Source: Cylindrospermum stagnale PCC 7417 (lineage in GTDB: Bacteria > Cyanobacteriota > Cyanobacteriia > Cyanobacteriales > Nostocaceae). Taken from it: 64,000 nt of DNA. The position numbers and the translations under genes were made by a program. Each line of letters starts with the position of its first letter. The first letter of the stretch is position 1. The DNA lies in the NCBI RefSeq assembly GCF_000317535.1, contig NC_019757.1:2248501-2312500 (forward strand), given 5' to 3'. The notes below the pieces were generated by a model. That model saw only the letters and a list, made by a program, of their open reading frames with translations, was not told where the DNA came from and ran no database searches. Shown here piece by piece: positions 1-64,000 of the stretch.

Positions 1-734
1 TATTACGAGATATTGCTGCCCATGTTCGCCAACGGGCGAAAGTATATGAAAAATGGGGATTTGGCAACAAAGGCGGGCGCGGTTTAGGCATCAGCGCCTT
101 ATTTGCCGGAGCCAGCGGCACCGGTAAAACAATGGCAGCAGAAGTCATCGCCGACGAACTACGCTTAGACTTGTACCGCATCGATTTAAGTCAGGTGGTT
201 AGTAAGTATATTGGCGAGACAGAGAAAAACTTGCGCCAAGTATTTGATGCAGCAGAAGTTGGGGGAGCAATTTTGCTCTTTGATGAAGCAGATGCCCTAT
301 TTGGTAAGCGTAGCGAAGTCAAAGACAGTCATGATCGCCATGCCAACATTGAAGTCGGCTACTTGCTGCAACGCATGGAAGCTTATCGGGGTTTAGCAAT
401 ACTCACCACCAACTTAAAAAATTCACTCGATCAGGCTTTTATGCGCCGGATTCGGTTTATCGTTCAGTTCCCCTTCCCCGATATCAACCAACGGGCCGAG
501 ATTTGGCAGCGCATCTTCCCCAAAGCCACCCCAACCCAAGGCTTAGATGCCAATAAATTAGCGAAGTTAAATGTATCTGGTGGTAATATTCGCAACATTG
601 CCCTGAATGCAGCTTTTCTAGCAGCTGACGCTGGGGAGCCTGTAGAGATGAAGCATATTTTACAGGCGGCTAAGAGCGAGTATGCCAAGCTGGAACGACC
701 AATGACAGATACAGAGGTCAAAGGCTGGGTTTAA
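1..734 (+). CDS. AAA+ ATPase of the contractile injection system (Afp15/Cis15 type), 5' end outside window
   Basis: The frame is open from base 3 to the stop at 734, so the gene begins upstream of the window. Walker A (GASGTGKT) lies at 108-131, upstream of the first ATG at 132. Walker B (LLFDEADALFG) lies near 273-305, a sensor-1-like TTN and the FMRRIRF arginine-finger segment near 410-460, and a C-terminal lid follows. The sequence class is the single-AAA-domain ATPase found in eCIS loci (Afp15 of the antifeeding prophage, Pvc15), thought to act in particle assembly. The tube, spike and baseplate genes downstream support this assignment. The first ATG seen here is internal and is not the true start. 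Confidence 0.85.
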   Translation, partial: LRDIAAHVRQRAKVYEKWGFGNKGGRGLGISALFAGASGTGKTMAAEVIADELRLDLYRIDLSQVVSKYIGETEKNLRQVFDAAEVGGAILLFDEADALFGKRSEVKDSHDRHANIEVGYLLQRMEAYRGLAILTTNLKNSLDQAFMRRIRFIVQFPFPDINQRAEIWQRIFPKATPTQGLDANKLAKLNVSGGNIRNIALNAAFLAADAGEPVEMKHILQAAKSEYAKLERPMTDTEVKGWV

Positions 735-914
735 CAATAGCACTTTTTTACAAATTGTAAATATGTACTAATTACACATTTAAACGCTGTGTGTACGTCT
801 AGAAAATGCCAAATTTTTACTTCTAAATGAGTGTAATAATAGACACAATAGAAAGTGAACGAGAAGCCGCGAGACTTTCCACTCTGGCAGAATCAAACTT
901 AGAGGATTGAGATC

Positions 915-1979
915 ATGTATAGCGGACAGTACAAAAAAGTTAAAACTTCTGCAAATTCCTCAGACAAACCAGGGCCGAGTCGGTTTGCACCGCGTGGCTT
1001 TGTCGTCCACCCGAAAGCCGAGGAAATCAAGCCTCAACCAGAACAAAAACCAGAAGAACAAACTCAAGGGGAAAAATCAAAGGAAGTTGGTAAGAGTTTC
1101 ATCGATGGAGCGCTATTTGCTCATCGTCCAACACCACCAAAACCACCCAGAATTCAGATGAAGCTTGCTATCGGTCAGCCTGGCGACAAGATAGATATTC
1201 AAACGCAATCTCCCAACAATCTTGTTCAGTGCAAGCTGGTCACAATTGGCACGGAAAAGGTAAATGTTGCCAACGACAAAGAAGAAAAGGAAGCAAATCG
1301 GATTATTAAAGCTATCAAAGATAAGTACGGAATTGACATTTCCTCACAGTCAGGTGTTAACGCGATTAAACTAGACTATGACCAAGTTCCAGACAGTGTA
1401 AAAAATAGTCTAAGTACTAAAGAATGGGAGTTGAAGGAACTTAAAGCTTTAGAAAAAGCACTTCAACACTTTGCTCCTATTTTGGGTACAAGACGAAAAG
1501 CATCTTCTCGTGCAGGTAAAGATCAGGAAATTACCTCAGCCAGCAAGATAGATCAGGCTATTGATGCTAACGATGCTTCTGGTGTTTTAGACAATACCAC
1601 TGTTGGCGAATACTTCGGAAGTTCCAAAAATTTCAGTATGTTTCGCGCTGGTACAGATGACAAAGCAGACTTCAATGACAACGATAAACAGCTTAAAGGC
1701 ACTGCTGTTCATGAAATTGCTCATGGACTGCTGAGTTACGCTCTGAATGATTATGTTGCAGCCCTTGACTACTGGACTAATAAAAATTCAAAAAGTGGTA
1801 AGGCGGGGGCTGAAGCTCCGATTACTGTATATGGCGAGACAAATGCCAGCGAAGATTTATCGGAAGCAGTGATGTATTACTTTGTAGAAAATAAAACATT
1901 AAAAACAAAGTGTCCCAAGCGTTATGAATTCATCAAAAAAACGGTCAAGGATTGGACAAAAAACAATAAGAAGCCATAG
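915..1979 (+). CDS. eCIS cargo-like protein with leader and HExxH metallopeptidase motif
   Basis: 354 residues; ATG preceded by AGAGG at about 901-905. Residues 1-40 form a leader nearly the same as that of the gene at 2942, with FAPRGFVV at 24-31 followed by PKAEE. A second common block, QMKL.IGQPGDK, lies at 81-92; the GQPGDKYEQEAD-type block is typical of cyanobacterial eCIS cargo proteins. The C-terminal part carries HEIAH at 266-270 and, about 45 residues later, SEDLSEAVMYYF (E313, E317), spaced as in gluzincin zinc peptidases. I infer a leader that directs loading and a C-terminal zinc peptidase domain; activity is not shown. The next gene overlaps or follows directly and could be its partner. 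Confidence 0.7.
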   Translation: MYSGQYKKVKTSANSSDKPGPSRFAPRGFVVHPKAEEIKPQPEQKPEEQTQGEKSKEVGKSFIDGALFAHRPTPPKPPRIQMKLAIGQPGDKIDIQTQSPNNLVQCKLVTIGTEKVNVANDKEEKEANRIIKAIKDKYGIDISSQSGVNAIKLDYDQVPDSVKNSLSTKEWELKELKALEKALQHFAPILGTRRKASSRAGKDQEITSASKIDQAIDANDASGVLDNTTVGEYFGSSKNFSMFRAGTDDKADFNDNDKQLKGTAVHEIAHGLLSYALNDYVAALDYWTNKNSKSGKAGAEAPITVYGETNASEDLSEAVMYYFVENKTLKTKCPKRYEFIKKTVKDWTKNNKKP

Positions 1980-1986
1980 AAACATA

Positions 1987-2562
1987 TTGCTAAATAAACA
2001 AAAAATATTTTTGTCTATACCAATTCTTCTAGTAGTTACGTTAAGCGGCTGCATTGGCAAAACTACTGCTTACCCTTCCTATCAGTCAAATATCATCAAG
2101 GCAAGTTTTAATATGACAAATAATACTTTCGATTTGGATGATTTTCTTGCTTTCAGGAATCTGTCAATGGAGGAAATTCGCACTCGCCTTTCCATTTCAG
2201 AAGAAAATACTGAGCAGAATGTCGGATATGAAAAATTGACTCAATTGACTCTCTTCCATAATCCAAATGCTCATTTTGGATATTTCTATTTCCGAGATGG
2301 AAAGTTGGTAATGCTGTATGTAGGCGATCATGAACAAGTGGAACAACTAGATCCAAAAGTCTTGGAAGAGAAGCTTGGAGGACGGGGTATAAGGCTACGA
2401 TCTAGGGCGGGAAAGCGCTTTAATCACTATGTTTATCCAGACAAAGGAGTAGCTTTTTCTGCGGATAGTCAAAGTGTAAGTTTTATAGAAATTTTTCCTC
2501 CTACATCGATAGAAGCATACAAGGCAGACATCTACGAAGAAGTCCCACCATTTATTAAGTAG
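1987..2562 (+). CDS. Predicted lipoprotein, possible partner or immunity protein of the HExxH cargo
   Basis: The open frame starts with ATG at 1924, inside the preceding gene. TTG at 1987 is preferred because it gives a compact lipoprotein signal: hydrophobic IPILLVVTLSGC with lipobox LSGC after about 21 residues. The ATG would leave an overlong, highly charged N-terminus of more than 40 residues before the cysteine. The product is about 191 residues, predicted to be anchored in a membrane after export. The rest is a charged alpha/beta protein I do not recognise. It begins 8 bases after the peptidase-like gene, so a neutralising or chaperone role is plausible but only inferred from position. 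Confidence 0.5.
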   Translation: MLNKQKIFLSIPILLVVTLSGCIGKTTAYPSYQSNIIKASFNMTNNTFDLDDFLAFRNLSMEEIRTRLSISEENTEQNVGYEKLTQLTLFHNPNAHFGYFYFRDGKLVMLYVGDHEQVEQLDPKVLEEKLGGRGIRLRSRAGKRFNHYVYPDKGVAFSADSQSVSFIEIFPPTSIEAYKADIYEEVPPFIK

Positions 2563-2941
2563 GTTGAATGATTTAGAAGTGCTGTTTTCACATAATTTGG
2601 CTATCTACGATCGCGCTTTTGGATCGCGATTACCTGGGTTTTGGAGAGCAACCACTAACCCCGTACTAATTATGCTATCAACAACAGTGGCGATCGCTCT
2701 ATATTTCTGCTGTGCGACCAGCCACACTGCGCGACGGCGCGTAGTGCTGGTGCTTTGGTGCAGATCGCATTTGTAACCAGATTGCAAAGATAAAGAGTAG
2801 CAAATTTATTCTTTCTGTAAAAAATCATCGCGATCACTAACAACTGCCAAGAACATAGTGCCAAAATCATGACACCTAAAGTCTTGGGGCTTGTCGGCAA
2901 AGATTTGATACTGGTACGAAAACTCTTGGAAGATCGAGTGA
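2563..2941. other. Intergenic stretch upstream of the second cargo gene
   Basis: No convincing gene. A GC-rich, imperfectly palindromic segment lies at about 2715-2770 (CCAGCCACACTGCGCGAC ... CGCGTAGTGCTGG), followed by TTTGGTGCAGATCGC. That last string recurs in the hairpin at 51354-51386, so it is an interspersed repeat. A 70-codon frame at 2564-2776 runs through the palindrome and has no family features. The promoter of the gene at 2942 presumably lies in this stretch; I cannot place it. Confidence 0.4.
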
Positions 2942-4168
2942 ATGTATAGCGGACAGCACAGAAGCACCAAAAATTCGGCCAACTCATCAGATAAACCTGC
3001 GCCGAGTCAGTTCGCACCGCGTGGCTTTGTCGTCCAGCCCAAAGCTGAAGAAGTGGCGCCCCAACAAGAACAAACGCCTGAGTCAGAGACTCAACAAGAA
3101 GAGACAAAGCAGGATCAAGGTGGCTTGATAGATTTCTCAAAACTTAGACCCCGTCCGTCCCCAGCCAGGACACCACGATTGCAGATGAAGCTCACAATCG
3201 GTCAGCCAGGTGATAAGTATGAGCAAGAGGGTGATCAAATGGCTCAGGATGTGGTGCAGCAGAATGGTAGCACAGTACAACGGGTGCAGCCCCAGGAAAT
3301 AGGAAAAAAGTCTGCCACTTCGCTGGGAGAAAATGAGTTGATGAAGGAAGAATTGGAGTTTGGGGTTCATCAGCAAACCCAAACCGATTTAGTGCAGCTA
3401 GCTCCGAAGAAGAGCGATTATGGAACCTTTGAGGACAAAAAATACGAATTTATCGAGGGCAACAAAAAAGTTGATTTTGAATTAGAGTTTACACCGAATG
3501 ATAAAGCTGATGCGATCAAGGTTGGATTAACCCAAGATATAAAAAACATACAAGGAGGAAATATTCAGGCCATAGACCCTAATGCAGCCACTAAAATGAC
3601 ACCTGAAGGTTATAGGATTGATCGCGTTTCTAATGCGCGTAATCCTTTATATGCTACCTTGCCAGAACCTACTTCGGATGCGGATAAAAATAAATTAGCA
3701 GCATATAAAACCACTGATTTTTGGGGGCAACACGCTGAAAAAGGCGACTCCGGTTGGACTAAAGCCATTCTCAAGGATAAACCTACTGTAGACGGAGGAA
3801 ATAATTCAAGTAAAGAGTTTGAAACCACGGCTTTAGCTATAGATGGTAAACAGAAGGATACCTATTATGGTTCTGTAAAATGGGGATGGAAAAAAGATGC
3901 ATCAGGAAAAGTTTCTCTAGTCGATTTTGATATTGTATCTATGGGGAAACCGTCCAAAAACTTCATTGCTGCCGCAAAAAAATGGAACGCAGGCAAAACT
4001 AGAGGGACATTAGTGCCTAAAGCTGACGGAACAAAAGTGTATGATGGTAGTCTCAAAGAAAAATTTACAATTGATACTAAGACAGAGGCAATTCAGAAGC
4101 AAACCGCTGCTGCAAACAACATTATTTATGTTTCAATTGAAGTGATCAGTGAAGGAACAAATAAATGA
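2942..4168 (+). CDS. eCIS cargo-like protein with shared leader; C-terminus probably cut by an in-frame TGA
   Basis: 408 residues; ATG preceded by GGAAG at about 2929. The leader (FAPRGFVVQPKAEE at 24-37) matches the gene at 915, including a run of 20 or more identical bases over GFVV. The block QMKLTIGQPGDKYEQEGD (81-98) continues into a MAQDVV segment that marks cyanobacterial eCIS-associated toxins. The C-terminal 250 residues are a probable beta-rich domain of unknown function, with many Lys, Asp and Trp/Gly residues. The frame ends at TGA 4166-4168 but continues without a shift for 26 sense codons (ATGFVKADDLRDKG and on) to TAA 4247-4249. This suggests a nonsense change that removed a short C-terminal tail. 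Confidence 0.65.
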   Translation: MYSGQHRSTKNSANSSDKPAPSQFAPRGFVVQPKAEEVAPQQEQTPESETQQEETKQDQGGLIDFSKLRPRPSPARTPRLQMKLTIGQPGDKYEQEGDQMAQDVVQQNGSTVQRVQPQEIGKKSATSLGENELMKEELEFGVHQQTQTDLVQLAPKKSDYGTFEDKKYEFIEGNKKVDFELEFTPNDKADAIKVGLTQDIKNIQGGNIQAIDPNAATKMTPEGYRIDRVSNARNPLYATLPEPTSDADKNKLAAYKTTDFWGQHAEKGDSGWTKAILKDKPTVDGGNNSSKEFETTALAIDGKQKDTYYGSVKWGWKKDASGKVSLVDFDIVSMGKPSKNFIAAAKKWNAGKTRGTLVPKADGTKVYDGSLKEKFTIDTKTEAIQKQTAAANNIIYVSIEVISEGTNK

Positions 4169-4368
4169 GCAACTGGTTTTGTTAAAGCAGATGATCTACG
4201 AGATAAAGGAGATGGCAAAGAAACAGTTAACTTACCTATCCCTAAGTAAGTAAAATTTATAGCTGAGGTGGGATAAAAAAAGAAATAACTCCAGTTTTTA
4301 AATACAAAATATATTAACAAACCTGGTACTACATTCAACTCAGGTAGTGAGCATTTGGTAAAAGAATA

Positions 4369-5124
4369 ATGAATACAGTGATAATCACCCTGATAATGTT
4401 TTGCTCAAAAATAAAGTCCATGATGATATTTTCATTGTTATTAGCTAGTACATTACTAATCTCAGGATCATCTTATCGGACTTCAACTATACATCTAGCT
4501 AAAACCAAATTACAGATATCGAGTACTGATCATATGACTACTTTAGACTCAAACGATCTAGCCGAAAAACTAGTAAACGGTTTTTACGGAGATTTTTTTA
4601 ATTACTTAGTACGTGATGATATTATTGAAAGCATTTGGAATGCACCTAACAGCCTCCAAAAATTGGAGCATCTGATTAAAGATGTGAACGCACCCATGAA
4701 GGCACGCTTTCTAGCTTGTGAGGTATTATTTGAAAAACATTTTATTTTCGTTCCAGATGTCGGCTCGGAAACAGTAGCAGAAATATATGCACAAGCATTA
4801 CTAAATAATTACACAGAGATGGCTAATTCGTGGGGATTTCTATATGAACATAACGATGAAGGCCCTGTAGGTATCAGATTTGTAATGATCGGGATAGAAG
4901 CAGTTCCTGTATTAGTAAAACTGTTAGATAATAATGATCAAAGTATGTTATACAATGGCAGCCAAGAAGCGATGCTTGGTAATTCCTATCAATTCCGTAT
5001 TAAGGATTATGCCGCTTTTTATATTAGTAAAATCAAGAGAATTCCTGTCCAATATCACCAAGATCCCCAAGAACGTGATGCAGAAATAGAGAAGTTAAAA
5101 TTTGCTTTAGCGCATGATCAATAA
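4369..5124 (+). CDS. Exported protein of unknown function, candidate partner of the upstream cargo gene
   Basis: 251 residues from ATG 4369; an in-frame ATG at 4420 gives a neater signal segment (MMIFSLLLASTLLISGSS). After it, the protein is acidic and helical, with alternating hydrophobic residues that could be HEAT-like, for example MKARFLACEVLFEKHF and VLVKLLDNNDQ. No catalytic motif is visible. It lies directly after a cargo-like gene and before remnants of another, the usual place for immunity or accessory genes in polymorphic effector loci. That role is inferred from position only. Confidence 0.5.
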   Translation: MNTVIITLIMFCSKIKSMMIFSLLLASTLLISGSSYRTSTIHLAKTKLQISSTDHMTTLDSNDLAEKLVNGFYGDFFNYLVRDDIIESIWNAPNSLQKLEHLIKDVNAPMKARFLACEVLFEKHFIFVPDVGSETVAEIYAQALLNNYTEMANSWGFLYEHNDEGPVGIRFVMIGIEAVPVLVKLLDNNDQSMLYNGSQEAMLGNSYQFRIKDYAAFYISKIKRIPVQYHQDPQERDAEIEKLKFALAHDQ

Positions 5125-5585
5125 GATCAGCTTTATGAAGACCAGCTAGATAAGATCCGTGATCTATAGAGCGTAAAAAACTGGCGGAAGACATAACTGG
5201 GTGGTTAGAATCCGGTAGTAAAGAACAGCAGAATGACAAATCTGAGTGGTTAGGAGAGAGTAATCAAGAACCTGTAAATGAAGAAGAAGAAGAACATTTA
5301 CAAGGCTTGCAGACTGAACTGGCGAAGAACATGAACGATTTTGAAGTTGAGCAGGGTAAAGCGTTAGTCTATGCAAACGAAGCTTACTATACAGCCGGAG
5401 CCGCCATCCATGTCGTGAAAGGAATGCAGGGAGGTGGTGCCGTCACCCTCGGTAGACAACAACAAATGTCATCAGTCCTAATGAACATTGGGTACAAACT
5501 GATGCACTATAAACACAATCATCATGAAGGTGGGAAAGGACGCGCTTTGGTCGCCACCTCCAGACCTATTCACCTATCCTATTGA
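5125..5585 (+). pseudogene. Remnant of a third eCIS cargo gene (C-terminal part)
   Basis: Two coding-like pieces lie in different frames. Frame 1 from 5125 reads DQLYEDQLDKIRDL and stops at 5167-5169. Frame 3 is open from 5163 and reads LAEDITGWLESGSKEQQ..., then an acidic run, then ALVYANEAYYTAGAAIHVVK and a Gly-rich hydrophobic segment, ending at 5585. No start codon with a ribosome site and no leader are present. The ANEAY...GA..HVV type of segment resembles C-terminal regions of cargo proteins in cyanobacterial eCIS loci (recollection, not a search). I read it as the decayed 3' end of such a gene. The next gene starts inside it at 5524 in another frame. Confidence 0.5.
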
Positions 5586-6258
5586 AGGTGGTTTTCGTGG
5601 CTTCCAGATGGTTCCTCTCGGAAAACACTACATCAGTGTGGAAACAGAATATATTCATGCTGGTTTTTGGTGCGATGTTGAGGAAAATAGTCCTGTCGTC
5701 AAGGTTTTGAATGAAATTAACGGGCGATTTGAGGACGATACACCAGAAAGCACAGCCCATTTTCAAAGATTGGCTCTAAGCAATGCAATGGCACAAGCCT
5801 TAAAACCTTACCCTTTTGAAACTTGGGAAACTTGGGAAAAGTTAGTTAATCATATTAATGCACAGCAATCTCTACCTGTACTGCACTCTGAGGAAATAAA
5901 TCAGCTTGGCGAAAACAATCAATCGGAAGTAAATAGAGAATTAGCAATAGGTCATAATTTCTCGCCTTTTGAAGAGATCCTAGATAAAACTCATGGTGGC
6001 AATATTTCGGCATTTTTGGCTGAATTTCAGTTTGCTTTTATTTGCTGGATTGTTGCGGCTGAGGGTGAGGAAAATACAGAAGCTGCTGATAGATATAGAT
6101 ACATGATTGAGACTATCTATAATGTCACTCAAGACAAGATTAAATTAGTTCCTCAGTTCTTTATGCAGTTTATTGACACGCTTGTAAGTCAATTTGATAC
6201 TTTTCCCGATGATGTTTTTGCAGATGACAACTTAGTGACTCATGATGTGGATGTCTGA
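5524..6258 (+). CDS. Hypothetical acidic protein after the cargo remnant
   Basis: 244 residues from ATG 5524, overlapping the end of the preceding remnant by about 60 bases; an internal Met (MVPLGKHY, near 5607) is another possible start. The protein is acidic, without signal peptide or membrane segment, with an aromatic-rich N-terminal half (FTYPIEGGFRGFQ, YIHAGFWCDVE) and a helical C-terminal half. I do not recognise a family. As a cytosolic protein directly after a cargo C-terminus it could be an immunity protein or chaperone, by position only. Confidence 0.5.
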   Translation: MKVGKDALWSPPPDLFTYPIEGGFRGFQMVPLGKHYISVETEYIHAGFWCDVEENSPVVKVLNEINGRFEDDTPESTAHFQRLALSNAMAQALKPYPFETWETWEKLVNHINAQQSLPVLHSEEINQLGENNQSEVNRELAIGHNFSPFEEILDKTHGGNISAFLAEFQFAFICWIVAAEGEENTEAADRYRYMIETIYNVTQDKIKLVPQFFMQFIDTLVSQFDTFPDDVFADDNLVTHDVDV

Positions 6259-6540
6259 TCGGAAATTTACTTGACTCTGAGGACGAGGAAATAAGGAAAA
6301 AGGGGGCAATGTTTGCCACATATATGCGAGAAAGAGGTGTAGCGATCGCTAAGGACGCAATCTAGGGCAACGGCGATTTTGGGAAAATCTGCATGAATTT
6401 ACCGAATTACAGCGTAATTTTGCGGGGTGCTCAATCTTCTGAGGCTTTGAACAAACACCTTTTAGCGTAAAGTCTAATGCCCTAGGGCAAAAAATCAGTG
6501 TAGGATGCGGCAATAAAAGCGATCGCCAAAGGTTTCAGTT

Positions 6541-8958
6541 GTGGTTAAGGACACTGGTAAACAGATAGCTAAAGAAGCCTGGGAGCGTGAAGCTATCAGT
6601 CAACAGGCTCAAAGCAAACTTCGCGCCCAAATTAAGTTACCTACGCCATTACGCTGGCTAGAGAGATGGAGTTGGGTTGTCCCGGTAGTTCAAGAAAAAG
6701 CTGCTCCCCTCACCGAAACTATCAAAGCCAGACTACCTAAAAGATTTTTCCAGAAAGAACAAAACCCAGCAGATGTAGTACCTGAGTCTATTCCCACCGC
6801 CATCACGCTTCAACCACCAGTTTATCTGGGAGTTGATCCCATTTACAGAAAGTATCACTGCGTCTACGGGAACACCTTAGGCTGTGAATGGACACAGAAA
6901 ACATTAGAGCAAGATCCCACAGCCACGAATTGTCTAAAATGCGGTTTTCCGACTATTTTGCCCCCAAGGATCGAGGTTCGGGGATATCGGGGTAGATATC
7001 GTGTAGATAGTTTTCTCGGACAACGGGGAATGGGGCGTTTGTACCGAGGAATTCAGGTTGCAGATCAACAGCCAGTAGTAATTAAAGAATATCTGCTGCC
7101 TAACCCTTTTAGCCTGGAAGAGACAAGAAGCCGGAAACAAGTCTTTGAAAGTGTAGCTGGATTGACTTTAGCCGATGGCAGAATTCAGGATATTCGGTTA
7201 AATTCACCTTGGGATGCGATCGCCGATCCAGTCAAAGAATGCTGCTATCTTGTTACCAATGGTCATCAAGATGGATATCCCACTCTCCGCGCCTACCTCA
7301 CCAGTAATGGCCCAATGACAGAGGCAGAAGTGCGCCGTGTTCTTAACCAAGTGCTGCAAACCCTAGAATTTCTGCACACTCAAAAATTTAGTCTCCCTTC
7401 CGGTCAAATAAAGCAGAAAATAGCACACGGTAATATCAGTCTCGATAGCCTGCTGATTATGGCAGACACCACAGAATTTTTTATCCATGTGAGTGATTTA
7501 GCACTTTGGGAACGTTTGTTTGATCTGCCAACCGCTAGAATAGCCATTCCGATCATTTCCCAGGACTTAGTAGATTTGGGATATGTTGCCTTTTACCTAT
7601 TAGCAGGAGGCACAGTAGATCCAGTTAGCAACCAGCCTCTAAACCCCAAATATGAGCAGCATTGGAAACCAGTAGAACCTGCACTTAAAACTTTCATTCG
7701 GCGACTATTAGAGCTAGAAACACCTTTTGCTAACAGCGAAGAAGCGCGGCAAGCACTATTACAACTACCTCCACCTCCGCCGAATGACATGTTAGTAATT
7801 ACAGGAGAAATTGAAGAAGACAAAACTAAATTACGCCGCCCACCATTACTACTTTTAGGAACTCTGGGCTTAGTATTACTGGGGGCACTAATATGGTTTC
7901 TCATCCAAAAATCTCAAAAGCAGGAAACTTCATCGGATGACGTAGTAATTTGCTGTTTGAAAGACGTGTCTGCTGTGCCCCCTGGAAGATATACCTACAC
8001 CGGTGAAACAGGCGGAATCTGGAGTTATATACAACGGCAACGCAATTTGACATTCCAGAACCAAACCCTGGAAGAAACACTCGAAAAAAGTCAGCCTAAA
8101 TTACAACTAAATTATCAACCAGATGATTCACTCGCCAAAGCAATTTCTGAAGTCGAATCGGGAAAAATAGACTTTGCTGTCACTAATTTAGTTAATCAAT
8201 TAACGCCACAATTACGATACAAAGAAGTTGCCTATGACGGTTTAGTTGTATTTGTGGCTTTTAGCTACTCAAAACGTGAAAGAAGTCTGCCAAATGCATT
8301 AAATGGAAAGATTAGCTTTGAGCAACTACGAGATTTATACACAGGCAAAATTACAAATTGGAGTCAAATAAAAGGCGCTAACTTACCTAATTTACCAGTC
8401 AAACTTTATATACCACCTGAACAAGAAGCATTACAAATTTTTGAACAACGAGTACTGAAACAAGAAAGTGCGATCGCAGCCTTTAAAAATTTGCAGACCC
8501 AAAATCAACAGCAAAATACACTTATTACAAGTTCCACTGGAGCCATTACCACTCTTCCTACCTTAAACATGCTACAGCAAGTACTAGAAGACTTCGAGAA
8601 AGATGATATTGGCAGCATTGGATTTGCCACATTCAGCCAGGTTTTTGGTCAGTGTTCTGCTTATCCTCTGGCTGTGGTAGATGGTAATAAAGCTGAAGTA
8701 CAGACTTTAGTCAACGACAAGGGTAATTCAATAGACCCCAATACAGATTTATGTGGTGAAAAAGGAAGCTACAAACCTAACATCCAAGTGTTTAGAACAG
8801 GGAGCTATCCACTAGGATATCCGATCATCGTACTTTATCCAGGAGATAACAGCCGCCCCCCTATCGGTCAGAAATTTGCCGATATGCTGAGAACAGCAGA
8901 AGTACAGCGCCTTTTAGAGAAAGCAGGTTTAGTACCACTACAAAAAACTCAAAAGTAA
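6541..8958 (+). CDS. Membrane protein: zinc-ribbon-like segment, kinase-like domain lacking catalytic residues, TM helix, PstS-like domain
   Basis: 805 residues; GTG start with AAAGG about 10 bases upstream. Order: basic N-terminus; four cysteines at 107, 115, 131 and 134 (the last pair in CLKCGFP) as a possible zinc ribbon; kinase fold from about 150, with glycine loop GQRGMGRLYRG (160-170) and lysine VVIKEY (K182). The catalytic loop reads HGNISLDSLL (297-306) instead of HRDLKxxN, and the DFG position reads SDLAL. These losses suggest a pseudokinase. One membrane helix lies at about 434-455, followed by a 330-residue domain resembling the phosphate-binding PstS family (AVTNLVNQL, IGSIGFATFSQV, YPIIVLYPG). 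The predicted layout is kinase-like part in the cytoplasm and binding domain in the lumen or periplasm. Its place inside the injection-system locus suggests sensing or anchoring. Confidence 0.75.
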   Translation: MVKDTGKQIAKEAWEREAISQQAQSKLRAQIKLPTPLRWLERWSWVVPVVQEKAAPLTETIKARLPKRFFQKEQNPADVVPESIPTAITLQPPVYLGVDPIYRKYHCVYGNTLGCEWTQKTLEQDPTATNCLKCGFPTILPPRIEVRGYRGRYRVDSFLGQRGMGRLYRGIQVADQQPVVIKEYLLPNPFSLEETRSRKQVFESVAGLTLADGRIQDIRLNSPWDAIADPVKECCYLVTNGHQDGYPTLRAYLTSNGPMTEAEVRRVLNQVLQTLEFLHTQKFSLPSGQIKQKIAHGNISLDSLLIMADTTEFFIHVSDLALWERLFDLPTARIAIPIISQDLVDLGYVAFYLLAGGTVDPVSNQPLNPKYEQHWKPVEPALKTFIRRLLELETPFANSEEARQALLQLPPPPPNDMLVITGEIEEDKTKLRRPPLLLLGTLGLVLLGALIWFLIQKSQKQETSSDDVVICCLKDVSAVPPGRYTYTGETGGIWSYIQRQRNLTFQNQTLEETLEKSQPKLQLNYQPDDSLAKAISEVESGKIDFAVTNLVNQLTPQLRYKEVAYDGLVVFVAFSYSKRERSLPNALNGKISFEQLRDLYTGKITNWSQIKGANLPNLPVKLYIPPEQEALQIFEQRVLKQESAIAAFKNLQTQNQQQNTLITSSTGAITTLPTLNMLQQVLEDFEKDDIGSIGFATFSQVFGQCSAYPLAVVDGNKAEVQTLVNDKGNSIDPNTDLCGEKGSYKPNIQVFRTGSYPLGYPIIVLYPGDNSRPPIGQKFADMLRTAEVQRLLEKAGLVPLQKTQK

Positions 8959-9011
8959 CAAAGCAGACTGGAAAGCTTTTCTAGTGCATGAGTAGAGGAT
9001 CTTTTAAATTA

Positions 9012-9028
9012 GACTTTTGGCTAATAGT
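9012..9028 (+). promoter_or_regulatory. Copy 1 of a 17-base motif upstream of eCIS genes
   Basis: GACTTTTGGCTAATAGT, 67 bases before the ATG at 9079. Related copies occur at 13798 and 16175, always on the + strand and 67-85 bases before the next start codon. Function unknown; a regulator site or a dispersed repeat are both possible. Confidence 0.35.
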
Positions 9029-9078
9029 CAGTAAGTCGAATTTTTAGATATGTTAGTATCTATTTATAGGTCTTAATT

Positions 9079-9237
9079 ATGCCAACTACTAATGAAAATC
9101 AAGACAAATCTCAAGCAGTTGCAAAGTTAGCAGGTAAAGTGATGCGCGATCGGCAACTGCTATCAGTCCTCAGTGATAAAGTTTATGAATTGATGCTTGA
9201 AGATTTGCGCCACCAAAAAGAACGGAGTAAAAATTAG
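9079..9237 (+). CDS. Small conserved-looking eCIS protein, 52 residues
   Basis: ATG 9079 to TAG 9235-9237, MPTTNENQDKSQAVAKL... ending LMLEDLRHQKERSKN. It is a charged, mostly helical peptide with a central VMRDRQLLSVLSDKVYELML segment. The stop lies 13 bases before the tube gene ATG, and the intervening AGAGGAA can serve that gene, so the two are probably co-transcribed. I recall small proteins of this kind next to tube genes in cyanobacterial eCIS loci but cannot name a family. Confidence 0.6.
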   Translation: MPTTNENQDKSQAVAKLAGKVMRDRQLLSVLSDKVYELMLEDLRHQKERSKN

Positions 9238-9250
9238 AGGAAGTGGAATT

Positions 9251-9748
9251 ATGGCTAGTTCAAGTCGCGAATTAAATTACGTTACAGCAAATCGTTTTTA
9301 TGTAGAAATAGAGAGTACCGTTGCGGCTAGTTTCACCGAGTGTCAAGGTTTGGGTGTCACTATTAAAACTGAAAAAATTTTAGAAGGTGGTGTCAATGAT
9401 CAACAAAAAGTCCTTTTAAATCCAGCAGAATTTTCAGACGTAACGCTCAAGCGCGGTATTACCGACGACTTAACTTTCTGGAATTGGATTAATAAGACTC
9501 TGAGCGGTAAACCAGAACGCCGTAATGTCAATATTTTGGTTTTTAACCAAGCAGGAGAAACAATGCAGTGTTGGACGTTACTTGCTGCCGTTCCTACTGG
9601 CTGGAAAGCACCAAGCTTAAGCGCAGATTCCACTACAGTTGCGATTGAAGAATTGACTTTAACCTACGAAGGATTAAAAGTTGTTGATAAAACAAGGTCT
9701 GGTGGTGCAACGCCTCTTTCAACACGCAAAGCCTCAGGATACTTCTAG
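9251..9748 (+). CDS. Inner tube protein of the contractile injection system (T4 gp19-like)
   Basis: 165 residues. An in-frame codon at 9197 would overlap the small gene, but ATG 9251 has AGAGG at 9236-9240 and matches the family N-terminus. The sequence fits the phage tail tube family (Phage_T4_gp19; Afp1/Afp5, Cis1): NRFYVEIESTVAASFTECQGL near the start, then LKRGITDDLTFWNWI, and a C-terminal EELTLTYEGLKVV strand. Hexamers of this protein stack into the rigid tube carrying the spike and cargo. Length is normal for the family (140-170). Confidence 0.9.
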   Translation: MASSSRELNYVTANRFYVEIESTVAASFTECQGLGVTIKTEKILEGGVNDQQKVLLNPAEFSDVTLKRGITDDLTFWNWINKTLSGKPERRNVNILVFNQAGETMQCWTLLAAVPTGWKAPSLSADSTTVAIEELTLTYEGLKVVDKTRSGGATPLSTRKASGYF

Positions 9749-9763
9749 TAAATAATAAAGTAT

Positions 9764-12700
9764 ATGGCAGATACTCTGGATATTCATCAACCTTTGGGAC
9801 AGGAATTACTCAGTCCAAAATTTTTGTCACCATTAGGATCTAAACCATTATCAAATTTTGATCCATCAGCTTTTCTGCCTCCAGAATCAACCGATTACAC
9901 ACCAATTGATAATTCATTTCAGAATTCACCCTTTTTTACTGAATACAAATCACCGCATTTAGGTAAATCGATCGCATCTTCAGCAGCATCAGTTATTCAA
10001 CCAAAGCTGGAAACGGAAAGTTTTTCCCCAAGTCCAGAAATTGAGAACGCATCTTCAGCAGCATCAGTTATTCAACCGAAACTGGAAACTGAACCTTTTT
10101 CAGCAAGTTCAGAAATTGAAAACACGATAACTGAATCTTCAACACCAGCAGTTATTCAACCAAAACTGGAAACGGAAAGTTCTTCCCCAAGTTCAGAAAT
10201 TGAGAACGCATCTTCAGCAGCATCAGTTATTCAACCGAAACTGGAAACTGAACCTTTTTCAGCAAGTTCAGAAATTGAAACCACGATAACTGAATCTTCA
10301 ACACCAGCAGTTATTCAACCGAAACTGGAAACGGAAAGTTCTTCCCCAAGTTCAGAAATTGAGAACGCATCTTCAGCAGCATCAGTTATTCAACCGAAAC
10401 TGGAAACTGAACCTTTTTCAGCAAGTTCAGAAATTGAAACCACGATAACTGAATCTTCAACACCAGCAGTTATTCAACCGAAACTGGAAACGGAAAGTTC
10501 TTCCCCAAGTTCAGAAATTGATAATACATCTTTAGCACCAGCAGTTATTCAACCAAAGCTGGAAACTGAAGGGTTTTTACCAAGTCCAGAAATTGAAACC
10601 ACATCTTTAGCAGCATCAGATATCCAACCGAAACTGGAAACGGAAAGTTCTTCCCCAAGTTCAGAAATTGATAATACATCTTTAGCACCAGCAGTTATTC
10701 AACCAAAGCTAGAAACAGAAGGTTTTTCCCCAAGTCCAGAAATTGAGAACGCATCTTCAGCAGCATCAGTTATTCAACCGAAACTGGACACTGAACCTTT
10801 TTCAGCAAGTTCAGAAATTGAAACCACGATAACTGAATCTTCAACACCAGCAGTTATTCAACCAAAACTGGAAACGGAAACTTTTTCAGCAAGTCCAGAA
10901 ATTGAGAACGCATCTTCAGCAGCATCAGATATCCAACCGAAACTGGAAACTGAAGGGTTTTCACCAAGTCCAGAAATTGATAACACATCTTCAGCACCCG
11001 CAGTTATTCAACCAAAGCTGGAAACGGAAGGTTTTTCAGCAAATTCAGAAAGTGAAAACCCCATAACTGAATCTTCAATACCATCAGTTATTCAACCAAA
11101 GCTGGAAACGGAAAGTTTTTCCCCAAGTTCAGAAATTAGTAACACAGCTTCAGCACCATCAGTTATCCAACCAAAACTGGAAACGGAAGATTTTTCCCCA
11201 AGCCCAGAAATTGATAACACAGCTTCAGCACCATCAGTTATCCAACCAAAACTGGAAACGGAAGATTTTTCCCCAAGCCCAGAAATTGATAACACATCTT
11301 CAGCACCATCAGTTATTCAACCAAAGCTGGAAACGGAAGGTTTTTCCCCAAGTCCAGAAATTGATAACACATCTTCAGTACCATCAGTTATTCAACCAAA
11401 GCTGGAAACGGAAAGTTTTTCCCCAAATTCAGAAATTAGTAACACAGCTTCAGCACCATCAGTTATCCAACCAAAACTGGAAACGGAAGATTTTTCCCCA
11501 AGTCGAGAAATTGATAACACATCTTCAACACCGTCAGTTATTCAACCAAAGCTGGAAACGGAAAGTTTTTCAGAAAGTTCAGAAAGTGAAAACACCATAA
11601 CTGAATCTTTAGCACCAGCAGTTATCCAACCAAAGCTGGAAAGTGAAGTTTCTTCCACAAGTCAAGAAACTGAAAACCCCATAACTGAATCTTCAACACC
11701 AGCAGTTATTCAACCAAAGCTAGAAACAGAAGGTTTTTCCCCAAGTCGAGAAATTGATAACACATCTTCAACACCGTCAGTTATTCAACCAAAGCTGGAA
11801 ACGGAAAGTTTTTCCCCAAGTCCAGAAATTGATAACACATCTTCAACACCGTCAGTTATTCAACCAGAGCTGGAAAGTGAAGTTTCTTCCACAAGTCAAG
11901 AAACTGAAAACCCCATAACTGAATCTTCAACACCAGCAGTTATTCAACCAAAGCTAGAAACAGAAGGTTTTTCCCCAAGTCCAGAAATTGAAAACACTAT
12001 AACTGAATCTTCAATATCATCAGTTATTCAACCAAAGCTGGAAACGGAAGATTTTTCCCCAAGTTCAGAAAGTGAAAACACTATAACTGAATCTTCAATA
12101 TCATCAGTTATTCAACCAAAGCTGGAAACGGAAGGTTTTTCCCCAAGTTCAGAAAGTGAAAACACTATAACTGAATCTTCAATACCATCAGTTATTCAAC
12201 CAAAGCTGGAAACGGAAGGTTTTTCCCCAAGTTCAGAAAGTGAAAACGCATCTTCAGCACCATCAGTTATTCAACCAAAGCTGGAAACAGAAGGTTTTTC
12301 CCCAAGTTCAGAAAGTGAAAACACTATAACTGAATCTTCAATACCATCAGTTATTCAACCAAAACTGGAAACGGAAGGTTTTTCACCAAGTCCAGAAATT
12401 GAAAACGCATCTTCAGCACCAGCAGTTATTCAACCAAAACTGGAAACGGAAGGTTTTTCACCAAGTCCAGAAATTGAAAACGCATCTTCAGCACCAGCAG
12501 TTATTCAACCAAAACTTGAGAGTACGGCGACTGGTATTCAACCGAGTCAAGAAACACAAAATCCGAGTCGGAATACTGAAATTCCTCAATTACCTACAGC
12601 GCTGAAAAATATATCAGTTATCAGTCCACTATCTCAACAGTCCAATTTTATTACATCCGATTTTGCAGAGAAGATAACGCCACAGGATACACCAAAAACT

Positions 12701-13174
12701 GTTTCCATGTCACCCTCTCCCCCTAGCCTCATCCAAAAATCTCCTGCTAAAAATGTGCCAGACTCATGGTCGAATATCTCTGAATTACTCGGCGAAAATA
12801 CAGCAGTTGACAATAGCCAATCAATAGTTGTACAACCACGTTTAAAGGAAAACAATTGGGATGATGGACTGACATCTTTGTTGCAAAACAGTCAATCGTC
12901 AACAGCAGTTAATGTCCAAAGATCTAGTAATTCTAGTAAAGTTATTCAGGCAAAGAATAGTTCTTCCAATTCTCCATCAATACAGAAAGAAGAGGATAAT
13001 AATAACCAAGTAAGCATGACCAATGAGGCTAATAAAGAAACTAATGAGTTATCAGAAGACGAAAAGAAAAATATGGAAGTTTTAGCACGAGAAATTTACC
13101 AAAAGCTCCAGCAAAGGTTGTATATAGAGGGAGAGCGACGAGGTAAAAGTTATTCAGGTCGCTTACCTTGGTAG
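9764..13174 (+). CDS. Long eCIS-associated protein with a 32-unit VIQPKL repeat array and conserved C-terminal tail
   Basis: 1136 residues; ATG 15 bases after the tube gene stop. Residues 1-76 are a Pro/Ser-rich head. Residues 77-912 (9992-12499) are 32 tandem units, each starting VIQPKLETE or a close variant: 20 of 25 residues and 12 of 28, the longer ones carrying TITESS. Degenerate echoes follow (VIQPKLES, VVQPRLKE, VIQAKN). The last 60 residues are different: charged, helical, ending LAREIYQKLQQRLYIEGERRGKSYSGRLPW-like text, with the SGRLPW end that I associate with a protein of cyanobacterial eCIS loci. No signal or membrane helix. The repeat part is probably unstructured and may act as spacer, ruler or multi-site binding platform; this is inference. 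Several antisense and shifted open frames here are artefacts of the repeat. Confidence 0.8.
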   Translation: MADTLDIHQPLGQELLSPKFLSPLGSKPLSNFDPSAFLPPESTDYTPIDNSFQNSPFFTEYKSPHLGKSIASSAASVIQPKLETESFSPSPEIENASSAASVIQPKLETEPFSASSEIENTITESSTPAVIQPKLETESSSPSSEIENASSAASVIQPKLETEPFSASSEIETTITESSTPAVIQPKLETESSSPSSEIENASSAASVIQPKLETEPFSASSEIETTITESSTPAVIQPKLETESSSPSSEIDNTSLAPAVIQPKLETEGFLPSPEIETTSLAASDIQPKLETESSSPSSEIDNTSLAPAVIQPKLETEGFSPSPEIENASSAASVIQPKLDTEPFSASSEIETTITESSTPAVIQPKLETETFSASPEIENASSAASDIQPKLETEGFSPSPEIDNTSSAPAVIQPKLETEGFSANSESENPITESSIPSVIQPKLETESFSPSSEISNTASAPSVIQPKLETEDFSPSPEIDNTASAPSVIQPKLETEDFSPSPEIDNTSSAPSVIQPKLETEGFSPSPEIDNTSSVPSVIQPKLETESFSPNSEISNTASAPSVIQPKLETEDFSPSREIDNTSSTPSVIQPKLETESFSESSESENTITESLAPAVIQPKLESEVSSTSQETENPITESSTPAVIQPKLETEGFSPSREIDNTSSTPSVIQPKLETESFSPSPEIDNTSSTPSVIQPELESEVSSTSQETENPITESSTPAVIQPKLETEGFSPSPEIENTITESSISSVIQPKLETEDFSPSSESENTITESSISSVIQPKLETEGFSPSSESENTITESSIPSVIQPKLETEGFSPSSESENASSAPSVIQPKLETEGFSPSSESENTITESSIPSVIQPKLETEGFSPSPEIENASSAPAVIQPKLETEGFSPSPEIENASSAPAVIQPKLESTATGIQPSQETQNPSRNTEIPQLPTALKNISVISPLSQQSNFITSDFAEKITPQDTPKTVSMSPSPPSLIQKSPAKNVPDSWSNISELLGENTAVDNSQSIVVQPRLKENNWDDGLTSLLQNSQSSTAVNVQRSSNSSKVIQAKNSSSNSPSIQKEEDNNNQVSMTNEANKETNELSEDEKKNMEVLAREIYQKLQQRLYIEGERRGKSYSGRLPW
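9992..12499 (+). repeat. In-frame tandem repeat array, 32 units of 75 or 84 bases
   Basis: The array is 2508 bases, equal to 20 x 75 plus 12 x 84. All units stay in frame and share GTTATTCAACCAAA(A/G)CTGGA. The two unit lengths alternate strictly at the start and group irregularly later; neighbouring units are sometimes identical over long runs, pointing to recent unequal exchange. It lies inside the gene at 9764. Confidence 0.92.
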
Positions 13175-13263
13175 AATTACAAAGTTAAAAATTGTAAAAT
13201 AAATAAGTTTAAGTCAAGCTATATCCATTACTAACAATACATTCCCAGCGAAAGGAAACAGCC

Positions 13264-13782
13264 ATGTCAAATTTACAAAAAGCCAAACTTCTTTGTGTAG
13301 AGGGGGGCGCATCACCAATAATCTTCCAGTTCAACCCGAATGAACTGAAATTTTCGCGACAATCAAACCTGAACCCTTCAGAAGGCGCCCGCACTGAAGA
13401 CGGAATCACCAAACTCAGCTTTGCAAATCCAGCACCTTGCACCCTAACGATCAGTAACATCATACTTGATACTTATGAAAGTCAAGGAAACCTCACCGCA
13501 AATCTAGAAATATTTAAAGAATCTGTTCGCTTTGCTAAATCGGGAGAACACGCAGGGGAGCGTCCACCAATTTATCTATTTATTTGGGGCGGAACTGAGA
13601 GTCTACGTTGTTTTGTACAAAGCCTCGACTACAGTCTGACTATGTTTTTGCCTGATGGAACACCAGTGCGAGCGAAAGTCAACTTGACTTTAAAAGAAGC
13701 AGATGACTCTACTCCTAAAGGAAGCGTGGGGACTCCTGCTAAAGTAGATCGTCAAGGCAATAAACGCCCCTCCAAGAAGTAA
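13264..13782 (+). CDS. CIS tube adaptor protein (Afp7-like N-terminal domain)
   Basis: 172 residues; ATG preceded by GAAAGG. The motif FQFNPNELKFSRQSN near residue 21, then the SFANPAPCTLTISNIILDTYES and FIWGGTESLRCFVQSLDYSLTMFLPDG strands, fit the CIS_tube domain of Afp7/Pvc7 proteins, which sit between the tube and the spike. Family members often add a C-terminal LysM domain; here there is only a short Lys/Pro-rich tail. It lies between the repeat protein and the spike gene. Confidence 0.85.
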   Translation: MSNLQKAKLLCVEGGASPIIFQFNPNELKFSRQSNLNPSEGARTEDGITKLSFANPAPCTLTISNIILDTYESQGNLTANLEIFKESVRFAKSGEHAGERPPIYLFIWGGTESLRCFVQSLDYSLTMFLPDGTPVRAKVNLTLKEADDSTPKGSVGTPAKVDRQGNKRPSKK

Positions 13783-13797
13783 AATTAGAATTAATTC

Positions 13798-13814
13798 GAC
13801 TTTTGGGGGATAGT
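13798..13814 (+). promoter_or_regulatory. Copy 2 of the 17-base motif upstream of eCIS genes
   Basis: GACTTTTGGGGGATAGT, 69 bases before the spike gene ATG at 13867; three mismatches to the copy at 9012. Confidence 0.35.
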
Positions 13815-13866
13815 CTACAATTAAATGCCCTAATACGCTATGGGAAATTAACTCCTCATAATCTGT

Positions 13867-15780
13867 ATGGCTGGCAGTTACATACCCGAACCGCTTTTGC
13901 AAATTGAGGGCGCCGATGCTTCTAAAGATTTGCTCAATGACATTTTGCAAATCTCCGTGGAAGAGAGTCTTCACCTACCGGGAATGTTTACTCTGATAAT
14001 CAACAACGATTTCTTTCCCGGACGCTCAGAGGAAAAAGCTTGGAAACACCAGAAATCATTTGCTATTGGTAAGAAGATCAAAATTGGTTTTACCTCCAGT
14101 ACCACAGGAAACGCCGATTTTGATGACGAGGAGACGGGCTATGTATTAGAAGGGGAAATTACAGCCATAGAAACTGAGTTTACTGAAAAGTCTCAGGCTC
14201 CCATCATCATTCGTGGTTATGATATTTCTCACCGCCTACACCGAGGACGTAATAACCGTTCGTTCCAAAACATCACTGATAGCGATATTATTAAGCAAGT
14301 TATTGGTGAAGTGGGCATTGCTACTGGCACTATTACCTCTACTACCATTGTCCATGATTACGTCTTTCAAGAAAATCAGACGAATATGGAATTTTTGCGG
14401 GAAAGGGCGGCCCGCGTTGGTTTTGAACTGTATGTTCAAGATGGCAAACTTAACTTCCGCGAACCCAAAACAGACCAAGAGTTGACTCTCGAGTGGTTAA
14501 AAGATATACATAGCTTCCGCGTCCGAGTTACCAGTTCTGAACAGGTGAGTTCTGTTGAAGTGCGGGGTTGGGACTATGCTCAAAAGCGGCCAATTGTCTC
14601 GACGGCAACAAAAGAGAAGGTAATCACCAAAACAGATAATGGGATAGGTAGTGAAAATAGTACTAAATTTAGTACTAAGCCAAAGATGATCGTTGTAGAT
14701 CAGCCAGTTTTTAGTGCTAAGGAAGCTGAAAAAATAGCTCAGTCTCTATGTGATGAACTTGGGGGCGAATTTGTTAATGCTGATGCTAAAGGTGAGGGTA
14801 ATCCCAAAATCAGGCCAGGGCGAGTAGTGAAGCTCACGGGTATGGGCACTTATAGCGGTGATTACTACGTCACGGAAACTCGTCACTTTTTCCATGAAAG
14901 AAAATATATTACAGAATTTAGTGTCCGCGGCTTACGTGCTGGAGACTTGTTAGCTACTTTATCTCCCCAAACTCATCTGCAACCGGGGCAAACTTTGTTA
15001 GTGGGAATTGTGAGTAATAATAAAGACCCTAAAGGCTGGGGACGTGTCAGAGTCAAGTTTCCTACCCTAACCGAGAAGCATGAAAGCAACTGGGCGAGAG
15101 TAGTGAGCGCAGGAGCCGGGCCTGGTAGGGGGTTTGACTGTTTGCCAGAAGTCAATGATGAGGTTTTGGTAGCTTTTGAACATGGCGATATCCATCGCCC
15201 CTATGTAATTGGTGGTGTCTGGAATGGTACAGATGCGCCACCAGAAAAAGTTGATGACACTATCGTTGGAGGCAAAGTCCGCCAGCGGACTTTTAAAACC
15301 CGTGTTGGGCATAAATTACAGTTTGTGGAGGAGGATAAAGGCACTAAAAAAGGTGTTTATCTTAATACCACCGATGGTCACAATTTGCGTTTGAATGATA
15401 GCCAGAAGTTTGCTGAATTAGAAACTACTGGGGGACATAAATTCCGCTCTGATGATAGCAATAAGACTATCAGCTTAACTTCAACGGGTGACATTACAGT
15501 TAAAGCTGGGACGAGTGGAACTACAAACAAAAGTAGTATTAGTGCTGGTGAAATAGCCCTGACAGGAACCCAAAAGATTAGCTTGACTGTAGGCTCTAGT
15601 AGTATAGAATTAACACCTAGCGGAATTACTATTAGAACGGCTGGAACGCTCAGTATTCAATCTAGTGGCACTATTAGTGTGCAATCTACAGCTTCTTTGA
15701 GTCTGAATTCTAGTACGGTTAGCGTGACTGGAGGAGCAACTGTAGGAATAACTGGTGGTGTAGTCCGTCTAAATTGCTAA
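13867..15780 (+). CDS. VgrG/gp27-gp5-like spike hub protein (Afp8 type)
   Basis: 637 residues. The N-terminal 350 residues fit the gp27-like hub (LHLPGMFTLIINNDFFPG, GYDISHRLHRGRNNRSFQ, VRGWDYAQKRPI). An OB-fold segment follows (LVGIVSNNKDPKGWGRVRVKFP, then GFDCLPEVNDEVLVAFEHGD, RPYVIGGVWNG), as in gp5/VgrG. The C-terminal 150 residues are short alternating Thr/Ser/Gly/Ile strands, as in the needle-like beta helix. The trimer would plug the tube and carry the PAAR tip encoded next. Length is usual for the family. Confidence 0.92.
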   Translation: MAGSYIPEPLLQIEGADASKDLLNDILQISVEESLHLPGMFTLIINNDFFPGRSEEKAWKHQKSFAIGKKIKIGFTSSTTGNADFDDEETGYVLEGEITAIETEFTEKSQAPIIIRGYDISHRLHRGRNNRSFQNITDSDIIKQVIGEVGIATGTITSTTIVHDYVFQENQTNMEFLRERAARVGFELYVQDGKLNFREPKTDQELTLEWLKDIHSFRVRVTSSEQVSSVEVRGWDYAQKRPIVSTATKEKVITKTDNGIGSENSTKFSTKPKMIVVDQPVFSAKEAEKIAQSLCDELGGEFVNADAKGEGNPKIRPGRVVKLTGMGTYSGDYYVTETRHFFHERKYITEFSVRGLRAGDLLATLSPQTHLQPGQTLLVGIVSNNKDPKGWGRVRVKFPTLTEKHESNWARVVSAGAGPGRGFDCLPEVNDEVLVAFEHGDIHRPYVIGGVWNGTDAPPEKVDDTIVGGKVRQRTFKTRVGHKLQFVEEDKGTKKGVYLNTTDGHNLRLNDSQKFAELETTGGHKFRSDDSNKTISLTSTGDITVKAGTSGTTNKSSISAGEIALTGTQKISLTVGSSSIELTPSGITIRTAGTLSIQSSGTISVQSTASLSLNSSTVSVTGGATVGITGGVVRLNC

Positions 15781-15814
15781 AGTCAATAATCTGCATTCAA
15801 AAGGAAGATTGAAG

Positions 15815-16102
15815 ATGTTTCCAGCTGCACGACTTTCTGATATCACTGTTACAGGCGATCCAATCACTGCAATGGGAGTGCCAAATGTACTGATTGCGGG
15901 ATTGCCGGCAGCTTGTGTGGGTGACCTTGTGGTGGGGCCTGTGGTGACTGGAAACATTGTCATGGGTTCTGCTACGGTCTTGATTGGTGGACGACCGGCG
16001 GCACGTGTAACATCTCAGGTGGCTGGAGTTAACACCGTTACAGGGGTGCCCTTAACTACGATGGTGGCAATAGGGGCGCCAACTGTGTTAATTGGGGGAT
16101 AA
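15815..16102 (+). CDS. PAAR-repeat spike tip protein (Afp10 type)
   Basis: 95 residues. ATG 15815 is chosen over TTG 15809 because AAGGAAG at 15801 lies at ordinary spacing and MFPAARLSD is the usual PAAR N-terminus. Repeated Gly/Val-rich segments (VLIAGLPAACVGD, VLIGGRPAARVTS, TVLIGG) match the PAAR family, which caps the VgrG-type spike with a sharp cone. Follows the spike gene directly. Confidence 0.9.
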   Translation: MFPAARLSDITVTGDPITAMGVPNVLIAGLPAACVGDLVVGPVVTGNIVMGSATVLIGGRPAARVTSQVAGVNTVTGVPLTTMVAIGAPTVLIGG

Positions 16103-16174
16103 ATTACTCTGTGCTGATGGCAACGTAATATCAATTTCGTGCGGTAATCATCCTCATCAAATGCCGTTGAACTC

Positions 16175-16191
16175 GACTTTTGGCGAATGGT
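16175..16191 (+). promoter_or_regulatory. Copy 3 of the 17-base motif upstream of eCIS genes
   Basis: GACTTTTGGCGAATGGT, 85 bases before the gp25 gene; two mismatches to the copy at 9012. A HIP1 octamer lies between it and the gene. Confidence 0.35.
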
Positions 16192-16259
16192 ATTAGTTTT
16201 ACAGATGAGCGTAAAGTAGCGATCGCTCCTCTAGACTAAAAATTCACTTTATATTTACT

Positions 16260-16682
16260 ATGCCAGAAGTCAATAATAGTCAGCAGGCTGGCTACATGGG
16301 TACGGGCTGGTCTTTTCCATTACGGATGAATGTACAGGGAAGTTTACAACTCAGCAGAGCCGAGCGGAATATAGAAGAGTCAATAAAGCTGATTCTGCGT
16401 ACCAATTTAGGGGAGCGGGTATATCGACCTAATTTTGGTTCGCGGCTGTCTGAGTTAACCTTTGCACCTATGAATACCCAAACTCTATTGCTTTTGCGCC
16501 TGCATGTCCAAGAAGCTTTGACCATGTGGGAGCCGCGCATTGTCTTGGACTCGGTGCTTGCTGATCCCGATCCGCAGCGGGGGCGGGTAGATATTATTAT
16601 CGAATATCATCCCAAGGAAGGTTACGATACTCGAAGTATAGTCTATCCCTTTTATATCAACGGTTCAGAACTGGAAGGTTAA
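16260..16682 (+). CDS. Baseplate wedge protein, gpW/gp25 family (Afp9 type)
   Basis: 140 residues. The N-terminal GTGWSFPLRMN, then SIKLILRTNLGERVYRPNFGSRLSEL and the LRLHVQEALTMWEPRI helix, match gp25-like proteins, which join sheath to baseplate. Length is usual for the family. It sits between the PAAR and baseplate J genes as in other eCIS loci. Confidence 0.92.
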   Translation: MPEVNNSQQAGYMGTGWSFPLRMNVQGSLQLSRAERNIEESIKLILRTNLGERVYRPNFGSRLSELTFAPMNTQTLLLLRLHVQEALTMWEPRIVLDSVLADPDPQRGRVDIIIEYHPKEGYDTRSIVYPFYINGSELEG

Positions 16683-16817
16683 AAGTCAAGCCGAACATTG
16701 CAAAAGCTAAACACCAAAGAAAGTTTAAAAATTAATCATACTCACAAATAAATATTGCTTTTACCTTGTAGTTTTTGCCTTTGACATTTTCTCAGTACTG
16801 CTTTACAGGCAATAATT

Positions 16818-19007
16818 ATGGAATTTGATTTTTTACCGAAATTACCAAAGTCAAATCTAGACGATCGCACATTTCAAGATTTAGTAGAAGAGTGCATCCT
16901 GCGGATTCCTCGCTACTGTCCAGAGTGGACGAATTATAACCCCAGTGATCCGGGCATGACGCTGATTGAGTTATTTGCCTGGTTAACTGACCAAATGTTG
17001 CTGCGGTTCAACCAAGTACCACAGCGCAATTATGTGACTTTTTTGGAATTGCTGGGGGTACGGTTGCTGGCCCCTGCGCCCGCAGTGTCAGATATTACTT
17101 TTTATTTGAGTGCGGCTTTACCCACTAGCTACACGATTCCGGCGGGGGTGGAGATAGCAACGGTACGAACCGAAACCGAGGAAGCAATAACTTTTGCCAC
17201 TGATCGTCAGCTAATCATTGACAAACCCTACATTCGCCATTTTCTGACTTCCCAGACTGTAGAAGATAAACCGCAAATATTGCGCGATCGCTTTACCAAC
17301 TTGTGGACTACGCGCTCTGATGGTGAGTGGTACGGTAGAGAGTTAGCATTTTTTGACGAGCAACCCCAACCAGGAAACAGCTTTTATTTAGTTATCGATG
17401 GGAATTGCCAGTGTGATGGCAATGTTTTAGCGTTGAAATTTCAAGGGGAAGCGGCAACAAGTACAGGTATTAATCCTGATGCTCCACCCCGGCTCTGGGA
17501 AGCTTGGAACGGCGTCTACTGGGAATCAGTTCTCCTCACAGAATCGGATGACAGCACCAGAGGCTTCAGTTTTAGCGAATTGGCGGCCCTCGGAGGTAAT
17601 CCTTTACAAGGTGCAGATGTGGTGCTGCATCTTCCCCAAAGCTGGCCTGTGACTACCTTTACTGCCTACCAAGGGCGCTGGTTGCGTTGCGTCCACACCG
17701 CCACCTTTGTCAATAAACCCGGATACAGCAATTCTCCCCGAATAGTTGGTTTGGCTGTCAGATCAATTGGTGGGACTGTGGGAGCCAGCCAAAGTGAAGT
17801 AATTCGCGATGAAATTTTGGGGGAAAGTGACGGTCTACCCGGTCAGACTTTTCAGTTGCAGGGAGTTCCTGTTTTGAACCGCCGGGAAGATGAATATATT
17901 CTCGTTTCACCACCTAGTGCCCTACCGCAAAGATGGCAAGAAGTCAAAGATTTTGCCGAATCAAGTTCCCAAGATTTACATTACGTGATTGATTCGCGCA
18001 CAGGGATAGTGCAGTTTGGACCGCTGATTCGCGAAGCTGGCCAACTCCAGCAGCAAACTCAGTTTCGGGCGATCACGCAAACAGGAAAACTCAATACATT
18101 GCCAAACCCAGCCATCAATGATGAATTAGAGCGGCAATATGGGGCTGTACCGCCGAGAGGCTCAATGATTCGGATGGTTGGTTACCGCAGCGGTGGCGGG
18201 TGCAAAGGTAATGTGCAGAAAGAAGCAATTAGGGTGGCAAAAACAGCAATTCCCTATGTTGCCAAAGTGTTAAATCACACGGCTGCCAGAAACGGAGCCG
18301 ATGCCGAATCCTTGGAAGATGCTGTATTGAGAGTACCAGCAATGCTCCGGACGCGCGATCGCGCCGTCACACCAGAAGACTTTGAAGTCCTGACTTTACA
18401 TGCTGGAGGTGGTGGGGTGGCCCGTGTTCGTTGTTTGCCATCAACATCTACTAAGGAAGCGGGGACAGTTAGGTTACTAGTTGTACCCGCAGCAAATACA
18501 GAAATGATCGGTCGCGGCGAAGGCATCGAACCAGAACTATTTAACCTGAATTCGCAACTCCGCGACCAGATTATGGCTTATTTAGACGAACGACGATTAT
18601 TAGGAGTGCAAGTCCGACTGCAAGCACCCGAATACGTAGGCGTGGCGGTGCAAACAGAAGTTGCTCTGGAGTCAGAGTATAACAATCCGATTGCCCAACC
18701 AGAAATTCTCTGGAAATTGCGCGTCGCCTTATATCGGTTTCTCAACCCGATTACTGGTGGTTGGGATGGTAAAGGCTGGCCCTTTGGTCGTCCTTTGTAT
18801 CCTTCAGATATTGTGAATTTGTTCCAGAAATTTCCGGCTGTGCGCTATTTGGGAGTAGTGCAGCTCTTTGAATTGCGCTATGTAGGACAAACCTGGTTGC
18901 GATCGCTGCCACAAAACCCAGTTATTGATCCTGGACCTCTAGGACTCATTTGTTCCTGGCAGAACAATCGCCTGCGCTCCGGTCACGTTGTCAATCTCAT
19001 CCAATGA
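16818..19007 (+). CDS. Baseplate J-like protein (Afp11/gp6 type)
   Basis: 729 residues, ATG 16818. The N-terminus has the family signature NYNPSDPGMTLIELFAWLTD and PQRNYVTFLELLG. The C-terminal half has the J-like core (RVPAMLRTRDRAVTPEDFE, VRLLVVPAA, YLDERRLLGVQVRLQAPEYVGVAV split by a few residues). Forms the wedge of the baseplate with the products of the gp25 and tail I genes. The stop is 6 bases before the next ATG, so the genes are coupled. Confidence 0.9.
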   Translation: MEFDFLPKLPKSNLDDRTFQDLVEECILRIPRYCPEWTNYNPSDPGMTLIELFAWLTDQMLLRFNQVPQRNYVTFLELLGVRLLAPAPAVSDITFYLSAALPTSYTIPAGVEIATVRTETEEAITFATDRQLIIDKPYIRHFLTSQTVEDKPQILRDRFTNLWTTRSDGEWYGRELAFFDEQPQPGNSFYLVIDGNCQCDGNVLALKFQGEAATSTGINPDAPPRLWEAWNGVYWESVLLTESDDSTRGFSFSELAALGGNPLQGADVVLHLPQSWPVTTFTAYQGRWLRCVHTATFVNKPGYSNSPRIVGLAVRSIGGTVGASQSEVIRDEILGESDGLPGQTFQLQGVPVLNRREDEYILVSPPSALPQRWQEVKDFAESSSQDLHYVIDSRTGIVQFGPLIREAGQLQQQTQFRAITQTGKLNTLPNPAINDELERQYGAVPPRGSMIRMVGYRSGGGCKGNVQKEAIRVAKTAIPYVAKVLNHTAARNGADAESLEDAVLRVPAMLRTRDRAVTPEDFEVLTLHAGGGGVARVRCLPSTSTKEAGTVRLLVVPAANTEMIGRGEGIEPELFNLNSQLRDQIMAYLDERRLLGVQVRLQAPEYVGVAVQTEVALESEYNNPIAQPEILWKLRVALYRFLNPITGGWDGKGWPFGRPLYPSDIVNLFQKFPAVRYLGVVQLFELRYVGQTWLRSLPQNPVIDPGPLGLICSWQNNRLRSGHVVNLIQ

Positions 19008-19013
19008 CCTTTT

Positions 19014-20063
19014 ATGGCTAGTCAAACCCTACACCTTAAACTCACGCCGATGCAAATACCGGACGCGGTGCAGCCGTCAGCAGTCAGTACAGGTGCAGCC
19101 GATTCTCAGCGTTCAGCACTCAGCACTCAGCACTCAGTCATATCTGGGTGTGACGTGGTGGTTTACCCCAGAGAACCTAGTGAAATAGTTTTGCAGCTAG
19201 AAAACCTGGGAAGTCGAAATCTGCGATTAAATGTCCAAATTGAGGGCAATTTTCCCTCTGATTGGTATCGCATCGGCATGGAAGGTTATGATCTGGCACC
19301 GCGATCGCGAATGGATGTCGCCCTCTACTTCCAAATTCCAGTTGATTTCTTTGAAAATCAAGGGTCTTTGCCCCCAGGTCAGTCATTGGTACTAGATTAT
19401 AACTGCCGCCTGCTTGTCTACCACGTAGAAGAAAATGGCGGCAGGTTATTAATTGAAACAGCCGGCTTAAATCTGTATATTCGTCCCCGCAGCTTATATC
19501 TGGATTTTTTGCCCAGCCTCTATCGAGAAGTAGACTTTATTGGTCGCTTCTTGAAAATTTTCGAGCAGGCTTTTGAACCAGCAGTTCATACCCTAGATAA
19601 CCTCTGGGCTTACCTAGACCCGATAACTGCACCTCAATCAATGCTGCCTTTTCTGGCTTACTGGGTAGCTTGGCCAATGGACAGTCGTTGGACTGTAGAA
19701 CGGCAACGCTATCTGATTCGTTCAGCTGTTGAGCTTTACCGCTGGCGGGGAACGCGCCGGGGTTTACGGCTATACATCCATCTTTATACAAACTTAAATC
19801 TAGACGAACATCTACCCTCAGAAGCTCATAAGCACATTGGCATTGAAGAAATCAGCGGTCAAGGCTTTGTTCTCGGCGACACAAGGATAGGTGAAGATGC
19901 CATGATTGGCGGTGGACGTCCCTATCATTTTATTGTCCGCCTGCGCCCTGACTACCCAAACCAGGTAGATGAACAATTAGTCCGCCACATTATTGATCAA
20001 GAAAAACCTGCTTTCTGCACCTATGAACTTTATATAGAAGCACCATTAGTCGATAGTCAATAG
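19014..20063 (+). CDS. Phage tail protein I-like baseplate protein (Afp12 type) with N-terminal Ig-like extension
   Basis: 349 residues, ATG 6 bases after the baseplate J stop. Residues about 165-265 fit tail protein I (LPSLYREVDFIGRFLKIFEQ, LPFLAYWVAWPMDSRW, YRWRGTRRGLRLYIHLYT). The N-terminal 150 residues are an Ig-like beta domain (VVVYPREPSEIVLQLENLG, FPSDWYRIGMEGYDLAPRS), similar in style to domains in the products at 21403 and 23807. Residues about 33-43 (SQRSALSTQHS) are encoded by the heptamer repeat at 19113-19140, an unusual insertion in coding sequence. Confidence 0.85.
   Translation: MASQTLHLKLTPMQIPDAVQPSAVSTGAADSQRSALSTQHSVISGCDVVVYPREPSEIVLQLENLGSRNLRLNVQIEGNFPSDWYRIGMEGYDLAPRSRMDVALYFQIPVDFFENQGSLPPGQSLVLDYNCRLLVYHVEENGGRLLIETAGLNLYIRPRSLYLDFLPSLYREVDFIGRFLKIFEQAFEPAVHTLDNLWAYLDPITAPQSMLPFLAYWVAWPMDSRWTVERQRYLIRSAVELYRWRGTRRGLRLYIHLYTNLNLDEHLPSEAHKHIGIEEISGQGFVLGDTRIGEDAMIGGGRPYHFIVRLRPDYPNQVDEQLVRHIIDQEKPAFCTYELYIEAPLVDSQ
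19113..19140 (+). repeat. Heptamer tandem repeat (CAGCACT) inside the tail protein I gene
   Basis: GTTCAGCACTCAGCACTCAG and on: three CAGCACT units plus flanking variants. The same heptamer occurs at about 21386-21400 just before the ATG at 21403. Short tandem heptamers are a known feature of heterocystous cyanobacterial genomes; here one is translated. Confidence 0.75.
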
Positions 20064-20102
20064 TTGTGTTGTTTTTTTTGAATTTTTAAGTTTGAATTAA
20101 TT

Positions 20103-21353
20103 ATGTTTCCAGCACCACAGATTAAACCTTTAGAGCGCTTGCAAATTCAAGATGGTTTGTTGATTAATGCCGAACGTTGGCTGCGATCGCACAATTACCA
20201 CCGTCAGCGCCAAAATATTCATTATCAGTCCCTTAACCAGCCGGGAATCGTTTACGGTTTGGGTGTAAGTTTAATTCCCGCACCAAAAGATATCCCCTCA
20301 CAATACAACGATCAACGATGGTTGCAAATCCAGCCAGGGATAGCAATTGATTTAGTTGGCAACCCGATTATCGTTCCCCAAGCGATAGACTTCCACTTGG
20401 CAGCTGACATTACCGAAGAAAAACCGCGTCTGATTTACATAGTGGTGAGTTATGTAGAGCCAGACAACCTGCAACGTAAACAAGTACAAGAGTTTGAACC
20501 AGAAACCTTTCGGATTTATGAAAACACATTTCCACCCAATGCAATGGAGGTGGAATTGTGTCGGATTTTGCTGCAACCGGGATTAGTCTCCTTAGAAAAT
20601 CCCAAAGATGTGTTTTTCCCCGAACTGAATACTTTAGACTTCCGTTATCGGCAAATTGCGCGATCGCGACCCAGCACCATTGTTCGCGCGGCCCATCTCC
20701 AAACCACCCAAGCAGAAGAGCCAAACAGTTTTGCCAATCTCTCTTACCTAATTCAATCCGTAGGCAGCCTTAGCCACAATTTCCAGGGAGAAGAGCAAAT
20801 TGATCAAATAGCCTTTCCCCTCAAAGATCCCACTATCGCCATTAACTACGACCTGTTATTCACCACAGGTCGTCAGCCAATATCTCTTGACCCACAAGAA
20901 CTCACAAACCTCAAAAGCTATTTAGACGCTGGCGGAGTTTTATTGGTAGAATCCCCCACCGATGCTGTAGACCGGCTAGAAAGCATCGTCGATATCACCG
21001 AACGATTAGAAACTCCTTTAGAGGATTTGCGAAAGCTAGACCGCAATTACCCAATGCGGCAGCAGCCATTTTTGTTCGCTGCCCTCCCCATCTTGAACCA
21101 AAAGCCAATTCAAATATTAATTGCAGGCGGCATTGTCTTAGTTATCGGTGACTTATCAGCCGCTTGGGGACTAGATCACAACCTTTCTCTACCACGAGAG
21201 ACAATTCGCTCGGCACAGGAACTAGGAATTAACATTCTACATTTTGCTTGGTCTAGGCGACACATGACCCAGTTGCGCCAGCAGCAGATTTCAGCAAAAC
21301 CACCCACCAAACCGGACGCTTTAAAAAGTGTCTTAAATAAGTTAGATCTTTAA
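20103..21353 (+). CDS. eCIS-associated protein: baseplate-type N-terminal domain and DUF4159-like C-terminal domain
   Basis: 416 residues. Residues 1-170 are beta-rich (RLQIQDGLLINAERWLRSH, WLQIQPGIAIDLVGNPIIVP, RLIYIVVSYVE), a layout I associate with tail or baseplate accessory proteins. The second half reads INYDLLFTTGRQPISLDPQEL, LKSYLDAGGVLLVES, INILHFAWSRRH. This suits DUF4159, a flavodoxin-like fold of unknown function. No membrane helix. Position between tail protein I and the WD40 membrane protein implies a role in the baseplate periphery. Function unproven. Confidence 0.65.
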   Translation: MFPAPQIKPLERLQIQDGLLINAERWLRSHNYHRQRQNIHYQSLNQPGIVYGLGVSLIPAPKDIPSQYNDQRWLQIQPGIAIDLVGNPIIVPQAIDFHLAADITEEKPRLIYIVVSYVEPDNLQRKQVQEFEPETFRIYENTFPPNAMEVELCRILLQPGLVSLENPKDVFFPELNTLDFRYRQIARSRPSTIVRAAHLQTTQAEEPNSFANLSYLIQSVGSLSHNFQGEEQIDQIAFPLKDPTIAINYDLLFTTGRQPISLDPQELTNLKSYLDAGGVLLVESPTDAVDRLESIVDITERLETPLEDLRKLDRNYPMRQQPFLFAALPILNQKPIQILIAGGIVLVIGDLSAAWGLDHNLSLPRETIRSAQELGINILHFAWSRRHMTQLRQQQISAKPPTKPDALKSVLNKLDL

Positions 21354-21402
21354 GTCAAACCAAATACCTACCACTCACAAAGGAAGCACTCAGCACTCAG
21401 CT

Positions 21403-23577
21403 ATGGCCGTCAAACTGATCAATGCCAATATTTCCACACAAGTACTCACATTTAAACCAGGTAGTTCACCAGCCTCTTTTGAAGTGGCTGTTGTGAATGA
21501 GAGCAATCAATTTGCTTCTTTTCAATTGGATATCATAGCGGCAGGTAGTAGCGAGAATCTGGGTGCTAACTGGTACAATATTTCCCCTGCCGTGAGTGCG
21601 AAAATCCCACCCGGAGACAGCACAAAGTTTTCGATCACGATTATTGATACACCTGTTGCTGGTTTCGTCGGCAAAATGAACCTGATAGTCCGCATCTTAT
21701 CGCTGGAACTGCGAGATGAGGACAGACAATTGCTGCGATTGGTAATAGAGCCAGGAATCGGGTCTGTACCCATGCAGATTGATTTACCTGTGCGAGAATT
21801 TACGACTCAACCAGAAGCACTCATTGAAATACCAGTCCGTGTCTTCAATCCCAGTCAAATTTCTGCTGATGTCTCACTTCGCTTGATTGGGGAGGCATCG
21901 AAGTGGCTGCTAGATGGCGAACGACGGTTACGTGTTGCTTCCGGTGCTCAGGTAGAAACAACTTTTTTCTGTCAACTACCAGTTCCACAAGAAACCATTA
22001 ACAAGCCATATCCTTTCATAATTGAAGCTACACATACTAATGGTTCCTCATCTCGTAGTCCAGAAGGGGTAATTAAAATACTGCCAGCGGGATTTATCGA
22101 TTTCCGCTGCTTTCCAGAAAAACAGCAGATTCCTGCATCTCGTCCCTGGTTACCTCAGTTGCGGACTAACTCGGCAACTTACCAAGTTGAGTATCAGAAT
22201 GCTAGCAATTTAACTCGGCAGATGCGCGTTGATGTCAGAAAAGCCGACGAGGAACAGTCGAAATGTTTTCTGGATATTCAGCCAGAAATGGTAGACCTGA
22301 ATCCAGGTGAGATGAAACAATTGCAGATATTGGTGAGCAAGCGTCGTTCCTGGTTTGGTCTAGCTCAAAAACTCTCATTTATCGTCCAGGCGATAGCACC
22401 AGATCAGCGGATTAATATCACCAATGAAAAGCATCTCATCAAACTCACTATCCATCCTGTATTGCATCCCTGGCTACAGTTACTGCTAGGAATTCTACTG
22501 GCATTTCTCCTCTGGCAATTGTCGTGGCTCAACCCCGATAACCCATTTTTTGGACATCAGCGTTCTGTCACTTCTGTGCAACTGAATGGCGTGGGTGATA
22601 AAGCTGTGAGTGGCTCTCAAGACCAAAGCATCATCAGATGGAATACTCGCGGCTTTAGCAATCCATTGGTCAATCAACATGATGCAACTCTGGCAAAAAA
22701 TATCAGTAAATCTGTGCGTGTTGTCCGCTATAAACCTGTAGATAATGATGTAGTGGCAGCGGGTTTAGAAAATGGAGAAATCCAACTTTGGGACGTAATT
22801 TCTCCTAGCAAAAAGCCTAAAGCTACTTTTTCTTTGAATAAAGATGACCGTGTTTTTGATTTAAAGTTTAGCCCAAGTTCTCAATATCTATTCAGCGGTC
22901 ACGGCAGCGGTTTAGTTTTGCAATGGAATATTAATGATGCTCTGTTAACTAGCGCTACCAGTGCAAATGAATCTGTAAAGTTTAATCGGCCTGAAAAAAT
23001 TAAGAAATTTAATTTTGCTATTTATAGTTTGGCACTGGTGGGAAAAGAAAGGGAAAATTTGGTGATTGGACAGAGGTACAACAACTTAGAAGTATGGAAT
23101 TGGCAGAAAGATAAAACTTTTAAAATGCCCTACAAGCCGGCAGGTAGTCAAGAAGATTATATTTTTAGTTTGGCTAGTCCTGAATACAAACCCAATCTGT
23201 TGGCAACAGCCGATAACCAAGGGCGAATTACTTTATGGGATATGCAACCATGCCTAGAAAATAAAGGTGAGTGTACAGTTATTGATCAATGGATTGATGG
23301 CCACGGCGGTAAGGCTGTGCGTTCGGTTGCTATCAGTGGTGATGGTTGCTATTTGGTAAGTGGGGGTGATGATGGTCGGGTGATATTATGGCCCTTGACC
23401 AAAGAAGGTAAGCGTGCATTACCTACAGGTAAACCAGTACGTTCTACGGCATATAAATTTAATAGTGTTGATATCAAAATAGTTAAAAAAAGGATTTTAG
23501 TGCTAAGTGGAGATGATCGGAAGAAAGTGAGCTTAGATTTTATGGAAACAGACAGAAAATCCCAGTGTATTCAATAG
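21403..23577 (+). CDS. Single-pass membrane protein: Ig-like domains and WD40 propeller
   Basis: 724 residues; start preceded by a heptamer repeat and no clear Shine-Dalgarno. Residues 1-350 are Ig-like beta domains (SFEVAVVNESNQFASFQLDI, NWYNISPAVSAKIPPGD). A membrane helix follows at about 356-376 (LLLGILLAFLLWQLSW). Residues 385-720 hold WD40 repeats (HQRSVTSVQLNGVGDKAVSG..D.SIIRWN; AVRSVAISGDGCYLVSGGDDGRVILWP). There is no cleavable signal, so one face is cytoplasmic. WD40 parts usually bind proteins. In this locus it could anchor the particle to a membrane; inference. Confidence 0.75.
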   Translation: MAVKLINANISTQVLTFKPGSSPASFEVAVVNESNQFASFQLDIIAAGSSENLGANWYNISPAVSAKIPPGDSTKFSITIIDTPVAGFVGKMNLIVRILSLELRDEDRQLLRLVIEPGIGSVPMQIDLPVREFTTQPEALIEIPVRVFNPSQISADVSLRLIGEASKWLLDGERRLRVASGAQVETTFFCQLPVPQETINKPYPFIIEATHTNGSSSRSPEGVIKILPAGFIDFRCFPEKQQIPASRPWLPQLRTNSATYQVEYQNASNLTRQMRVDVRKADEEQSKCFLDIQPEMVDLNPGEMKQLQILVSKRRSWFGLAQKLSFIVQAIAPDQRINITNEKHLIKLTIHPVLHPWLQLLLGILLAFLLWQLSWLNPDNPFFGHQRSVTSVQLNGVGDKAVSGSQDQSIIRWNTRGFSNPLVNQHDATLAKNISKSVRVVRYKPVDNDVVAAGLENGEIQLWDVISPSKKPKATFSLNKDDRVFDLKFSPSSQYLFSGHGSGLVLQWNINDALLTSATSANESVKFNRPEKIKKFNFAIYSLALVGKERENLVIGQRYNNLEVWNWQKDKTFKMPYKPAGSQEDYIFSLASPEYKPNLLATADNQGRITLWDMQPCLENKGECTVIDQWIDGHGGKAVRSVAISGDGCYLVSGGDDGRVILWPLTKEGKRALPTGKPVRSTAYKFNSVDIKIVKKRILVLSGDDRKKVSLDFMETDRKSQCIQ

Positions 23578-23806
23578 TGATTGAGGCTAGTTTTAAGTTA
23601 ATAGAATCTGAGATCAACAAGTTTTGCAGAAGTTAAAGTAAATTGGATTTGAGTTGATGAATAATTGAAAAAACCTGTCAGAACTTTTAGCTAAATAGTG
23701 GGTCAAATACTGAGTTTTAGAAAGGAAAAAATCATTTCGACTCAAAACTAATTACACCTTTGCTTTCTCAACACTATAAAACTCAGCACTACATGGGGGA
23801 ATAAGC

Positions 23807-26608
23807 GTGACTACAGATTCAAGAATCACAGATTCAAAACCAGGTTTGAGTATGGCAGAGGTGCTGACACTGCCGACTCAACAACGCAAAATAGTTCAGT
23901 GGATCATGAAGCGATCGCCTGAGGGAGTAACTCTCGCCCAAGCGGCGGCTCAAATAGACCAAGAGGAACAAGCTACCCTGGCTTTGTTGGATGAGTTAAT
24001 TGATCAAGGTTTTGTCCAACAAATCTTAGCAGATGGCGAGGTCAACTACCGGATTAACCTAGCTGCAAAACGTGGTATTCAGCAACAGAACCTGCAACAA
24101 ACCCTGGCCCCAGGCAGTCCCCTAGCGATAATTTTTAATCCCTCTGGGGATATCCCTGTCAAGGCAGGTGCTAATTTTGAAATTTATGTCACGGTGACCA
24201 ATAAAGGCGCCCAGAGTGCATTAATTGATGTTTTTATCGATGAATTATCCTATCAGTTGATTGAATGGTGTAAGGCACCCCATCAACGGTTAGCCTTAGG
24301 GCCAAACTCGATCAGTGAAGTTTTATTTGAATTTGAAGTGCCTTTAGAGGCAATTCCGCAAACATATAACTATTTAATAGTCGTTGATGCGCCGTCCCAT
24401 TACCCAGAAGATACGCCGATTCGCCATAATGCGCGAATTCAGGTGATGCCGGCGATTGAAACCGTTGTTCGGGTTAGTGATCCGACATTTACGGTTTTAC
24501 CACCCACAAGTTCGCGATCGCCAGCCCAAATTCCACCAGGAGGCATTCTTCAAGTTAATGTCAATGTCCACAACCGTTCCGACAGAGTAGACCGATTTCG
24601 CCTGAGTTGTCTAGATTTGGAAGCCAGTTGGTTTACTGTGCGCTATCCAGAAGGTATGGATCTGGTGGGACTGGTGACGCCAAATATCGGTTTGGATCTC
24701 AACCCTGGTGAAAAAGGGGAAATTATACTGCTGATTAACCCGCCAATCGGGGCTTATGCCAGCCTTTACTATCCCAGCATCCGCTTACACTGCGCCAACG
24801 ATCCAGACCTGGTGCTGTTAGATGTGGTGTATCTAGAGATCCTGCCATTCTATCTGCTGAATGTTGAACTGCTGACAGTTGTGGGTAGAGTCAGACGCCT
24901 ACATGGTGTGTATGAAGTCAAGTTGACTAATTCGGGAAACACTGTGCGGGAAGTTGTTTGTATCCCCGTGACTGCTGATGAAGACAAAATCTGTACTTAT
25001 GAAGTTTCTCCCCCTGTACTGCGCTTATTACCAGGAGAAAGAACTAATTCGCGAGTCACAGTTACTCCTACTCGGTGGTGGCGGCGGCCGATTTTAGGGG
25101 CGGGGAGGTTGCTGAATTTTCGGATTGAAATCGAAGATAAACAGCAATTACCACTGCCGAATACTACCTTTACAGGCACTTTAATCTGGGAACCTCGCCC
25201 TTGGTGGCAGTTTTTGCTGGTATTGTTGACGGTTTTAGGAACTGTCGCCGCGATCGCCTTTCTGATTTGGTGGTTGTGGCGATCGCCAGCATCACCCAGA
25301 ATCAGCAACTTTAACTCGGACGACTCCTTATATCAACAAGCCAATGGCGACTTTATTCGTCTTAATTGGCAAATCCGCAACCCCAGGCAATTGCAAAGTT
25401 TGACCCTCACCAGTTCATCGGCCAACGGCAGTGCTGCGGTGCAACCAAGAGTTTATAACTTCAACGGTAGAGTTCCCGATGAACTCCAACAATTCTGTCA
25501 AATCGCCACACTCCTCACCTGTTCAAATGTGCCTACAGATGCCTACAAAGCTGGCGATTACGTTTTTGAACTCAAAGCATTTGCCAAAAACAGGCCAGAA
25601 GCAGCAGCGGATGTGATCAAAACGACTACTATCACAATTGCCCCTGTCCCACCGCCACAAATTCTCGATTTTTCATCGGCACAACCCATCTACCAAGAAG
25701 CACCAGCCAAGAAAAAAGCCACTATAAAATCAATTAGCCCAGATACAATTCGCTTGAATTGGCGAATTAGTGACTTAGGCAAAATCAAAGAACTGCGGGT
25801 AATTGGGCGATCACCCGATGGAGTAGTTAATAGCGAACTCCAAACTTATAACCTCAATCAAGGCGTTCCTAAAGAACTGGCAGCTTTTTGTTCTCAAGAT
25901 CCAGATAAACTAAATTGTCGCAATGTACCTACCAATAATCGTGGGGCTGGCGACTACATCTTTGAATTGCAATTATTCGCAAAAACTGCTGCTGATAAAC
26001 CAACAGCATCTCAAAAAACAGATGTAATTAAAGTTCAACCCCTGCCTAGCCAAATTGTAGAATTCAAAATAGATGGCAAAAACCCATTACCTAAATATTC
26101 GATTCTCATCAACCAGCTTAAACCGATCAAATCGATCAATTTATCCTGGAAAGTAGAAGGTAGTAGCAATCTTAAAGTTGAGTTGCTACCTGCACCGGGA
26201 AATGTCACCCAAACAGGCACTATAGCTTACCCAATTAGTGACCAACCTAGTAGCGAAACAATCACCCTACAAGTAACCAGTGCTACTGGCGAAAAAATCA
26301 GTCGGGCGGTGACTATCGAAACTGTTCTTCCGCCTACACCTGCTGAAACACCGGGCTTAACGGTACCGCCAAACGCTAATGGGGTGAAGCCAACAAACGA
26401 TCTGCCGGCAATTCCGCCGACATTGGGCCAAGCTGGATCACCCGCTGGTGGTGGGGCAAATTCTCCAAATGGTTCTCCCCCAAATGGTTCTCCCACAAAT
26501 GCTTCTCCCCCTACAGATTCGCCTGCTGCTACTCCTAGCCCTAATTCACCTGCACTTTCTGAACCAGGAACACTTTCACCTTTGGAACTACCACCTGGAT
26601 TTGATTAA
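23807..26608 (+). CDS. Single-pass membrane protein: winged-helix N-terminus, Ig-like domains, proline-rich C-terminus
   Basis: 933 residues; GTG start 23807. Residues about 15-85 resemble a winged helix (LTLPTQQRKIVQWIMKRSPEGV, ATLALLDELIDQGFV). Residues 100-460 are Ig-like domains (FEIYVTVTNKGAQSALIDVF, FRLSCLDLEASWFTVRYPEG). A membrane helix lies at about 466-490 (LLVLLTVLGTVAAIAFLIWW), then three similar beta modules (ISNFNSDDSLYQ; ILDFSSAQPIYQE; IVEFKIDG) and a Pro/Ser/Asn tail. It closes the eCIS block. The winged helix may be used for protein contact rather than DNA binding. Candidate membrane anchor of the particle (inference). Confidence 0.7.
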   Translation: MTTDSRITDSKPGLSMAEVLTLPTQQRKIVQWIMKRSPEGVTLAQAAAQIDQEEQATLALLDELIDQGFVQQILADGEVNYRINLAAKRGIQQQNLQQTLAPGSPLAIIFNPSGDIPVKAGANFEIYVTVTNKGAQSALIDVFIDELSYQLIEWCKAPHQRLALGPNSISEVLFEFEVPLEAIPQTYNYLIVVDAPSHYPEDTPIRHNARIQVMPAIETVVRVSDPTFTVLPPTSSRSPAQIPPGGILQVNVNVHNRSDRVDRFRLSCLDLEASWFTVRYPEGMDLVGLVTPNIGLDLNPGEKGEIILLINPPIGAYASLYYPSIRLHCANDPDLVLLDVVYLEILPFYLLNVELLTVVGRVRRLHGVYEVKLTNSGNTVREVVCIPVTADEDKICTYEVSPPVLRLLPGERTNSRVTVTPTRWWRRPILGAGRLLNFRIEIEDKQQLPLPNTTFTGTLIWEPRPWWQFLLVLLTVLGTVAAIAFLIWWLWRSPASPRISNFNSDDSLYQQANGDFIRLNWQIRNPRQLQSLTLTSSSANGSAAVQPRVYNFNGRVPDELQQFCQIATLLTCSNVPTDAYKAGDYVFELKAFAKNRPEAAADVIKTTTITIAPVPPPQILDFSSAQPIYQEAPAKKKATIKSISPDTIRLNWRISDLGKIKELRVIGRSPDGVVNSELQTYNLNQGVPKELAAFCSQDPDKLNCRNVPTNNRGAGDYIFELQLFAKTAADKPTASQKTDVIKVQPLPSQIVEFKIDGKNPLPKYSILINQLKPIKSINLSWKVEGSSNLKVELLPAPGNVTQTGTIAYPISDQPSSETITLQVTSATGEKISRAVTIETVLPPTPAETPGLTVPPNANGVKPTNDLPAIPPTLGQAGSPAGGGANSPNGSPPNGSPTNASPPTDSPAATPSPNSPALSEPGTLSPLELPPGFD

Positions 26609-26807
26609 AAACATTCCATACAAGTTAGTCGGGTGGGCCTAATCTACCTGAAATCCAATACGGTTTAGTTAAAGCTTAACTCATTGTAAAAGTCAATTTG
26701 TTTAACGTAGACGCGGAGCGGCGTGCCGCAGGCTACCGCAAAGGACGCAAAGGAAGAGAAGGAAGAAAAGCCTCACTGAACTGTATTGACCTAAAGTCAA
26801 ATATTTT

Positions 26808-29237
26808 ATGATTAGTTTAAATATGTCTACTCTCAAGAATCAAAAATTAAAATCTTATATTGTATCGGTTACTTTTTGTTTGGTTACGGTGGCTTTGACT
26901 TTACCTTCATTGCTAGCTGCACCAATACCTAATCAAACTTTGCCAGCGCTTCAATATCGGGCTGAATTATTGCTAAATCTGGGAAGTAGGCAATTAACTA
27001 ATGGACAATTCTCGGCGGCTTTAGCATCTTTACGCGAGTCGCTGCAAATTTATCAAGAAATTGGCGATCGCGCAGGTGAAGCCAATACTCTTTTTAAAAT
27101 AGGCGAAACTCACTTCACTCTCGGCCAATATCAACAGGCGATTTCTCTCTATCGACAAAGCTTGTACATGGTGAGGGAGTTGGATGATCGAACAAGTGAA
27201 GCCAAGATTTTAGATCGTCTCGGTAATGGTTACTTAAATATCGGTGAGGAAAAACTAGCGAAGGAATTTAGAGAACAAGCAGCAGTACTCAGAAAGGAAA
27301 TTGGCAATCCGGTAGGGGAAGCTGCGTTTTTGGGGAATGCTGGTTTGAATCTTGAGGTGGAGGGAGAAGACGAAAAGGCAATTGCTTTTTATCAACAACA
27401 GCTAGCTATCGCCCAAAAAAATCGTGATCTTCTTCTCCAGGTTGATGCTTTCAAAAATCTCGCCGTGGTTTCCCGCAAATTGGGGCAATATCCTCAGGCG
27501 ATTAGTTTTTATCAGCAAGAGTTGTCACTGGCACGCAAGTTAGGCGATAACTCTAGGGAAGGTATCATTTTACAAGAGTTAGCCGCAACTTACGCAGTCC
27601 AAGGAGATGCCAATCAGGCCGTTGCTTTTTATCAACAACAGCTAGCACTAGCATCAAAATCTCCTGACAAAGTTAACCAAACTTATTTAATTAAACAGTT
27701 AGGACGTGCTTATTCAGCTTCAGCACAGCATGAAAAAGCGATCGCACTTTATCAACAGCAATTGACAACCGCCAAAGCGGCGAAAGATACCTTTGCAGAA
27801 GGAACGGCTTTAAATAACTTGGCATTTGCTCTCTTTAAATCCGGGAAAACTGCTGATGCTGAAACGACTTTGAATGAAAATATTAAAGTTTGGCAAAATC
27901 TGCGTTCTAACTTGGGTATTACAGATAATTACGCCGCTGAACAAGCTAACACATACCAATTACTGCAACAAGTCCTCATCAGCCAAAAGCAGCCGGAATC
28001 AGCTTTAGAAATAGCTGAACAAGGCAGAACGATGGCATTTTTAAATTTGCTAGGAATGCGCTTGGCTTCTGAATCAGCAGGAACTGGTTTAAAAGTTGCG
28101 CCTAAGCAAATTGCGCCACCAACAATTAAACAAATCCAAGAAATTGCTAAACAGCAAAAAGCCACTCTGATTAAATATGCAATTATTCCCGATGATGGGG
28201 TTTATGTATGGGTGATTCAGCCTACAGGTAAAGTCACATTTCGCCAAATTAACCCCAAGTTAGAAAATACAATTTCCCCGATTAACTCCCTGACAGATGT
28301 TATTGCTAGTATTCCCACATTTTTGGGTGCGAAAACTCAAGGCATTCAGCCACAAAAAGATGCTAAACCATTACTCCAACTAAATCAGCTATTAATTAAA
28401 CCAATTGCCGACCTGTTGCCAGAAAATCCCAAAGAACGGATTATTTTTATTCTTCAAGATGAATTATTACTAATTCCCTTTCCAGCTTTGGTTGATATCT
28501 ACGGCAAATATTTGATTGAAAAACACACAATTTCCACTGTACCAGCAATTCAGATTCTCAATTTAACTAAAGAAAAAAGAAATAAAACTGGTGGTAGTAA
28601 AGTGATTGTGGTTGGTAATCCGATCATGCCCAAAATTTCCCAGGCAATTGGTGCAACGCCGCAGCCTTTACCACCACTGGTAAATTCTGAAAAGGAAGCT
28701 TTAGTAATTGCTGATTTCTTCAAAACTACGGCTTTAATTGGTAATCAGGCGACAAAAACTGCTATTTTGCCTTTGTTGCCCAAAGCGAAAACAATTCATT
28801 TAGCAACTTATGGCTTATTAGACGATGTTAACCGAAAAGGTATACCGGGTGCGATCGCCCTCTCTAGTGCTGGTGAAGACGATGGAATCCTTACTAGCAG
28901 TGACATCCTTAACTTATACACCCAACCCAAAGGAAAGCGTTTACGCGCTGGGCTAGTCGTTCTCAGCGCAGGCGAGACTGGTAATGGTAAAAGTACCGGC
29001 GCGGGGGTGTTGGGTTTATCTTTAGCTTTGATTAGTGCTGGCATTCCAAGTATAATCATTTCTCAATGGACTGTTCCCGATGCGCCAACAGACTTATTTA
29101 TGACTGAATTTTATCGCCAGTTAAAGCAAAACCCTGATAAAGCCCAAGCTTTACGAAACGCAATGTTAGCAACAATGAAACAAAATCCAAATCCTAAATA
29201 TTGGGCAGGATTTAATTTAATTGGTGAAGCAAGATAA
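26808..29237 (+). CDS. Exported TPR-CHAT protein with both catalytic residues replaced
   Basis: 809 residues; ATG 26808 gives a signal peptide (SVTFCLVTVALTLPSLLAAP). Residues 45-380 hold at least seven TPR units, many with AIxFYQQQLxxA. The C-terminal 400 residues fit the CHAT caspase-like fold, but the catalytic histidine motif reads HLATYG (Y668 for His) and the cysteine motif reads LSAGETG (G722 for Cys). CHAT proteases use exactly this His-Cys pair, so the product should be catalytically dead or a binding protein. The following gene is a TpsB transporter; CHAT proteins and two-partner secretion genes often neighbour each other in cyanobacteria. Confidence 0.85.
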   Translation: MISLNMSTLKNQKLKSYIVSVTFCLVTVALTLPSLLAAPIPNQTLPALQYRAELLLNLGSRQLTNGQFSAALASLRESLQIYQEIGDRAGEANTLFKIGETHFTLGQYQQAISLYRQSLYMVRELDDRTSEAKILDRLGNGYLNIGEEKLAKEFREQAAVLRKEIGNPVGEAAFLGNAGLNLEVEGEDEKAIAFYQQQLAIAQKNRDLLLQVDAFKNLAVVSRKLGQYPQAISFYQQELSLARKLGDNSREGIILQELAATYAVQGDANQAVAFYQQQLALASKSPDKVNQTYLIKQLGRAYSASAQHEKAIALYQQQLTTAKAAKDTFAEGTALNNLAFALFKSGKTADAETTLNENIKVWQNLRSNLGITDNYAAEQANTYQLLQQVLISQKQPESALEIAEQGRTMAFLNLLGMRLASESAGTGLKVAPKQIAPPTIKQIQEIAKQQKATLIKYAIIPDDGVYVWVIQPTGKVTFRQINPKLENTISPINSLTDVIASIPTFLGAKTQGIQPQKDAKPLLQLNQLLIKPIADLLPENPKERIIFILQDELLLIPFPALVDIYGKYLIEKHTISTVPAIQILNLTKEKRNKTGGSKVIVVGNPIMPKISQAIGATPQPLPPLVNSEKEALVIADFFKTTALIGNQATKTAILPLLPKAKTIHLATYGLLDDVNRKGIPGAIALSSAGEDDGILTSSDILNLYTQPKGKRLRAGLVVLSAGETGNGKSTGAGVLGLSLALISAGIPSIIISQWTVPDAPTDLFMTEFYRQLKQNPDKAQALRNAMLATMKQNPNPKYWAGFNLIGEAR

Positions 29238-29629
29238 ATAGGTAATGGGTAATGGGTAATAGGTAATGGGTAAGCAGAGGTGTAGATTTATGTGTAGGTC
29301 GTTGCTTCAAAAAGCCAACAGCAATCCTATAGCAAATTCAAATCATTTGTGAAAATATCTTTTTCCTAATTTTCTCTGTGTCCTCTGCGCCCTTCGGGTT
29401 CGCCAGTCGCTCATGGGGAGCCACTGCGTTGGGCGGCTCCGCCGACTTGTTAGCGAAGCTCCTCTGAAAGAGGCAGCATGTGGCGTGGAAACCCCCAAGA
29501 CCGCGCTGGCTCACCTCTGCGGTTAGTAAAAAAAAGAATTTTTCTAAATCAGATAGGACTGTTATAGCAACCAATTTGCATTGAGAACGCAAAATAATAT
29601 GAATTATATAAATTTTACTTTTAAAACCA
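29238..29629. repeat. Intergenic repeats between the CHAT and TpsB genes
   Basis: 29238-29272 is a heptamer-type array (GGTAATG repeated). 29370-29530 is a palindromic GC-rich dispersed repeat with CGGCTCCGCCGACTTG and GCTCCTCTGAAAGAGGC; related text is near 58095-58140 and 56816-56930. No gene seen. The TpsB promoter must lie in the last 100 AT-rich bases or further upstream. Confidence 0.55.
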
Positions 29630-31399
29630 ATGACTGAGCAATTTTCAAAATTAGATTGTTTGCTAAAAAACCATCACCGCCCACAGGGAGTAAACCAAAT
29701 CTTGCCTCTGTTTACCTATCTATTAATATCTACTTCATGTCTGTTTGCTGTTGCCTTGCCAACACTAGCACAAGCGCCAAACCCACAAGGAGATAGCAAT
29801 CAAAATCGCTTTCCCCAACCGGTATTCATCCCAGCACCCCTAGCACCAGAACAACCACCACTGCAACCAACTCCTACCCCAGAACGCCCACCCGCAAATG
29901 ATTCTCGGATTATTCAGGTAGAGAAAATTCAGGTAACAGGCAGTACATTTTTTAAATCAGAAGCACTGAATGCCATCACTAAGACAGTAGAAGGGCGTTC
30001 TGTCACCTTGGATGAACTCACCAAAGTGGCAGATGCTATTACTCAACTTTACCTTGACCGGGGTTTTATCACTTCTAGAGCGGTTTTAGTAGACCAAACA
30101 ATTACCAATGGAATTGTGAAAATTCAGGTGATTGAAGGCAGTTTAGAAAAAATTGAAATCGAAGGTACCCGCAGATTAAATCCTAATTATGTGCGATCGC
30201 GCATTGCCTTGGGTGCTGGTAAGCCTCTAGCTACGGGTAAACTAGAAGATCAGTTAAGGTTATTACGGGCTGACCCCCTACTATCGAATGTAGAAGCTAG
30301 CTTGCGTCCTGGCAGTAGTTTTGGTCAAAGTATTCTCGTGGTTCGCGTCGTCGAGGCTAACCCATTTAGTGGCACATTAAGTATTGATAACTATTCTCCA
30401 CCTAGCGTTGGTTCTGAAAGATTGGGTGTCAGTGCTGCCCAACGCAACCTTACAGGTTTGGGTGATGAATTGGCGATATCTTATTATCGCACAACTCAAG
30501 GAGGCTCAAGTATTTACGATTTCAGTTATCGAGTGCCGCTAAATGCGATGAATGGCACTTTACAACTGAGAACCTCAATTAATAATAATGAAGTTATTGA
30601 TCCAGCTTTTAAGCAGTTTGGGATTAGTGGTGAGTCTCAGCTATATGAAGTTAGTTATCGACAACCACTGATGCGATCGCCTCGTGAAGAATTTTCCCTC
30701 TCTCTTGGCTTTGCTGTCCAAAACGGTCAAACCTTTACCTTTGCTGGGCCGACACCCTTCGGATTTGGCCCTGATGCTGAAGGTAACAGTCGGACTCGCG
30801 TGATTAAATTTGGACAAGATTATGTCCGTCGGGATGCTAACGGGGCTTGGGGATTGCGATCGCTATTTAGTTTGGGAACAGGCGTATTTGACGCCACCAT
30901 CAACTCTAACCCCGTTCCTGATGGTCGCTTTTTTAGCTGGTTAGCGCAAGTCCAGCGAGTACAACGCCTAAATAAAGATCATCTATTAATCGCCCAAGCA
31001 GACATCCAACTCACACCCAATGCTTTGTTACCTTCCCAGCAGTTTGTTCTTGGTGGTGGTCAATCTCTACGTGGTTTTCGCCAAAATGTCCGTGCTGGTG
31101 ACAACGGCTTCAAATTTAGTCTCGAAGACCGGATGACATTACAAAGAGACGCTTCCGGAAATCCAGTTCTACAAATTGCACCCTTTTTTGATATGGGATA
31201 CATCTGGAATCAGAGTGATAACCCCAACAGTTTACAAAGACAAAAGTTTTTAGCTGGTTTGGGAATGGGATTACTATATCAACCAATACCAAAACTTAAC
31301 CTCCGGCTAGATTATGGTTTACCCTTGGTTGATTTGGATGACCGGGGTACAAATGCACAGGATGATGGTTTTTACTTTAGTGCTAACTATAGCCTTTGA
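29630..31399 (+). CDS. ShlB/FhaC-type (TpsB) outer-membrane transporter
   Basis: 589 residues. A signal segment (YLLISTSCLFAVALPTLAQA) is followed by a Pro-rich linker and a POTRA domain at about 93-180 (IQVEKIQVTGSTFFKSEAL, YLDRGFITSRAVL, GIVKIQVIEGSLEKIEIEG). The rest is a 16-strand-type barrel with the conserved LGGGQSLRGFRQNV element and a C-terminal FYFSANYSL strand ending in a hydrophobic residue. The family exports partner (TpsA) proteins across the outer membrane. No FHA-type TpsA gene is in the window; the preceding CHAT protein or a distant gene may be the client. Confidence 0.88.
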   Translation: MTEQFSKLDCLLKNHHRPQGVNQILPLFTYLLISTSCLFAVALPTLAQAPNPQGDSNQNRFPQPVFIPAPLAPEQPPLQPTPTPERPPANDSRIIQVEKIQVTGSTFFKSEALNAITKTVEGRSVTLDELTKVADAITQLYLDRGFITSRAVLVDQTITNGIVKIQVIEGSLEKIEIEGTRRLNPNYVRSRIALGAGKPLATGKLEDQLRLLRADPLLSNVEASLRPGSSFGQSILVVRVVEANPFSGTLSIDNYSPPSVGSERLGVSAAQRNLTGLGDELAISYYRTTQGGSSIYDFSYRVPLNAMNGTLQLRTSINNNEVIDPAFKQFGISGESQLYEVSYRQPLMRSPREEFSLSLGFAVQNGQTFTFAGPTPFGFGPDAEGNSRTRVIKFGQDYVRRDANGAWGLRSLFSLGTGVFDATINSNPVPDGRFFSWLAQVQRVQRLNKDHLLIAQADIQLTPNALLPSQQFVLGGGQSLRGFRQNVRAGDNGFKFSLEDRMTLQRDASGNPVLQIAPFFDMGYIWNQSDNPNSLQRQKFLAGLGMGLLYQPIPKLNLRLDYGLPLVDLDDRGTNAQDDGFYFSANYSL

Positions 31400-32009
31400 G
31401 AGTTGAATTTGTTCAACTTTGGATATTTTTGATTTTGCCGCAAAAAGGTCAATTTATCCCCACATCAGCGGGTCAACATTCCAAATTAACATTTTAGGAC
31501 TTACGCAACGTACAAAATTACTACTTTAGAAATACGCCATTTGAAGGCTGCTGCTATTATTTGTTGTTGATTTATTTAGCCGGGATAAGATGTCAGAGCG
31601 CTTGCTAGCCAATGTTCTGGCAGTCATCACAATATCTATAAACAAGTTTATACCTCAGGAAAGAGGTTCGATTGCTTCTAGTCCGCAAAAATTGATTTAA
31701 ATTAGAAATAGAAAGTTCACATTATGCTGGAATCACAACATAATGTAACTGAACTAAGAGCTTAAAAAAAAGTGCATATAACGGGAAGGTTGATAGTCAG
31801 AAAAATTCCCCAACGTCGTCTCTATACAGCCAGAATTCAAGATTAAAATTTGAGTTGAAACTCCTTGATTTATGATGGCAAAAATTCCTGGTTATGGACT
31901 TTGAATAGCTATGGCAATTCGGTTTCTGATGGGGTTAATTAACAGATTGCAGATTTGACAACACCTTTGCAGCTAAATAAACCGCTAGAGGACTAGAGGA
32001 GAAAAAAAT
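31400..32009. other. Intergenic stretch of about 600 bases without a gene
   Basis: AT-rich. TTAGGACTTACGCAACG at about 31495 resembles an end sequence common in Nostoc insertion elements, but I see no matching end or transposase. AGAGGAG at about 31993 is the ribosome site of the subtilase gene. Nothing else recognised. Confidence 0.4.
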
Positions 32010-33311
32010 ATGGTAAGCTCGATCCCAGCAATTACTGAGCCAGAGACCACAGGAAAGTATTTAGTATTGTTCCGTGAACAGGCACTCGATTCTGGAATCA
32101 GCGCTCTGCGCGACCAGACTGGAATTAAAAGTGTCGCTAGATCTACCGATTTCGAGAAAAGTAGCGTTACCGCAGAACAGTTAGCACAAACAGATCTTGT
32201 AGCGTTTGACAATCTAGGCGTTGCTGTTTGTTCTCTCGACCCAGAACAGTGGCAGTCACTCTATGCAGCGAGTGATGAAAGTAGCCCAATTGCTGTGATT
32301 GAACGGGAAAGAGTCGTCTACGCTGCACCCGTAATAGAGGTGGATACAGGGTACATTGCAGGATACCGAGATGGTGTCAATAACGCCCTAGAGAAACTTC
32401 AAGAACAAGCTAATGGTGCTCAAAAAATTCGGCCCTTACTCGGTATACAGATAAGTAACGAAGTATCTGCGACATGGGGACTGCAAGCCACAAATGTAGT
32501 GAATTCCAGATTTAGTGGACGTGGTATTAAGGTTGCGGTTCTCGATACAGGTTTAGACTTGACTCACCCTGATTTTGTAGGACGCAATATCAACACAAGA
32601 TCGTTCATACCAAACGAAGAGGTGCAAGATAATCATGGACATGGAACCCACTGTATCGGTACAGCATCTGGTTCCCTCGTCCCTGCCGTCCTCCCTCGTT
32701 ATGGCATTGGTTACGAAACAGAAATTTTTGCAGGCAAAGTGTTAAACAACCAGGGACGTGGGACTGATGGCGGAATTTTGGCGGGTATTAATTGGGCGAT
32801 CGCCAATGGCTGCCAAATCGTCTCAATGTCCCTTGGATCGCCTGTATTACCTGGACAGCAGCCATCCGGACTGTTCGAGGTTGTGGCTGATCGTGCCCTG
32901 AGGAATGGGACGTTAATTATTGCTGCGGCTGGTAACGAAAGCGATCGTCGTTTAGGGGTAGTTCAACCAGTTGGCCACCCAGCAAACTGTCTATCAATCA
33001 TGGCTGTAGGTGCCCTCGACTCTGAACTTCAGGTTGCTAGCTTTTCCAATGGCGAACTTAATCCAAATGGTGGTCAGGTCGACATTGCAGCTCCGGGGAT
33101 CGATGTTTACTCAAGCTATCTGATGCCCACGAGGTACAGAAGGCTGAATGGTACGAGTATGGCTACCCCCCATGTTGCCGGTATAGCTGCTCTTTATGCC
33201 GAAGCCACAGGATCTACCGGCCGCGCTCTCTGGAGTTTGCTAACTCAGCACGCTCTCAGACTACCACTTCCGGCGGTGGATGTTGGTGCTGGCCTTGTTC
33301 AAGCACCTTAG
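32010..33311 (+). CDS. Subtilisin-family (S8) serine peptidase, probably not exported
   Basis: 433 residues; ATG with AGAGGAG upstream. Catalytic triad visible: D179 (VAVLDTGLDLTHPDF), H211 (NHGHGTHC) and S383 (LNGTSMATPHVAG), plus oxyanion Asn in AAAGNES. The N-terminal 150 residues have a propeptide-like layout (GKYLVLFREQALDSGI...; PIAVIERERVVYA) but no signal peptide, so it may act in the cell or leave by another route. The small gene at 33462 may encode an inhibitor or chaperone. Confidence 0.88.
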   Translation: MVSSIPAITEPETTGKYLVLFREQALDSGISALRDQTGIKSVARSTDFEKSSVTAEQLAQTDLVAFDNLGVAVCSLDPEQWQSLYAASDESSPIAVIERERVVYAAPVIEVDTGYIAGYRDGVNNALEKLQEQANGAQKIRPLLGIQISNEVSATWGLQATNVVNSRFSGRGIKVAVLDTGLDLTHPDFVGRNINTRSFIPNEEVQDNHGHGTHCIGTASGSLVPAVLPRYGIGYETEIFAGKVLNNQGRGTDGGILAGINWAIANGCQIVSMSLGSPVLPGQQPSGLFEVVADRALRNGTLIIAAAGNESDRRLGVVQPVGHPANCLSIMAVGALDSELQVASFSNGELNPNGGQVDIAAPGIDVYSSYLMPTRYRRLNGTSMATPHVAGIAALYAEATGSTGRALWSLLTQHALRLPLPAVDVGAGLVQAP

Positions 33312-33461
33312 ACGGTCTGTCTGAACTTATTCTTGCCCTGAATCCTCTGCTACAACCATCCTAAATTACCTTGGGATGGTTGGGCATTACATTTTAAGAA
33401 TGCTAAACTCAGCTTATAGCCATCACGGCTCTACCCGATGAAGTGGTAGGTAATTGTTTTT

Positions 33462-33701
33462 ATGTCAAAGGTTAATTTATCAATTTCGGTTGATGAAAAC
33501 CACATGAATAAGATTCTGGAAGTTGCCGATAACCTACACTCTGCTGGAATGAATGTTCAACAGGTATTGGACAAACTGGGAATTCTAACTGGTTCATGTG
33601 ACTTAGACAAAGTAGAAACTCTTTCTAGAGTTGAAGGAGTTTCTCATGTTGAACTTTCGCGGGAATATCAATTAGAGCCGCCAGAATCGGATATTCAATA
33701 G
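33462..33701 (+). CDS. Small protein resembling a free subtilase propeptide/inhibitor
   Basis: 79 residues, VNLSISVDENHMNKILEVAD then LHSAGMNVQQVLDKLGILTG and VETLSRVEGVSHVELSREYQ. The alpha/beta order and the ending (short helix, then a strand with GV.HVE) resemble subtilisin propeptide or I9 inhibitor domains. It lies 150 bases after the S8 peptidase on the same strand. I infer an inhibitor or folding helper; databases may carry other names for this family. Confidence 0.55.
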   Translation: MSKVNLSISVDENHMNKILEVADNLHSAGMNVQQVLDKLGILTGSCDLDKVETLSRVEGVSHVELSREYQLEPPESDIQ

Positions 33702-33713
33702 GGGAAAGCCAGT

Positions 33714-35483
33714 TTAATCCATACCCCGTTCTGTGAACAACCCCATTAATTTCCGCTTGCGGCTGTGAATCTCGATCAACTGCGCCCGATAGCTTGACCA
33801 TTCAGCTTGCGAACCAGATTCCAAATAGGCAGCGCGGGCTTTCTTCAGCCACTCTACTGCTTCATCATAATATTCTGCCTTACCCGCATCCATAATTGAC
33901 TCGGCACGGCGACGGGCATTAGCAATTACCCAGCGAGGATTGTGGGGGATGGCTGCTTTCATAACTCGGTGGATCAAATCACCATGAATTGAACGGAGTT
34001 CAGTGACGATCGCGATCGCATCCTCGATTAACCCCTCATCTAAAAATATATCCACCTTTGCGGCTTCCGTTCCCCAACCTCCAGAGGTGCGGATAATCCT
34101 TAACAAATCTGGTTTCACACCGTCCCAATCAACCCCTGCCAAGTCTCTAATCTGTTGGTAAATTGCAAATGAAGGGTCAGCGGCAAAAGCCCCCTTAATA
34201 GCTAATAAAGCTGCTGCATTATCTCCCAACTCCTGGGCTAAATCACCTGTCCAAATGCCCAAATCGTACTGACAATTTCCCGGTAAATTTAATCCAGTCT
34301 GGGCAATTTCTAACGCCTCGGTGAATGCACCCTGTTCTGCTAAGGTTTTTGCTAAGGTAAAAGCTTCCTCCATTACAGTCATTTGGGTTTTAGCTGCTGC
34401 CATCGCTTCCTCAACCTTACCTAAGCGCCCCAACATTGTCAGATATTGCTGAACTTGCCCTTCTGCTTGGGCTAAATTCAGGTATTCCTGATAACGTTCT
34501 TGACCTTCAAGAATTTTTAAGCGAATTAGGGCCAAATCGTCAGCGTAATCAGGAACTTCTTCTCTCCAAACTCCCTTGGTGGTGAAATTTCCCAACAGAA
34601 CCTGCACCAGATCCGGGTCATCCCAATCTTGACGCAGAGCCTCTAAACTCATGGCAAAATCGGCATTCCACTCATCTTGCCATGTTTCTAATTCTACCTG
34701 AAGATCAATTTTTTCTTCCTTTGTGAGTGCGGCGGTGAGAATAGCCTCACACCAAGCTGCATTCAATTCTTGGGCAATTTCGTGATTTTCAGCACCGTAC
34801 TGGGCGACATCATCCCAATTTTCTACACAGGTAGAAGTAATTGCTGCCAAAATAGCGATCGCATGATCACCTTCCCCCCGTTCACTACAATCTACAGCCG
34901 TTTGCACCAAACTCAGCAATTCTTCGCTGATTGGGTCTTCCTCACAGCCATCTTCTAAGTCGCGCACCGCATCCCGGATAATCTGGCGTACCTGCTGGCG
35001 AAAGGGGGCCGGGTTAACAGTCGGACGGGGTTGTGTGGGTTGTTTTTTGGGAGTGGGATCGATCATCCAACTGACGTGCTGGTCGATCGCCTCAATTAAT
35101 GGTGGATGTTCTGCTACCAACTCTTGCAGCAGCCTTTGGGTTTGGATATGATCCAGACAATCCAGTAATTGTTCTAGAGAAGGACGTTGCTCAATGAGTT
35201 CTGGCTGGCGGACACAAACAAGCATCGTCGCCACAATATGTTGACACCACCCTTCAAAATTGTAGTCACAGGTACAACTTCCTAATTTCAACCCATCGTC
35301 AGCCAAATTTAAGCAGACGTGATAGGGTTTAGCTTCGCTACCCTCAACTTCAGAGGAAAGCAAATTACCGCGTTGGGTGACTGTAACAACAGCGCCCCCC
35401 TCATAATAAGCCTCACCCCGCTGGAAAGATTTAGTATTGGCATGACGCCGGATGGTAAATTCACTGAAGTTGAGCATAGACAT
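33714..35483 (-). CDS. SWIM zinc-finger protein with helical repeats
   Basis: 589 residues, convergent with the preceding small gene. The SWIM signature CxC...CxH is seen as CTCDYNFEGWCQHIVATMLV (about 77-95). The N-terminal FTIRRHANTKSFQRGEAYYEGGAV is typical of the family. The rest is helical with TPR/HEAT-like stretches (AEQGAFTEALEIAQTGLNL). SWIM domains bind protein or DNA; the biological role of this cyanobacterial type is unknown to me. Confidence 0.8.
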   Translation of the reverse strand: MSMLNFSEFTIRRHANTKSFQRGEAYYEGGAVVTVTQRGNLLSSEVEGSEAKPYHVCLNLADDGLKLGSCTCDYNFEGWCQHIVATMLVCVRQPELIEQRPSLEQLLDCLDHIQTQRLLQELVAEHPPLIEAIDQHVSWMIDPTPKKQPTQPRPTVNPAPFRQQVRQIIRDAVRDLEDGCEEDPISEELLSLVQTAVDCSERGEGDHAIAILAAITSTCVENWDDVAQYGAENHEIAQELNAAWCEAILTAALTKEEKIDLQVELETWQDEWNADFAMSLEALRQDWDDPDLVQVLLGNFTTKGVWREEVPDYADDLALIRLKILEGQERYQEYLNLAQAEGQVQQYLTMLGRLGKVEEAMAAAKTQMTVMEEAFTLAKTLAEQGAFTEALEIAQTGLNLPGNCQYDLGIWTGDLAQELGDNAAALLAIKGAFAADPSFAIYQQIRDLAGVDWDGVKPDLLRIIRTSGGWGTEAAKVDIFLDEGLIEDAIAIVTELRSIHGDLIHRVMKAAIPHNPRWVIANARRRAESIMDAGKAEYYDEAVEWLKKARAAYLESGSQAEWSSYRAQLIEIHSRKRKLMGLFTERGMD

Positions 35484-36158
35484 GGAGCGATCGCCTGTAT
35501 CCTGTGGATGAATTTTTGATTTAGCTTGCGTCTGAAGCTAATCGCTGTCAGAGAGATTTAATGTTTTCCGACGAATAAATTAAAACAACTACATAAACTT
35601 TAATATAAGGTTCAAGATTTAAACATCAAAGGTAGACTCAATCATCGTCAATTAGTACGAGCTATTGCTGTTCTAAATGCATATAAATGTACAAGTCAAC
35701 TAAGTATAAATACAAGTTACATAGCTCTCAAATAGCTATTATTAGTCGGTGGTAGCCCACATCTAAGCGATACTCTAAGTGTAACCACGAGCAAAATTTA
35801 ACGCTGGCTGATAGAATTTATGAGTGTGAAAACTGTGGTTATTTCCAAAATCGAGATGAAAATGCCGCAGTTAACATGAAAAATGAAGGGTTGAGACTTA
35901 TAAAACTTTGATTACTTAGCCCGTAACTTGCACAGGCAGTGCGTTGCTCATGTGACCAAAGTTGTCGCAACAGCCGTAATGATCTGTACCTAGATGGTAT
36001 CGCAGTCGCGACCATGTAAAGGGGAAAGAAATCGCCAAAATTACCTTTTGTCTAGATATATCTAGCTACTGGTAGTTTTGGGTAGATATTTCAAAGCAGT
36101 TGCACTTCATTGCTGGTCAAGTTGACAATAGATAGGCGAAGCACACGGGGAAACTAAC
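35484..36158. other. Intergenic stretch with a transposon remnant
   Basis: Holds the TnpB remnant at 35610-35911. The following 250 bases (GCACAGGCAGTGCG, then ATGATCTGTACC and CCATGTAAAGG) could be the right end of the same element, but I cannot define its border. The lpdA start region is in the last 100 bases. Confidence 0.45.
35610..35911 (+). pseudogene. tnpB: Remnant of an IS200/IS605 TnpB gene
   Basis: Two pieces lie in different frames. 35610-35732 reads VQDLNIKGRLNHRQLVRAIA, the RuvC-like VEDLNIKG segment. 35756-35911 reads PTSKRYSKCNHEQ, then RIYECENCGYFQNRDENAAV and NMKNEGLRLIKL to TGA. The zinc-ribbon (one Cys of the first pair is Tyr) and DRDxNAAxN motif (NRDENAAVN here) are typical of TnpB C-termini. 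The 5' three quarters are gone and no tnpA is present, so it is dead. Confidence 0.75.
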
Positions 36159-37589
36159 GTGAGTCCTGGATTTGATTACGATTTAGTGATTATAGGCGCT
36201 GGCGTAGGCGGCCATGGCGCAGCTTTACACGCTGTAAGCTGCGGACTGAAAACAGCGATTATTGAAGCAGCAGACATGGGGGGAACCTGTGTTAATCGGG
36301 GCTGCATTCCTTCTAAAGCACTGCTGGCGGCATCTGGACGTGTGCGGGAGTTACGCAATGCCCACCACCTCAAGTCGCTAGGAATTCAAGTCGGTAGTGT
36401 GGAATTTGATCGCCAAGCGATCGCCAATCATGCAGGCAATCTCGTCTCAAAAATTCAAGGCGACTTAACCAACAGCCTCAAACGTTTGGGAGTCGATATT
36501 ATCCGGGGTTGGGGGAAAGTAGCTGGGTCCCAAAAAGTCACCATCACTACAGACAACAAAGAAAAAACCATTACAGCCAAAGACATAATCCTTTCACCCG
36601 GTTCTGTCCCCTTCGTTCCCCCAGGAATTGAAGTAGACGGCAAAACTGTCTTCACCAGCGACCAAGGTGTAAAGTTGGAATCTCTACCAAACTGGGTAGC
36701 AATTATTGGCAGTGGTTACATCGGCTTGGAATTTTCTGATATTTACTCAGCTTTGGGCTGTGAAATCACGATGATTGAAGCCCTAGATCAGTTAATGCCA
36801 GGATTTGACCGCGATATTGCCAAACTTGCCGAACGGGTGCTGATTACCTCCCGCGACATCGAAACCAAAGTCGGGATCTACGCCAAACGAATTATTCCCG
36901 GTTCACCAGTGGTAATCGAGTTGGCAAATTTCCAAACCAAAGAAGATGTCGAAGTTTTGGAAGTGGATGCTTGCCTAGTCGCCACAGGACGCATCCCCGC
37001 TACCCAAAATCTTGGTTTAGATTCTGTGGGCGTAGAACTTGACCGTCGGAATTATATCCCTGTTAACGACAGCATGGCAGTGCTGTCAGCAGGTGAAATC
37101 GTACCCCATCTCTGGGCAATTGGCGATGCTAATGGCAAAATGATGCTAGCTCACGCCGCCTCGGCCCAAGGCATCGTTGCCGTAGACAATATCATCGGGC
37201 GGGAACGACAAATAGACTATCGCAGCATTCCAGCCGCCGCCTTTACCCACCCAGAAATCAGTTATGTAGGCTTAACAGAAACAGCAGCCAAGGAGTTGGG
37301 TTTAGCCGAGGGATTTGAAATTGCCACCAGTAAGAGTTACTTCAAAGGTAATTCCAAGGCCCTGGCAGAAAATGAAGCCGACGGTATAGCTAAGGTAATT
37401 TACCGCAAAGACACAGGCGAAGTCTTGGGCGTCCACATTTTTGGACTCCACGCCTCAGACTTAATTCACGAAGCCTCAGCAGCAATTGCCAACCGTCTAG
37501 CTGTTCACCACCTCGCCAATTTGGTTCACGCTCACCCGACACTTTCAGAAGTGCTAGACGAAGCTTATAAACGTGCTTTCGCTAGTTAG
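36159..37589 (+). CDS. lpdA: Dihydrolipoyl dehydrogenase
   Basis: 476 residues; GTG start giving [20 protein letters not shown] with the FAD-binding GxGxxG. The redox pair is C44/C49 in [14 protein letters not shown]; the NAD site is [19 protein letters not shown]; the C-terminal HAHPTLSE carries the active-site His-Glu pair. It is the E3 subunit that reoxidises lipoamide in 2-oxoacid dehydrogenase and glycine cleavage complexes. Directly followed by trpC on the same strand, an order I recall from related genomes. Confidence 0.93.
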
Positions 37590-37709
37590 TCATTAGTCAT
37601 TAGTCATTTGTCCTTAGTTAATAAAACCCTGACAAATGACTCTTGACTCTTGACTCTTGACTGCTGACTAATGACTAATGACTAATAACTAATAACTAAT
37701 AACTAAATT
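37590..37709. repeat. Heptamer repeat arrays in inverted orientation between lpdA and trpC
   Basis: TTAGTCA units at about 37587-37620 face TGACTAA and TAATAAC type units at about 37640-37703, with TGACTCT units between. The transcript could fold into a long hairpin. Typical heterocystous STRR sequence; it fills the whole spacer between the two genes. Confidence 0.8.
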
Positions 37710-38609
37710 ATGCAAATCCGTCGTCGTTCGCCGAGCCAAGCTATTGATGTTTCCATATTGCGCTATCAGATTGCCCTGCCAGATTCAGCACCCAGAAATA
37801 TTTTGGAAGAAATTGTGTGGCAAAAAGAAATAGAAGTTGCCCAAATGCGGGAAAAGCTGCCTTTGCATGAATTACAGAAAAAGTTACCCTCAGCACCACC
37901 AACCCGTGATTTTGTGGCGGCTCTACGTCCAGGTAAAACCAAACCAGCGCTGATTGCAGAAGTGAAAAAAGCTTCTCCCAGCAAAGGGATTTTCCGCCCA
38001 GATTTTGACCCAGTAGCGATCGCTTTATCCTACCAACAAGGTGGCGCCAGTTGTCTCTCCGTACTGACAGATGTCAAATTCTTTCAAGGTAGCTTTGAAA
38101 ACTTATCCCTAGTTCGCGCTGCCGTAGATTTGCCCCTACTGTGTAAAGATTTTGTCATCTATCCTTACCAGATGTATTGGGCGCGAATTCATGGTGCAGA
38201 TGCCGTTTTGTTAATTGCAGCCATCCTCAGCGATCAAGATTTGCAGTACTTCGTCAAAATTGCCAACAAACTAAACATGGCTTCGTTGATTGAAGTCCAC
38301 AGCTTGGCAGAACTTGACCGAGTATTAGCCTTAGATGGTGTCTCTTTAGTGGGAATCAATAATCGCAACTTAGAAGATTTCTCAGTTGACTTGCAAACTA
38401 CTTGTCAACTACTCGCCGATAGGAATAAACAGTTGCAAGAACGCAACATTTTAGTAGTTAGTGAGTCAGGACTGCATCACCCAGAAGATATCAATTTAGT
38501 AGACAAAGCAGGTGCATCCGCTGTACTTATTGGTGAATCCTTAGTAAAACAACCAGACCCCAGCGTAGGGATTACTAATCTCTTCGGCAAATCTTCTTCC
38601 CCTGCTTAA
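37710..38609 (+). CDS. trpC: Indole-3-glycerol phosphate synthase
   Basis: 299 residues. After a cyanobacterial-type N-terminal extension ([14 protein letters not shown]) come the barrel motifs [50 protein letters not shown] and VSESGL. It closes the indole ring in tryptophan synthesis. trpB is in the same window but on the other strand about 16 kb away. Confidence 0.95.
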
Positions 38610-38716
38610 GCCCCGCTATCAGCAATAATTTTTTTCCTGTGTGACAATTCATTTGGCAGGAGATAAACTCTGACTAAGACAAAATCCCCTTTCTTTGAAA
38701 TCTCTTTCTTAACTTC

Positions 38717-38968
38717 ATGGAGCAAATCCCTTTACCTTCACCTATCCACTACGAACTTATACTTCAACTCTTAGAAAGACAAACCATGTTAGCAGTAGGT
38801 CAAAATCCAGATTTACGGCATCAGGTGAATCAGCTAATTATCACCATGCGAAAAGCTGCGGTGCAACAAAAGCGACTAGAAGAAATTTGCCAGGGTTCCT
38901 CCATGACAGTTGACCATCGTTGGTCGATTAACCATCACAAGGCAGAAAAAGTCATTACCCCCGATTGA
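38717..38968 (+). CDS. Small conserved cyanobacterial protein (DUF5340-like)
   Basis: 83 residues: MEQIPLPSPIHYELILQLLE then RQTMLAVGQNPDLRHQVNQL and IITMRKAAVQQKRLEE, a helical protein. The PLPSPIHYELxLQLLERQT start recalls DUF5340, found only in cyanobacteria, function unknown. The C-terminal 25 residues look variable. Confidence 0.6.
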   Translation: MEQIPLPSPIHYELILQLLERQTMLAVGQNPDLRHQVNQLIITMRKAAVQQKRLEEICQGSSMTVDHRWSINHHKAEKVITPD

Positions 38969-39438
38969 TTTTGCACCTTTTTGTCAGGGGTTCAACGGCA
39001 TCTGCGTTCCCGTGAGTGGCAATCAGCAACTCAACCAACGTTGGCTAAAGTTGCTTTGATTGTTTCATTACTTAGCTAAATATACTGTTTATATAGATAA
39101 TATTTATACGGATTATCACCGAGCCAGAAATTAGGACTTACCCATCAAAGACGAATCTAGTCGGCAATTCCTGAATCTAGGGGAAATTAAAGTCGTGAAA
39201 AATTTATAATTTTATCTGGTGGGGGAAGTTTGCGTCTTCAGATAGTGCCGACAAACACGGATGTTGATACAATTTGCTAACTAATTGTACCTGTGTTCCA
39301 ATTTGTGAGATTCTAGATAGGCACTTTTTCAGAACTTTAAACAGACTGGTTAATAAATTTGATGTCTGCTACCTACTAGCCTAAATAAAACATCCCCCCG
39401 CAATTTTGACTTTTATTTGAAATTAGGACACACATAAC
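38969..39438. other. Intergenic stretch upstream of the aminotransferase gene
   Basis: 470 AT-rich bases. TTAGGACTTACCCATC at about 39130 resembles the dispersed end-like sequence at 31495. No gene, terminator or riboswitch recognised; it presumably holds the promoter of the gene at 39439. Confidence 0.4.
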
Positions 39439-40593
39439 ATGGACAATAAGCTGATGCTAATGATTCCTGGCCCCACTCCGGTGCCAGAAGCTGCCCTACT
39501 GGCATTAGCCAAACACCCGATTGGACACCGCACCAGTGAATTTAGCAACATAATGGCGGAGGTGACAGAAAACCTCAAATGGTTGCACCAAACTCAACAT
39601 GATGTACAGATGCTGAATGTCAGCGGTACCGGTGCTGTGGAAGCTGGGATAATTAATTTTCTCTCTCCAGGCGATCGCATTTTAGTTGGTTCTAACGGTA
39701 AGTTTGGTGAACGCTGGGTAGAAGTTGGTGAAGCCTTTGGTTTGAATGTCGAAACAGTGACGGCTGAATGGGGAAAACCCTTAGACCCAGCGCAGTTCGC
39801 CGAAAAACTAGCAGCTGATAAAGATAAGCAAATCAAAGCCGTGATCATCACCCACAGCGAAACCTCAACAGGTGTGATCAATGACCTGGAAGCAATCAAC
39901 CGCCACGTCAAAGCCCACGGTGAAGCCCTAATAATTGTTGACGCTGTCACTAGCTTGGGTGCGTTTAACGTGCCTGTGGATGCTTGGGGTTTAGATGTCG
40001 TCGCCTCTGGTTCCCAAAAAGGCTACATGATACCCCCTGGATTGGGCTTTGTTTCTGTCAGCCCCAAAGCTTGGGAAGCTTACAAAACTGCAAAGTTGCC
40101 GAAATATTATCTAGATTTAGGCAAATACCGCAAAGCCACACCAAAAAATACTACCCCCTTTACACCACCAGTCAACTTGATCGTAGCGCTGCACACCACC
40201 TTAGGCATGATGAAAGCTGAAGGTTTGGAGTCAATATTTACTCGCCACCAGCGACTTAAGAATGCTACCCGCGCCGGGATTCAAGGGATGAATTTGCCCT
40301 TGTTTGCCGCAGATGATGCCGCCAGTCCAGCAATTACCGCTGTCGCACCCCAAGGAATCGAATCAGATAAGATTCGGTCGTTGATGAAAAAACGCTTTGA
40401 TATTGCCCTCGCCGGCGGTCAAGACCATTTGTCAAACAAGATTTTCCGCATTGGTCACTTGGGTTTTGTGAGCGATCGCGATATCCTAAGCTGCATAGCA
40501 TCCCTAGAAGTAGTCCTTTTAGAACTTGGCTATGAAGGCTTCACCCCTGGAGGTGGTGTAGCAGCAGCAGCTAGAGTATTGAGTCAGTCCTGA
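39439..40593 (+). CDS. Class V PLP aminotransferase (alanine/serine-glyoxylate type)
   Basis: 384 residues. MIPGPTPVPEAALLALAKHP and the TSEF segment start the family pattern; D168 lies in LIIVDAVTSLGAF and the PLP lysine K194 in ASGSQKGYMIPPG. The family transfers the amino group of alanine or serine to glyoxylate, consistent with photorespiratory glyoxylate use in cyanobacteria; the exact donor cannot be told. Relatives have been annotated as the soluble hydrogenase 42 kDa subunit, which this sequence does not support. Confidence 0.88.
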   Translation: MDNKLMLMIPGPTPVPEAALLALAKHPIGHRTSEFSNIMAEVTENLKWLHQTQHDVQMLNVSGTGAVEAGIINFLSPGDRILVGSNGKFGERWVEVGEAFGLNVETVTAEWGKPLDPAQFAEKLAADKDKQIKAVIITHSETSTGVINDLEAINRHVKAHGEALIIVDAVTSLGAFNVPVDAWGLDVVASGSQKGYMIPPGLGFVSVSPKAWEAYKTAKLPKYYLDLGKYRKATPKNTTPFTPPVNLIVALHTTLGMMKAEGLESIFTRHQRLKNATRAGIQGMNLPLFAADDAASPAITAVAPQGIESDKIRSLMKKRFDIALAGGQDHLSNKIFRIGHLGFVSDRDILSCIASLEVVLLELGYEGFTPGGGVAAAARVLSQS

Positions 40594-40604
40594 GTATTCT
40601 TGAC

Positions 40605-40664
40605 AATCCCCTGCCTGGGTAAGTTTTACTTCGCTCACTTACTCACTCCGAAAGGCAGGGGATT
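40605..40664. repeat. Inverted repeat (11-base perfect arms) after the aminotransferase gene
   Basis: AATCCCCTGCC at 40605-40615 pairs with GGCAGGGGATT at 40654-40664, with a 38-base loop holding a smaller AAGT/ACTT symmetry. Could end transcription of the aminotransferase gene, or be a dispersed element; no T-run follows. Confidence 0.6.
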
Positions 40665-40802
40665 CTAGATTCTTCCTAGTTATTAAGTAGGTGGGCTGAA
40701 TTAAATATAAAACCACTGTAGGGTGTATTAGTAATAAATAGTAATGCAATTGCGAATAATTACGTAAAAAGTAACACCAACTACACTATCTTCGCTAAAC
40801 GG

Positions 40803-42044
40803 TTGGGCGCTAAATCAGTTACAGCACTTCCTCCTGTTATCAGGTACATTTTTCATCACCAAGCCTGTAGGGGCGGGGTTTCCCCGCCCTCGATTGTATT
40901 GCATTCGACCGGGAACCGCTGTATTTGCGATCGCCAAGGAATTTGTACTCATATTCCCCAAGCAGAAAATCCAGAACTTGCAAGCAAAAATCAAAAAAAT
41001 CTGTGCGCTGTAGCACTACCAACTCGTCAGCAACAGGATTTACTTTGGGTTTGGCCAGATGCCAAATCAAGCCAACAAGCTATCGATACACCATTACCTT
41101 TGTCATCCCAAGTAGATGCAAGCAAAGGGTTTGTTTGGTCTTCTTTTGTACGGGATTTAGAATATGATTGGCAAACTCTTGTAGAAAATGTGGCAGATCC
41201 TAGCCATGTTCCTTTTTCTCATCACCGCGTGCAGGGCGATGTCTAACGACAAGCCGCTTTGCGTCTACGCAAACAAGCAAGACCAATCCCGCTCAAAATT
41301 GTGCAATCAACACCTAATTTGATTGAAGCGACTACAGAAGAAGGTTTACAAAGAACAATCACTTTTGAACCACCTTGTCGCTTGGAGTATGCGATTGGTT
41401 TAGGCAATGATGGCAAACAAGTGGGGCTTGTCACCTACTGTATACCTGTATCTCCAGGTAAGTCCAGAATTGTCGTTCATTTTACCCGTAACTTTGCCAA
41501 AACACTCCATTATTTCACACCCCGTTGGTGGGGTCACCTCAGCGAACGCAATCTGGTTCTCGATGGAGATATGGTTCTTCTACAGCAGCAAGAATATTTT
41601 CTCCAACAAACACAATCTACTGAAAGCTGGAAAACTGCCTATCAGCTACCTACAAGTGCAGACCGTTTAGTAATAGAGTTTAGGAATTGGTTTGATCGCT
41701 ATTGTCACGGACAACTACCTTGGAGCGAAGTTGGAATCAATGTTCCACCAACACGTAATATCAATAGCGATCGCCAACAAATCCTTGATCGCTACAAACA
41801 ACACACCCAGCATTGTCATAGCTGTCGAGAAGCACTTTTGATTGTGCAACGCTTGCAAGCAGCGCTTTTAATCTACTTTGTGATTACTGTTTGCGCTGTT
41901 GCTCTCCTTCCCGATGGATTAAAACTTCGGCTGGGTTTACCCTTAATTGCGATCGCGCTACTAGGTCTAGGAGCTTACGGTTGTCTAAGATTCTGGCTTA
42001 GTCCGAGATTTTACTTTGTGGACTATATTCATGCACACAAATAG
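40803..42044 (+). pseudogene. Disrupted Rieske oxygenase gene of the pheophorbide a oxygenase family
   Basis: One frame runs through, broken by TAA 41244-41246. Recognisable homology begins near 40914 inside the Rieske domain (CICDRQGICTHIPQAENPE), so the first cluster ligands and the N-terminus are missing; the 5' end carries a palindromic GGGCGGGGTTTCCCCGCCC repeat at about 40870. WQTLVENVADPSHVPFSHH supplies the mononuclear iron site. The stop falls in a short GCGATGTCTAACGACAAGCC repeat-like insertion, after which RPIPLKIV continues. The C-terminus keeps CHSCR (CxxC), two membrane helices and FYFVDYIHAH, all typical of PAO/PTC52/TIC55-like proteins. Probably inactive. Confidence 0.75.
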
Positions 42045-42378
42045 AGGCAACTTTCAAGCATTTCTGCGCTAGTGTAGGTTCAAATAGTGTAGATATATAC
42101 ATTTGCGTGACCAAATGGCTGATGCTTACTAATTTCCGCGATTAGCCTTGTGAGCTTTATCACAATAGCCCCTCACTTTTCAAACATCCTCTAATAGCTT
42201 CTTCAATATTGTAAATTCCTCAAGAATATTAAAAGAGCGAGTAGACTTAACAACTCGCTCTTTTGATTTGAATGAAAATGCGTAGAATCCGCCAGAGTCA
42301 GTTTTCTGATCTATCAACCTTTGCAGAAGGTAGAGTCGATTTGACATACCTCAATTCTCCTGAAAGAGCCACTCATAA
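42045..42378. other. Intergenic stretch containing a bidirectional terminator
   Basis: 334 bases between the Rieske pseudogene and the DUF2949 gene, which converge. The only structure seen is the perfect hairpin at 42231-42264. Confidence 0.5.
42231..42264. terminator. Rho-independent terminator, usable in both directions
   Basis: AAAAGAGCGAG at 42231-42241 pairs perfectly with CTCGCTCTTTT at 42254-42264 across a 12-base loop, with a T-run on each strand. It lies between convergent units, as expected. Confidence 0.85.
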
Positions 42379-42570
42379 CTATGCCGTCTCCAGCCAATCA
42401 TAGATTTGTCCTAACTGATCTAGAGTAATCAATCCATACTGCCAAAGAATTATAGCTAAAGAACCTGGATCTTGTTCGCGATGGCGCAGCGCCACGGAAA
42501 GGGACGCCGCAGAAATTGCCAAATCTTCCTGCAAAAAATGAATTAGTCGAGAATATCTTGATGGTGCCAT
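42379..42570 (-). CDS. Small conserved cyanobacterial protein (DUF2949)
   Basis: 63 residues from the ATG at 42570, chosen over the upstream codon at 42618 because GGAGGTGAG lies just before it and MAPSRYSRLIHFLQEDLA is the family start. ALRHREQDPGSLAIILWQYG and LITLDQLGQIYDWLE match DUF2949, small helical proteins limited to cyanobacteria with no known function. Confidence 0.75.
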   Translation of the reverse strand: MAPSRYSRLIHFLQEDLAISAASLSVALRHREQDPGSLAIILWQYGLITLDQLGQIYDWLETA

Positions 42571-43096
42571 TTGTTTCTCACCTCCTTGGGTAGAGTGTAT
42601 TATCATATATCGGTTCACCCTTTCTCAGTAGTCTGTAGCCAGTATTTTATGTGTCACTGGGCTGGTAGCAAATAAACCGAGCAGTACCTTTGTTGGTTAT
42701 GCCTCTAAAAAAGCCTTCCCTTAAAGGTTTTGGGCAATAGAAGCTGCCTTCTCTCCTTGTCTGCTCTGATCTTCAAAAGCACATTTTTCTTGTTAAATTA
42801 GCTTCATCCCTGTTTACTTTCGATGCCTAATTTAATTACACATTCAGTAACAAAGATTCCATAGCTTATACTCCCCTATCAACGACTATTTACACGTACG
42901 CCAAAAGGAGGATTTTTGCAACCAATCTTCAAAACAGCGACTCTACCCTGGAAACAGTAGAGCTTTGTTCTTATGAGGACTAAGGCTAAATACTAGCCTT
43001 ATAAGTGATTGTTTTACCACAATACGTGATATTTTTATTACAAATAAATCTTTATAGAGATTTTGTCAACTCTTCACAAACTCACCATTCAAGCCT
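42571..43096. other. Intergenic stretch of about 525 bases without a gene
   Basis: AT-rich on both strands. ACACGTACGCCAAAAGGAGG at about 42892 looks like a ribosome site, but the codons after it stop quickly. I see no gene, RNA or strong hairpin. Confidence 0.4.
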
Positions 43097-43627
43097 CTAG
43101 CTCCGCGAACTGCCGGAGCCTAATAACTCAATTTTGACACTATCGCCGACCTTCAAACCTAATTCGGCAGCACGTCCAGACCGCAATTCAATTACCGTAT
43201 TGATTGGTACATTGGGCCCATAAGTAGCACAGGGTTCGCTAGCGCAGGGAGGTGCCGAAGCCTGAATATACTTCACTACCCCGTTTTGGAGAAAAACCAT
43301 ATCCAGGGGCACAGGTACATTCTTCATCCAAAAGTTCACCCGTTGTGGAGAAGGGAAGGCAAACAACATTCCTCGGTCATCGGGCAAAGCTGGTCGATAC
43401 ATCAACCCCATTGCTTGTTGTTGCGGTGTTTGTGCCACTTCTAACTGAATTTTTGTCCCGTTGGGAATAGTGGCTGTAGCAGAAATTGGCAACATTTGAC
43501 CGGCGGCTACTGGTGCTTGAGTTGGCAAGTTCGGTGAGGTGATGGCAGGTTTAGCGGTGGTTGGTGGAGAACAGCCCATGAGCAAAACACTGAGCAATAT
43601 TGAGAAAAAACTTAACCAACGAAGCAT
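43097..43627 (-). CDS. DUF192 lipoprotein
   Basis: 176 residues. Lipoprotein signal (FFSILLSVLLMGC, lipobox LMGC) followed by a Pro/Thr-rich linker. The DUF192 core is GTKIQLEVAQTPQQQAMGLM, YRPALPDDRGMLFAFP, VNFWMKNVPVPLDMVFL and the GxVIEL-type end INTVIELRSGRAAELGL. The family is a small beta-barrel of unclear function, secreted or lipid-anchored. Confidence 0.85.
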   Translation of the reverse strand: MLRWLSFFSILLSVLLMGCSPPTTAKPAITSPNLPTQAPVAAGQMLPISATATIPNGTKIQLEVAQTPQQQAMGLMYRPALPDDRGMLFAFPSPQRVNFWMKNVPVPLDMVFLQNGVVKYIQASAPPCASEPCATYGPNVPINTVIELRSGRAAELGLKVGDSVKIELLGSGSSRS

Positions 43628-43748
43628 ATGATTTTAAATTTTGGAATTTAAACTTCGATTTTAGCCAATCTAAGCACGAAAACCCAGAAATAGGGGATTG
43701 TCTAAGAGGTAATTAACTTTTATTACCAATTACCAGCCACATGAACAA

Positions 43749-43771
43749 TTCCACCCCTGTCAGGGGTGGAA
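43749..43771. repeat. Short perfect hairpin (CCACCCCT/AGGGGTGG)
   Basis: TTCCACCCCT at 43749-43758 and AGGGGTGGAA at 43762-43771 with a 3-base loop. Lies just downstream of the response regulator gene. No T-run, so either a weak terminator or a dispersed repeat. Confidence 0.6.
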
Positions 43772-43802
43772 GGAGGAAAACTTCTACCATTAACCGTGAC
43801 TT

Positions 43803-44489
43803 TTAGCTTTCTCTTAAGACGTAACCTACGCCGCGCACCGTTTGAATCAGGCGCTTTTGACCTTCATCTTCGATTTTCAGGCGCAAGTAGCGAATGTACA
43901 CTTCAATCACATTCGACTCACCCATAAAGTCGTAACCCCAAACGTTTTCAAGAATTTGTTCGCGGGTTAATACTTCACGGGGATGTTCCATTAAAAACTT
44001 TAAGAGTTCAAATTCTTTCATTGTCAAGTCGATTGGCCGTCCGTTGTGTATGGCGCGGCGGGTAGCGATGTCTAAAATCAAATCACCAAAGCGTAATTGC
44101 TCAGTGGTATCGATATCGGGTTTTAAGTAGAGGCGAATCAACTTCAAGAAGTCTTCTGAACGGTAAGGCTTGAGGATGTAATCATCAGCCCCTGCTTCTA
44201 GACAAGCTACACGGTCATCAACCGTATCCCGTGCCATTAACACCAGCATAGGCTCGCGCATTCCTGTGCTTCGGAGATTTTTGCACAACGAGAGTCCTGA
44301 TTCTCCTGACAGCATTCGGTCTACAACAATTAAAGCAGGTTGGCGATCGTGGCAATATTGCAAACCGCTTGTCGCATCATGAGCCAAAATCGCATCATAG
44401 CCAGCTTCTTGCAAATCGAAAGAAAGCTGATTTGCTAAGTTATCGTCGGTTTCAATCACTAAAACACAGGGACTGTGAGCAACTGTCAT
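43803..44489 (-). CDS. nblR: OmpR-family response regulator, NblR-like
   Basis: 228 residues from ATG 44489; a longer frame from 44618 adds 43 residues unlike the family. The receiver domain starts SPCVLVIETDDN, with phosphoacceptor D57 (LIVVDRML) and K in DDYILKPYRSEDF. The C-terminal winged helix ends VEVYIRYLRLKI-like, IQTVRGVGYVLRES. SFDLQEAGYDAILAHDA and LSLCKNLR resemble NblR, which controls phycobilisome breakdown under nutrient stress. The symbol rests on this resemblance, without alignment. The cognate kinase is not nearby. Confidence 0.7.
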   Translation of the reverse strand: MTVAHSPCVLVIETDDNLANQLSFDLQEAGYDAILAHDATSGLQYCHDRQPALIVVDRMLSGESGLSLCKNLRSTGMREPMLVLMARDTVDDRVACLEAGADDYILKPYRSEDFLKLIRLYLKPDIDTTEQLRFGDLILDIATRRAIHNGRPIDLTMKEFELLKFLMEHPREVLTREQILENVWGYDFMGESNVIEVYIRYLRLKIEDEGQKRLIQTVRGVGYVLRES

Positions 44490-44799
44490 ATTAATTTGGG
44501 CTATTGGATGAGGAATTTTGGGTTGTACAGACGTTCTTGAAAAAGTCTGTACATGAGTTAGAGATGCAATTTCCGAATTTTTCGTAAATGGAGCATTCCT
44601 GTTTTTACACCCTGACATGGCTGTTTTAACACGTTCAAGCGTCAGCCATCAAAATTCCAGATATGCAATTTTAATAACTACACTCCAAATACCATTGCTC
44701 AACCGTTAATTCTGGAAGGAAATCACCAAAAAGGCACGCTAGGCAAAAGGCAAAAATCAAGATTTATTTGACCAATGAGTAATGACCGATGACCAGTGA
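44490..44799. other. Spacer between nblR-like gene and NAD kinase gene
   Basis: About 310 bases, partly the possible 5' extension of the regulator gene. AATGACCGATGACCAGTGAC at about 44775 is a degenerate heptamer repeat next to the NAD kinase stop. No gene seen. Confidence 0.4.
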
Positions 44800-45723
44800 C
44801 TAAGGTAATTCTACCGAAGTAGGTTTAGCGATGTGTGGCAGACCCCAACCTAATTTTTCGCGCAAAATTCGGTAAAACTCCGGCGATTGCAGACGAATGA
44901 ACCGGGCACTATATGGCGATCGCTCCAAATATACCCGATCTTCAGGGAAGATATAGCACCCGCCATTGCCATCCACCACCATCACCATCCTGGGGACATT
45001 GACTGGGTAGATGTTTACTGGTTCACTATCGGGAAATACCAAAGCCCTAGAAGCTAGGGAATGAGGACAAATCGGCACTAGCTGCAACGCTGGTACACCA
45101 GGGGTAACAACTGGGCCACCAGCACTCAATGAATAAGCTGTAGAACCTGTTGGCGTAGAAATAATTACACCATCCGCAGCAATATCTACTGCTGCATGAC
45201 GCCCGACAGCAATTTCAAAATGGCACATCGAGGTCAATGGTTCCCGATGCAACACCATTTCATTCAAGCACAGAGCTTCCCATAGTACTGACTCGCCCCG
45301 AAGTACTTTGACGGTGAGCATGGCGCGTTCTTCAACTTCATACTTACCCGCCATCACCTGTTCTAGGGCTTGGGGCAATTGGTTCAGGTAAGCTTCCGTC
45401 AAAAATCCCATGTGACCAGTATTCACTGTTAGCAGTGGAATACCACAGGGTGCAACCTGACGCGACGCTGCTAAAACAGTGCCGTCTCCCCCTAAGACCA
45501 CGGCAAATTCCATGTCTGAATCAAAACCGGGGGGCGTCAAACCTTCAATTGGTGTGTGGCATACAGGGCTGTCTGGATTAGCGTAGCCCAGTATCCCACC
45601 AATACTCGATGTAATACATACATTCCAACCGACAGCGGTTAGCTTGTCTTTTAACTCGATAGCGACACGACTCGCTACCGGTTTCACGTCATTGTAGATA
45701 ATGCCTACTTTCGGCACACTCAA
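44800..45723 (-). CDS. nadK: NAD kinase
   Basis: 307 residues: [20 protein letters not shown] at the N-terminus, [16 protein letters not shown] with the GGDG motif, [23 protein letters not shown] and [20 protein letters not shown]. Phosphorylates NAD to NADP. Cyanobacteria usually have two NAD kinases; this one has the longer insert after the first strand. Also known as ppnK. Confidence 0.93.
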
Positions 45724-45813
45724 ATATCCAAATTTAGGCGATGCTTTTTATTCTGTAATCCTTACACATTTTTGACAATTATCATCAGTGAAGGATTTAT
45801 TAACTCTATTTAA

Positions 45814-46797
45814 CTACGAAGACTGTTTAAACGGAGTCTTTTTGGCTTTCTGCTTTTTGGCTTTATTTTTCTGGTAGTCTAACTCCTTCAGCTTTTTCAT
45901 AATTCGGCTGAAGTACTCTTGCAAGTAAGTTTCTAGGGTGGCGGTTTGTTCTTTCTCTAACCCAAAGACTGTGTAGACTTCATCCATTGAGGCATTTAAG
46001 GCTCTACCACTTGCTAAAACTTCTGTAAAGGCCAGTCTATCTGCCACGTTCCAGCCCCACTGAAAGAACCGCAGGATGCGCTGCACAGTACGCAGTAAAT
46101 TTATTGGCATCCGTGTAACTCTGGCATCTTTCCCAGATAAGCGTTCGCACAGGCTAATGATTTCTTCTGCACTCCAAGCACGAGTTCCCACTAGAGGGAA
46201 GGCTTGCTTGGATGTTTCTGGCACACTTAAAGCGCGAATAGCAAATTTAGCGACATCCTGAGTATCCATGTAAGCAACGGGAGAAGAATCACCAGTTACC
46301 CAAACCGGCTGGTTTTCTAATATGGGAATCCCATATTGACCAATTAACCCTTGCATAAAACCAGCCAGCCGGAAAATCGTGTAGTTCAAGCCGGACTCAG
46401 TCAGAAAAAGTTCTGTACACCGCTTAATTTCCATGAGCGGTACTTCTGGGTATTTCTGGGCATCGAGGATGGAAAAGAAGATAAAACGCTCTACACCCGC
46501 AGTCTTGGCTGCTTGAATTAATGCTACTTTACCGTCCCAGTCCACCTGTTTAATAGTTAGTGAATCCGTAGCACGGGATGTTGCAGCGTCAATGACTGCG
46601 GTGACGCCTTCTAATGCTCCCGCTAGGGTTTGGGGATAACACAAATCTCCTGATACCAGTTCCGCACCCCATTCTTTGAGAAAAGCAGCTTTTTTGGTAC
46701 TCCGAACTAGACAACGTACCTTATACCCCTCATCGATAGCGCGACGAGCCACTTGTCTTCCTAAGGTGCCAGTGGCACCGACGATTAATATTGTCAT
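45814..46797 (-). CDS. ycf39: Ycf39-like NAD(P)-binding protein, photosystem II assembly type
   Basis: 327 residues of the NmrA-like atypical SDR group: ILIVGATGTLGRQVARRAID (Rossmann motif), YKVRCLVRSTKKAAFLKEWG, MEIKRCTELFLTESGLNYTI, PVAYMDTQDVAKFA. This pattern is close to Ycf39/HCF244, which helps chlorophyll delivery to the D1 protein with Hlip proteins. The Lys-rich C-terminal tail (KNKAKKQKAKKTPFKQ) is variable. Functional assignment by family resemblance. Confidence 0.8.
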   Translation of the reverse strand: MTILIVGATGTLGRQVARRAIDEGYKVRCLVRSTKKAAFLKEWGAELVSGDLCYPQTLAGALEGVTAVIDAATSRATDSLTIKQVDWDGKVALIQAAKTAGVERFIFFSILDAQKYPEVPLMEIKRCTELFLTESGLNYTIFRLAGFMQGLIGQYGIPILENQPVWVTGDSSPVAYMDTQDVAKFAIRALSVPETSKQAFPLVGTRAWSAEEIISLCERLSGKDARVTRMPINLLRTVQRILRFFQWGWNVADRLAFTEVLASGRALNASMDEVYTVFGLEKEQTATLETYLQEYFSRIMKKLKELDYQKNKAKKQKAKKTPFKQSS

Positions 46798-46910
46798 GAG
46801 GGTCTTTATAAATCTTAATGTTTTATGAAAAGAATCTTAACAGAATTGCCCGTACAAACAAAACTTTACGTTTATTTTAAGAAACTGGCATGATTTTAGG
46901 GGACTGGTGG

Positions 46911-46937
46911 AAAAAGCGTTGTCCGGCATCCGGACAA
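46911..46937 (-). terminator. Rho-independent terminator of petM
   Basis: TTGTCCGG at 46919-46926 pairs with CCGGACAA at 46930-46937 around a 3-base loop; on the minus strand it is followed by CGCTTTTT. Lies 59 bases beyond the petM stop. Confidence 0.85.
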
Positions 46938-46995
46938 GCTATTTTCCTAGAAAGAGGAAAGCCTCTCGCGAATTGAGTGCAGGGTACGAGGGGGA

Positions 46996-47100
46996 TTATT
47001 CTTCTGCGCCCTGAATTTTCAGTAGCAAAGCACCTAGGGCCCAACCCACGAAGATTAAACCGAAGGACAACAGAGCTGCATTTAATATTTCGCCGCCCAT
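46996..47100 (-). CDS. petM: Cytochrome b6f complex subunit VII (PetM)
   Basis: 34 residues, [20 protein letters not shown] then [14 protein letters not shown]. One membrane helix with a short acidic end, identical in layout to cyanobacterial PetM. A GGAGAAT ribosome site lies just before the ATG (plus strand ATTCTCC at about 47109). Encoded between the ycf39-type gene and pdxA, divergent from pdxA; its own terminator follows. Confidence 0.92.
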
Positions 47101-47292
47101 TGGTGTGATTCTCCTTAACGAATGGTTTGTGTAAACTAGGTCTACCAGAAGTTTTACAACTGCTACTGCTAGATTAGACCTGTGTGAATAATTCTAAACC
47201 AGTTTAGCAAGTTATCCCTACTAACTGGGGGAGCAATCCCTACTATTGGGGGATGTGGGGATAAATTTCCCATAATGAGGAAATAAATATAT

Positions 47293-48351
47293 ATGTATCA
47301 ACTAAAGCCAGGAAATATGAGAAATTTTCGTCCACGTTTGGCGTTGACGCTGGGTGACCCCGCTGGGATTGGGCCAGAGGTGATTTTGAAGGCTTTAGCA
47401 GACGCAGAAGTTAGTCAATACTGTGACGTGGTTGTGGTGGGTAGCCGGGAGTTGCTGACACAGACTTATCACAAGTTAAATTTAACTGAGAATGTAGTGC
47501 CTTTGGCAAATCCAGCCGAGTTGTCAGTTGTTGATCTGCCTACTTTCGCTGAAATTAGGATTGGGATGGGTAATGGGGCGAGTGGTGCGGCGAGTTTTGC
47601 CTATATGGAATGCGCGATCGCCAAAACACTCGCGGGTGAATTTGATGGGATTGTCACAGGCCCCATTGCTAAATCTGCTTGGAAAGCCGCAGGGCACAAT
47701 TATCCTGGACAAACGGAACTTTTAGCTCAAAAGTCTGGTGTTGACCGTTTTGGCATGTTGTTTGTGGCGCGATCGCCGTTTACCGGTTGGACACTCCGCG
47801 CTTTACTTGCTACCACACATATCCCTTTACGTCAAGTATCTGATACATTAACACCGCAGTTGATGACCAAAAAGCTAGATTTGCTGGTGGAGTGTTTAGC
47901 GCAAGATTTTGGCATCGAAAATGGCAGAATTGCGATCGCCGGCTTGAATCCCCACAGCGGTGAATTGGGACAACTGGGAACCGAAGAAATAGATTGGTTA
48001 ATTCCCTGGATAGAGTCAGAACGGCGTCAGCGTCCAAATATGCAGCTAGAGGGGCCGATTCCCCCAGATACGATGTGGGTTAAACCAGGTCTTGCTTGGT
48101 ATGGGAATGGTCGGGTTGATAATCCTGCTGATGCTTATCTGGCACTTTACCACGACCAAGGCTTAATTCCAGTGAAGTTGATGGCTTTTGATCGAGCGGT
48201 GAATACTTCGATTGGGTTACCTTTTGTGCGGACTTCTCCTGATCACGGGACGGCGTTTGATATTGCTGGTAAGGGTCTTGCTGATTCTACGAGTATGAAG
48301 GAAGCGATCGCGCTAGCAGCTGAGTTGGTTAATCGTAGGTTAGCTGTGTAA
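47293..48351 (+). CDS. pdxA: 4-hydroxythreonine-4-phosphate dehydrogenase
   Basis: 352 residues from ATG 47293 (GAGGAAAT upstream); ATG at 47317 is also possible. [36 protein letters not shown] (with the [11 protein letters not shown] metal-site segment), [30 protein letters not shown] and [16 protein letters not shown] are the family motifs with the metal-binding histidines. Acts in pyridoxal phosphate synthesis by the DXP-dependent route. Confidence 0.95.
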
Positions 48352-48891
48352 GTTTTTTAAACGAACCGCCAAGACGCCAAGGACGCCAAGGAAAAGAAAA
48401 AAATTGATGTAGGTTGGGTTGAGGGACGAAACCCAACAATTTTATTGTTGCAAAATATGAGAAGAGGAACAAATTGCAAATCTCACAAATGATTTAGGGC
48501 TGCTATATATATTTTTCTGTTTATTTTAGTGTGATTTTATTAATTCTCATCGAAGCTATTTCCTGGCTTCAAGTTAAGTAACTCCCATTGGCTCTCATCA
48601 GTAGCTTACTGGGAGTTATTTATTTTTGTCTTTCTCTTCTTCTCATCATGTATAAACGAGATTTTTCTTGGATACTCTTTTCTCTGTGATGACTCTAAGC
48701 CGCCTACCGGCGATAGGTTTTGATGCGAATTTCTGTTTGTTGACTCGTTGATGCCTAATACAAGAATAAGACTTTTATTAGATACTCTTCGGGCTGTTAT
48801 GAGTCTGCATAGGCTATCGCCTAAGTAGTTGTGATGTGATGGGTTCTGAACTGAAATAATCCGACTTTTTCAAATCTAATGAGGTATTCAA
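48352..48891. other. Intergenic stretch: dispersed repeats, hairpin, possible rolling-circle origin
   Basis: 48360-48390 is a CCAAGACGCCAAGGACGCC repeat. 48411-48443 is TAGGTTGGGTTGAGGGACGA followed by AACCCAACA, seen again at about 62511. TAACTCCCA (48579-48587) pairs with TGGGAGTTA (48610-48618), followed by TTTATTTTTG. Two related blocks follow: CTTGGATACTC (about 48667) and TTAGATACTC (about 48779), each with TGATGACTCT or TATGAGTCT after it. Near a Rep gene such direct repeats could belong to a replication origin; not proven. Confidence 0.4.
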
Positions 48892-49203
48892 ATGCCAGAA
48901 TTTTTGATTAATCTCCATGAAGTTCCCGGTGTTCCTGTTGGGCGCATCTTTGTTCCCTGCTCTTTTACCAAAAAGCCTAATTTTCTCCGTTGGTATAAGT
49001 CTGTTCACATTTATCGTGTTATTCCTTATGAGACTGGACTGCTTGTTTTGTTTATTGCTCCCGTTTCTGAGTACCTCCGCTTTGCACATTCCTATCCTCA
49101 CCACCGTCATGCTGCTTACACCCTGTATCTTCTTAGACAAGCTTCTACATTCTTTAAGGGGCTGAAACCACCACACCTTCCCGATAGTGAGTATCTTGAC
49201 TAA
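48892..49203 (+). CDS. Hypothetical protein of the putative integrated replicon
   Basis: 103 residues, ATG with GAGG 7 bases upstream. MPEFLINLHEVPGVPVGRIF then aromatic/basic text (KKPNFLRWYKSVHIYRV) and AAYTLYLLRQASTFFKGL. No family recognised. It ends 9 bases from the end of the convergent Rep gene, so both belong to one compact unit. Confidence 0.55.
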   Translation: MPEFLINLHEVPGVPVGRIFVPCSFTKKPNFLRWYKSVHIYRVIPYETGLLVLFIAPVSEYLRFAHSYPHHRHAAYTLYLLRQASTFFKGLKPPHLPDSEYLD

Positions 49204-49212
49204 TCTTAGTTA

Positions 49213-50220
49213 TCACTCTATTTTGTACTTCTGTAACCTTCTATCCCATCGGAAAGACAAACTACCCCCTTCAACCTCATCCGTCTCTTCATTTTCGCCA
49301 ATGAGGTCTTGGTTTTTCTCCTCTAATTCCCGCATATAATGCCTGAGTATTCCCCCAACTGCGATCGCTCTCGTTTTATGTAGTTGACGGGTTAACTCTA
49401 GAAACCATTCCCTATCACCCAGCAAATCAGACTCTTTTACCTGATATTTGAGAATTTCGGGAATTAGCTTTTGTGGATCATGGTTTTTGGCTACAGCCCT
49501 CACATCCATCACCGGCTGGTAATCAATCCTTAAGCATTGCTGCCATAATGATACCCATCTGGCTTGAGAAAGATAGCCATGACTGAAATATGAAGGCTGA
49601 ACCATCGCTAAAATGTGTAAATGTGGATGTGCTGATACTCCATCTTTACCCTTGGTGACTTCTATCGACTTCACCCAACCTTTAGCGGGCCATGCTTTCA
49701 ACTCAGTCAAACGCTTAAAAGCTTTATTTATCTCATTCAAGTTTTCCCTAAGTTCTGAAATTTTGCAATTCCTCACCGTCAAAGTGATAAACAACCAACG
49801 GTATTTAGGATAATCTGTTACAACCTGGGGAAGCACTTTATAAGCCTTTGCTTTCCACATCAGAGAACGTCTCCACTGACAAACCGGACAGTGTCGCACC
49901 CGACAAAATCGCGCATTTGCGAGTTTGAAATTGAGAATATCTGTTGATTCCGCTGGAACTAAGCGAAATTCTAGCCAATCAGAACAGGTTCTCAACCTCC
50001 AAGCATACTCATTAAAAGCATCATCGCCAGATTTAGCGTAATATTCAGAAACTTGATCAGCATTATTTCTATGCTTTTCCCAAGTTTTACCTATGGGGGA
50101 AACCTCAGTTAAGCTGAGTATATTTTGGCTTTGTTGATATTTCTCTAAAGAAGAAATATTCACACTTTTATCTGAGGCTTGAGCAGACACAAATTCCCTG
50201 AGTGTGTTTGGTTTCAACAT
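49213..50220 (-). CDS. Rolling-circle replication initiator (Rep_1 type)
   Basis: 335 residues. Zinc-type cysteines in CRVRHCPVCQWRRSLMW (106-122), LFITLTVRN (motif 1, 143-150), HPHLHILAMV with the HUH metal site (198-207), and LKYQVKESDLL (257-267) where Y259 is the candidate nucleophile. These motifs in this order match Rep proteins of small rolling-circle plasmids (pUB110/pC194 group). Length is normal and the gene looks intact. Flanked by chromosomal genes (pdxA, response regulator), so an integrated plasmid or related element is likely. Confidence 0.85.
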   Translation of the reverse strand: MLKPNTLREFVSAQASDKSVNISSLEKYQQSQNILSLTEVSPIGKTWEKHRNNADQVSEYYAKSGDDAFNEYAWRLRTCSDWLEFRLVPAESTDILNFKLANARFCRVRHCPVCQWRRSLMWKAKAYKVLPQVVTDYPKYRWLFITLTVRNCKISELRENLNEINKAFKRLTELKAWPAKGWVKSIEVTKGKDGVSAHPHLHILAMVQPSYFSHGYLSQARWVSLWQQCLRIDYQPVMDVRAVAKNHDPQKLIPEILKYQVKESDLLGDREWFLELTRQLHKTRAIAVGGILRHYMRELEEKNQDLIGENEETDEVEGGSLSFRWDRRLQKYKIE

Positions 50221-50305
50221 CCCAAACTATCACAATTAATCATGTCAAGCCTCAATAAAAACACGCTTGCTAATTCACTTGTTCAACTCAGCTTTGATCA
50301 AGAGT

Positions 50306-51022
50306 TTAAACCGGGACAGCTTCCGGTGGCTCAAACTTGTAACCATAACCCCGAACAGTTTTAATATACTCTGGGATGCTGGAATCAATTTCCATTTTCT
50401 TGCGAAGCTGACCAATATGCACATCAACCACCCGTCCATCTCCCACATATTCACAACCCCAGATTTTTTGGATTAACTGGGGACGACTCCAAGCTTGACC
50501 AGGATGGCTGGCTAAAAAATGTAAAATATTAAATTCCAGAGCTGTTAAAGCTAAAGGTTTATCGTTAAGTGTCACCTCTCTACCCTCTGGGTTAATTGCT
50601 AGCTGCTTAAAGGTGAGGCGTTGTGATGCACTGGGGTTAATATAGCGGATGCGCCTCAAAAGTGCTTCTACTCTGACTTCCACTTCTGCCAAACTAAAGG
50701 GTTTAGTCATGAAGTCATCAGCACCTGCGGCGAGAATTCTAATTTTATCAGCTTCATCATTCCGGCTAGTCAGGATCATGACTAAAACATTTGTGCGACT
50801 CTGCATTTCCTGACAGAGGTTATAGCCGTTAGCATCTGGCAAATTCCAATCCAGAATTACTAAGGCTGGGTTAAATTGATCGAACAACGCCAAAGCAGTT
50901 TTACCATCCGCAGCCGATTCTATTTGATATTTCCGACCTAAAAAACGATAGATGAGATTGCGGACACTGAAGTCGTCATCGACGATCAGTATCTTGGGAT
51001 TAATAGCGGTTAGCGTATCCAT
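50306..51022 (-). CDS. OmpR-family response regulator
   Basis: 238 residues from ATG 51022; a frame from 51121 adds 33 residues (MPSDQVSV...) that do not look like a receiver. KILIVDDDFSVRNLIYRFLG starts the receiver, D58 is the phosphoacceptor (LVILDWNLPD), K is in DFMTKPFSLAEVEV. The C-terminal winged helix ends VDVHIGQLRKKMEID, IKTVRGYGYKFE. DNA-binding regulator; no kinase gene adjacent, target unknown. Confidence 0.85.
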   Translation of the reverse strand: MDTLTAINPKILIVDDDFSVRNLIYRFLGRKYQIESAADGKTALALFDQFNPALVILDWNLPDANGYNLCQEMQSRTNVLVMILTSRNDEADKIRILAAGADDFMTKPFSLAEVEVRVEALLRRIRYINPSASQRLTFKQLAINPEGREVTLNDKPLALTALEFNILHFLASHPGQAWSRPQLIQKIWGCEYVGDGRVVDVHIGQLRKKMEIDSSIPEYIKTVRGYGYKFEPPEAVPV

Positions 51023-51706
51023 AATGCAGTCTATTGTTAATTTGGCGATTTGCTGTTGCGACAGTTTCGTTCTACGTGTTTCTCTTGGCAGTGTATTTAC
51101 GCTCACCTGATCTGAGGGCAAACGCTGCTGTACTACTTGTATACACTTAATTTTCTCTGAAGTTTATGGAAACTTTAAATATCATAATGCTTATAAATTG
51201 TGTAAGTCATGTAAAATTCTCGGATTTTTTATAACTTTTTTAGTAAAACTTAAACATTATACGCTTAATCACCGTAAAATTACAGAGACAGACGAAAATA
51301 GCAATTAGCCCAACAAACTTAGAGCCGTGTAGGAGGTTGAGGGAAAGTTGTGAATAGCGATCTGCTGGTTTGGTGCAGATCGCTATCGCCAAAATTGAGA
51401 AAATAACTATCTATAGGCAAAACAGGTTGTTGAACATTGGGAAAAATCTATTATTTATTCTCCTAATTAAGTTAAACAATTCTTTAAATCTGAGAACTAG
51501 CGATATTTAAATTTATTAAAACATAAATCCAATATTTTGATTTGACTTGTTAGTTCAATTTACTTGCTATTGATTAACTAGCATCAAATGTTTTACCAAG
51601 TAAGTATATCTGGAGAGAGATTTTGGTAATATTCATCCCAAAGTAAGAGAAATTTAATTTAGATAATTCAGTAAATTACTATCAGTGTAATTAGGGCTGA
51701 AAAACT
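51023..51706. other. Long spacer with a hairpin, between divergent genes
   Basis: About 680 AT-rich bases upstream of both the regulator (minus) and the rhodanese gene (plus). The one clear structure is the hairpin at 51354-51386. GGAGAGAG at about 51612 is followed only by short frames. The regions before both start codons presumably hold promoters. Confidence 0.4.
51354..51386. repeat. Perfect 11-base hairpin with HIP1-like core
   Basis: ATAGCGATCTG at 51354-51364 pairs with CAGATCGCTAT at 51376-51386; loop CTGGTTTGGTG. The right arm with GGTGCAGATCGC recurs near 2755-2770. No T-run follows. Confidence 0.65.
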
Positions 51707-52162
51707 ATGAATAGCAATTTAGTCGGCGGCATCATTCCTCCGCAGCCACCAATAGAACCGCAGGCGAATGTTCATGTACTAAAGTCTCGTCTGGAATGGG
51801 GCGAACCAGCTTTTACAATTCTGGATGTGCGCGATCGCATGATTTTTAACGAGGGACATATTATGGGAGCAATGCCCATGCCAATAGATCAATTGGTAGA
51901 TCGTGCAGCATCATCTTTAGATAAAAGCCGTGATATTTATGTTTACGGCACAAGTGACGACCAAACTAGCCGAGCAGCCCAATTGCTCCGTTCCGCTGGG
52001 TTTGTGCATGTATCTGAACTCAAAGGTGGTCTTGGTGCATGGAAGGCCATCGGTGGACCAACAGAAGGCATTATTGAATCGACAACTCCCCCAGGTGCAG
52101 ATGACTACAATGTCATATCCCGGATTCAAAATCACTTAGAAACCCAGCAAAAAGAAGTATAA
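51707..52162 (+). CDS. Rhodanese-like protein without catalytic cysteine
   Basis: 151 residues with the rhodanese fold pattern FTILDVRDRMIFNEGHIMGA, AMPMPIDQL, LLRSAGFVHVSELKGGLGAW. The active-site loop, normally C-x4-R after a YVYC-type strand, reads YVYGTSDDQTSR. The whole protein has no cysteine, so sulfur transfer is not possible; such variants usually act in binding or regulation. C-terminal 25 residues are helical. Confidence 0.8.
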   Translation: MNSNLVGGIIPPQPPIEPQANVHVLKSRLEWGEPAFTILDVRDRMIFNEGHIMGAMPMPIDQLVDRAASSLDKSRDIYVYGTSDDQTSRAAQLLRSAGFVHVSELKGGLGAWKAIGGPTEGIIESTTPPGADDYNVISRIQNHLETQQKEV

Positions 52163-52225
52163 CTAGAGGTTAGTAGTTATTGGCGAGGAACTGTAAACTA
52201 ATGAAGCAAGCTTTTGGCTGATTGC

Positions 52226-52855
52226 TCAATGTTCAAATAAGTCCTTGAATTGCAATAAATCTAAGGAAACTATTGTCGGCAAAACTTGAAAGCATTCTTG
52301 AGCGAGTTCCCAGCGTTGTTCTCTTTGAAGCATTGCTGTCAACTTTCGCCGTACGCTGAGTAAGTAGCGCACATCATTGGCGGCGTAATTCAGTTGCGTG
52401 TCGGATAAGTTAGTGGCGTTTCCCCAATCAGAACTTTGAGCGCTTTTATCTAGTTCTACTTGTTCCAATTCTTGTACCACCTCCTTAAGTCCGTGGCGAT
52501 TGGTGTAGGTTCGGGCTAACTTGCTAGCAATCTTGGTGCAAAAAATCGGCTGAACCTGAATTCCCAAATTGTGGCGCAAGGTGGCGATGTCAAACCGCGC
52601 AAAGTGAAAGACTTTGTGGATCTGGGCTGCTTCTAAGAGTTTTTTTAAGTTTGGCGCTGTGGTTTGCCCTTTGGCTATGCGAATTGCCGTCACGTTGCCC
52701 TCTGGGTTACACAACTGGACAAGACACAAGCGATCGCGTTGTGGCAATAATCCCATAGTTTCCGTATCAACTGCGATCGCCTCGGCTTCTAAATACTGTG
52801 TCAGGGCAGCGTCACTCAAATCGCGATCGCTTACTTGAAAATCTGGTAATGTCAT
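52226..52855 (-). CDS. RNase D-like 3'-5' exonuclease (DEDDy), single domain
   Basis: 209 residues. ExoI AVDTETMGL (D, E), ExoII VFHFARFDIATLRHNLG (D), ExoIII LNYAANDVRYLL (Y, D) give the DEDDy set. HRDC domains of full RNase D are missing, as in other cyanobacterial short forms. Likely trims structured RNA 3' ends. Convergent with the rhodanese gene. Confidence 0.85.
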   Translation of the reverse strand: MTLPDFQVSDRDLSDAALTQYLEAEAIAVDTETMGLLPQRDRLCLVQLCNPEGNVTAIRIAKGQTTAPNLKKLLEAAQIHKVFHFARFDIATLRHNLGIQVQPIFCTKIASKLARTYTNRHGLKEVVQELEQVELDKSAQSSDWGNATNLSDTQLNYAANDVRYLLSVRRKLTAMLQREQRWELAQECFQVLPTIVSLDLLQFKDLFEH

Positions 52856-52944
52856 GAATTGCTCAAAAATAAATGTAGTGTCTACTAGAAAAAAGTCCTA
52901 TCAGACACTACATTATCATTGTGCAAAAAAAACAGTAATTACAT

Positions 52945-53493
52945 CTATCTAGTGTGCAAGAAAATTTGCGTGAGGTAGACTTCGCCTTGCTGATTAGCGG
53001 CAACACCAATCCCAGTCAAGTTAAATTTGCCTTGGATATTCTTCAAATGTCCGGGACTGCGTAACCAACCAATCACAGCTTGGTTAGCGGGATTACTATA
53101 TCCCAGGTTGAAAGCGACATTTTCTGCCGCACTGTTGTAAATCAGAGGGATAGCATTAACTCGCCGTGCAAACCCCTGATGGCTAAACGGAACTTTACCC
53201 TTAGCCATATTTTCGCTATGAATTCTTGCTTGTCGCGTGATATTTGCATTTATTGTCAACTTTGGCAACCCCTGAGAAACCCGATATTGATTAATTTGCT
53301 CAAAAACTGATTTTTCTAGAGTAGTAGTTTGAAAAGTAAGATTAGATGTTGCCACCTGACTTGCAGGAATTGACGACGGCTGACGAGGATCGGCTTTTTT
53401 TTGAGAAGGATTCCCTGGAACAGGAGCAGTCATTAATCCACTAGCAAGGACAAGCGTACTTAAAGCGATGCCAAAAGCAGTTTGTCGTAACAT
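52945..53493 (-). CDS. Exported CAP-domain protein (copy 1)
   Basis: 182 residues; signal peptide (FGIALSTLVLASGLMTAP). The CAP/SCP domain covers the last 120 residues: FEQINQYRVSQGLPKLTINA, ARIHSENMAKGKVPFSHQGF, SAAENVAFNLG, IGWLRSPGHLKNI, GEVYLTQIFL. His and Glu of the CAP pocket are present. Bacterial CAP proteins of this type are secreted with unclear function. Closely related to the gene at 53809. Confidence 0.87.
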   Translation of the reverse strand: MLRQTAFGIALSTLVLASGLMTAPVPGNPSQKKADPRQPSSIPASQVATSNLTFQTTTLEKSVFEQINQYRVSQGLPKLTINANITRQARIHSENMAKGKVPFSHQGFARRVNAIPLIYNSAAENVAFNLGYSNPANQAVIGWLRSPGHLKNIQGKFNLTGIGVAANQQGEVYLTQIFLHTR

Positions 53494-53808
53494 GGAGTCT
53501 TAGGTAGTGTAGAAAGTGATGAGACATATACTCTATCTTCTGATTCCAAGAATATATACCAGGATAATATTAAGTATTTATGGACTGAGAAACTGTCCGA
53601 TTTCCAACACTTAATCAGTCAGTCTCATCCAAGTGGCGATCGCTTGGACTGAAAATCCCAAAATTCCCTGATTAATTCCGAAATTTTCTCATATCCATGA
53701 TTAAATGTTATGCACACTACATTATTAATTAAAACTTTCCCAAAAAAATAGTATCCATTGACAGATGCCAAGAACACTAGATTACTAATCAATAAATTTC
53801 CCAAAAGC
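53494..53808. other. Spacer between the two CAP genes
   Basis: 315 bases. ACACTACATTA-type strings near 52890 and 53708, and CACTAGATTACTAATC at 53775, repeat around both genes, consistent with a segmental duplication that included flanking DNA. No gene seen. Confidence 0.45.
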
Positions 53809-54342
53809 TTATCTTGAGCGCAGGAATATTTGCGTGAAGTAAATTTTCCCTTGGCTATTGCTAGCTACACCAATGCCGGTGAGGTTGTAATTGCCTTTGA
53901 TGTTGGCTAAATGTCCGGGACTATTGAGCCAGCTTTTAACAGCTTGGGTAGCGGGGTCACTAGATCCCTGATTGTAGGCGATATTTTCGGCAACTGCGCT
54001 GTAAGGAATAGCGATCGCTTGAACTCGCTGTTGAAATCCGTTGTGTCCAAATGGGACTGTACCCTTGGCCATATTCTGGCTGTGATTTCTGGCTTGACTG
54101 TCGATAGCAGAATTACGAGTCAGCGCTGGTAGTCCAAGAGATGCTCGGTATTGATTAATTTGCTGGAAAACTGATGCTTCAATTGCAGCAGTATTGACTG
54201 GAGATTGTGCTATTTCGTAGCTAAATTTTGATACCAAAGAAGTTTTTGGTACAGCAGTTAGACCTGGTGTGGAAATAGCGAACGCTCCACCGGCGAAAAA
54301 AAGAGTGCCGAAAGCGACGCTATAAAGATTTTTCAGTTTCAT
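53809..54342 (-). CDS. Exported CAP-domain protein (copy 2)
   Basis: 177 residues with signal peptide (SVAFGTLFFAGGAFAISTPG). CAP domain: FQQINQYRASLGLPALTRNS, ARNHSQNMAKGTVPFGHNGF, AVAENIAYNQGS, KSWLNSPGHLANI, GKIYFTQIFLRSR. More than half of the domain residues equal those of copy 1, so the pair arose by tandem duplication. Confidence 0.87.
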   Translation of the reverse strand: MKLKNLYSVAFGTLFFAGGAFAISTPGLTAVPKTSLVSKFSYEIAQSPVNTAAIEASVFQQINQYRASLGLPALTRNSAIDSQARNHSQNMAKGTVPFGHNGFQQRVQAIAIPYSAVAENIAYNQGSSDPATQAVKSWLNSPGHLANIKGNYNLTGIGVASNSQGKIYFTQIFLRSR

Positions 54343-54759
54343 TACTTATAGCCAGCCTGATTGTGGCTGAAAGTAAACTTGCAAATTCATCTAACCACAC
54401 TACTTTCACTTAAACAAATTGGCTATAGCTTGTAAATCTCTACTAAGGCCGCTCTAGATCCCAAAATTACCAGTTAACTTTTAAATGCACTATTTTTCAG
54501 AAAAGTTGTCTAGTTGGTTGGTGATTGCCTTCTATCATTAGTGAGATGATTTTTATTACTCGTTGTTAAGTGGTGGCATTAATTACATTTAAATAATGTT
54601 ACCACCTGTTTTATTACTGTTAATATATACCCGCCGAATGCAACTAGACTCTTGCTGTGACGCTCTCCCGTTATCAGGCTTGTAGTTAACAAGAGAGCGA
54701 AATAGTTACCTGATTTGTCACACTATAGTTTTCAGTAAAAGCTGAATTTGGAGACAGAT
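54343..54759. other. Spacer between CAP gene and trpB
   Basis: 417 AT-rich bases. GTAACTATTTCGCTCTC and CCTGATAACGGGAGAGCG type strings near 54660-54710 give partial symmetry (CTCTCCCG...) but no clear terminator. No gene seen. Confidence 0.4.
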
Positions 54760-56001
54760 TTATTCAGGAATCAAAAACTTGGCTACAGTTTGCACATCCT
54801 TATCACCGCGTCCAGAGCAGTTAATGACAATTCGAGGGCTGCCGGCGAGTTGAGGGCAGAGGGTTTCTAAATAAGCGATCGCATGTGAAGTTTCCAGTGC
54901 GGGGATAATTCCCTCCAACTTTGAGAGCAGTTGGAACGCCGCCAAAGCCTCTGCATCCGTGACGCTATAATATTCCGCCCGACCCGCATCCTTCATATAG
55001 CTGTGTTCTGGCCCCACACCAGGATAATCTAACCCAGCACTAATCGAGTGCGCCTCAATGATTTGCCCATCATCGTCTTGCAACAGATAGCTCATCGCCC
55101 CGTGCAATACACCAATTCGTCCTTTTGTCAAGGTAGCAGCATGTTTTGTGGTATTTACACCTTCACCCGCCGCCTCAATCCCAATTAACCGCACAGATGA
55201 CTCACGGACAAACTCATAAAATAGTCCCATCGCATTGGAACCGCCGCCGACACAAGCCAAGAGAATATCCGGTAAACCGCCCCATTTTTCTTGTGCTTGG
55301 ACACGAGTTTCTTGCCCAATTACCGCATGGAAATCACGTACCATCATCGGGTAAGGATGGGGCCCAGCAACTGAACCTAGGATGTAGTGAGTTGTTTCTA
55401 CATTCGTCACCCAATCGCGGATAGCCTCAGAAGTCGCATCTTTCAAGGTTCCTGTTCCCGCAGCCACCGGACGCACCTCTGCCCCCAAAAGCCGCATTCT
55501 GAAAACATTTAGAGCTTGGCGTTCCATATCATGAACGCCCATATAAATAACGCAATCCAGACCGAAACGAGCGCAAACAGTGGCTGTAGCCACGCCATGT
55601 TGTCCAGCGCCAGTTTCAGCAATAATCCGCTGTTTACCCATGCGCTTCGCCAACAATGCCTGACCTAAAGCATTATTGATTTTGTGAGCGCCAGTGTGAT
55701 TTAAGTCTTCGCGCTTTAGGTAAATTTGCGCTCCAGTGCCATCAGGGCGGGCATAGTTAGCGGTCAGACGTTCAGCAAAATACAACGGTGAGGCACGTCC
55801 GACATAATCGCGTAACAACTGTTGCAGTTCAGCTTGAAAACCTGGTTCATTCCGGTATTGCTGATAAGCCGTCTCTAGTTCAGCTAAAGCAGGCATCAGG
55901 GTTTCAGGCACATACTTACCGCCAAAGCGGCCAAAGCGTCCCAGTGTATCGGGAACAGCAGCAGTTGATTGAGTATTGGGTGAGAGAGGAGTAGTAGTCA
56001 C
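54760..56001 (-). CDS. trpB: Tryptophan synthase beta chain
   Basis: 413 residues from GTG 56001 ([11 protein letters not shown]...), preferred to the frame start at 56112, which would overrun the spacer and add 37 unrelated residues. Motifs: [40 protein letters not shown] with the PLP lysine, [25 protein letters not shown]. Condenses indole and serine to tryptophan. Divergent from the SUI1 gene. Confidence 0.95.
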
Positions 56002-56120
56002 AGATTGGCTAAAATAAAATAACAGAACACGGTTAATTATAAATTTTACGGCCGAATAGGAAGCGATGGCACCTTCCCCAACTCTGACCCCTACCTGTAA
56101 TTTTTGTTGCACTCAAATTT

Positions 56121-56477
56121 ATGTCTTCTTCCAATCCCAAATCTGACAAACGCTTTGTTTACCAAGAGTTTGGTAACGGTAGCTCACCCGCCCTAGAACG
56201 TGCCCTAGAACGACCAATTCAAGAATTACCCCCGCAACAACAAAACCTGAAAGTCGAAGCTTCCCGCAAAGGACGCAAAGGCAAAACCGTGACGGTGATT
56301 AGCGGGTTTCAAGTTAAACCGGAAACTTTAGCAGACTTGGTAAAACAGCTAAAAACTCAGTGTGGGTCAGGTGGGACGGTTAAAGATAATGAAATTGAAA
56401 TTCAGGGCGACCACAAGCAGAAAATTGTCGAAATTTTGACCAAAATTGGTTACAAAGCCAAAAAAAGCGGTGGTTAA
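56121..56477 (+). CDS. SUI1/YciH-family translation initiation factor
   Basis: 118 residues. Variable N-terminal tail, then RKGRKGKTVTVISGFQVKPE, LADLVKQLKTQCGSGGTVKD, IEIQGDHKQKIVEILTKIGY, the complete SUI1 fold. Bacterial members are eIF1-like and may check initiation; dispensable in E. coli. Confidence 0.92.
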   Translation: MSSSNPKSDKRFVYQEFGNGSSPALERALERPIQELPPQQQNLKVEASRKGRKGKTVTVISGFQVKPETLADLVKQLKTQCGSGGTVKDNEIEIQGDHKQKIVEILTKIGYKAKKSGG

Positions 56478-56591
56478 TGAGTGCGGTTTCCCGTATCTTT
56501 TCCGAAATCGCAATTCAAAAATGTGATGTTAATTTTGAGAAGTAAAGCCTGCTAAAAAAGCAGCTTTGTTCGCAATTTACAGGAGGGACAA

Positions 56592-56750
56592 ATGGATTTA
56601 GTGAGAATTTTGTGTGCAGTATTTGTACCGCCTCTAGGCGTATTTTTACAAGTAGGTTTTGGTCTTGATTTTTGGATCAATATAGTTTTAACGCTTTTCG
56701 GTTACATTCCTGGAATTATTCATGCAGTGTGGATAATTGCTAAGAAATAA
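56592..56750 (+). CDS. Pmp3/YqaE-family small membrane protein
   Basis: 52 residues, too short for most gene finders: MDLVRILCAVFVPPLGVFLQ, VGFGLDFWINIVLTLFGYIP, GIIHAVWIIAKK. Two membrane helices with the FVPPLGVFLQVG signature are diagnostic for Pmp3/UPF0057. A strong AGGAGGG site is at 56581-56587. Stress-related members affect membrane potential. Confidence 0.92.
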   Translation: MDLVRILCAVFVPPLGVFLQVGFGLDFWINIVLTLFGYIPGIIHAVWIIAKK

Positions 56751-57395
56751 TTATTCAGAGGGATAGGTTTGTTTTCTTCCTCTATTTCGTTCTAGACATA
56801 ACCCGCCCGTCCAATAAACTGGGCGGGCTAGAAGCCCAACACCACTTGTTGCCTCGAACAGAGGAGCAACGCTTACAAGTCGGGGAACTCTAGCCGAGCA
56901 GTGGCTCCCCCACAGTAATTAGTTTGATATTTTTTTAATTGGAAGTCCCTAAAGCAGATATTGAAAATCCACTGAATACAGCAGATCATAAAATTAAAGG
57001 TAATTTTGAAGAAATTTATAGATTATGTAAACAGTTAATTAAAAATTCACAACAAACTATTAGCCAAACAAATTTTTATCTAGAAAAGGTTAGCTATAGC
57101 CACCCACTGGGGTAGTCTTTTTATAAGAGTCATATGTTGATGTAATTAATTTAAATGTCAAGCTTTTTTAACTTTCATCAGATAAAAATACAACAAATTA
57201 AATAGGCCATATACTGACGAGATGACATAAATATTTCCTACCTTTAAGTAAAAAGCCAGGCAAGATATGGTGTACGAAAGGGTGCAAAACAACAGTTCCG
57301 GAAATCCCGCTTCCCAAAAAGAGTTTAGAGAGTCAAATCAAACCACACTCTTTTAGTATCTAGCCTGAATCAGCTTCTACTTAAAGGATTAATAA
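56751..57395. other. Intergenic stretch: dispersed repeat and a gene fragment
   Basis: 56805-56930 is a palindromic repeat (CGCCCGTCCA/TGGGCGGGC, then AGAGGAGCAACGC and GTGGCTCCCC). From 56940 a frame reads LEVPKADIENPLNTADHKIK then GNFEEIYRLCKQLIKNSQQT, stopping at about 57115, with a TTG but no ribosome site. It looks like a fragment of an unknown gene. The last 150 bases precede the TPR gene. Confidence 0.45.
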
Positions 57396-58028
57396 ATGTA
57401 TAGCACAGTTAATTATTCAGAATTAGAGAGACTTGTTAGTGCTGAGGAATATGACAAGGCAGAAGATTTTTGTCTCCAAGTTTTAAATACTGGAGTTGAA
57501 TCTATGTTTTGGCAGACACAACTTGGCTATATATATTTCTTGAATGAACAGGATATTGATGGATATTATGAGAAAGCACCATCTATTTTTCAGTCTTTGG
57601 TAACTAAATATCCTGATAATATAAATGCTCATTTTTGGTTAGGATATATTTATTCAGTGGTTCTTAACGATCTAGATAAGTCCATCCTAGAATTTAAAAA
57701 AGTACTACTCTTGAACCCTAATCATCCCTATACCAATCTTGTATTAGCTGGTTATCCTGATTACGAAAATAGCGAAAAACAAAAATTTTTAAGTAAGGCA
57801 TTAAAGCAACAACCGACCAACTTGCGTGTGCTTAATGAAATGTCTAACTTATTGTTTGCTGTGAATCAAAAGCCAGATGCCAAGAAATTCCTTGAAAACA
57901 TTTTGAACTATGAAGGGTATGTAGAGCGAGACTATGGAATTATGAATCAGTATATTAATGATGTACTAACTTGTGCGACTCATCAACAGAACATACGTCA
58001 GGAAGCTAAATTGAAATTGGCTCAATAA
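57396..58028 (+). CDS. TPR-repeat protein
   Basis: 210 residues, cytosolic. Helical repeats of TPR type: YDKAEDFCLQVLNTGVE, AHFWLGYIYSVVLNDLDKSI, EFKKVLLLNPNHPY, VLNEMSNLLFAVNQKPDAKK. AT-rich codon use compared with neighbours suggests a transferred or fast-evolving gene. Partner unknown. Confidence 0.65.
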   Translation: MYSTVNYSELERLVSAEEYDKAEDFCLQVLNTGVESMFWQTQLGYIYFLNEQDIDGYYEKAPSIFQSLVTKYPDNINAHFWLGYIYSVVLNDLDKSILEFKKVLLLNPNHPYTNLVLAGYPDYENSEKQKFLSKALKQQPTNLRVLNEMSNLLFAVNQKPDAKKFLENILNYEGYVERDYGIMNQYINDVLTCATHQQNIRQEAKLKLAQ

Positions 58029-58168
58029 AAGTTCAATAGACTAACAGTAATTTTGCTAAGTAGGTTGGTGGAGGAAAACCAAAATGTGTAAAACCGGCAC
58101 GCTCCGCGTTAGCGCAGCTCCTCTGCAAGAGGCACACATCTAATTTAGGATTGCTATACTTCTTGTAT

Positions 58169-58459
58169 TCATTTTTCTAGTCTGCGAATTTCTATATTTT
58201 TAGTGCAGTTTAATTGACAGGCTAACCGAGCATTCGGTTGTTGAGGGGCTAATGTTTCCAGCATTTCTTGTTCATCTAGCTGGGGGGGAGAAATTTCACC
58301 AAAAACTTCAACTAAGCAAGTTCCACAAATGCCTGTACGACAACCAAACAGTACAGGTGAATTCTGAATTGTCAGATGCTCAGATAAATTTTGATGTGGT
58401 TGCAAAGTGAGGGGGGGATAATCGGTCGCTGGAAAGGAGATTGTACACAGGTCAGACAT
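58169..58459 (-). CDS. 2Fe-2S plant-type ferredoxin of the oxidative operon
   Basis: 96 residues from ATG 58459, which overlaps the stop of the upstream gene by 8 bases (ATGTCTGA); the longer frame from 58504 lies inside that gene. Cluster ligands: FGCRTGICGTCLVEV (three Cys) and LACQLNC. Last gene of the run; a likely electron donor for the Rieske or diiron oxygenases encoded upstream. Acidic and short like other ferredoxins fused or paired with oxygenases. Confidence 0.85.
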   Translation of the reverse strand: MSDLCTISFPATDYPPLTLQPHQNLSEHLTIQNSPVLFGCRTGICGTCLVEVFGEISPPQLDEQEMLETLAPQQPNARLACQLNCTKNIEIRRLEK

Positions 58460-59633
58460 GGCAAAAATCCTCATTGTGTTGCTGCTCAAAGCGTTGAAAA
58501 GCACTTTTTTGAGTTGCCAAATATCGGGGAATTGAATTGGATGCCATCAGGGACATTTCTCGATTTCGTTGCCAAAGATAACCGAGTTTTTCAATATAAA
58601 CTTTATAAGATTGCATCGCTTCCTGATGGGTTAAATAACTGCGTTGCAAGCCTTCGGACTCTTCTGTAAAACAACGCCCCATCATTTGTTTAGCATCTCT
58701 ATCATTCATTTCAAAAATAGGCGATCGCAACACTTGATAAATCTTGCTATACAATGCTGGGTCATACCAGAAAATCCCGTTAATCGCCGCTGAAAAGTGG
58801 AGGTGGTCACGCTGACATCCCCACAAGCCTAAATTAGCGACCATTCGCTCAAAGGCAGTTGGTGGTGCAAGGCAGGTGATAACGTCGTGGGAGACAATTG
58901 TCGAACTATTGAAGTGAAAACTTTCATCTAGAAAGTGATAGTAGGAGATTTTGGCGGGAATGGGAGCAGCATCTTTTTGGGGATGTTTTTGATAATAGTT
59001 GCTGAGTTTGTGCTGCACTAACTTGCCATTCAGCGTCCGCACTCCTCGGACTGTAAAATACTGACAAGCTAAAAAGGTGTTGTTTGCAGAAATCAGCCCG
59101 AAATATTGAAGTTGAATCTTTTTCCACCAAGTTTTTAGAGTATTGGTGTCAGCACAAACCATTGTTTCGGTAAAGGGGCCACGCATGGGGTAGGTAAAAA
59201 TTAACTGCCCAAACAACGCTTGTTCTACTTGTTTGGCAATTGTGCGGAAGGCGTTAATGTGCGATCGCTCTTGGGCAGATTCTAGATCCAATGTATCGCA
59301 GATTAAGCGGAAGTCTTCTTGAGCGTAAAGCCCTGCTGCACTCGTTTGATTGAAAAAAATCGTGGCAATTTCCGCCGAAACAATTTGTGAGTAGTAAGCT
59401 ACCCAGTAAAGCTGGTTCAAAATTACCCGCTGATGTTCGCTAGACTGTTCCCACAAAGGTGTGCCGTACAGTAGCGAAAACTCTTCTGGGTTCCAATACT
59501 CGTTTTGACAATCCTCATAGCGAAAGTTGGTAACTGCTTCATCCATCAAAGCGGTGTGGTCTTGTTGCTTGTTGCGGGTGTGATTAATTTGTAATTTGCG
59601 ATAGATGGTTGGAGTGTCTAACAGTTGGTTCAT
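58452..59633 (-). CDS. AurF-like diiron oxygenase
   Basis: 393 residues. Iron-ligand pattern of ferritin-like diiron oxygenases: E88 (SAEIA), E122-x2-H125 (QERSHI), E237-x2-H240 (DESFHF), plus later His/Glu residues (FSAAI.., EESEGLQ). ANLGLWGCQRDHLHFSAAIN and the length resemble the AurF/CmlI N-oxygenase group, but this is by pattern only. Starts 23 bases after the ferritin-like gene and overlaps the ferredoxin gene. Substrate unknown. Confidence 0.6.
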   Translation of the reverse strand: MNQLLDTPTIYRKLQINHTRNKQQDHTALMDEAVTNFRYEDCQNEYWNPEEFSLLYGTPLWEQSSEHQRVILNQLYWVAYYSQIVSAEIATIFFNQTSAAGLYAQEDFRLICDTLDLESAQERSHINAFRTIAKQVEQALFGQLIFTYPMRGPFTETMVCADTNTLKTWWKKIQLQYFGLISANNTFLACQYFTVRGVRTLNGKLVQHKLSNYYQKHPQKDAAPIPAKISYYHFLDESFHFNSSTIVSHDVITCLAPPTAFERMVANLGLWGCQRDHLHFSAAINGIFWYDPALYSKIYQVLRSPIFEMNDRDAKQMMGRCFTEESEGLQRSYLTHQEAMQSYKVYIEKLGYLWQRNREMSLMASNSIPRYLATQKSAFQRFEQQHNEDFCHV

Positions 59634-59656
59634 ATAACAGGGTTTTTAGATTAAAT

Positions 59657-60562
59657 TTAATGCAGACATTGATGAGGGGGAAGTGGTTCAAAGGCTCCTC
59701 GTTCGTCTAAGGCTTGGACGATCGCCATAGCGGATGCTCCTGTCATTAGCGATCGCAATATTTGTAATCGCGTTCCACTGTGAGTCTCTGTATTCAACTC
59801 TACTAAAATCTGGATTTTTTGCGATCGCGATAAATCTCCTTTCACCCGTTCGATAGATGTCAGTACATTTTGCGGCCCCACCTGCACCATCAACAAAAAC
59901 TGTGCCAACACATCGAGTATTGCTGCTTGACTAGAAGCTGAAACTGGAATTCGGTTAAATAACGTCGTTCCCGTGCCGTGATGACGAGCTTCAGCCTGCA
60001 AAAAACTGGCGAAAAGCTCTGCCAAAACTGGATGTCGGCATTCCTTCCCTAAACGTCGGTAATGGCTCAAACCCCATCCTTCTAAAACCACCTGAAGCAC
60101 AAACAACAACACTGTTTTGTCTGCACTTTCAACCACTTCTGCCAGTAAGCGCAGAAATGGCTCATCGCGGCTAGTTACTTCCAAGTCTGGCAAAAAATGG
60201 CTGATTTGGCTGAGGTGGGTAGCTTCATCAGCCGTAAACAGTCCGTAGAGCATTCTTTCCTCAACTGTTTCTGCTAACAACACCATTTTTGCCATATAGC
60301 CAACGCCTGCTTTTTCAATAAAATATGATTCCTCCAACAGACTGCGATTGACAAGGTGAAGGATGGCAGATTTTTCAGATGCGATCGCATCTTGAAAAAT
60401 TTTGACTTGATGCAAATTGAAAAATTCCGCCTCCCAATAATTCAATTCAGGCTGCAAAACATTAGCGCCCTGATTCGGCAATGCTGCTGTCAGTATACGT
60501 CGCAATCGATCATCAGGGTCTGTATGTGGTAAATCAAGTCCAGCAATTTTATTGTTTTTCAT
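59657..60562 (-). CDS. Ferritin-like diiron protein
   Basis: 301 residues from ATG 60562, which overlaps the Rieske gene stop by 14 bases; the open frame from 60625 lies inside that gene. Helical, with two ExxH motifs: E113-H116 (DEATHL) and E191-H194 (EARHHG). Glutamates E98, E101 and E161 lie on intervening helices, as in four-helix diiron oxidases. Could be an oxygenase or hydroxylase partner of the AurF-like protein; I recognise no named family. Confidence 0.6.
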   Translation of the reverse strand: MKNNKIAGLDLPHTDPDDRLRRILTAALPNQGANVLQPELNYWEAEFFNLHQVKIFQDAIASEKSAILHLVNRSLLEESYFIEKAGVGYMAKMVLLAETVEERMLYGLFTADEATHLSQISHFLPDLEVTSRDEPFLRLLAEVVESADKTVLLFVLQVVLEGWGLSHYRRLGKECRHPVLAELFASFLQAEARHHGTGTTLFNRIPVSASSQAAILDVLAQFLLMVQVGPQNVLTSIERVKGDLSRSQKIQILVELNTETHSGTRLQILRSLMTGASAMAIVQALDERGAFEPLPPHQCLH

Positions 60563-61562
60563 CAGCTTTCCAAGTTCCCCAAACCAAAGCTTTTTGGCAA
60601 TTAACGTGCTGGATAAATTGCACAATAGACTGATCTGCTTTCGTGGGAGTCTTCAGATCAAACTTAATTGTCTGAAATACCTGCGTATCACCTTTAGCAA
60701 AGTAATTGCCAACCTGCTGCGTTAGCCACAGCAACCCACGATTTACACCCCATCCTAAACATCCAAATCGCTTAGGAGTAACGAGGATTGTTTGCCCTTC
60801 AGTTTTGCCACCTTCGATCATTCGCAGCGCAAATATAATATAAAAGTGCAGAAAATCCGGCCCCAGCGTCACAGTGCCAGTGCTGCCGTACCAGTAACAC
60901 ATACTATAAGTAACTTCATTGCCGTATAGGGGACGAATCAGGCGAATTAACCCGGAATCATCACCTCCCCTGGTAGTATTACTGAAAGTAATAGCGTTGG
61001 AGTTGAGGTTTTGCGAATCAAATACAATCTCCAAAGGCAGATTATGTACCGTATTGAAGTGGTGAGCATCGATGGCATTAATCAACAACACATTGGGATG
61101 ACAGTTTTTCACAAACCGAGTCCCCAATAGATAATCGCAATCTACCTGTTCCAGTTCCGGCACAAAAGGCAGCTTCCTTGGCTTTTCTTGACCCACCCAA
61201 ACCCAAATCATGCCGTACTGTTCTGCCGTTGACCAGGTTTTAACACACACAGGTAGAGGTTTTCCTAAAGAAGGAACGTCTACACAAATGCCTTGTGCAT
61301 CATATTGCCAATTATGGAAAAAGCAGCGAATGCGATCGCCATCTACCTTACCCTCTGCTAAATGAGCGCCCATGTGAGGGCAATAAGCATCCATCGCCAC
61401 CACCTGACCACTGACTCCCCGATAAATAGCCAGGTTTCTACCCAACAGGGTGACAGCTTTCACCTTGCCAACTTTTAATTTTCTCGCTGGTAATGCCCAA
61501 TACCATCCCTCAACAAATTGCGAGGAATTGTTAAAAGTTGAGTCTGGGCTAGTAGAAAGCAT
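60549..61562 (-). CDS. Rieske non-heme iron oxygenase (second of the operon)
   Basis: 337 residues from ATG 61562 (MLSTSPDSTFNNSSQFVEGW); an earlier in-frame codon at 61619 lies in the upstream gene. Rieske ligands C61-x-H63 (CPHMGAHL) and C80-x2-H83 (CFFHNW). Mononuclear iron site N162..D165..H168..H173 in INAIDAHHFNTVHNL. The 5 bases between the upstream stop and this ATG indicate coupling. Electrons probably come from the ferredoxin at 58169. Related to the gene at 62668. Confidence 0.85.
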   Translation of the reverse strand: MLSTSPDSTFNNSSQFVEGWYWALPARKLKVGKVKAVTLLGRNLAIYRGVSGQVVAMDAYCPHMGAHLAEGKVDGDRIRCFFHNWQYDAQGICVDVPSLGKPLPVCVKTWSTAEQYGMIWVWVGQEKPRKLPFVPELEQVDCDYLLGTRFVKNCHPNVLLINAIDAHHFNTVHNLPLEIVFDSQNLNSNAITFSNTTRGGDDSGLIRLIRPLYGNEVTYSMCYWYGSTGTVTLGPDFLHFYIIFALRMIEGGKTEGQTILVTPKRFGCLGWGVNRGLLWLTQQVGNYFAKGDTQVFQTIKFDLKTPTKADQSIVQFIQHVNCQKALVWGTWKADEKQ

Positions 61563-61567
61563 AAAAG

Positions 61568-62308
61568 TTAAATAAGAACAGAATCTTGGACAAATTCTAG
61601 CAGCGATTCTGACTGCCACATCCGTTGTCCAGCGCGGGTCAGATTTTCAGATCGGATTTCAGTTAAACAAACCAATTCATCCCCTAGCCGATAGCCTGGA
61701 TTTTTTTCCTCGAAAAACTGGATATGGGGGTTAGTCTGTCTTCCCGTGGGGATTTCAATTAAACCCTCCCGGAGAATTTGGGGTTGTTGAAAGCGGACAA
61801 TACCAGTTGCTTCATGGTAAAACTCACCATAGTATTCTCCTGCCACACTCGCCATTAGATTTGCCACATCCACGGGTATTGTTGCATCGTAGCGGGGGTA
61901 GAACTCTTGCCAAAAAGTGGGAAGAAAGCGATAGGTGCGAAAGCCAGAGCAAATCAGCAGCCAGTACAGTTTATTTTCAGCGTAGTGTTGGCGAAGAAAA
62001 TTGACAGCGCCAATCCAGGCACGGGGAAGCGTTGTACTCGACCAAGCGCTAGGATCAACGATAGTGTCGCCTGAATACACCACACTAATTCGCTCTCCCG
62101 AAAAAGTCGTCTGGCACAACATCATGGTTGAAAACCCTTTGAGAGCATTGGATGTTTGATCTCTCAACAACAAAACCCAGTTTTTGCGCTCCAGATCCGT
62201 GAGAAACCCGTCCCAGCTTAAACCTTTAAAGTGATTTTGCAGCAGCACATACATTGCGGTGCGATCGCTTGGGTGCAGCTTTTGAACAGAAACCAGCGAA
62301 CTCTTCAT
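61568..62308 (-). CDS. GNAT-like protein of the oxidative operon
   Basis: 246 residues. The first 130 resemble an N-acyltransferase layout (LQNHFKGLSWDGFLTDLERK, WVLLLRDQTSNALKGFST, RISVVYSGDTIVDPSAWSST, WIGAVNFLRQHYAENKLYWL), but the R/QxxGxG acetyl-CoA loop is not evident. The rest is family-specific. Encoded between two Rieske genes; may load, transfer or bind the pathway substrate. Low certainty on fold. Confidence 0.5.
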   Translation of the reverse strand: MKSSLVSVQKLHPSDRTAMYVLLQNHFKGLSWDGFLTDLERKNWVLLLRDQTSNALKGFSTMMLCQTTFSGERISVVYSGDTIVDPSAWSSTTLPRAWIGAVNFLRQHYAENKLYWLLICSGFRTYRFLPTFWQEFYPRYDATIPVDVANLMASVAGEYYGEFYHEATGIVRFQQPQILREGLIEIPTGRQTNPHIQFFEEKNPGYRLGDELVCLTEIRSENLTRAGQRMWQSESLLEFVQDSVLI

Positions 62309-62667
62309 TGTTCGGAAAATACTTAATTTTGCTTAGTGGAATGTTATTAGCTAACACTTTATCGAGCAAATTGGTGAAATTACAAAGTAATGTGACAGAT
62401 TCCAGAATGGTTAATTTACTAAGATAATTTTTAGGTTCAATTTGATAGGTTCGTAGTAAGCACTTCAGTGCTTATAGCATTTCAGTTAAGCCTAAAACTC
62501 AATGTCTACGTAGGTTGGGTTGAGGAACGAAACCCAACATTTCCGAGACTTTGTATGCAACTTCTCTACCACCTGACTTATCTCTCAAGGGTTTTTAAGT
62601 TCTAAGCGGTGGTTTATTTACCTGAAAATATCTGTAAATATCTAAGGACTAAAGTCCTTACTACGAA
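62309..62667. other. Spacer inside the operon, occupied by a MITE-like element
   Basis: The 140 bases next to the GNAT-like gene are AT-rich leader sequence; 62449-62668 is the element described separately. No gene. Confidence 0.5.
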
Positions 62668-62668
62668 C
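62449..62668. mobile_element. MITE-like element, 220 bases, with inverted terminal repeats
   Basis: GTTCGTAGTAAG at 62449-62460 is the exact reverse complement of 62657-62668; the similarity extends to about 26 bases with three mismatches, each end being itself a small hairpin (TAAGCACTTCAGTGCTTA; TAAGGACTAAAGTCCTTA). Inside is TAGGTTGGGTTGAGGAACGA, a dispersed repeat also at 48411. No coding capacity. The right end touches the stop codon of the Rieske gene. Confidence 0.65.
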
Positions 62669-63708
62669 TAAGATTTATGGCAATTATAATTTTGAATTTT
62701 GAATTTTGAATTTCCCGCTGCGGTTGACCATCCAGACGCTTCTAGCTGGTTCACATACTCCATATATTGCGCCAATGGCTGATCAATTTTCAGGAGCAAC
62801 TGCGGATTAAATCGAATATTGTCGTAAATCTTCCCATCCTCATCTCTGAGCATATAGTAAGCTAATTGAGTACAGAACAGCAAAAAATTACTGAGCAGAT
62901 ATCCCCCGATTCCTTGGCGTTTTTCAGTCACATAAATTGGTTGAATTCGCGTTCTTCCCGGTGCAATCGGAGTGTAAGCATACATCATGTGCAATGGCGG
63001 AAAAAGCCGCACATTTTTCATCATTGTTAACAAACCAATGCAACCATGAGCATACCGCATGGAATACTGATATGTAGAACCAAGAAATTTTTGACCTAAC
63101 CGTTCTCGAAAAGTTGTTTGAGGGAAATTTCCCCGCATCGTAAAGTCAATTTGTGTACCTAATTCGCTGCGATATAGCGACAGATCCATTTTAATATCTA
63201 AATGATGAATCGTTTTTAAATGTTGAGCATCAATTCCATTCATCATACAGATGTGATGATGGCAACTTCTTTCAAATGCAGTATCAGCTTGTGTAACAAT
63301 TTCTTTCCCCTTCAATTCATCAAAATCAGCCACTCCCTCTGGTGCTTCAGCATCAGGATAAATCCAGATAAATCCATACTTTTCCTCTGTTGCGTAAGTT
63401 TGTAATTTAGCTTGAGCCGGAATTTCTGATTGACAGGGAATATTTTGACAAATCCCTGTTTCATCAAATGCCCATTGATGAAAAGCACAACGAAGCCAAT
63501 TACCGTCAACCTGTCCAATTCCCAAATCTGTTCCCAAATGAGGGCAGTAAGCTTCCATTGCCCGCACTTGCCCATCTTCACCTCTAAAAATGGCAATTTT
63601 TTGACCGCAGACTTCCACGGATTTTGCTGTTTTTTTAGCTAATACACTACTGGGACAGGCAATATACCAACCCTTAGCAACTACATTCCAGTTATTGAAT
63701 ATTTGCAT
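62668..63708 (-). CDS. Rieske non-heme iron oxygenase (first of the operon)
   Basis: 346 residues, ATG 63708 inside the end of the Mpo1-like gene. Rieske ligands C55-x-H57 (CPHLGTDL) and C74-x2-H77 (CAFHQW); mononuclear iron site N157..D160..H163..H168 in MNGIDAQHLKTIHHL. The last 14 residues (NSKFKIQNYNCHKS) are encoded by a TTGAATT-type heptamer repeat at 62689-62713 and by sequence next to the MITE-like element, so the native C-terminus has probably been replaced. Redox partner likely the ferredoxin at 58169. Confidence 0.85.
   Translation of the reverse strand: MQIFNNWNVVAKGWYIACPSSVLAKKTAKSVEVCGQKIAIFRGEDGQVRAMEAYCPHLGTDLGIGQVDGNWLRCAFHQWAFDETGICQNIPCQSEIPAQAKLQTYATEEKYGFIWIYPDAEAPEGVADFDELKGKEIVTQADTAFERSCHHHICMMNGIDAQHLKTIHHLDIKMDLSLYRSELGTQIDFTMRGNFPQTTFRERLGQKFLGSTYQYSMRYAHGCIGLLTMMKNVRLFPPLHMMYAYTPIAPGRTRIQPIYVTEKRQGIGGYLLSNFLLFCTQLAYYMLRDEDGKIYDNIRFNPQLLLKIDQPLAQYMEYVNQLEASGWSTAAGNSKFKIQNYNCHKS
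62689..62713 (-). repeat. Heptamer repeat forming the C-terminal codons of the Rieske gene
   Basis: ATTTTGAATTTTGAATTTTG and on, three TTTTGAA units, a repeat very common in Nostoc genomes. Translated here as SKFKIQN-like residues. Confidence 0.7.
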
Positions 63709-64000
63709 AATTGTTAGACAGATAATTATTTAATCTTTCTTGTCGTTGGCAAATATCATCTTGATATTTACCCATCAAAACCCTGAATAACATTTTACCT
63801 AAACAGTAAGAAGCTCTCCAAGAAAATACAGCATCCTGTAAATCAATATGGCTACGCTCAAATAAAAAATGTCCGCTTAATCCCACCAATTGAGTTAGCG
63901 GTAAGCCTAAGAGTAACCAAAAATTTTGTAACTTCCAAGCAGAAAAGAGCAAACCGTAAAAAAATAATATTCCCAGAATGTGCAAAATAATATTAATTGG
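63692..64000 (-). CDS. Mpo1-like (DUF962) membrane protein, 5' end outside window
   Basis: The frame is open to the window edge and reads PINIILHILGILFFYG... before the TTG at 63985, so the true start lies beyond 64000. The motifs N.ILHILGI at the start and LVGLSGHFLFERSHIDLQDA (GHF.FE) later match the Mpo1/YGL010w family. Its yeast member is an iron-dependent dioxygenase of 2-hydroxy fatty acids. Two or three membrane helices. The stop overlaps the Rieske start by 17 bases. Confidence 0.7.
   Translation of the reverse strand, partial: PINIILHILGILFFYGLLFSAWKLQNFWLLLGLPLTQLVGLSGHFLFERSHIDLQDAVFSWRASYCLGKMLFRVLMGKYQDDICQRQERLNNYLSNNYANIQ

Follow-up and report, generated by a model that had tools for sequence, protein, structure and literature searches.

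A conserved pseudokinase fused to a PstS fold and inherited with one cyanobacterial CIS type, as a candidate CisA-like membrane factor

What could a protein that links a kinase-like domain, through a membrane helix, to a phosphate-type binding domain be doing in the gene cluster of a contractile injection system (CIS), a phage-tail-like machine? The question is raised by open reading frame 6541..8958 in a 64,000-nt stretch of Cylindrospermum stagnale PCC 7417 (NC_019757.1, assembly GCF_000317535.1, positions 2,248,501 to 2,312,500 of the forward strand), hereafter the window. The product of this gene is referred to here as PKPBP. A first-pass annotation had proposed that a ligand signal on one side of the membrane could be relayed by this protein to the injection machinery on the other. 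Its observations were confirmed, and its interpretation is partly supported by the analyses reported here.

Anatomy of PKPBP

Full-length relatives of PKPBP are present in many species and dN/dS ratios of about 0.14 to 0.27 were obtained for both halves of the protein (four pairs, with synonymous sites near saturation), indicating that the gene is more than a chance open reading frame. On this measure, both halves are under purifying selection. A wider search for relatives matched 163 stretches, of which 80 were kept, all cyanobacterial as labelled in their records, and a search for family PF19266 gave no match in 14 control genomes (0/14). Three patterns, one of which contains HGN, were used to fetch this wider set. 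The resulting alignment of 56 rows omits L111, the frame of which is broken, and 24 sequences that were at least 88% alike; subsets of 35 and 31 rows were picked from it by hand. The window protein is counted within these three sets and within a set of 21 PKPBP sequences gathered without a motif filter.

Pfam searches, profile comparisons, and an AlphaFold2 model (mean pLDDT of 81.6, pTM of 0.48) defined the order of the domains, namely, a zinc ribbon, a kinase fold (residues 139 to 414), one membrane helix, and a PstS fold (residues 481 to 803) (Table 1). Residues 153 to 283 matched Pkinase under the family cut-off (E = 1.5e-4; 21.7 bits for a cut-off of 31.7), and residues 509 to 781 matched PBP_like_2 over it (E = 2.9e-13). 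Comparison of the model by VIA-align related residues 139 to 414 to kinases and residues 466 to 803 to phosphate-binding proteins. The outcomes of the HMM search and of fold prediction agree with the two-domain description of the first-pass annotation, as does the helix joining the two halves, which is present in the model and coincides with the sole hydrophobic segment detected by hydropathy, starting at residue 437. The kinase half would be cytoplasmic and the PstS-fold half extracytoplasmic, and the N-terminal four-cysteine motif probably binds zinc.

Table 1. Positions, in the window, of the features of the PKPBP gene and of the surrounding CIS genes
Feature	Position	Strand	Remarks
CIS AAA+ ATPase gene, C-terminal part; start upstream of the window	132..734	+	
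PKPBP, whole gene	6541..8958	+	805 aa, GTG start; full-length relatives; dN/dS 0.14-0.27
Four-Cys zinc-ribbon-like motif, Cys107/115/131/134	6859..6942	+	Each Cys in 53/56 sequences
Pseudokinase domain, residues 139-414	6955..7782	+	
HGN (residues 296-298) replacing HRD; residue 303 Ser replacing catalytic-loop Asn	7426..7434	+	
DLA (residues 319-321), DFG equivalent, Asp kept; 23-24 residues to alpha-F Asp342	7495..7503	+	
Single membrane helix, residues 436-460	7846..7920	+	Hydropathy; helix in AlphaFold2 model
PstS-fold domain, residues 481-803, predicted extracytoplasmic	7981..8949	+	
YxPxxxEA segment (residues 623-630), conserved, at the place of the [SG]GT anion motif of PstS-type relatives	8407..8430	+	
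Cys705 and Cys738, invariant pair, possible disulphide	8653..8754	+	
Tube protein of the CIS (Phage_T4_gp19), encoded by the gene that follows PKPBP	9197..9748	+	
CIS baseplate and spike genes: CIS_tube, VgrG-like, gp25, Baseplate_J, Tail_P2_I	13264..20063	+	
Additional cluster proteins for which membrane segments are predicted: a WD40 protein and a large one at 23807	21403..26608	+	Hydropathy

PKPBP has the bilobal fold, the glycine loop, the beta-3 lysine, and the DFG aspartate of Hanks-type Ser/Thr kinases (Staphylococcus aureus Stk1/PknB, Mycobacterium tuberculosis PknA/PknI) but lacks their HRD aspartate, catalytic asparagine, and full-length activation segment. The glycine loop and the lysine, already noted at first pass, are kept in the family (G160 in 44, G163 in 52, G165 in 56, and Lys182 in 53 of the 56 sequences). 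The replacement of HRD by HGN, also noted at first pass, proved to be conserved: the position of the HRD aspartate (residue 298) is occupied by Asn in 54 sequences, by His in 2, and by Asp in none of the 56, these counts being biased toward HGN because one of the fetching patterns contains this motif. The set of 21 sequences gathered without a motif filter is unaffected by this bias, and all 21 have HGN in place of HRD. The position of the catalytic-loop asparagine (residue 303) is Ser or Thr in 56/56 sequences and Asn in none. Alignment by hhalign with four cyanobacterial kinases bearing HRD and DFG (98.9%) placed HGN opposite HRD and DLA opposite DFG. Since the aspartate of DLA is retained in 55/56 sequences, the earlier statement that the protein has no DFG holds only for the literal motif. 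The position of the alpha-C glutamate, as placed by hhalign, is hydrophobic (Leu, Val, or Ile) in 52/56 sequences. The DFG aspartate is separated from the alpha-F aspartate by 23 to 24 residues in 56/56 sequences versus 36 to 46 in the four HRD/DFG kinases, indicating that the activation segment of PKPBP is much shortened. The loss of the HRD aspartate and of the catalytic asparagine, the hydrophobic residue assigned to the alpha-C position by alignment, and the shortened activation segment led us to reject an active Hanks-type kinase. Judging from these motifs, the kinase half of PKPBP is a conserved, catalytically dead pseudokinase.

For the PstS-fold half, 35 PKPBP rows were compared to 21 membrane-segment-bearing PBPs of cyanobacteria other than PKPBP, some of which stand on their own whereas others follow further domains, e.g., kinase or CHAT (L138, L139, and L140 were excluded from the loop comparison). 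The motifs GS[STP], SR, and [SG]GT, which we take to be the anion contacts of PstS, were found in 0, 0, and 0 of the 35 PKPBP rows versus 20, 20, and 17 of the 21 other PBPs; a looser form of the second pattern, [STGV]S[RS], occurred in 3/35 PKPBP rows. W494, P625, and E629 are conserved in at least 90% of the 56 PKPBP sequences and are located at or near the lost motifs, suggesting that the ligand site has been repurposed rather than eroded. Cys705 and Cys738 are each present in 56/56 PKPBP sequences, and 20/21 of the related PBPs have both cysteines. PKPBP shares a fold and a sequence profile with PstS proteins (4omb, 1twy, and 4gd5; Sll0540, 9l8j) but differs from them in that it lacks the anion motifs and carries a kinase fold and a membrane helix in addition, and Pfam scanning of neighbouring proteins revealed no phosphate ABC transporter. 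The loss of the three motifs makes phosphate an unlikely ligand, and phosphate sensing was discarded as the main reading on this basis. The fold of the phosphate-type binding half described at first pass is supported by Pfam, profile, and VIA-align comparisons. The N-terminal four-cysteine motif, the shortened activation segment, and the lost anion motifs are features that go beyond that annotation.

The kinase-membrane segment-PBP order of PKPBP recurs in L137 and L144, two weakly matching cyanobacterial proteins. Unlike PKPBP, both keep HRD and DFG; of the three anion motifs, all are retained in L137, two in L144, and none in PKPBP. Other cyanobacterial proteins of CHAT/caspase-membrane segment-PBP architecture (L134, L136; L140) similarly combine a cytoplasmic effector module, a membrane segment, and PBP_like_2.

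The CIS cluster and its inheritance with PKPBP

The window and the 20 kb upstream from it encode a sheath, four gp19-type tube proteins, CIS_tube, a VgrG-like spike, gp25, Baseplate_J, Tail_P2_I, two Pvc16-type proteins, an AAA+ ATPase, a histidine kinase, and a LuxR-type regulator. The PKPBP locus is a CIS gene cluster, with sheath, tube, spike, baseplate, and AAA+ genes all together. The histidine kinase contains HisKA/HATPase domains and, by hydropathy, no membrane segment. Hydropathy likewise revealed no membrane segment in the Tail_P2_I protein of the cluster, the equivalence of which to Cis13 is not presumed, and none of the cluster proteins scanned with Pfam matched a tail-fibre family. 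Gene order varies between PKPBP loci. Among 79 usable relative loci, a tube gene follows PKPBP on the same strand in 42, at a distance of 81 to 7,148 bp (less than 510 bp in 23), and a response regulator gene is located within 12 kb upstream on the same strand in 37, at less than 300 bp in 33 and at 33 to 53 bp in 23.

Comparison to solved structures identified 8bky (E = 5e-113) and 8bl4 (E = 2e-110) as the best matches of the window sheath, over residues 5 to 557. The closest solved relatives of Baseplate_J, the VgrG-like spike, and Tail_P2_I were 9gtp (E = 2e-116), 9gtr (E = 4e-48), and 9gtp (E = 3e-7), respectively. The entries 8bky, 8bl4, 9gtr, and 9gtp are claimed as their own depositions by two publications on the CIS of Streptomyces coelicolor, one of which (Casu 2023, PMC10066040) describes that CIS. 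The sheath, baseplate, and spike thus have chains of S. coelicolor as their best matches, indicating that, among solved CIS, the nearest is the CisA-dependent system. The sheath of the Anabaena CIS, All3325 (7b5h), gave a weaker and C-terminal match to the window sheath (residues 370 to 554, E = 1e-50), and Anabaena All3320 also ranked lower (E = 2e-30). We considered whether more distant sheaths of the genome set are of the Anabaena type; the only one tested, that of G014, was nearest to the S. coelicolor sheath (E = 2e-99 versus 1e-47 for All3325), and we therefore make no claim on Anabaena-type genomes.

PKPBP is inherited almost one-to-one with one cyanobacterial CIS type. Occurrence was scored in 60 genomes, comprising that of the window and 59 relatives, and in 146 genomes of the phylum, which include that of the window and overlap the 60, a sheath being called close at E < 1e-200 in the former and E < 1e-150 in the latter set. 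A full-length PKPBP was present in 20 of the 60 genomes and a close sheath in 19, all 19 having both, whereas 40 genomes had neither. The sole carrier without a close sheath, G030, has its PKPBP beside tube, spike, and baseplate genes. In nine genomes of this set, G030 included, the sheath matches are exclusively distant ones (E ≤ 1e-20), and the remaining eight of these have no full-length PKPBP. Among the 146 phylum genomes, PKPBP (E ≤ 1e-50) was found in 11, all with a close sheath, and a close sheath in 12; six genomes with only distant sheath matches had no PKPBP at this threshold. The twelfth close-sheath genome, G113, was initially scored as having a sheath without any PKPBP. This was revised, since a diverged 752-aa open reading frame located about 27 kb from the sheath matches the family profile (E = 1.7e-18); the match spans part of the PBP half, and no Pfam domain, kinase included, was detected in the 564-residue part that was scanned. 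The distribution, with a close sheath in 19/20 and 11/11 carriers, is in keeping with the tie to the injection machinery drawn at first pass.

Copy number and divergence follow the same trend. PKPBP and the close sheath are each present in two copies in G024 and in G078, and the identities of PKPBP and sheath to the window genes drop together (Spearman coefficient of 0.89, 19 pairs). CIS core genes were found near PKPBP in 18/20 loci of one set and in 60/80 loci of the wider set; for loci spanning at least 20 kb, they were present in 35/42 and absent from the vicinity in 7/42. The three plasmids with a PKPBP match spanning 80% or more of the protein are, among plasmids, those that match the sheath best.

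CisA (SCO4242) is described in the available text of its report (PMC12237407) as a protein with a cytoplasmic N terminus, one membrane helix, and an extracytoplasmic domain that is conserved in Streptomyces CIS clusters, is needed for contraction and firing of the S. coelicolor CIS, and is proposed there to serve as sensor and checkpoint. PKPBP would likewise consist of a cytoplasmic part, one helix, and an extracytoplasmic domain, according to hydropathy and the model. Its N-terminal half is a folded pseudokinase, whereas the N terminus of CisA is described there as largely unstructured. Homology between the two proteins was sought through two Streptomyces CIS plasmid loci. The proteins found in the position of CisA, P0002 and P0003, which are CisA by position only, have a zinc-ribbon match (below the cut-off for one of them), a membrane segment recognised by eye, and an F5/8-type C match in Pfam. 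A zinc-ribbon-like start is shared with PKPBP, whereas a PstS fold takes the place of the F5/8-type C family in the latter. BLASTP detected no similarity between PKPBP and P0002, the one CisA-position protein compared. We therefore draw a parallel of architecture only between PKPBP and CisA: PKPBP would be a differently built protein in the place of CisA.

Alternative roles

We favour, with a probability of roughly 0.53, a reading in which PKPBP is a dedicated CisA-like bitopic receptor or adaptor of one cyanobacterial CIS type that recruits the particle or licenses its firing. The failure to recognise a tail-fibre family among the Pfam-scanned cluster proteins is in its favour. Observations that count against it are the absence of BLASTP similarity to the CisA-position protein compared, the lack of a close sheath in G030, the diverged relative in G113, the 7/42 large loci without a CIS core gene nearby, and the location of PKPBP just behind a response regulator in many loci. 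In the main rival explanation, PKPBP would act as the membrane input of the adjoining soluble histidine kinase and LuxR-type regulator, thereby controlling CIS expression rather than firing. We regard this as unlikely, even though the location of PKPBP 33 to 53 bp behind a response regulator in many loci fits a transcriptional role equally well, the histidine kinase of the window genome has no membrane segment of its own, and, according to Geller 2021 (PMC8213781), eCIS loci can be flanked by LuxR-type regulators in addition to some histidine kinases, with GerE regulators next to 25.8% of these loci. At 42/79 usable loci, the available DNA contains no upstream same-strand regulator. Some of these loci span about 10 kb on both sides (e.g., L072, L074, and L083), indicating that an adjacent regulator is not required, and PKPBP is often directly ahead of the tube gene instead.

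A passive membrane anchor or CIS assembly scaffold without signalling would account for degenerate catalytic and ligand motifs in two folds that are both retained, and for a cluster in which Tail_P2_I has no membrane segment. This seems less likely still, as the conservation of W494, P625, and E629 gives the ligand site its repurposed look and a PstS fold of 320 residues would be superfluous for a pure anchor. Residual phosphate transfer or other nucleotide chemistry (e.g., AMPylation) through the lysine and the DFG aspartate has an enzymatic precedent in SelO-type pseudokinases and could explain why these residues, G163, and G165 are kept; it is improbable in view of the loss of the HRD aspartate and catalytic asparagine from all 56 sequences, the hydrophobic alpha-C position, and the short spacing of the DFG and alpha-F aspartates. 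We consider it very improbable that PKPBP is a phosphate sensor coupling CIS use to phosphate starvation, since the anion motifs found in 17 to 20 of 21 other PBPs are absent from all 35 rows and the Pfam-scanned neighbours include no phosphate ABC transporter. That PKPBP is an unrelated gene merely located in CIS islands is hardly credible: gene order is variable and 7/42 large loci lack a nearby core gene, but PKPBP and the sheath co-occur at the genome level (Fisher P values of ~1e-14 and ~1e-15 for the two sets, kinship ignored), with paired copy numbers and matched divergence.

A candidate membrane factor for cyanobacterial CIS

If PKPBP is indeed a receptor or adaptor, its PstS-fold domain outside the membrane may sense a cue other than phosphate, be it a different ligand, a component of the envelope, or a protein partner. 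A conformational or oligomerisation change would pass along the single helix to the cytoplasmic pseudokinase, which would act as a docking or switch module, possibly nucleotide bound, and have as its target the AAA+ ATPase, a regulator, or some part of the CIS. As a result, the CIS particle would be drawn to the membrane or its firing licensed, in the manner of CisA with the Streptomyces CIS. The partner, the ligand, the membrane orientation, and the effect on recruitment or firing are those that we infer for such a protein. A more specific scenario, which we put forward tentatively and consider somewhat less likely than not, is that cyanobacterial kinase-membrane segment-PBP sensors gave rise to PKPBP, the kinase and the phosphate receptor, both dead, having been jointly repurposed as a trigger or docking gate of a Streptomyces-like phage-tail machine, replacing CisA.

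A bitopic CIS membrane factor is a known kind of protein, and the domain make-up of PKPBP was not found described in the literature searched. A pseudokinase in a CIS role was not found there either, preprints and most subscription papers being outside the scope of the search. The thylakoid-anchored CIS of Anabaena is an example of a cyanobacterial CIS held at a membrane (Weiss 2022, PMC8894136); the words kinase and PstS are absent from the main text of that paper, as is the word kinase from the main texts of PMC12210884, PMC10598620, and PMC12998442. In its available text, a survey of conflict systems (Kaur et al. 2020, PMC7159879) describes catalytically disrupted kinase domains and, in different systems, transmembrane helices followed by an extracellular PBP domain, which PKPBP joins in one protein; the word contractile is absent from its main text.

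The cue for docking and firing of intracellular CIS is an open question, CisA being the one such bitopic factor in the literature surveyed. PKPBP offers a testable handle on this question, with one gene and two separable domains. If the proposed role is true, PKPBP would match CisA in topology while differing in domain make-up, as a second such factor, inherited nearly one-to-one with a related CIS lineage of another phylum, and bitopic receptors may be a general solution.

Genes of the injection-system cluster

The two leader-sharing proteins (Table) differ in their C-terminal parts, and the product of 915-1979 has a metalloprotease-like match (PF07737) that falls slightly under its cut-off. 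Both look like CIS cargo with a common loading leader. Matches to the product of 2942-4168 were listed for 9 of 80 relative loci; those in the 20-locus set fall within its first 121 residues. The protein encoded between the tube genes consists mostly of repeats, with a VIQPKLE-like motif matched 33 times, and has a match listed for 34/80 relative loci. This motif is similar to VxPKAEE in the putative cargo leaders.

AAR2 is a family associated with eukaryotic splicing. A protein with matches to the AAR2 N-terminal (E 1.9e-12) and C-terminal (E 3.4e-11) domains is encoded within the bacterial injection-system locus; no copy was among the matches listed for the relative loci searched (sets of 20 and 80). 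Both large proteins encoded with the DUF4159 protein have predicted membrane segments, one of them also WD40 repeats, and relatives of these proteins were found in some other loci of the same CIS type. In many relatives, genes for a histidine kinase and a LuxR-type response regulator lie immediately upstream of that for PKPBP, the pseudokinase with a PstS-fold domain; the histidine kinase of the CIS cluster at L031 is devoid of a membrane segment.

Features described in this part (positions counted within the window or the named locus)
Locus	Positions	Strand	Product	Remark
Window	915-1979; 2942-4168	+	Two leader-sharing proteins	N-terminal leaders near-identical
Window	5524-6258	+	AAR2-like protein	AAR2 N- and C-terminal domain matches
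Window	9764-13174	+	Repeat-rich protein, 1136 aa	Between tube genes
Window	20103-21353; 21403-23577; 23807-26608	+	DUF4159 protein and two large proteins	In CIS cluster
L031	15296-17271	+	Histidine kinase and LuxR-type response regulator	In CIS cluster
L137	2215-4455		Effector-TM-PBP protein	
L144	2194-4026		Effector-TM-PBP protein	
L134	2479-4590		Effector-TM-PBP protein	
L136	1890-4025		Effector-TM-PBP protein	
L140	2662-4656		Effector-TM-PBP protein	
L023	1498-2544; 2604-3950		Stand-alone TM-PBP; adjoining kinase	
L156	30176-31285		CisA-position protein	Streptomyces CIS plasmid locus
L158	31949-32749		CisA-position protein	Streptomyces CIS plasmid locus

CisA-position proteins of Streptomyces

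The CisA-position proteins of the two plasmid loci match the F5/8-type C family PF25302 (E 5e-6 for L156 and 2e-12 for L158), whereas the C-terminal domain of CisA itself is described in PMC12237407 as similar to solute-binding domains.

Effector-TM-PBP proteins of cyanobacteria

The five proteins of a wider cyanobacterial set carry a kinase, CHAT or caspase domain linked by a membrane segment to PBP_like_2. Those from L137, L144, L134 and L136 each keep either all three PstS-type anion-contact motifs or two of them, L140 being left out of this comparison. At L023, the stand-alone TM-PBP gene adjoins one whose product is a kinase that has both HRD and DFG, and these neighbouring genes may show the kinase-PBP pair in unfused form.
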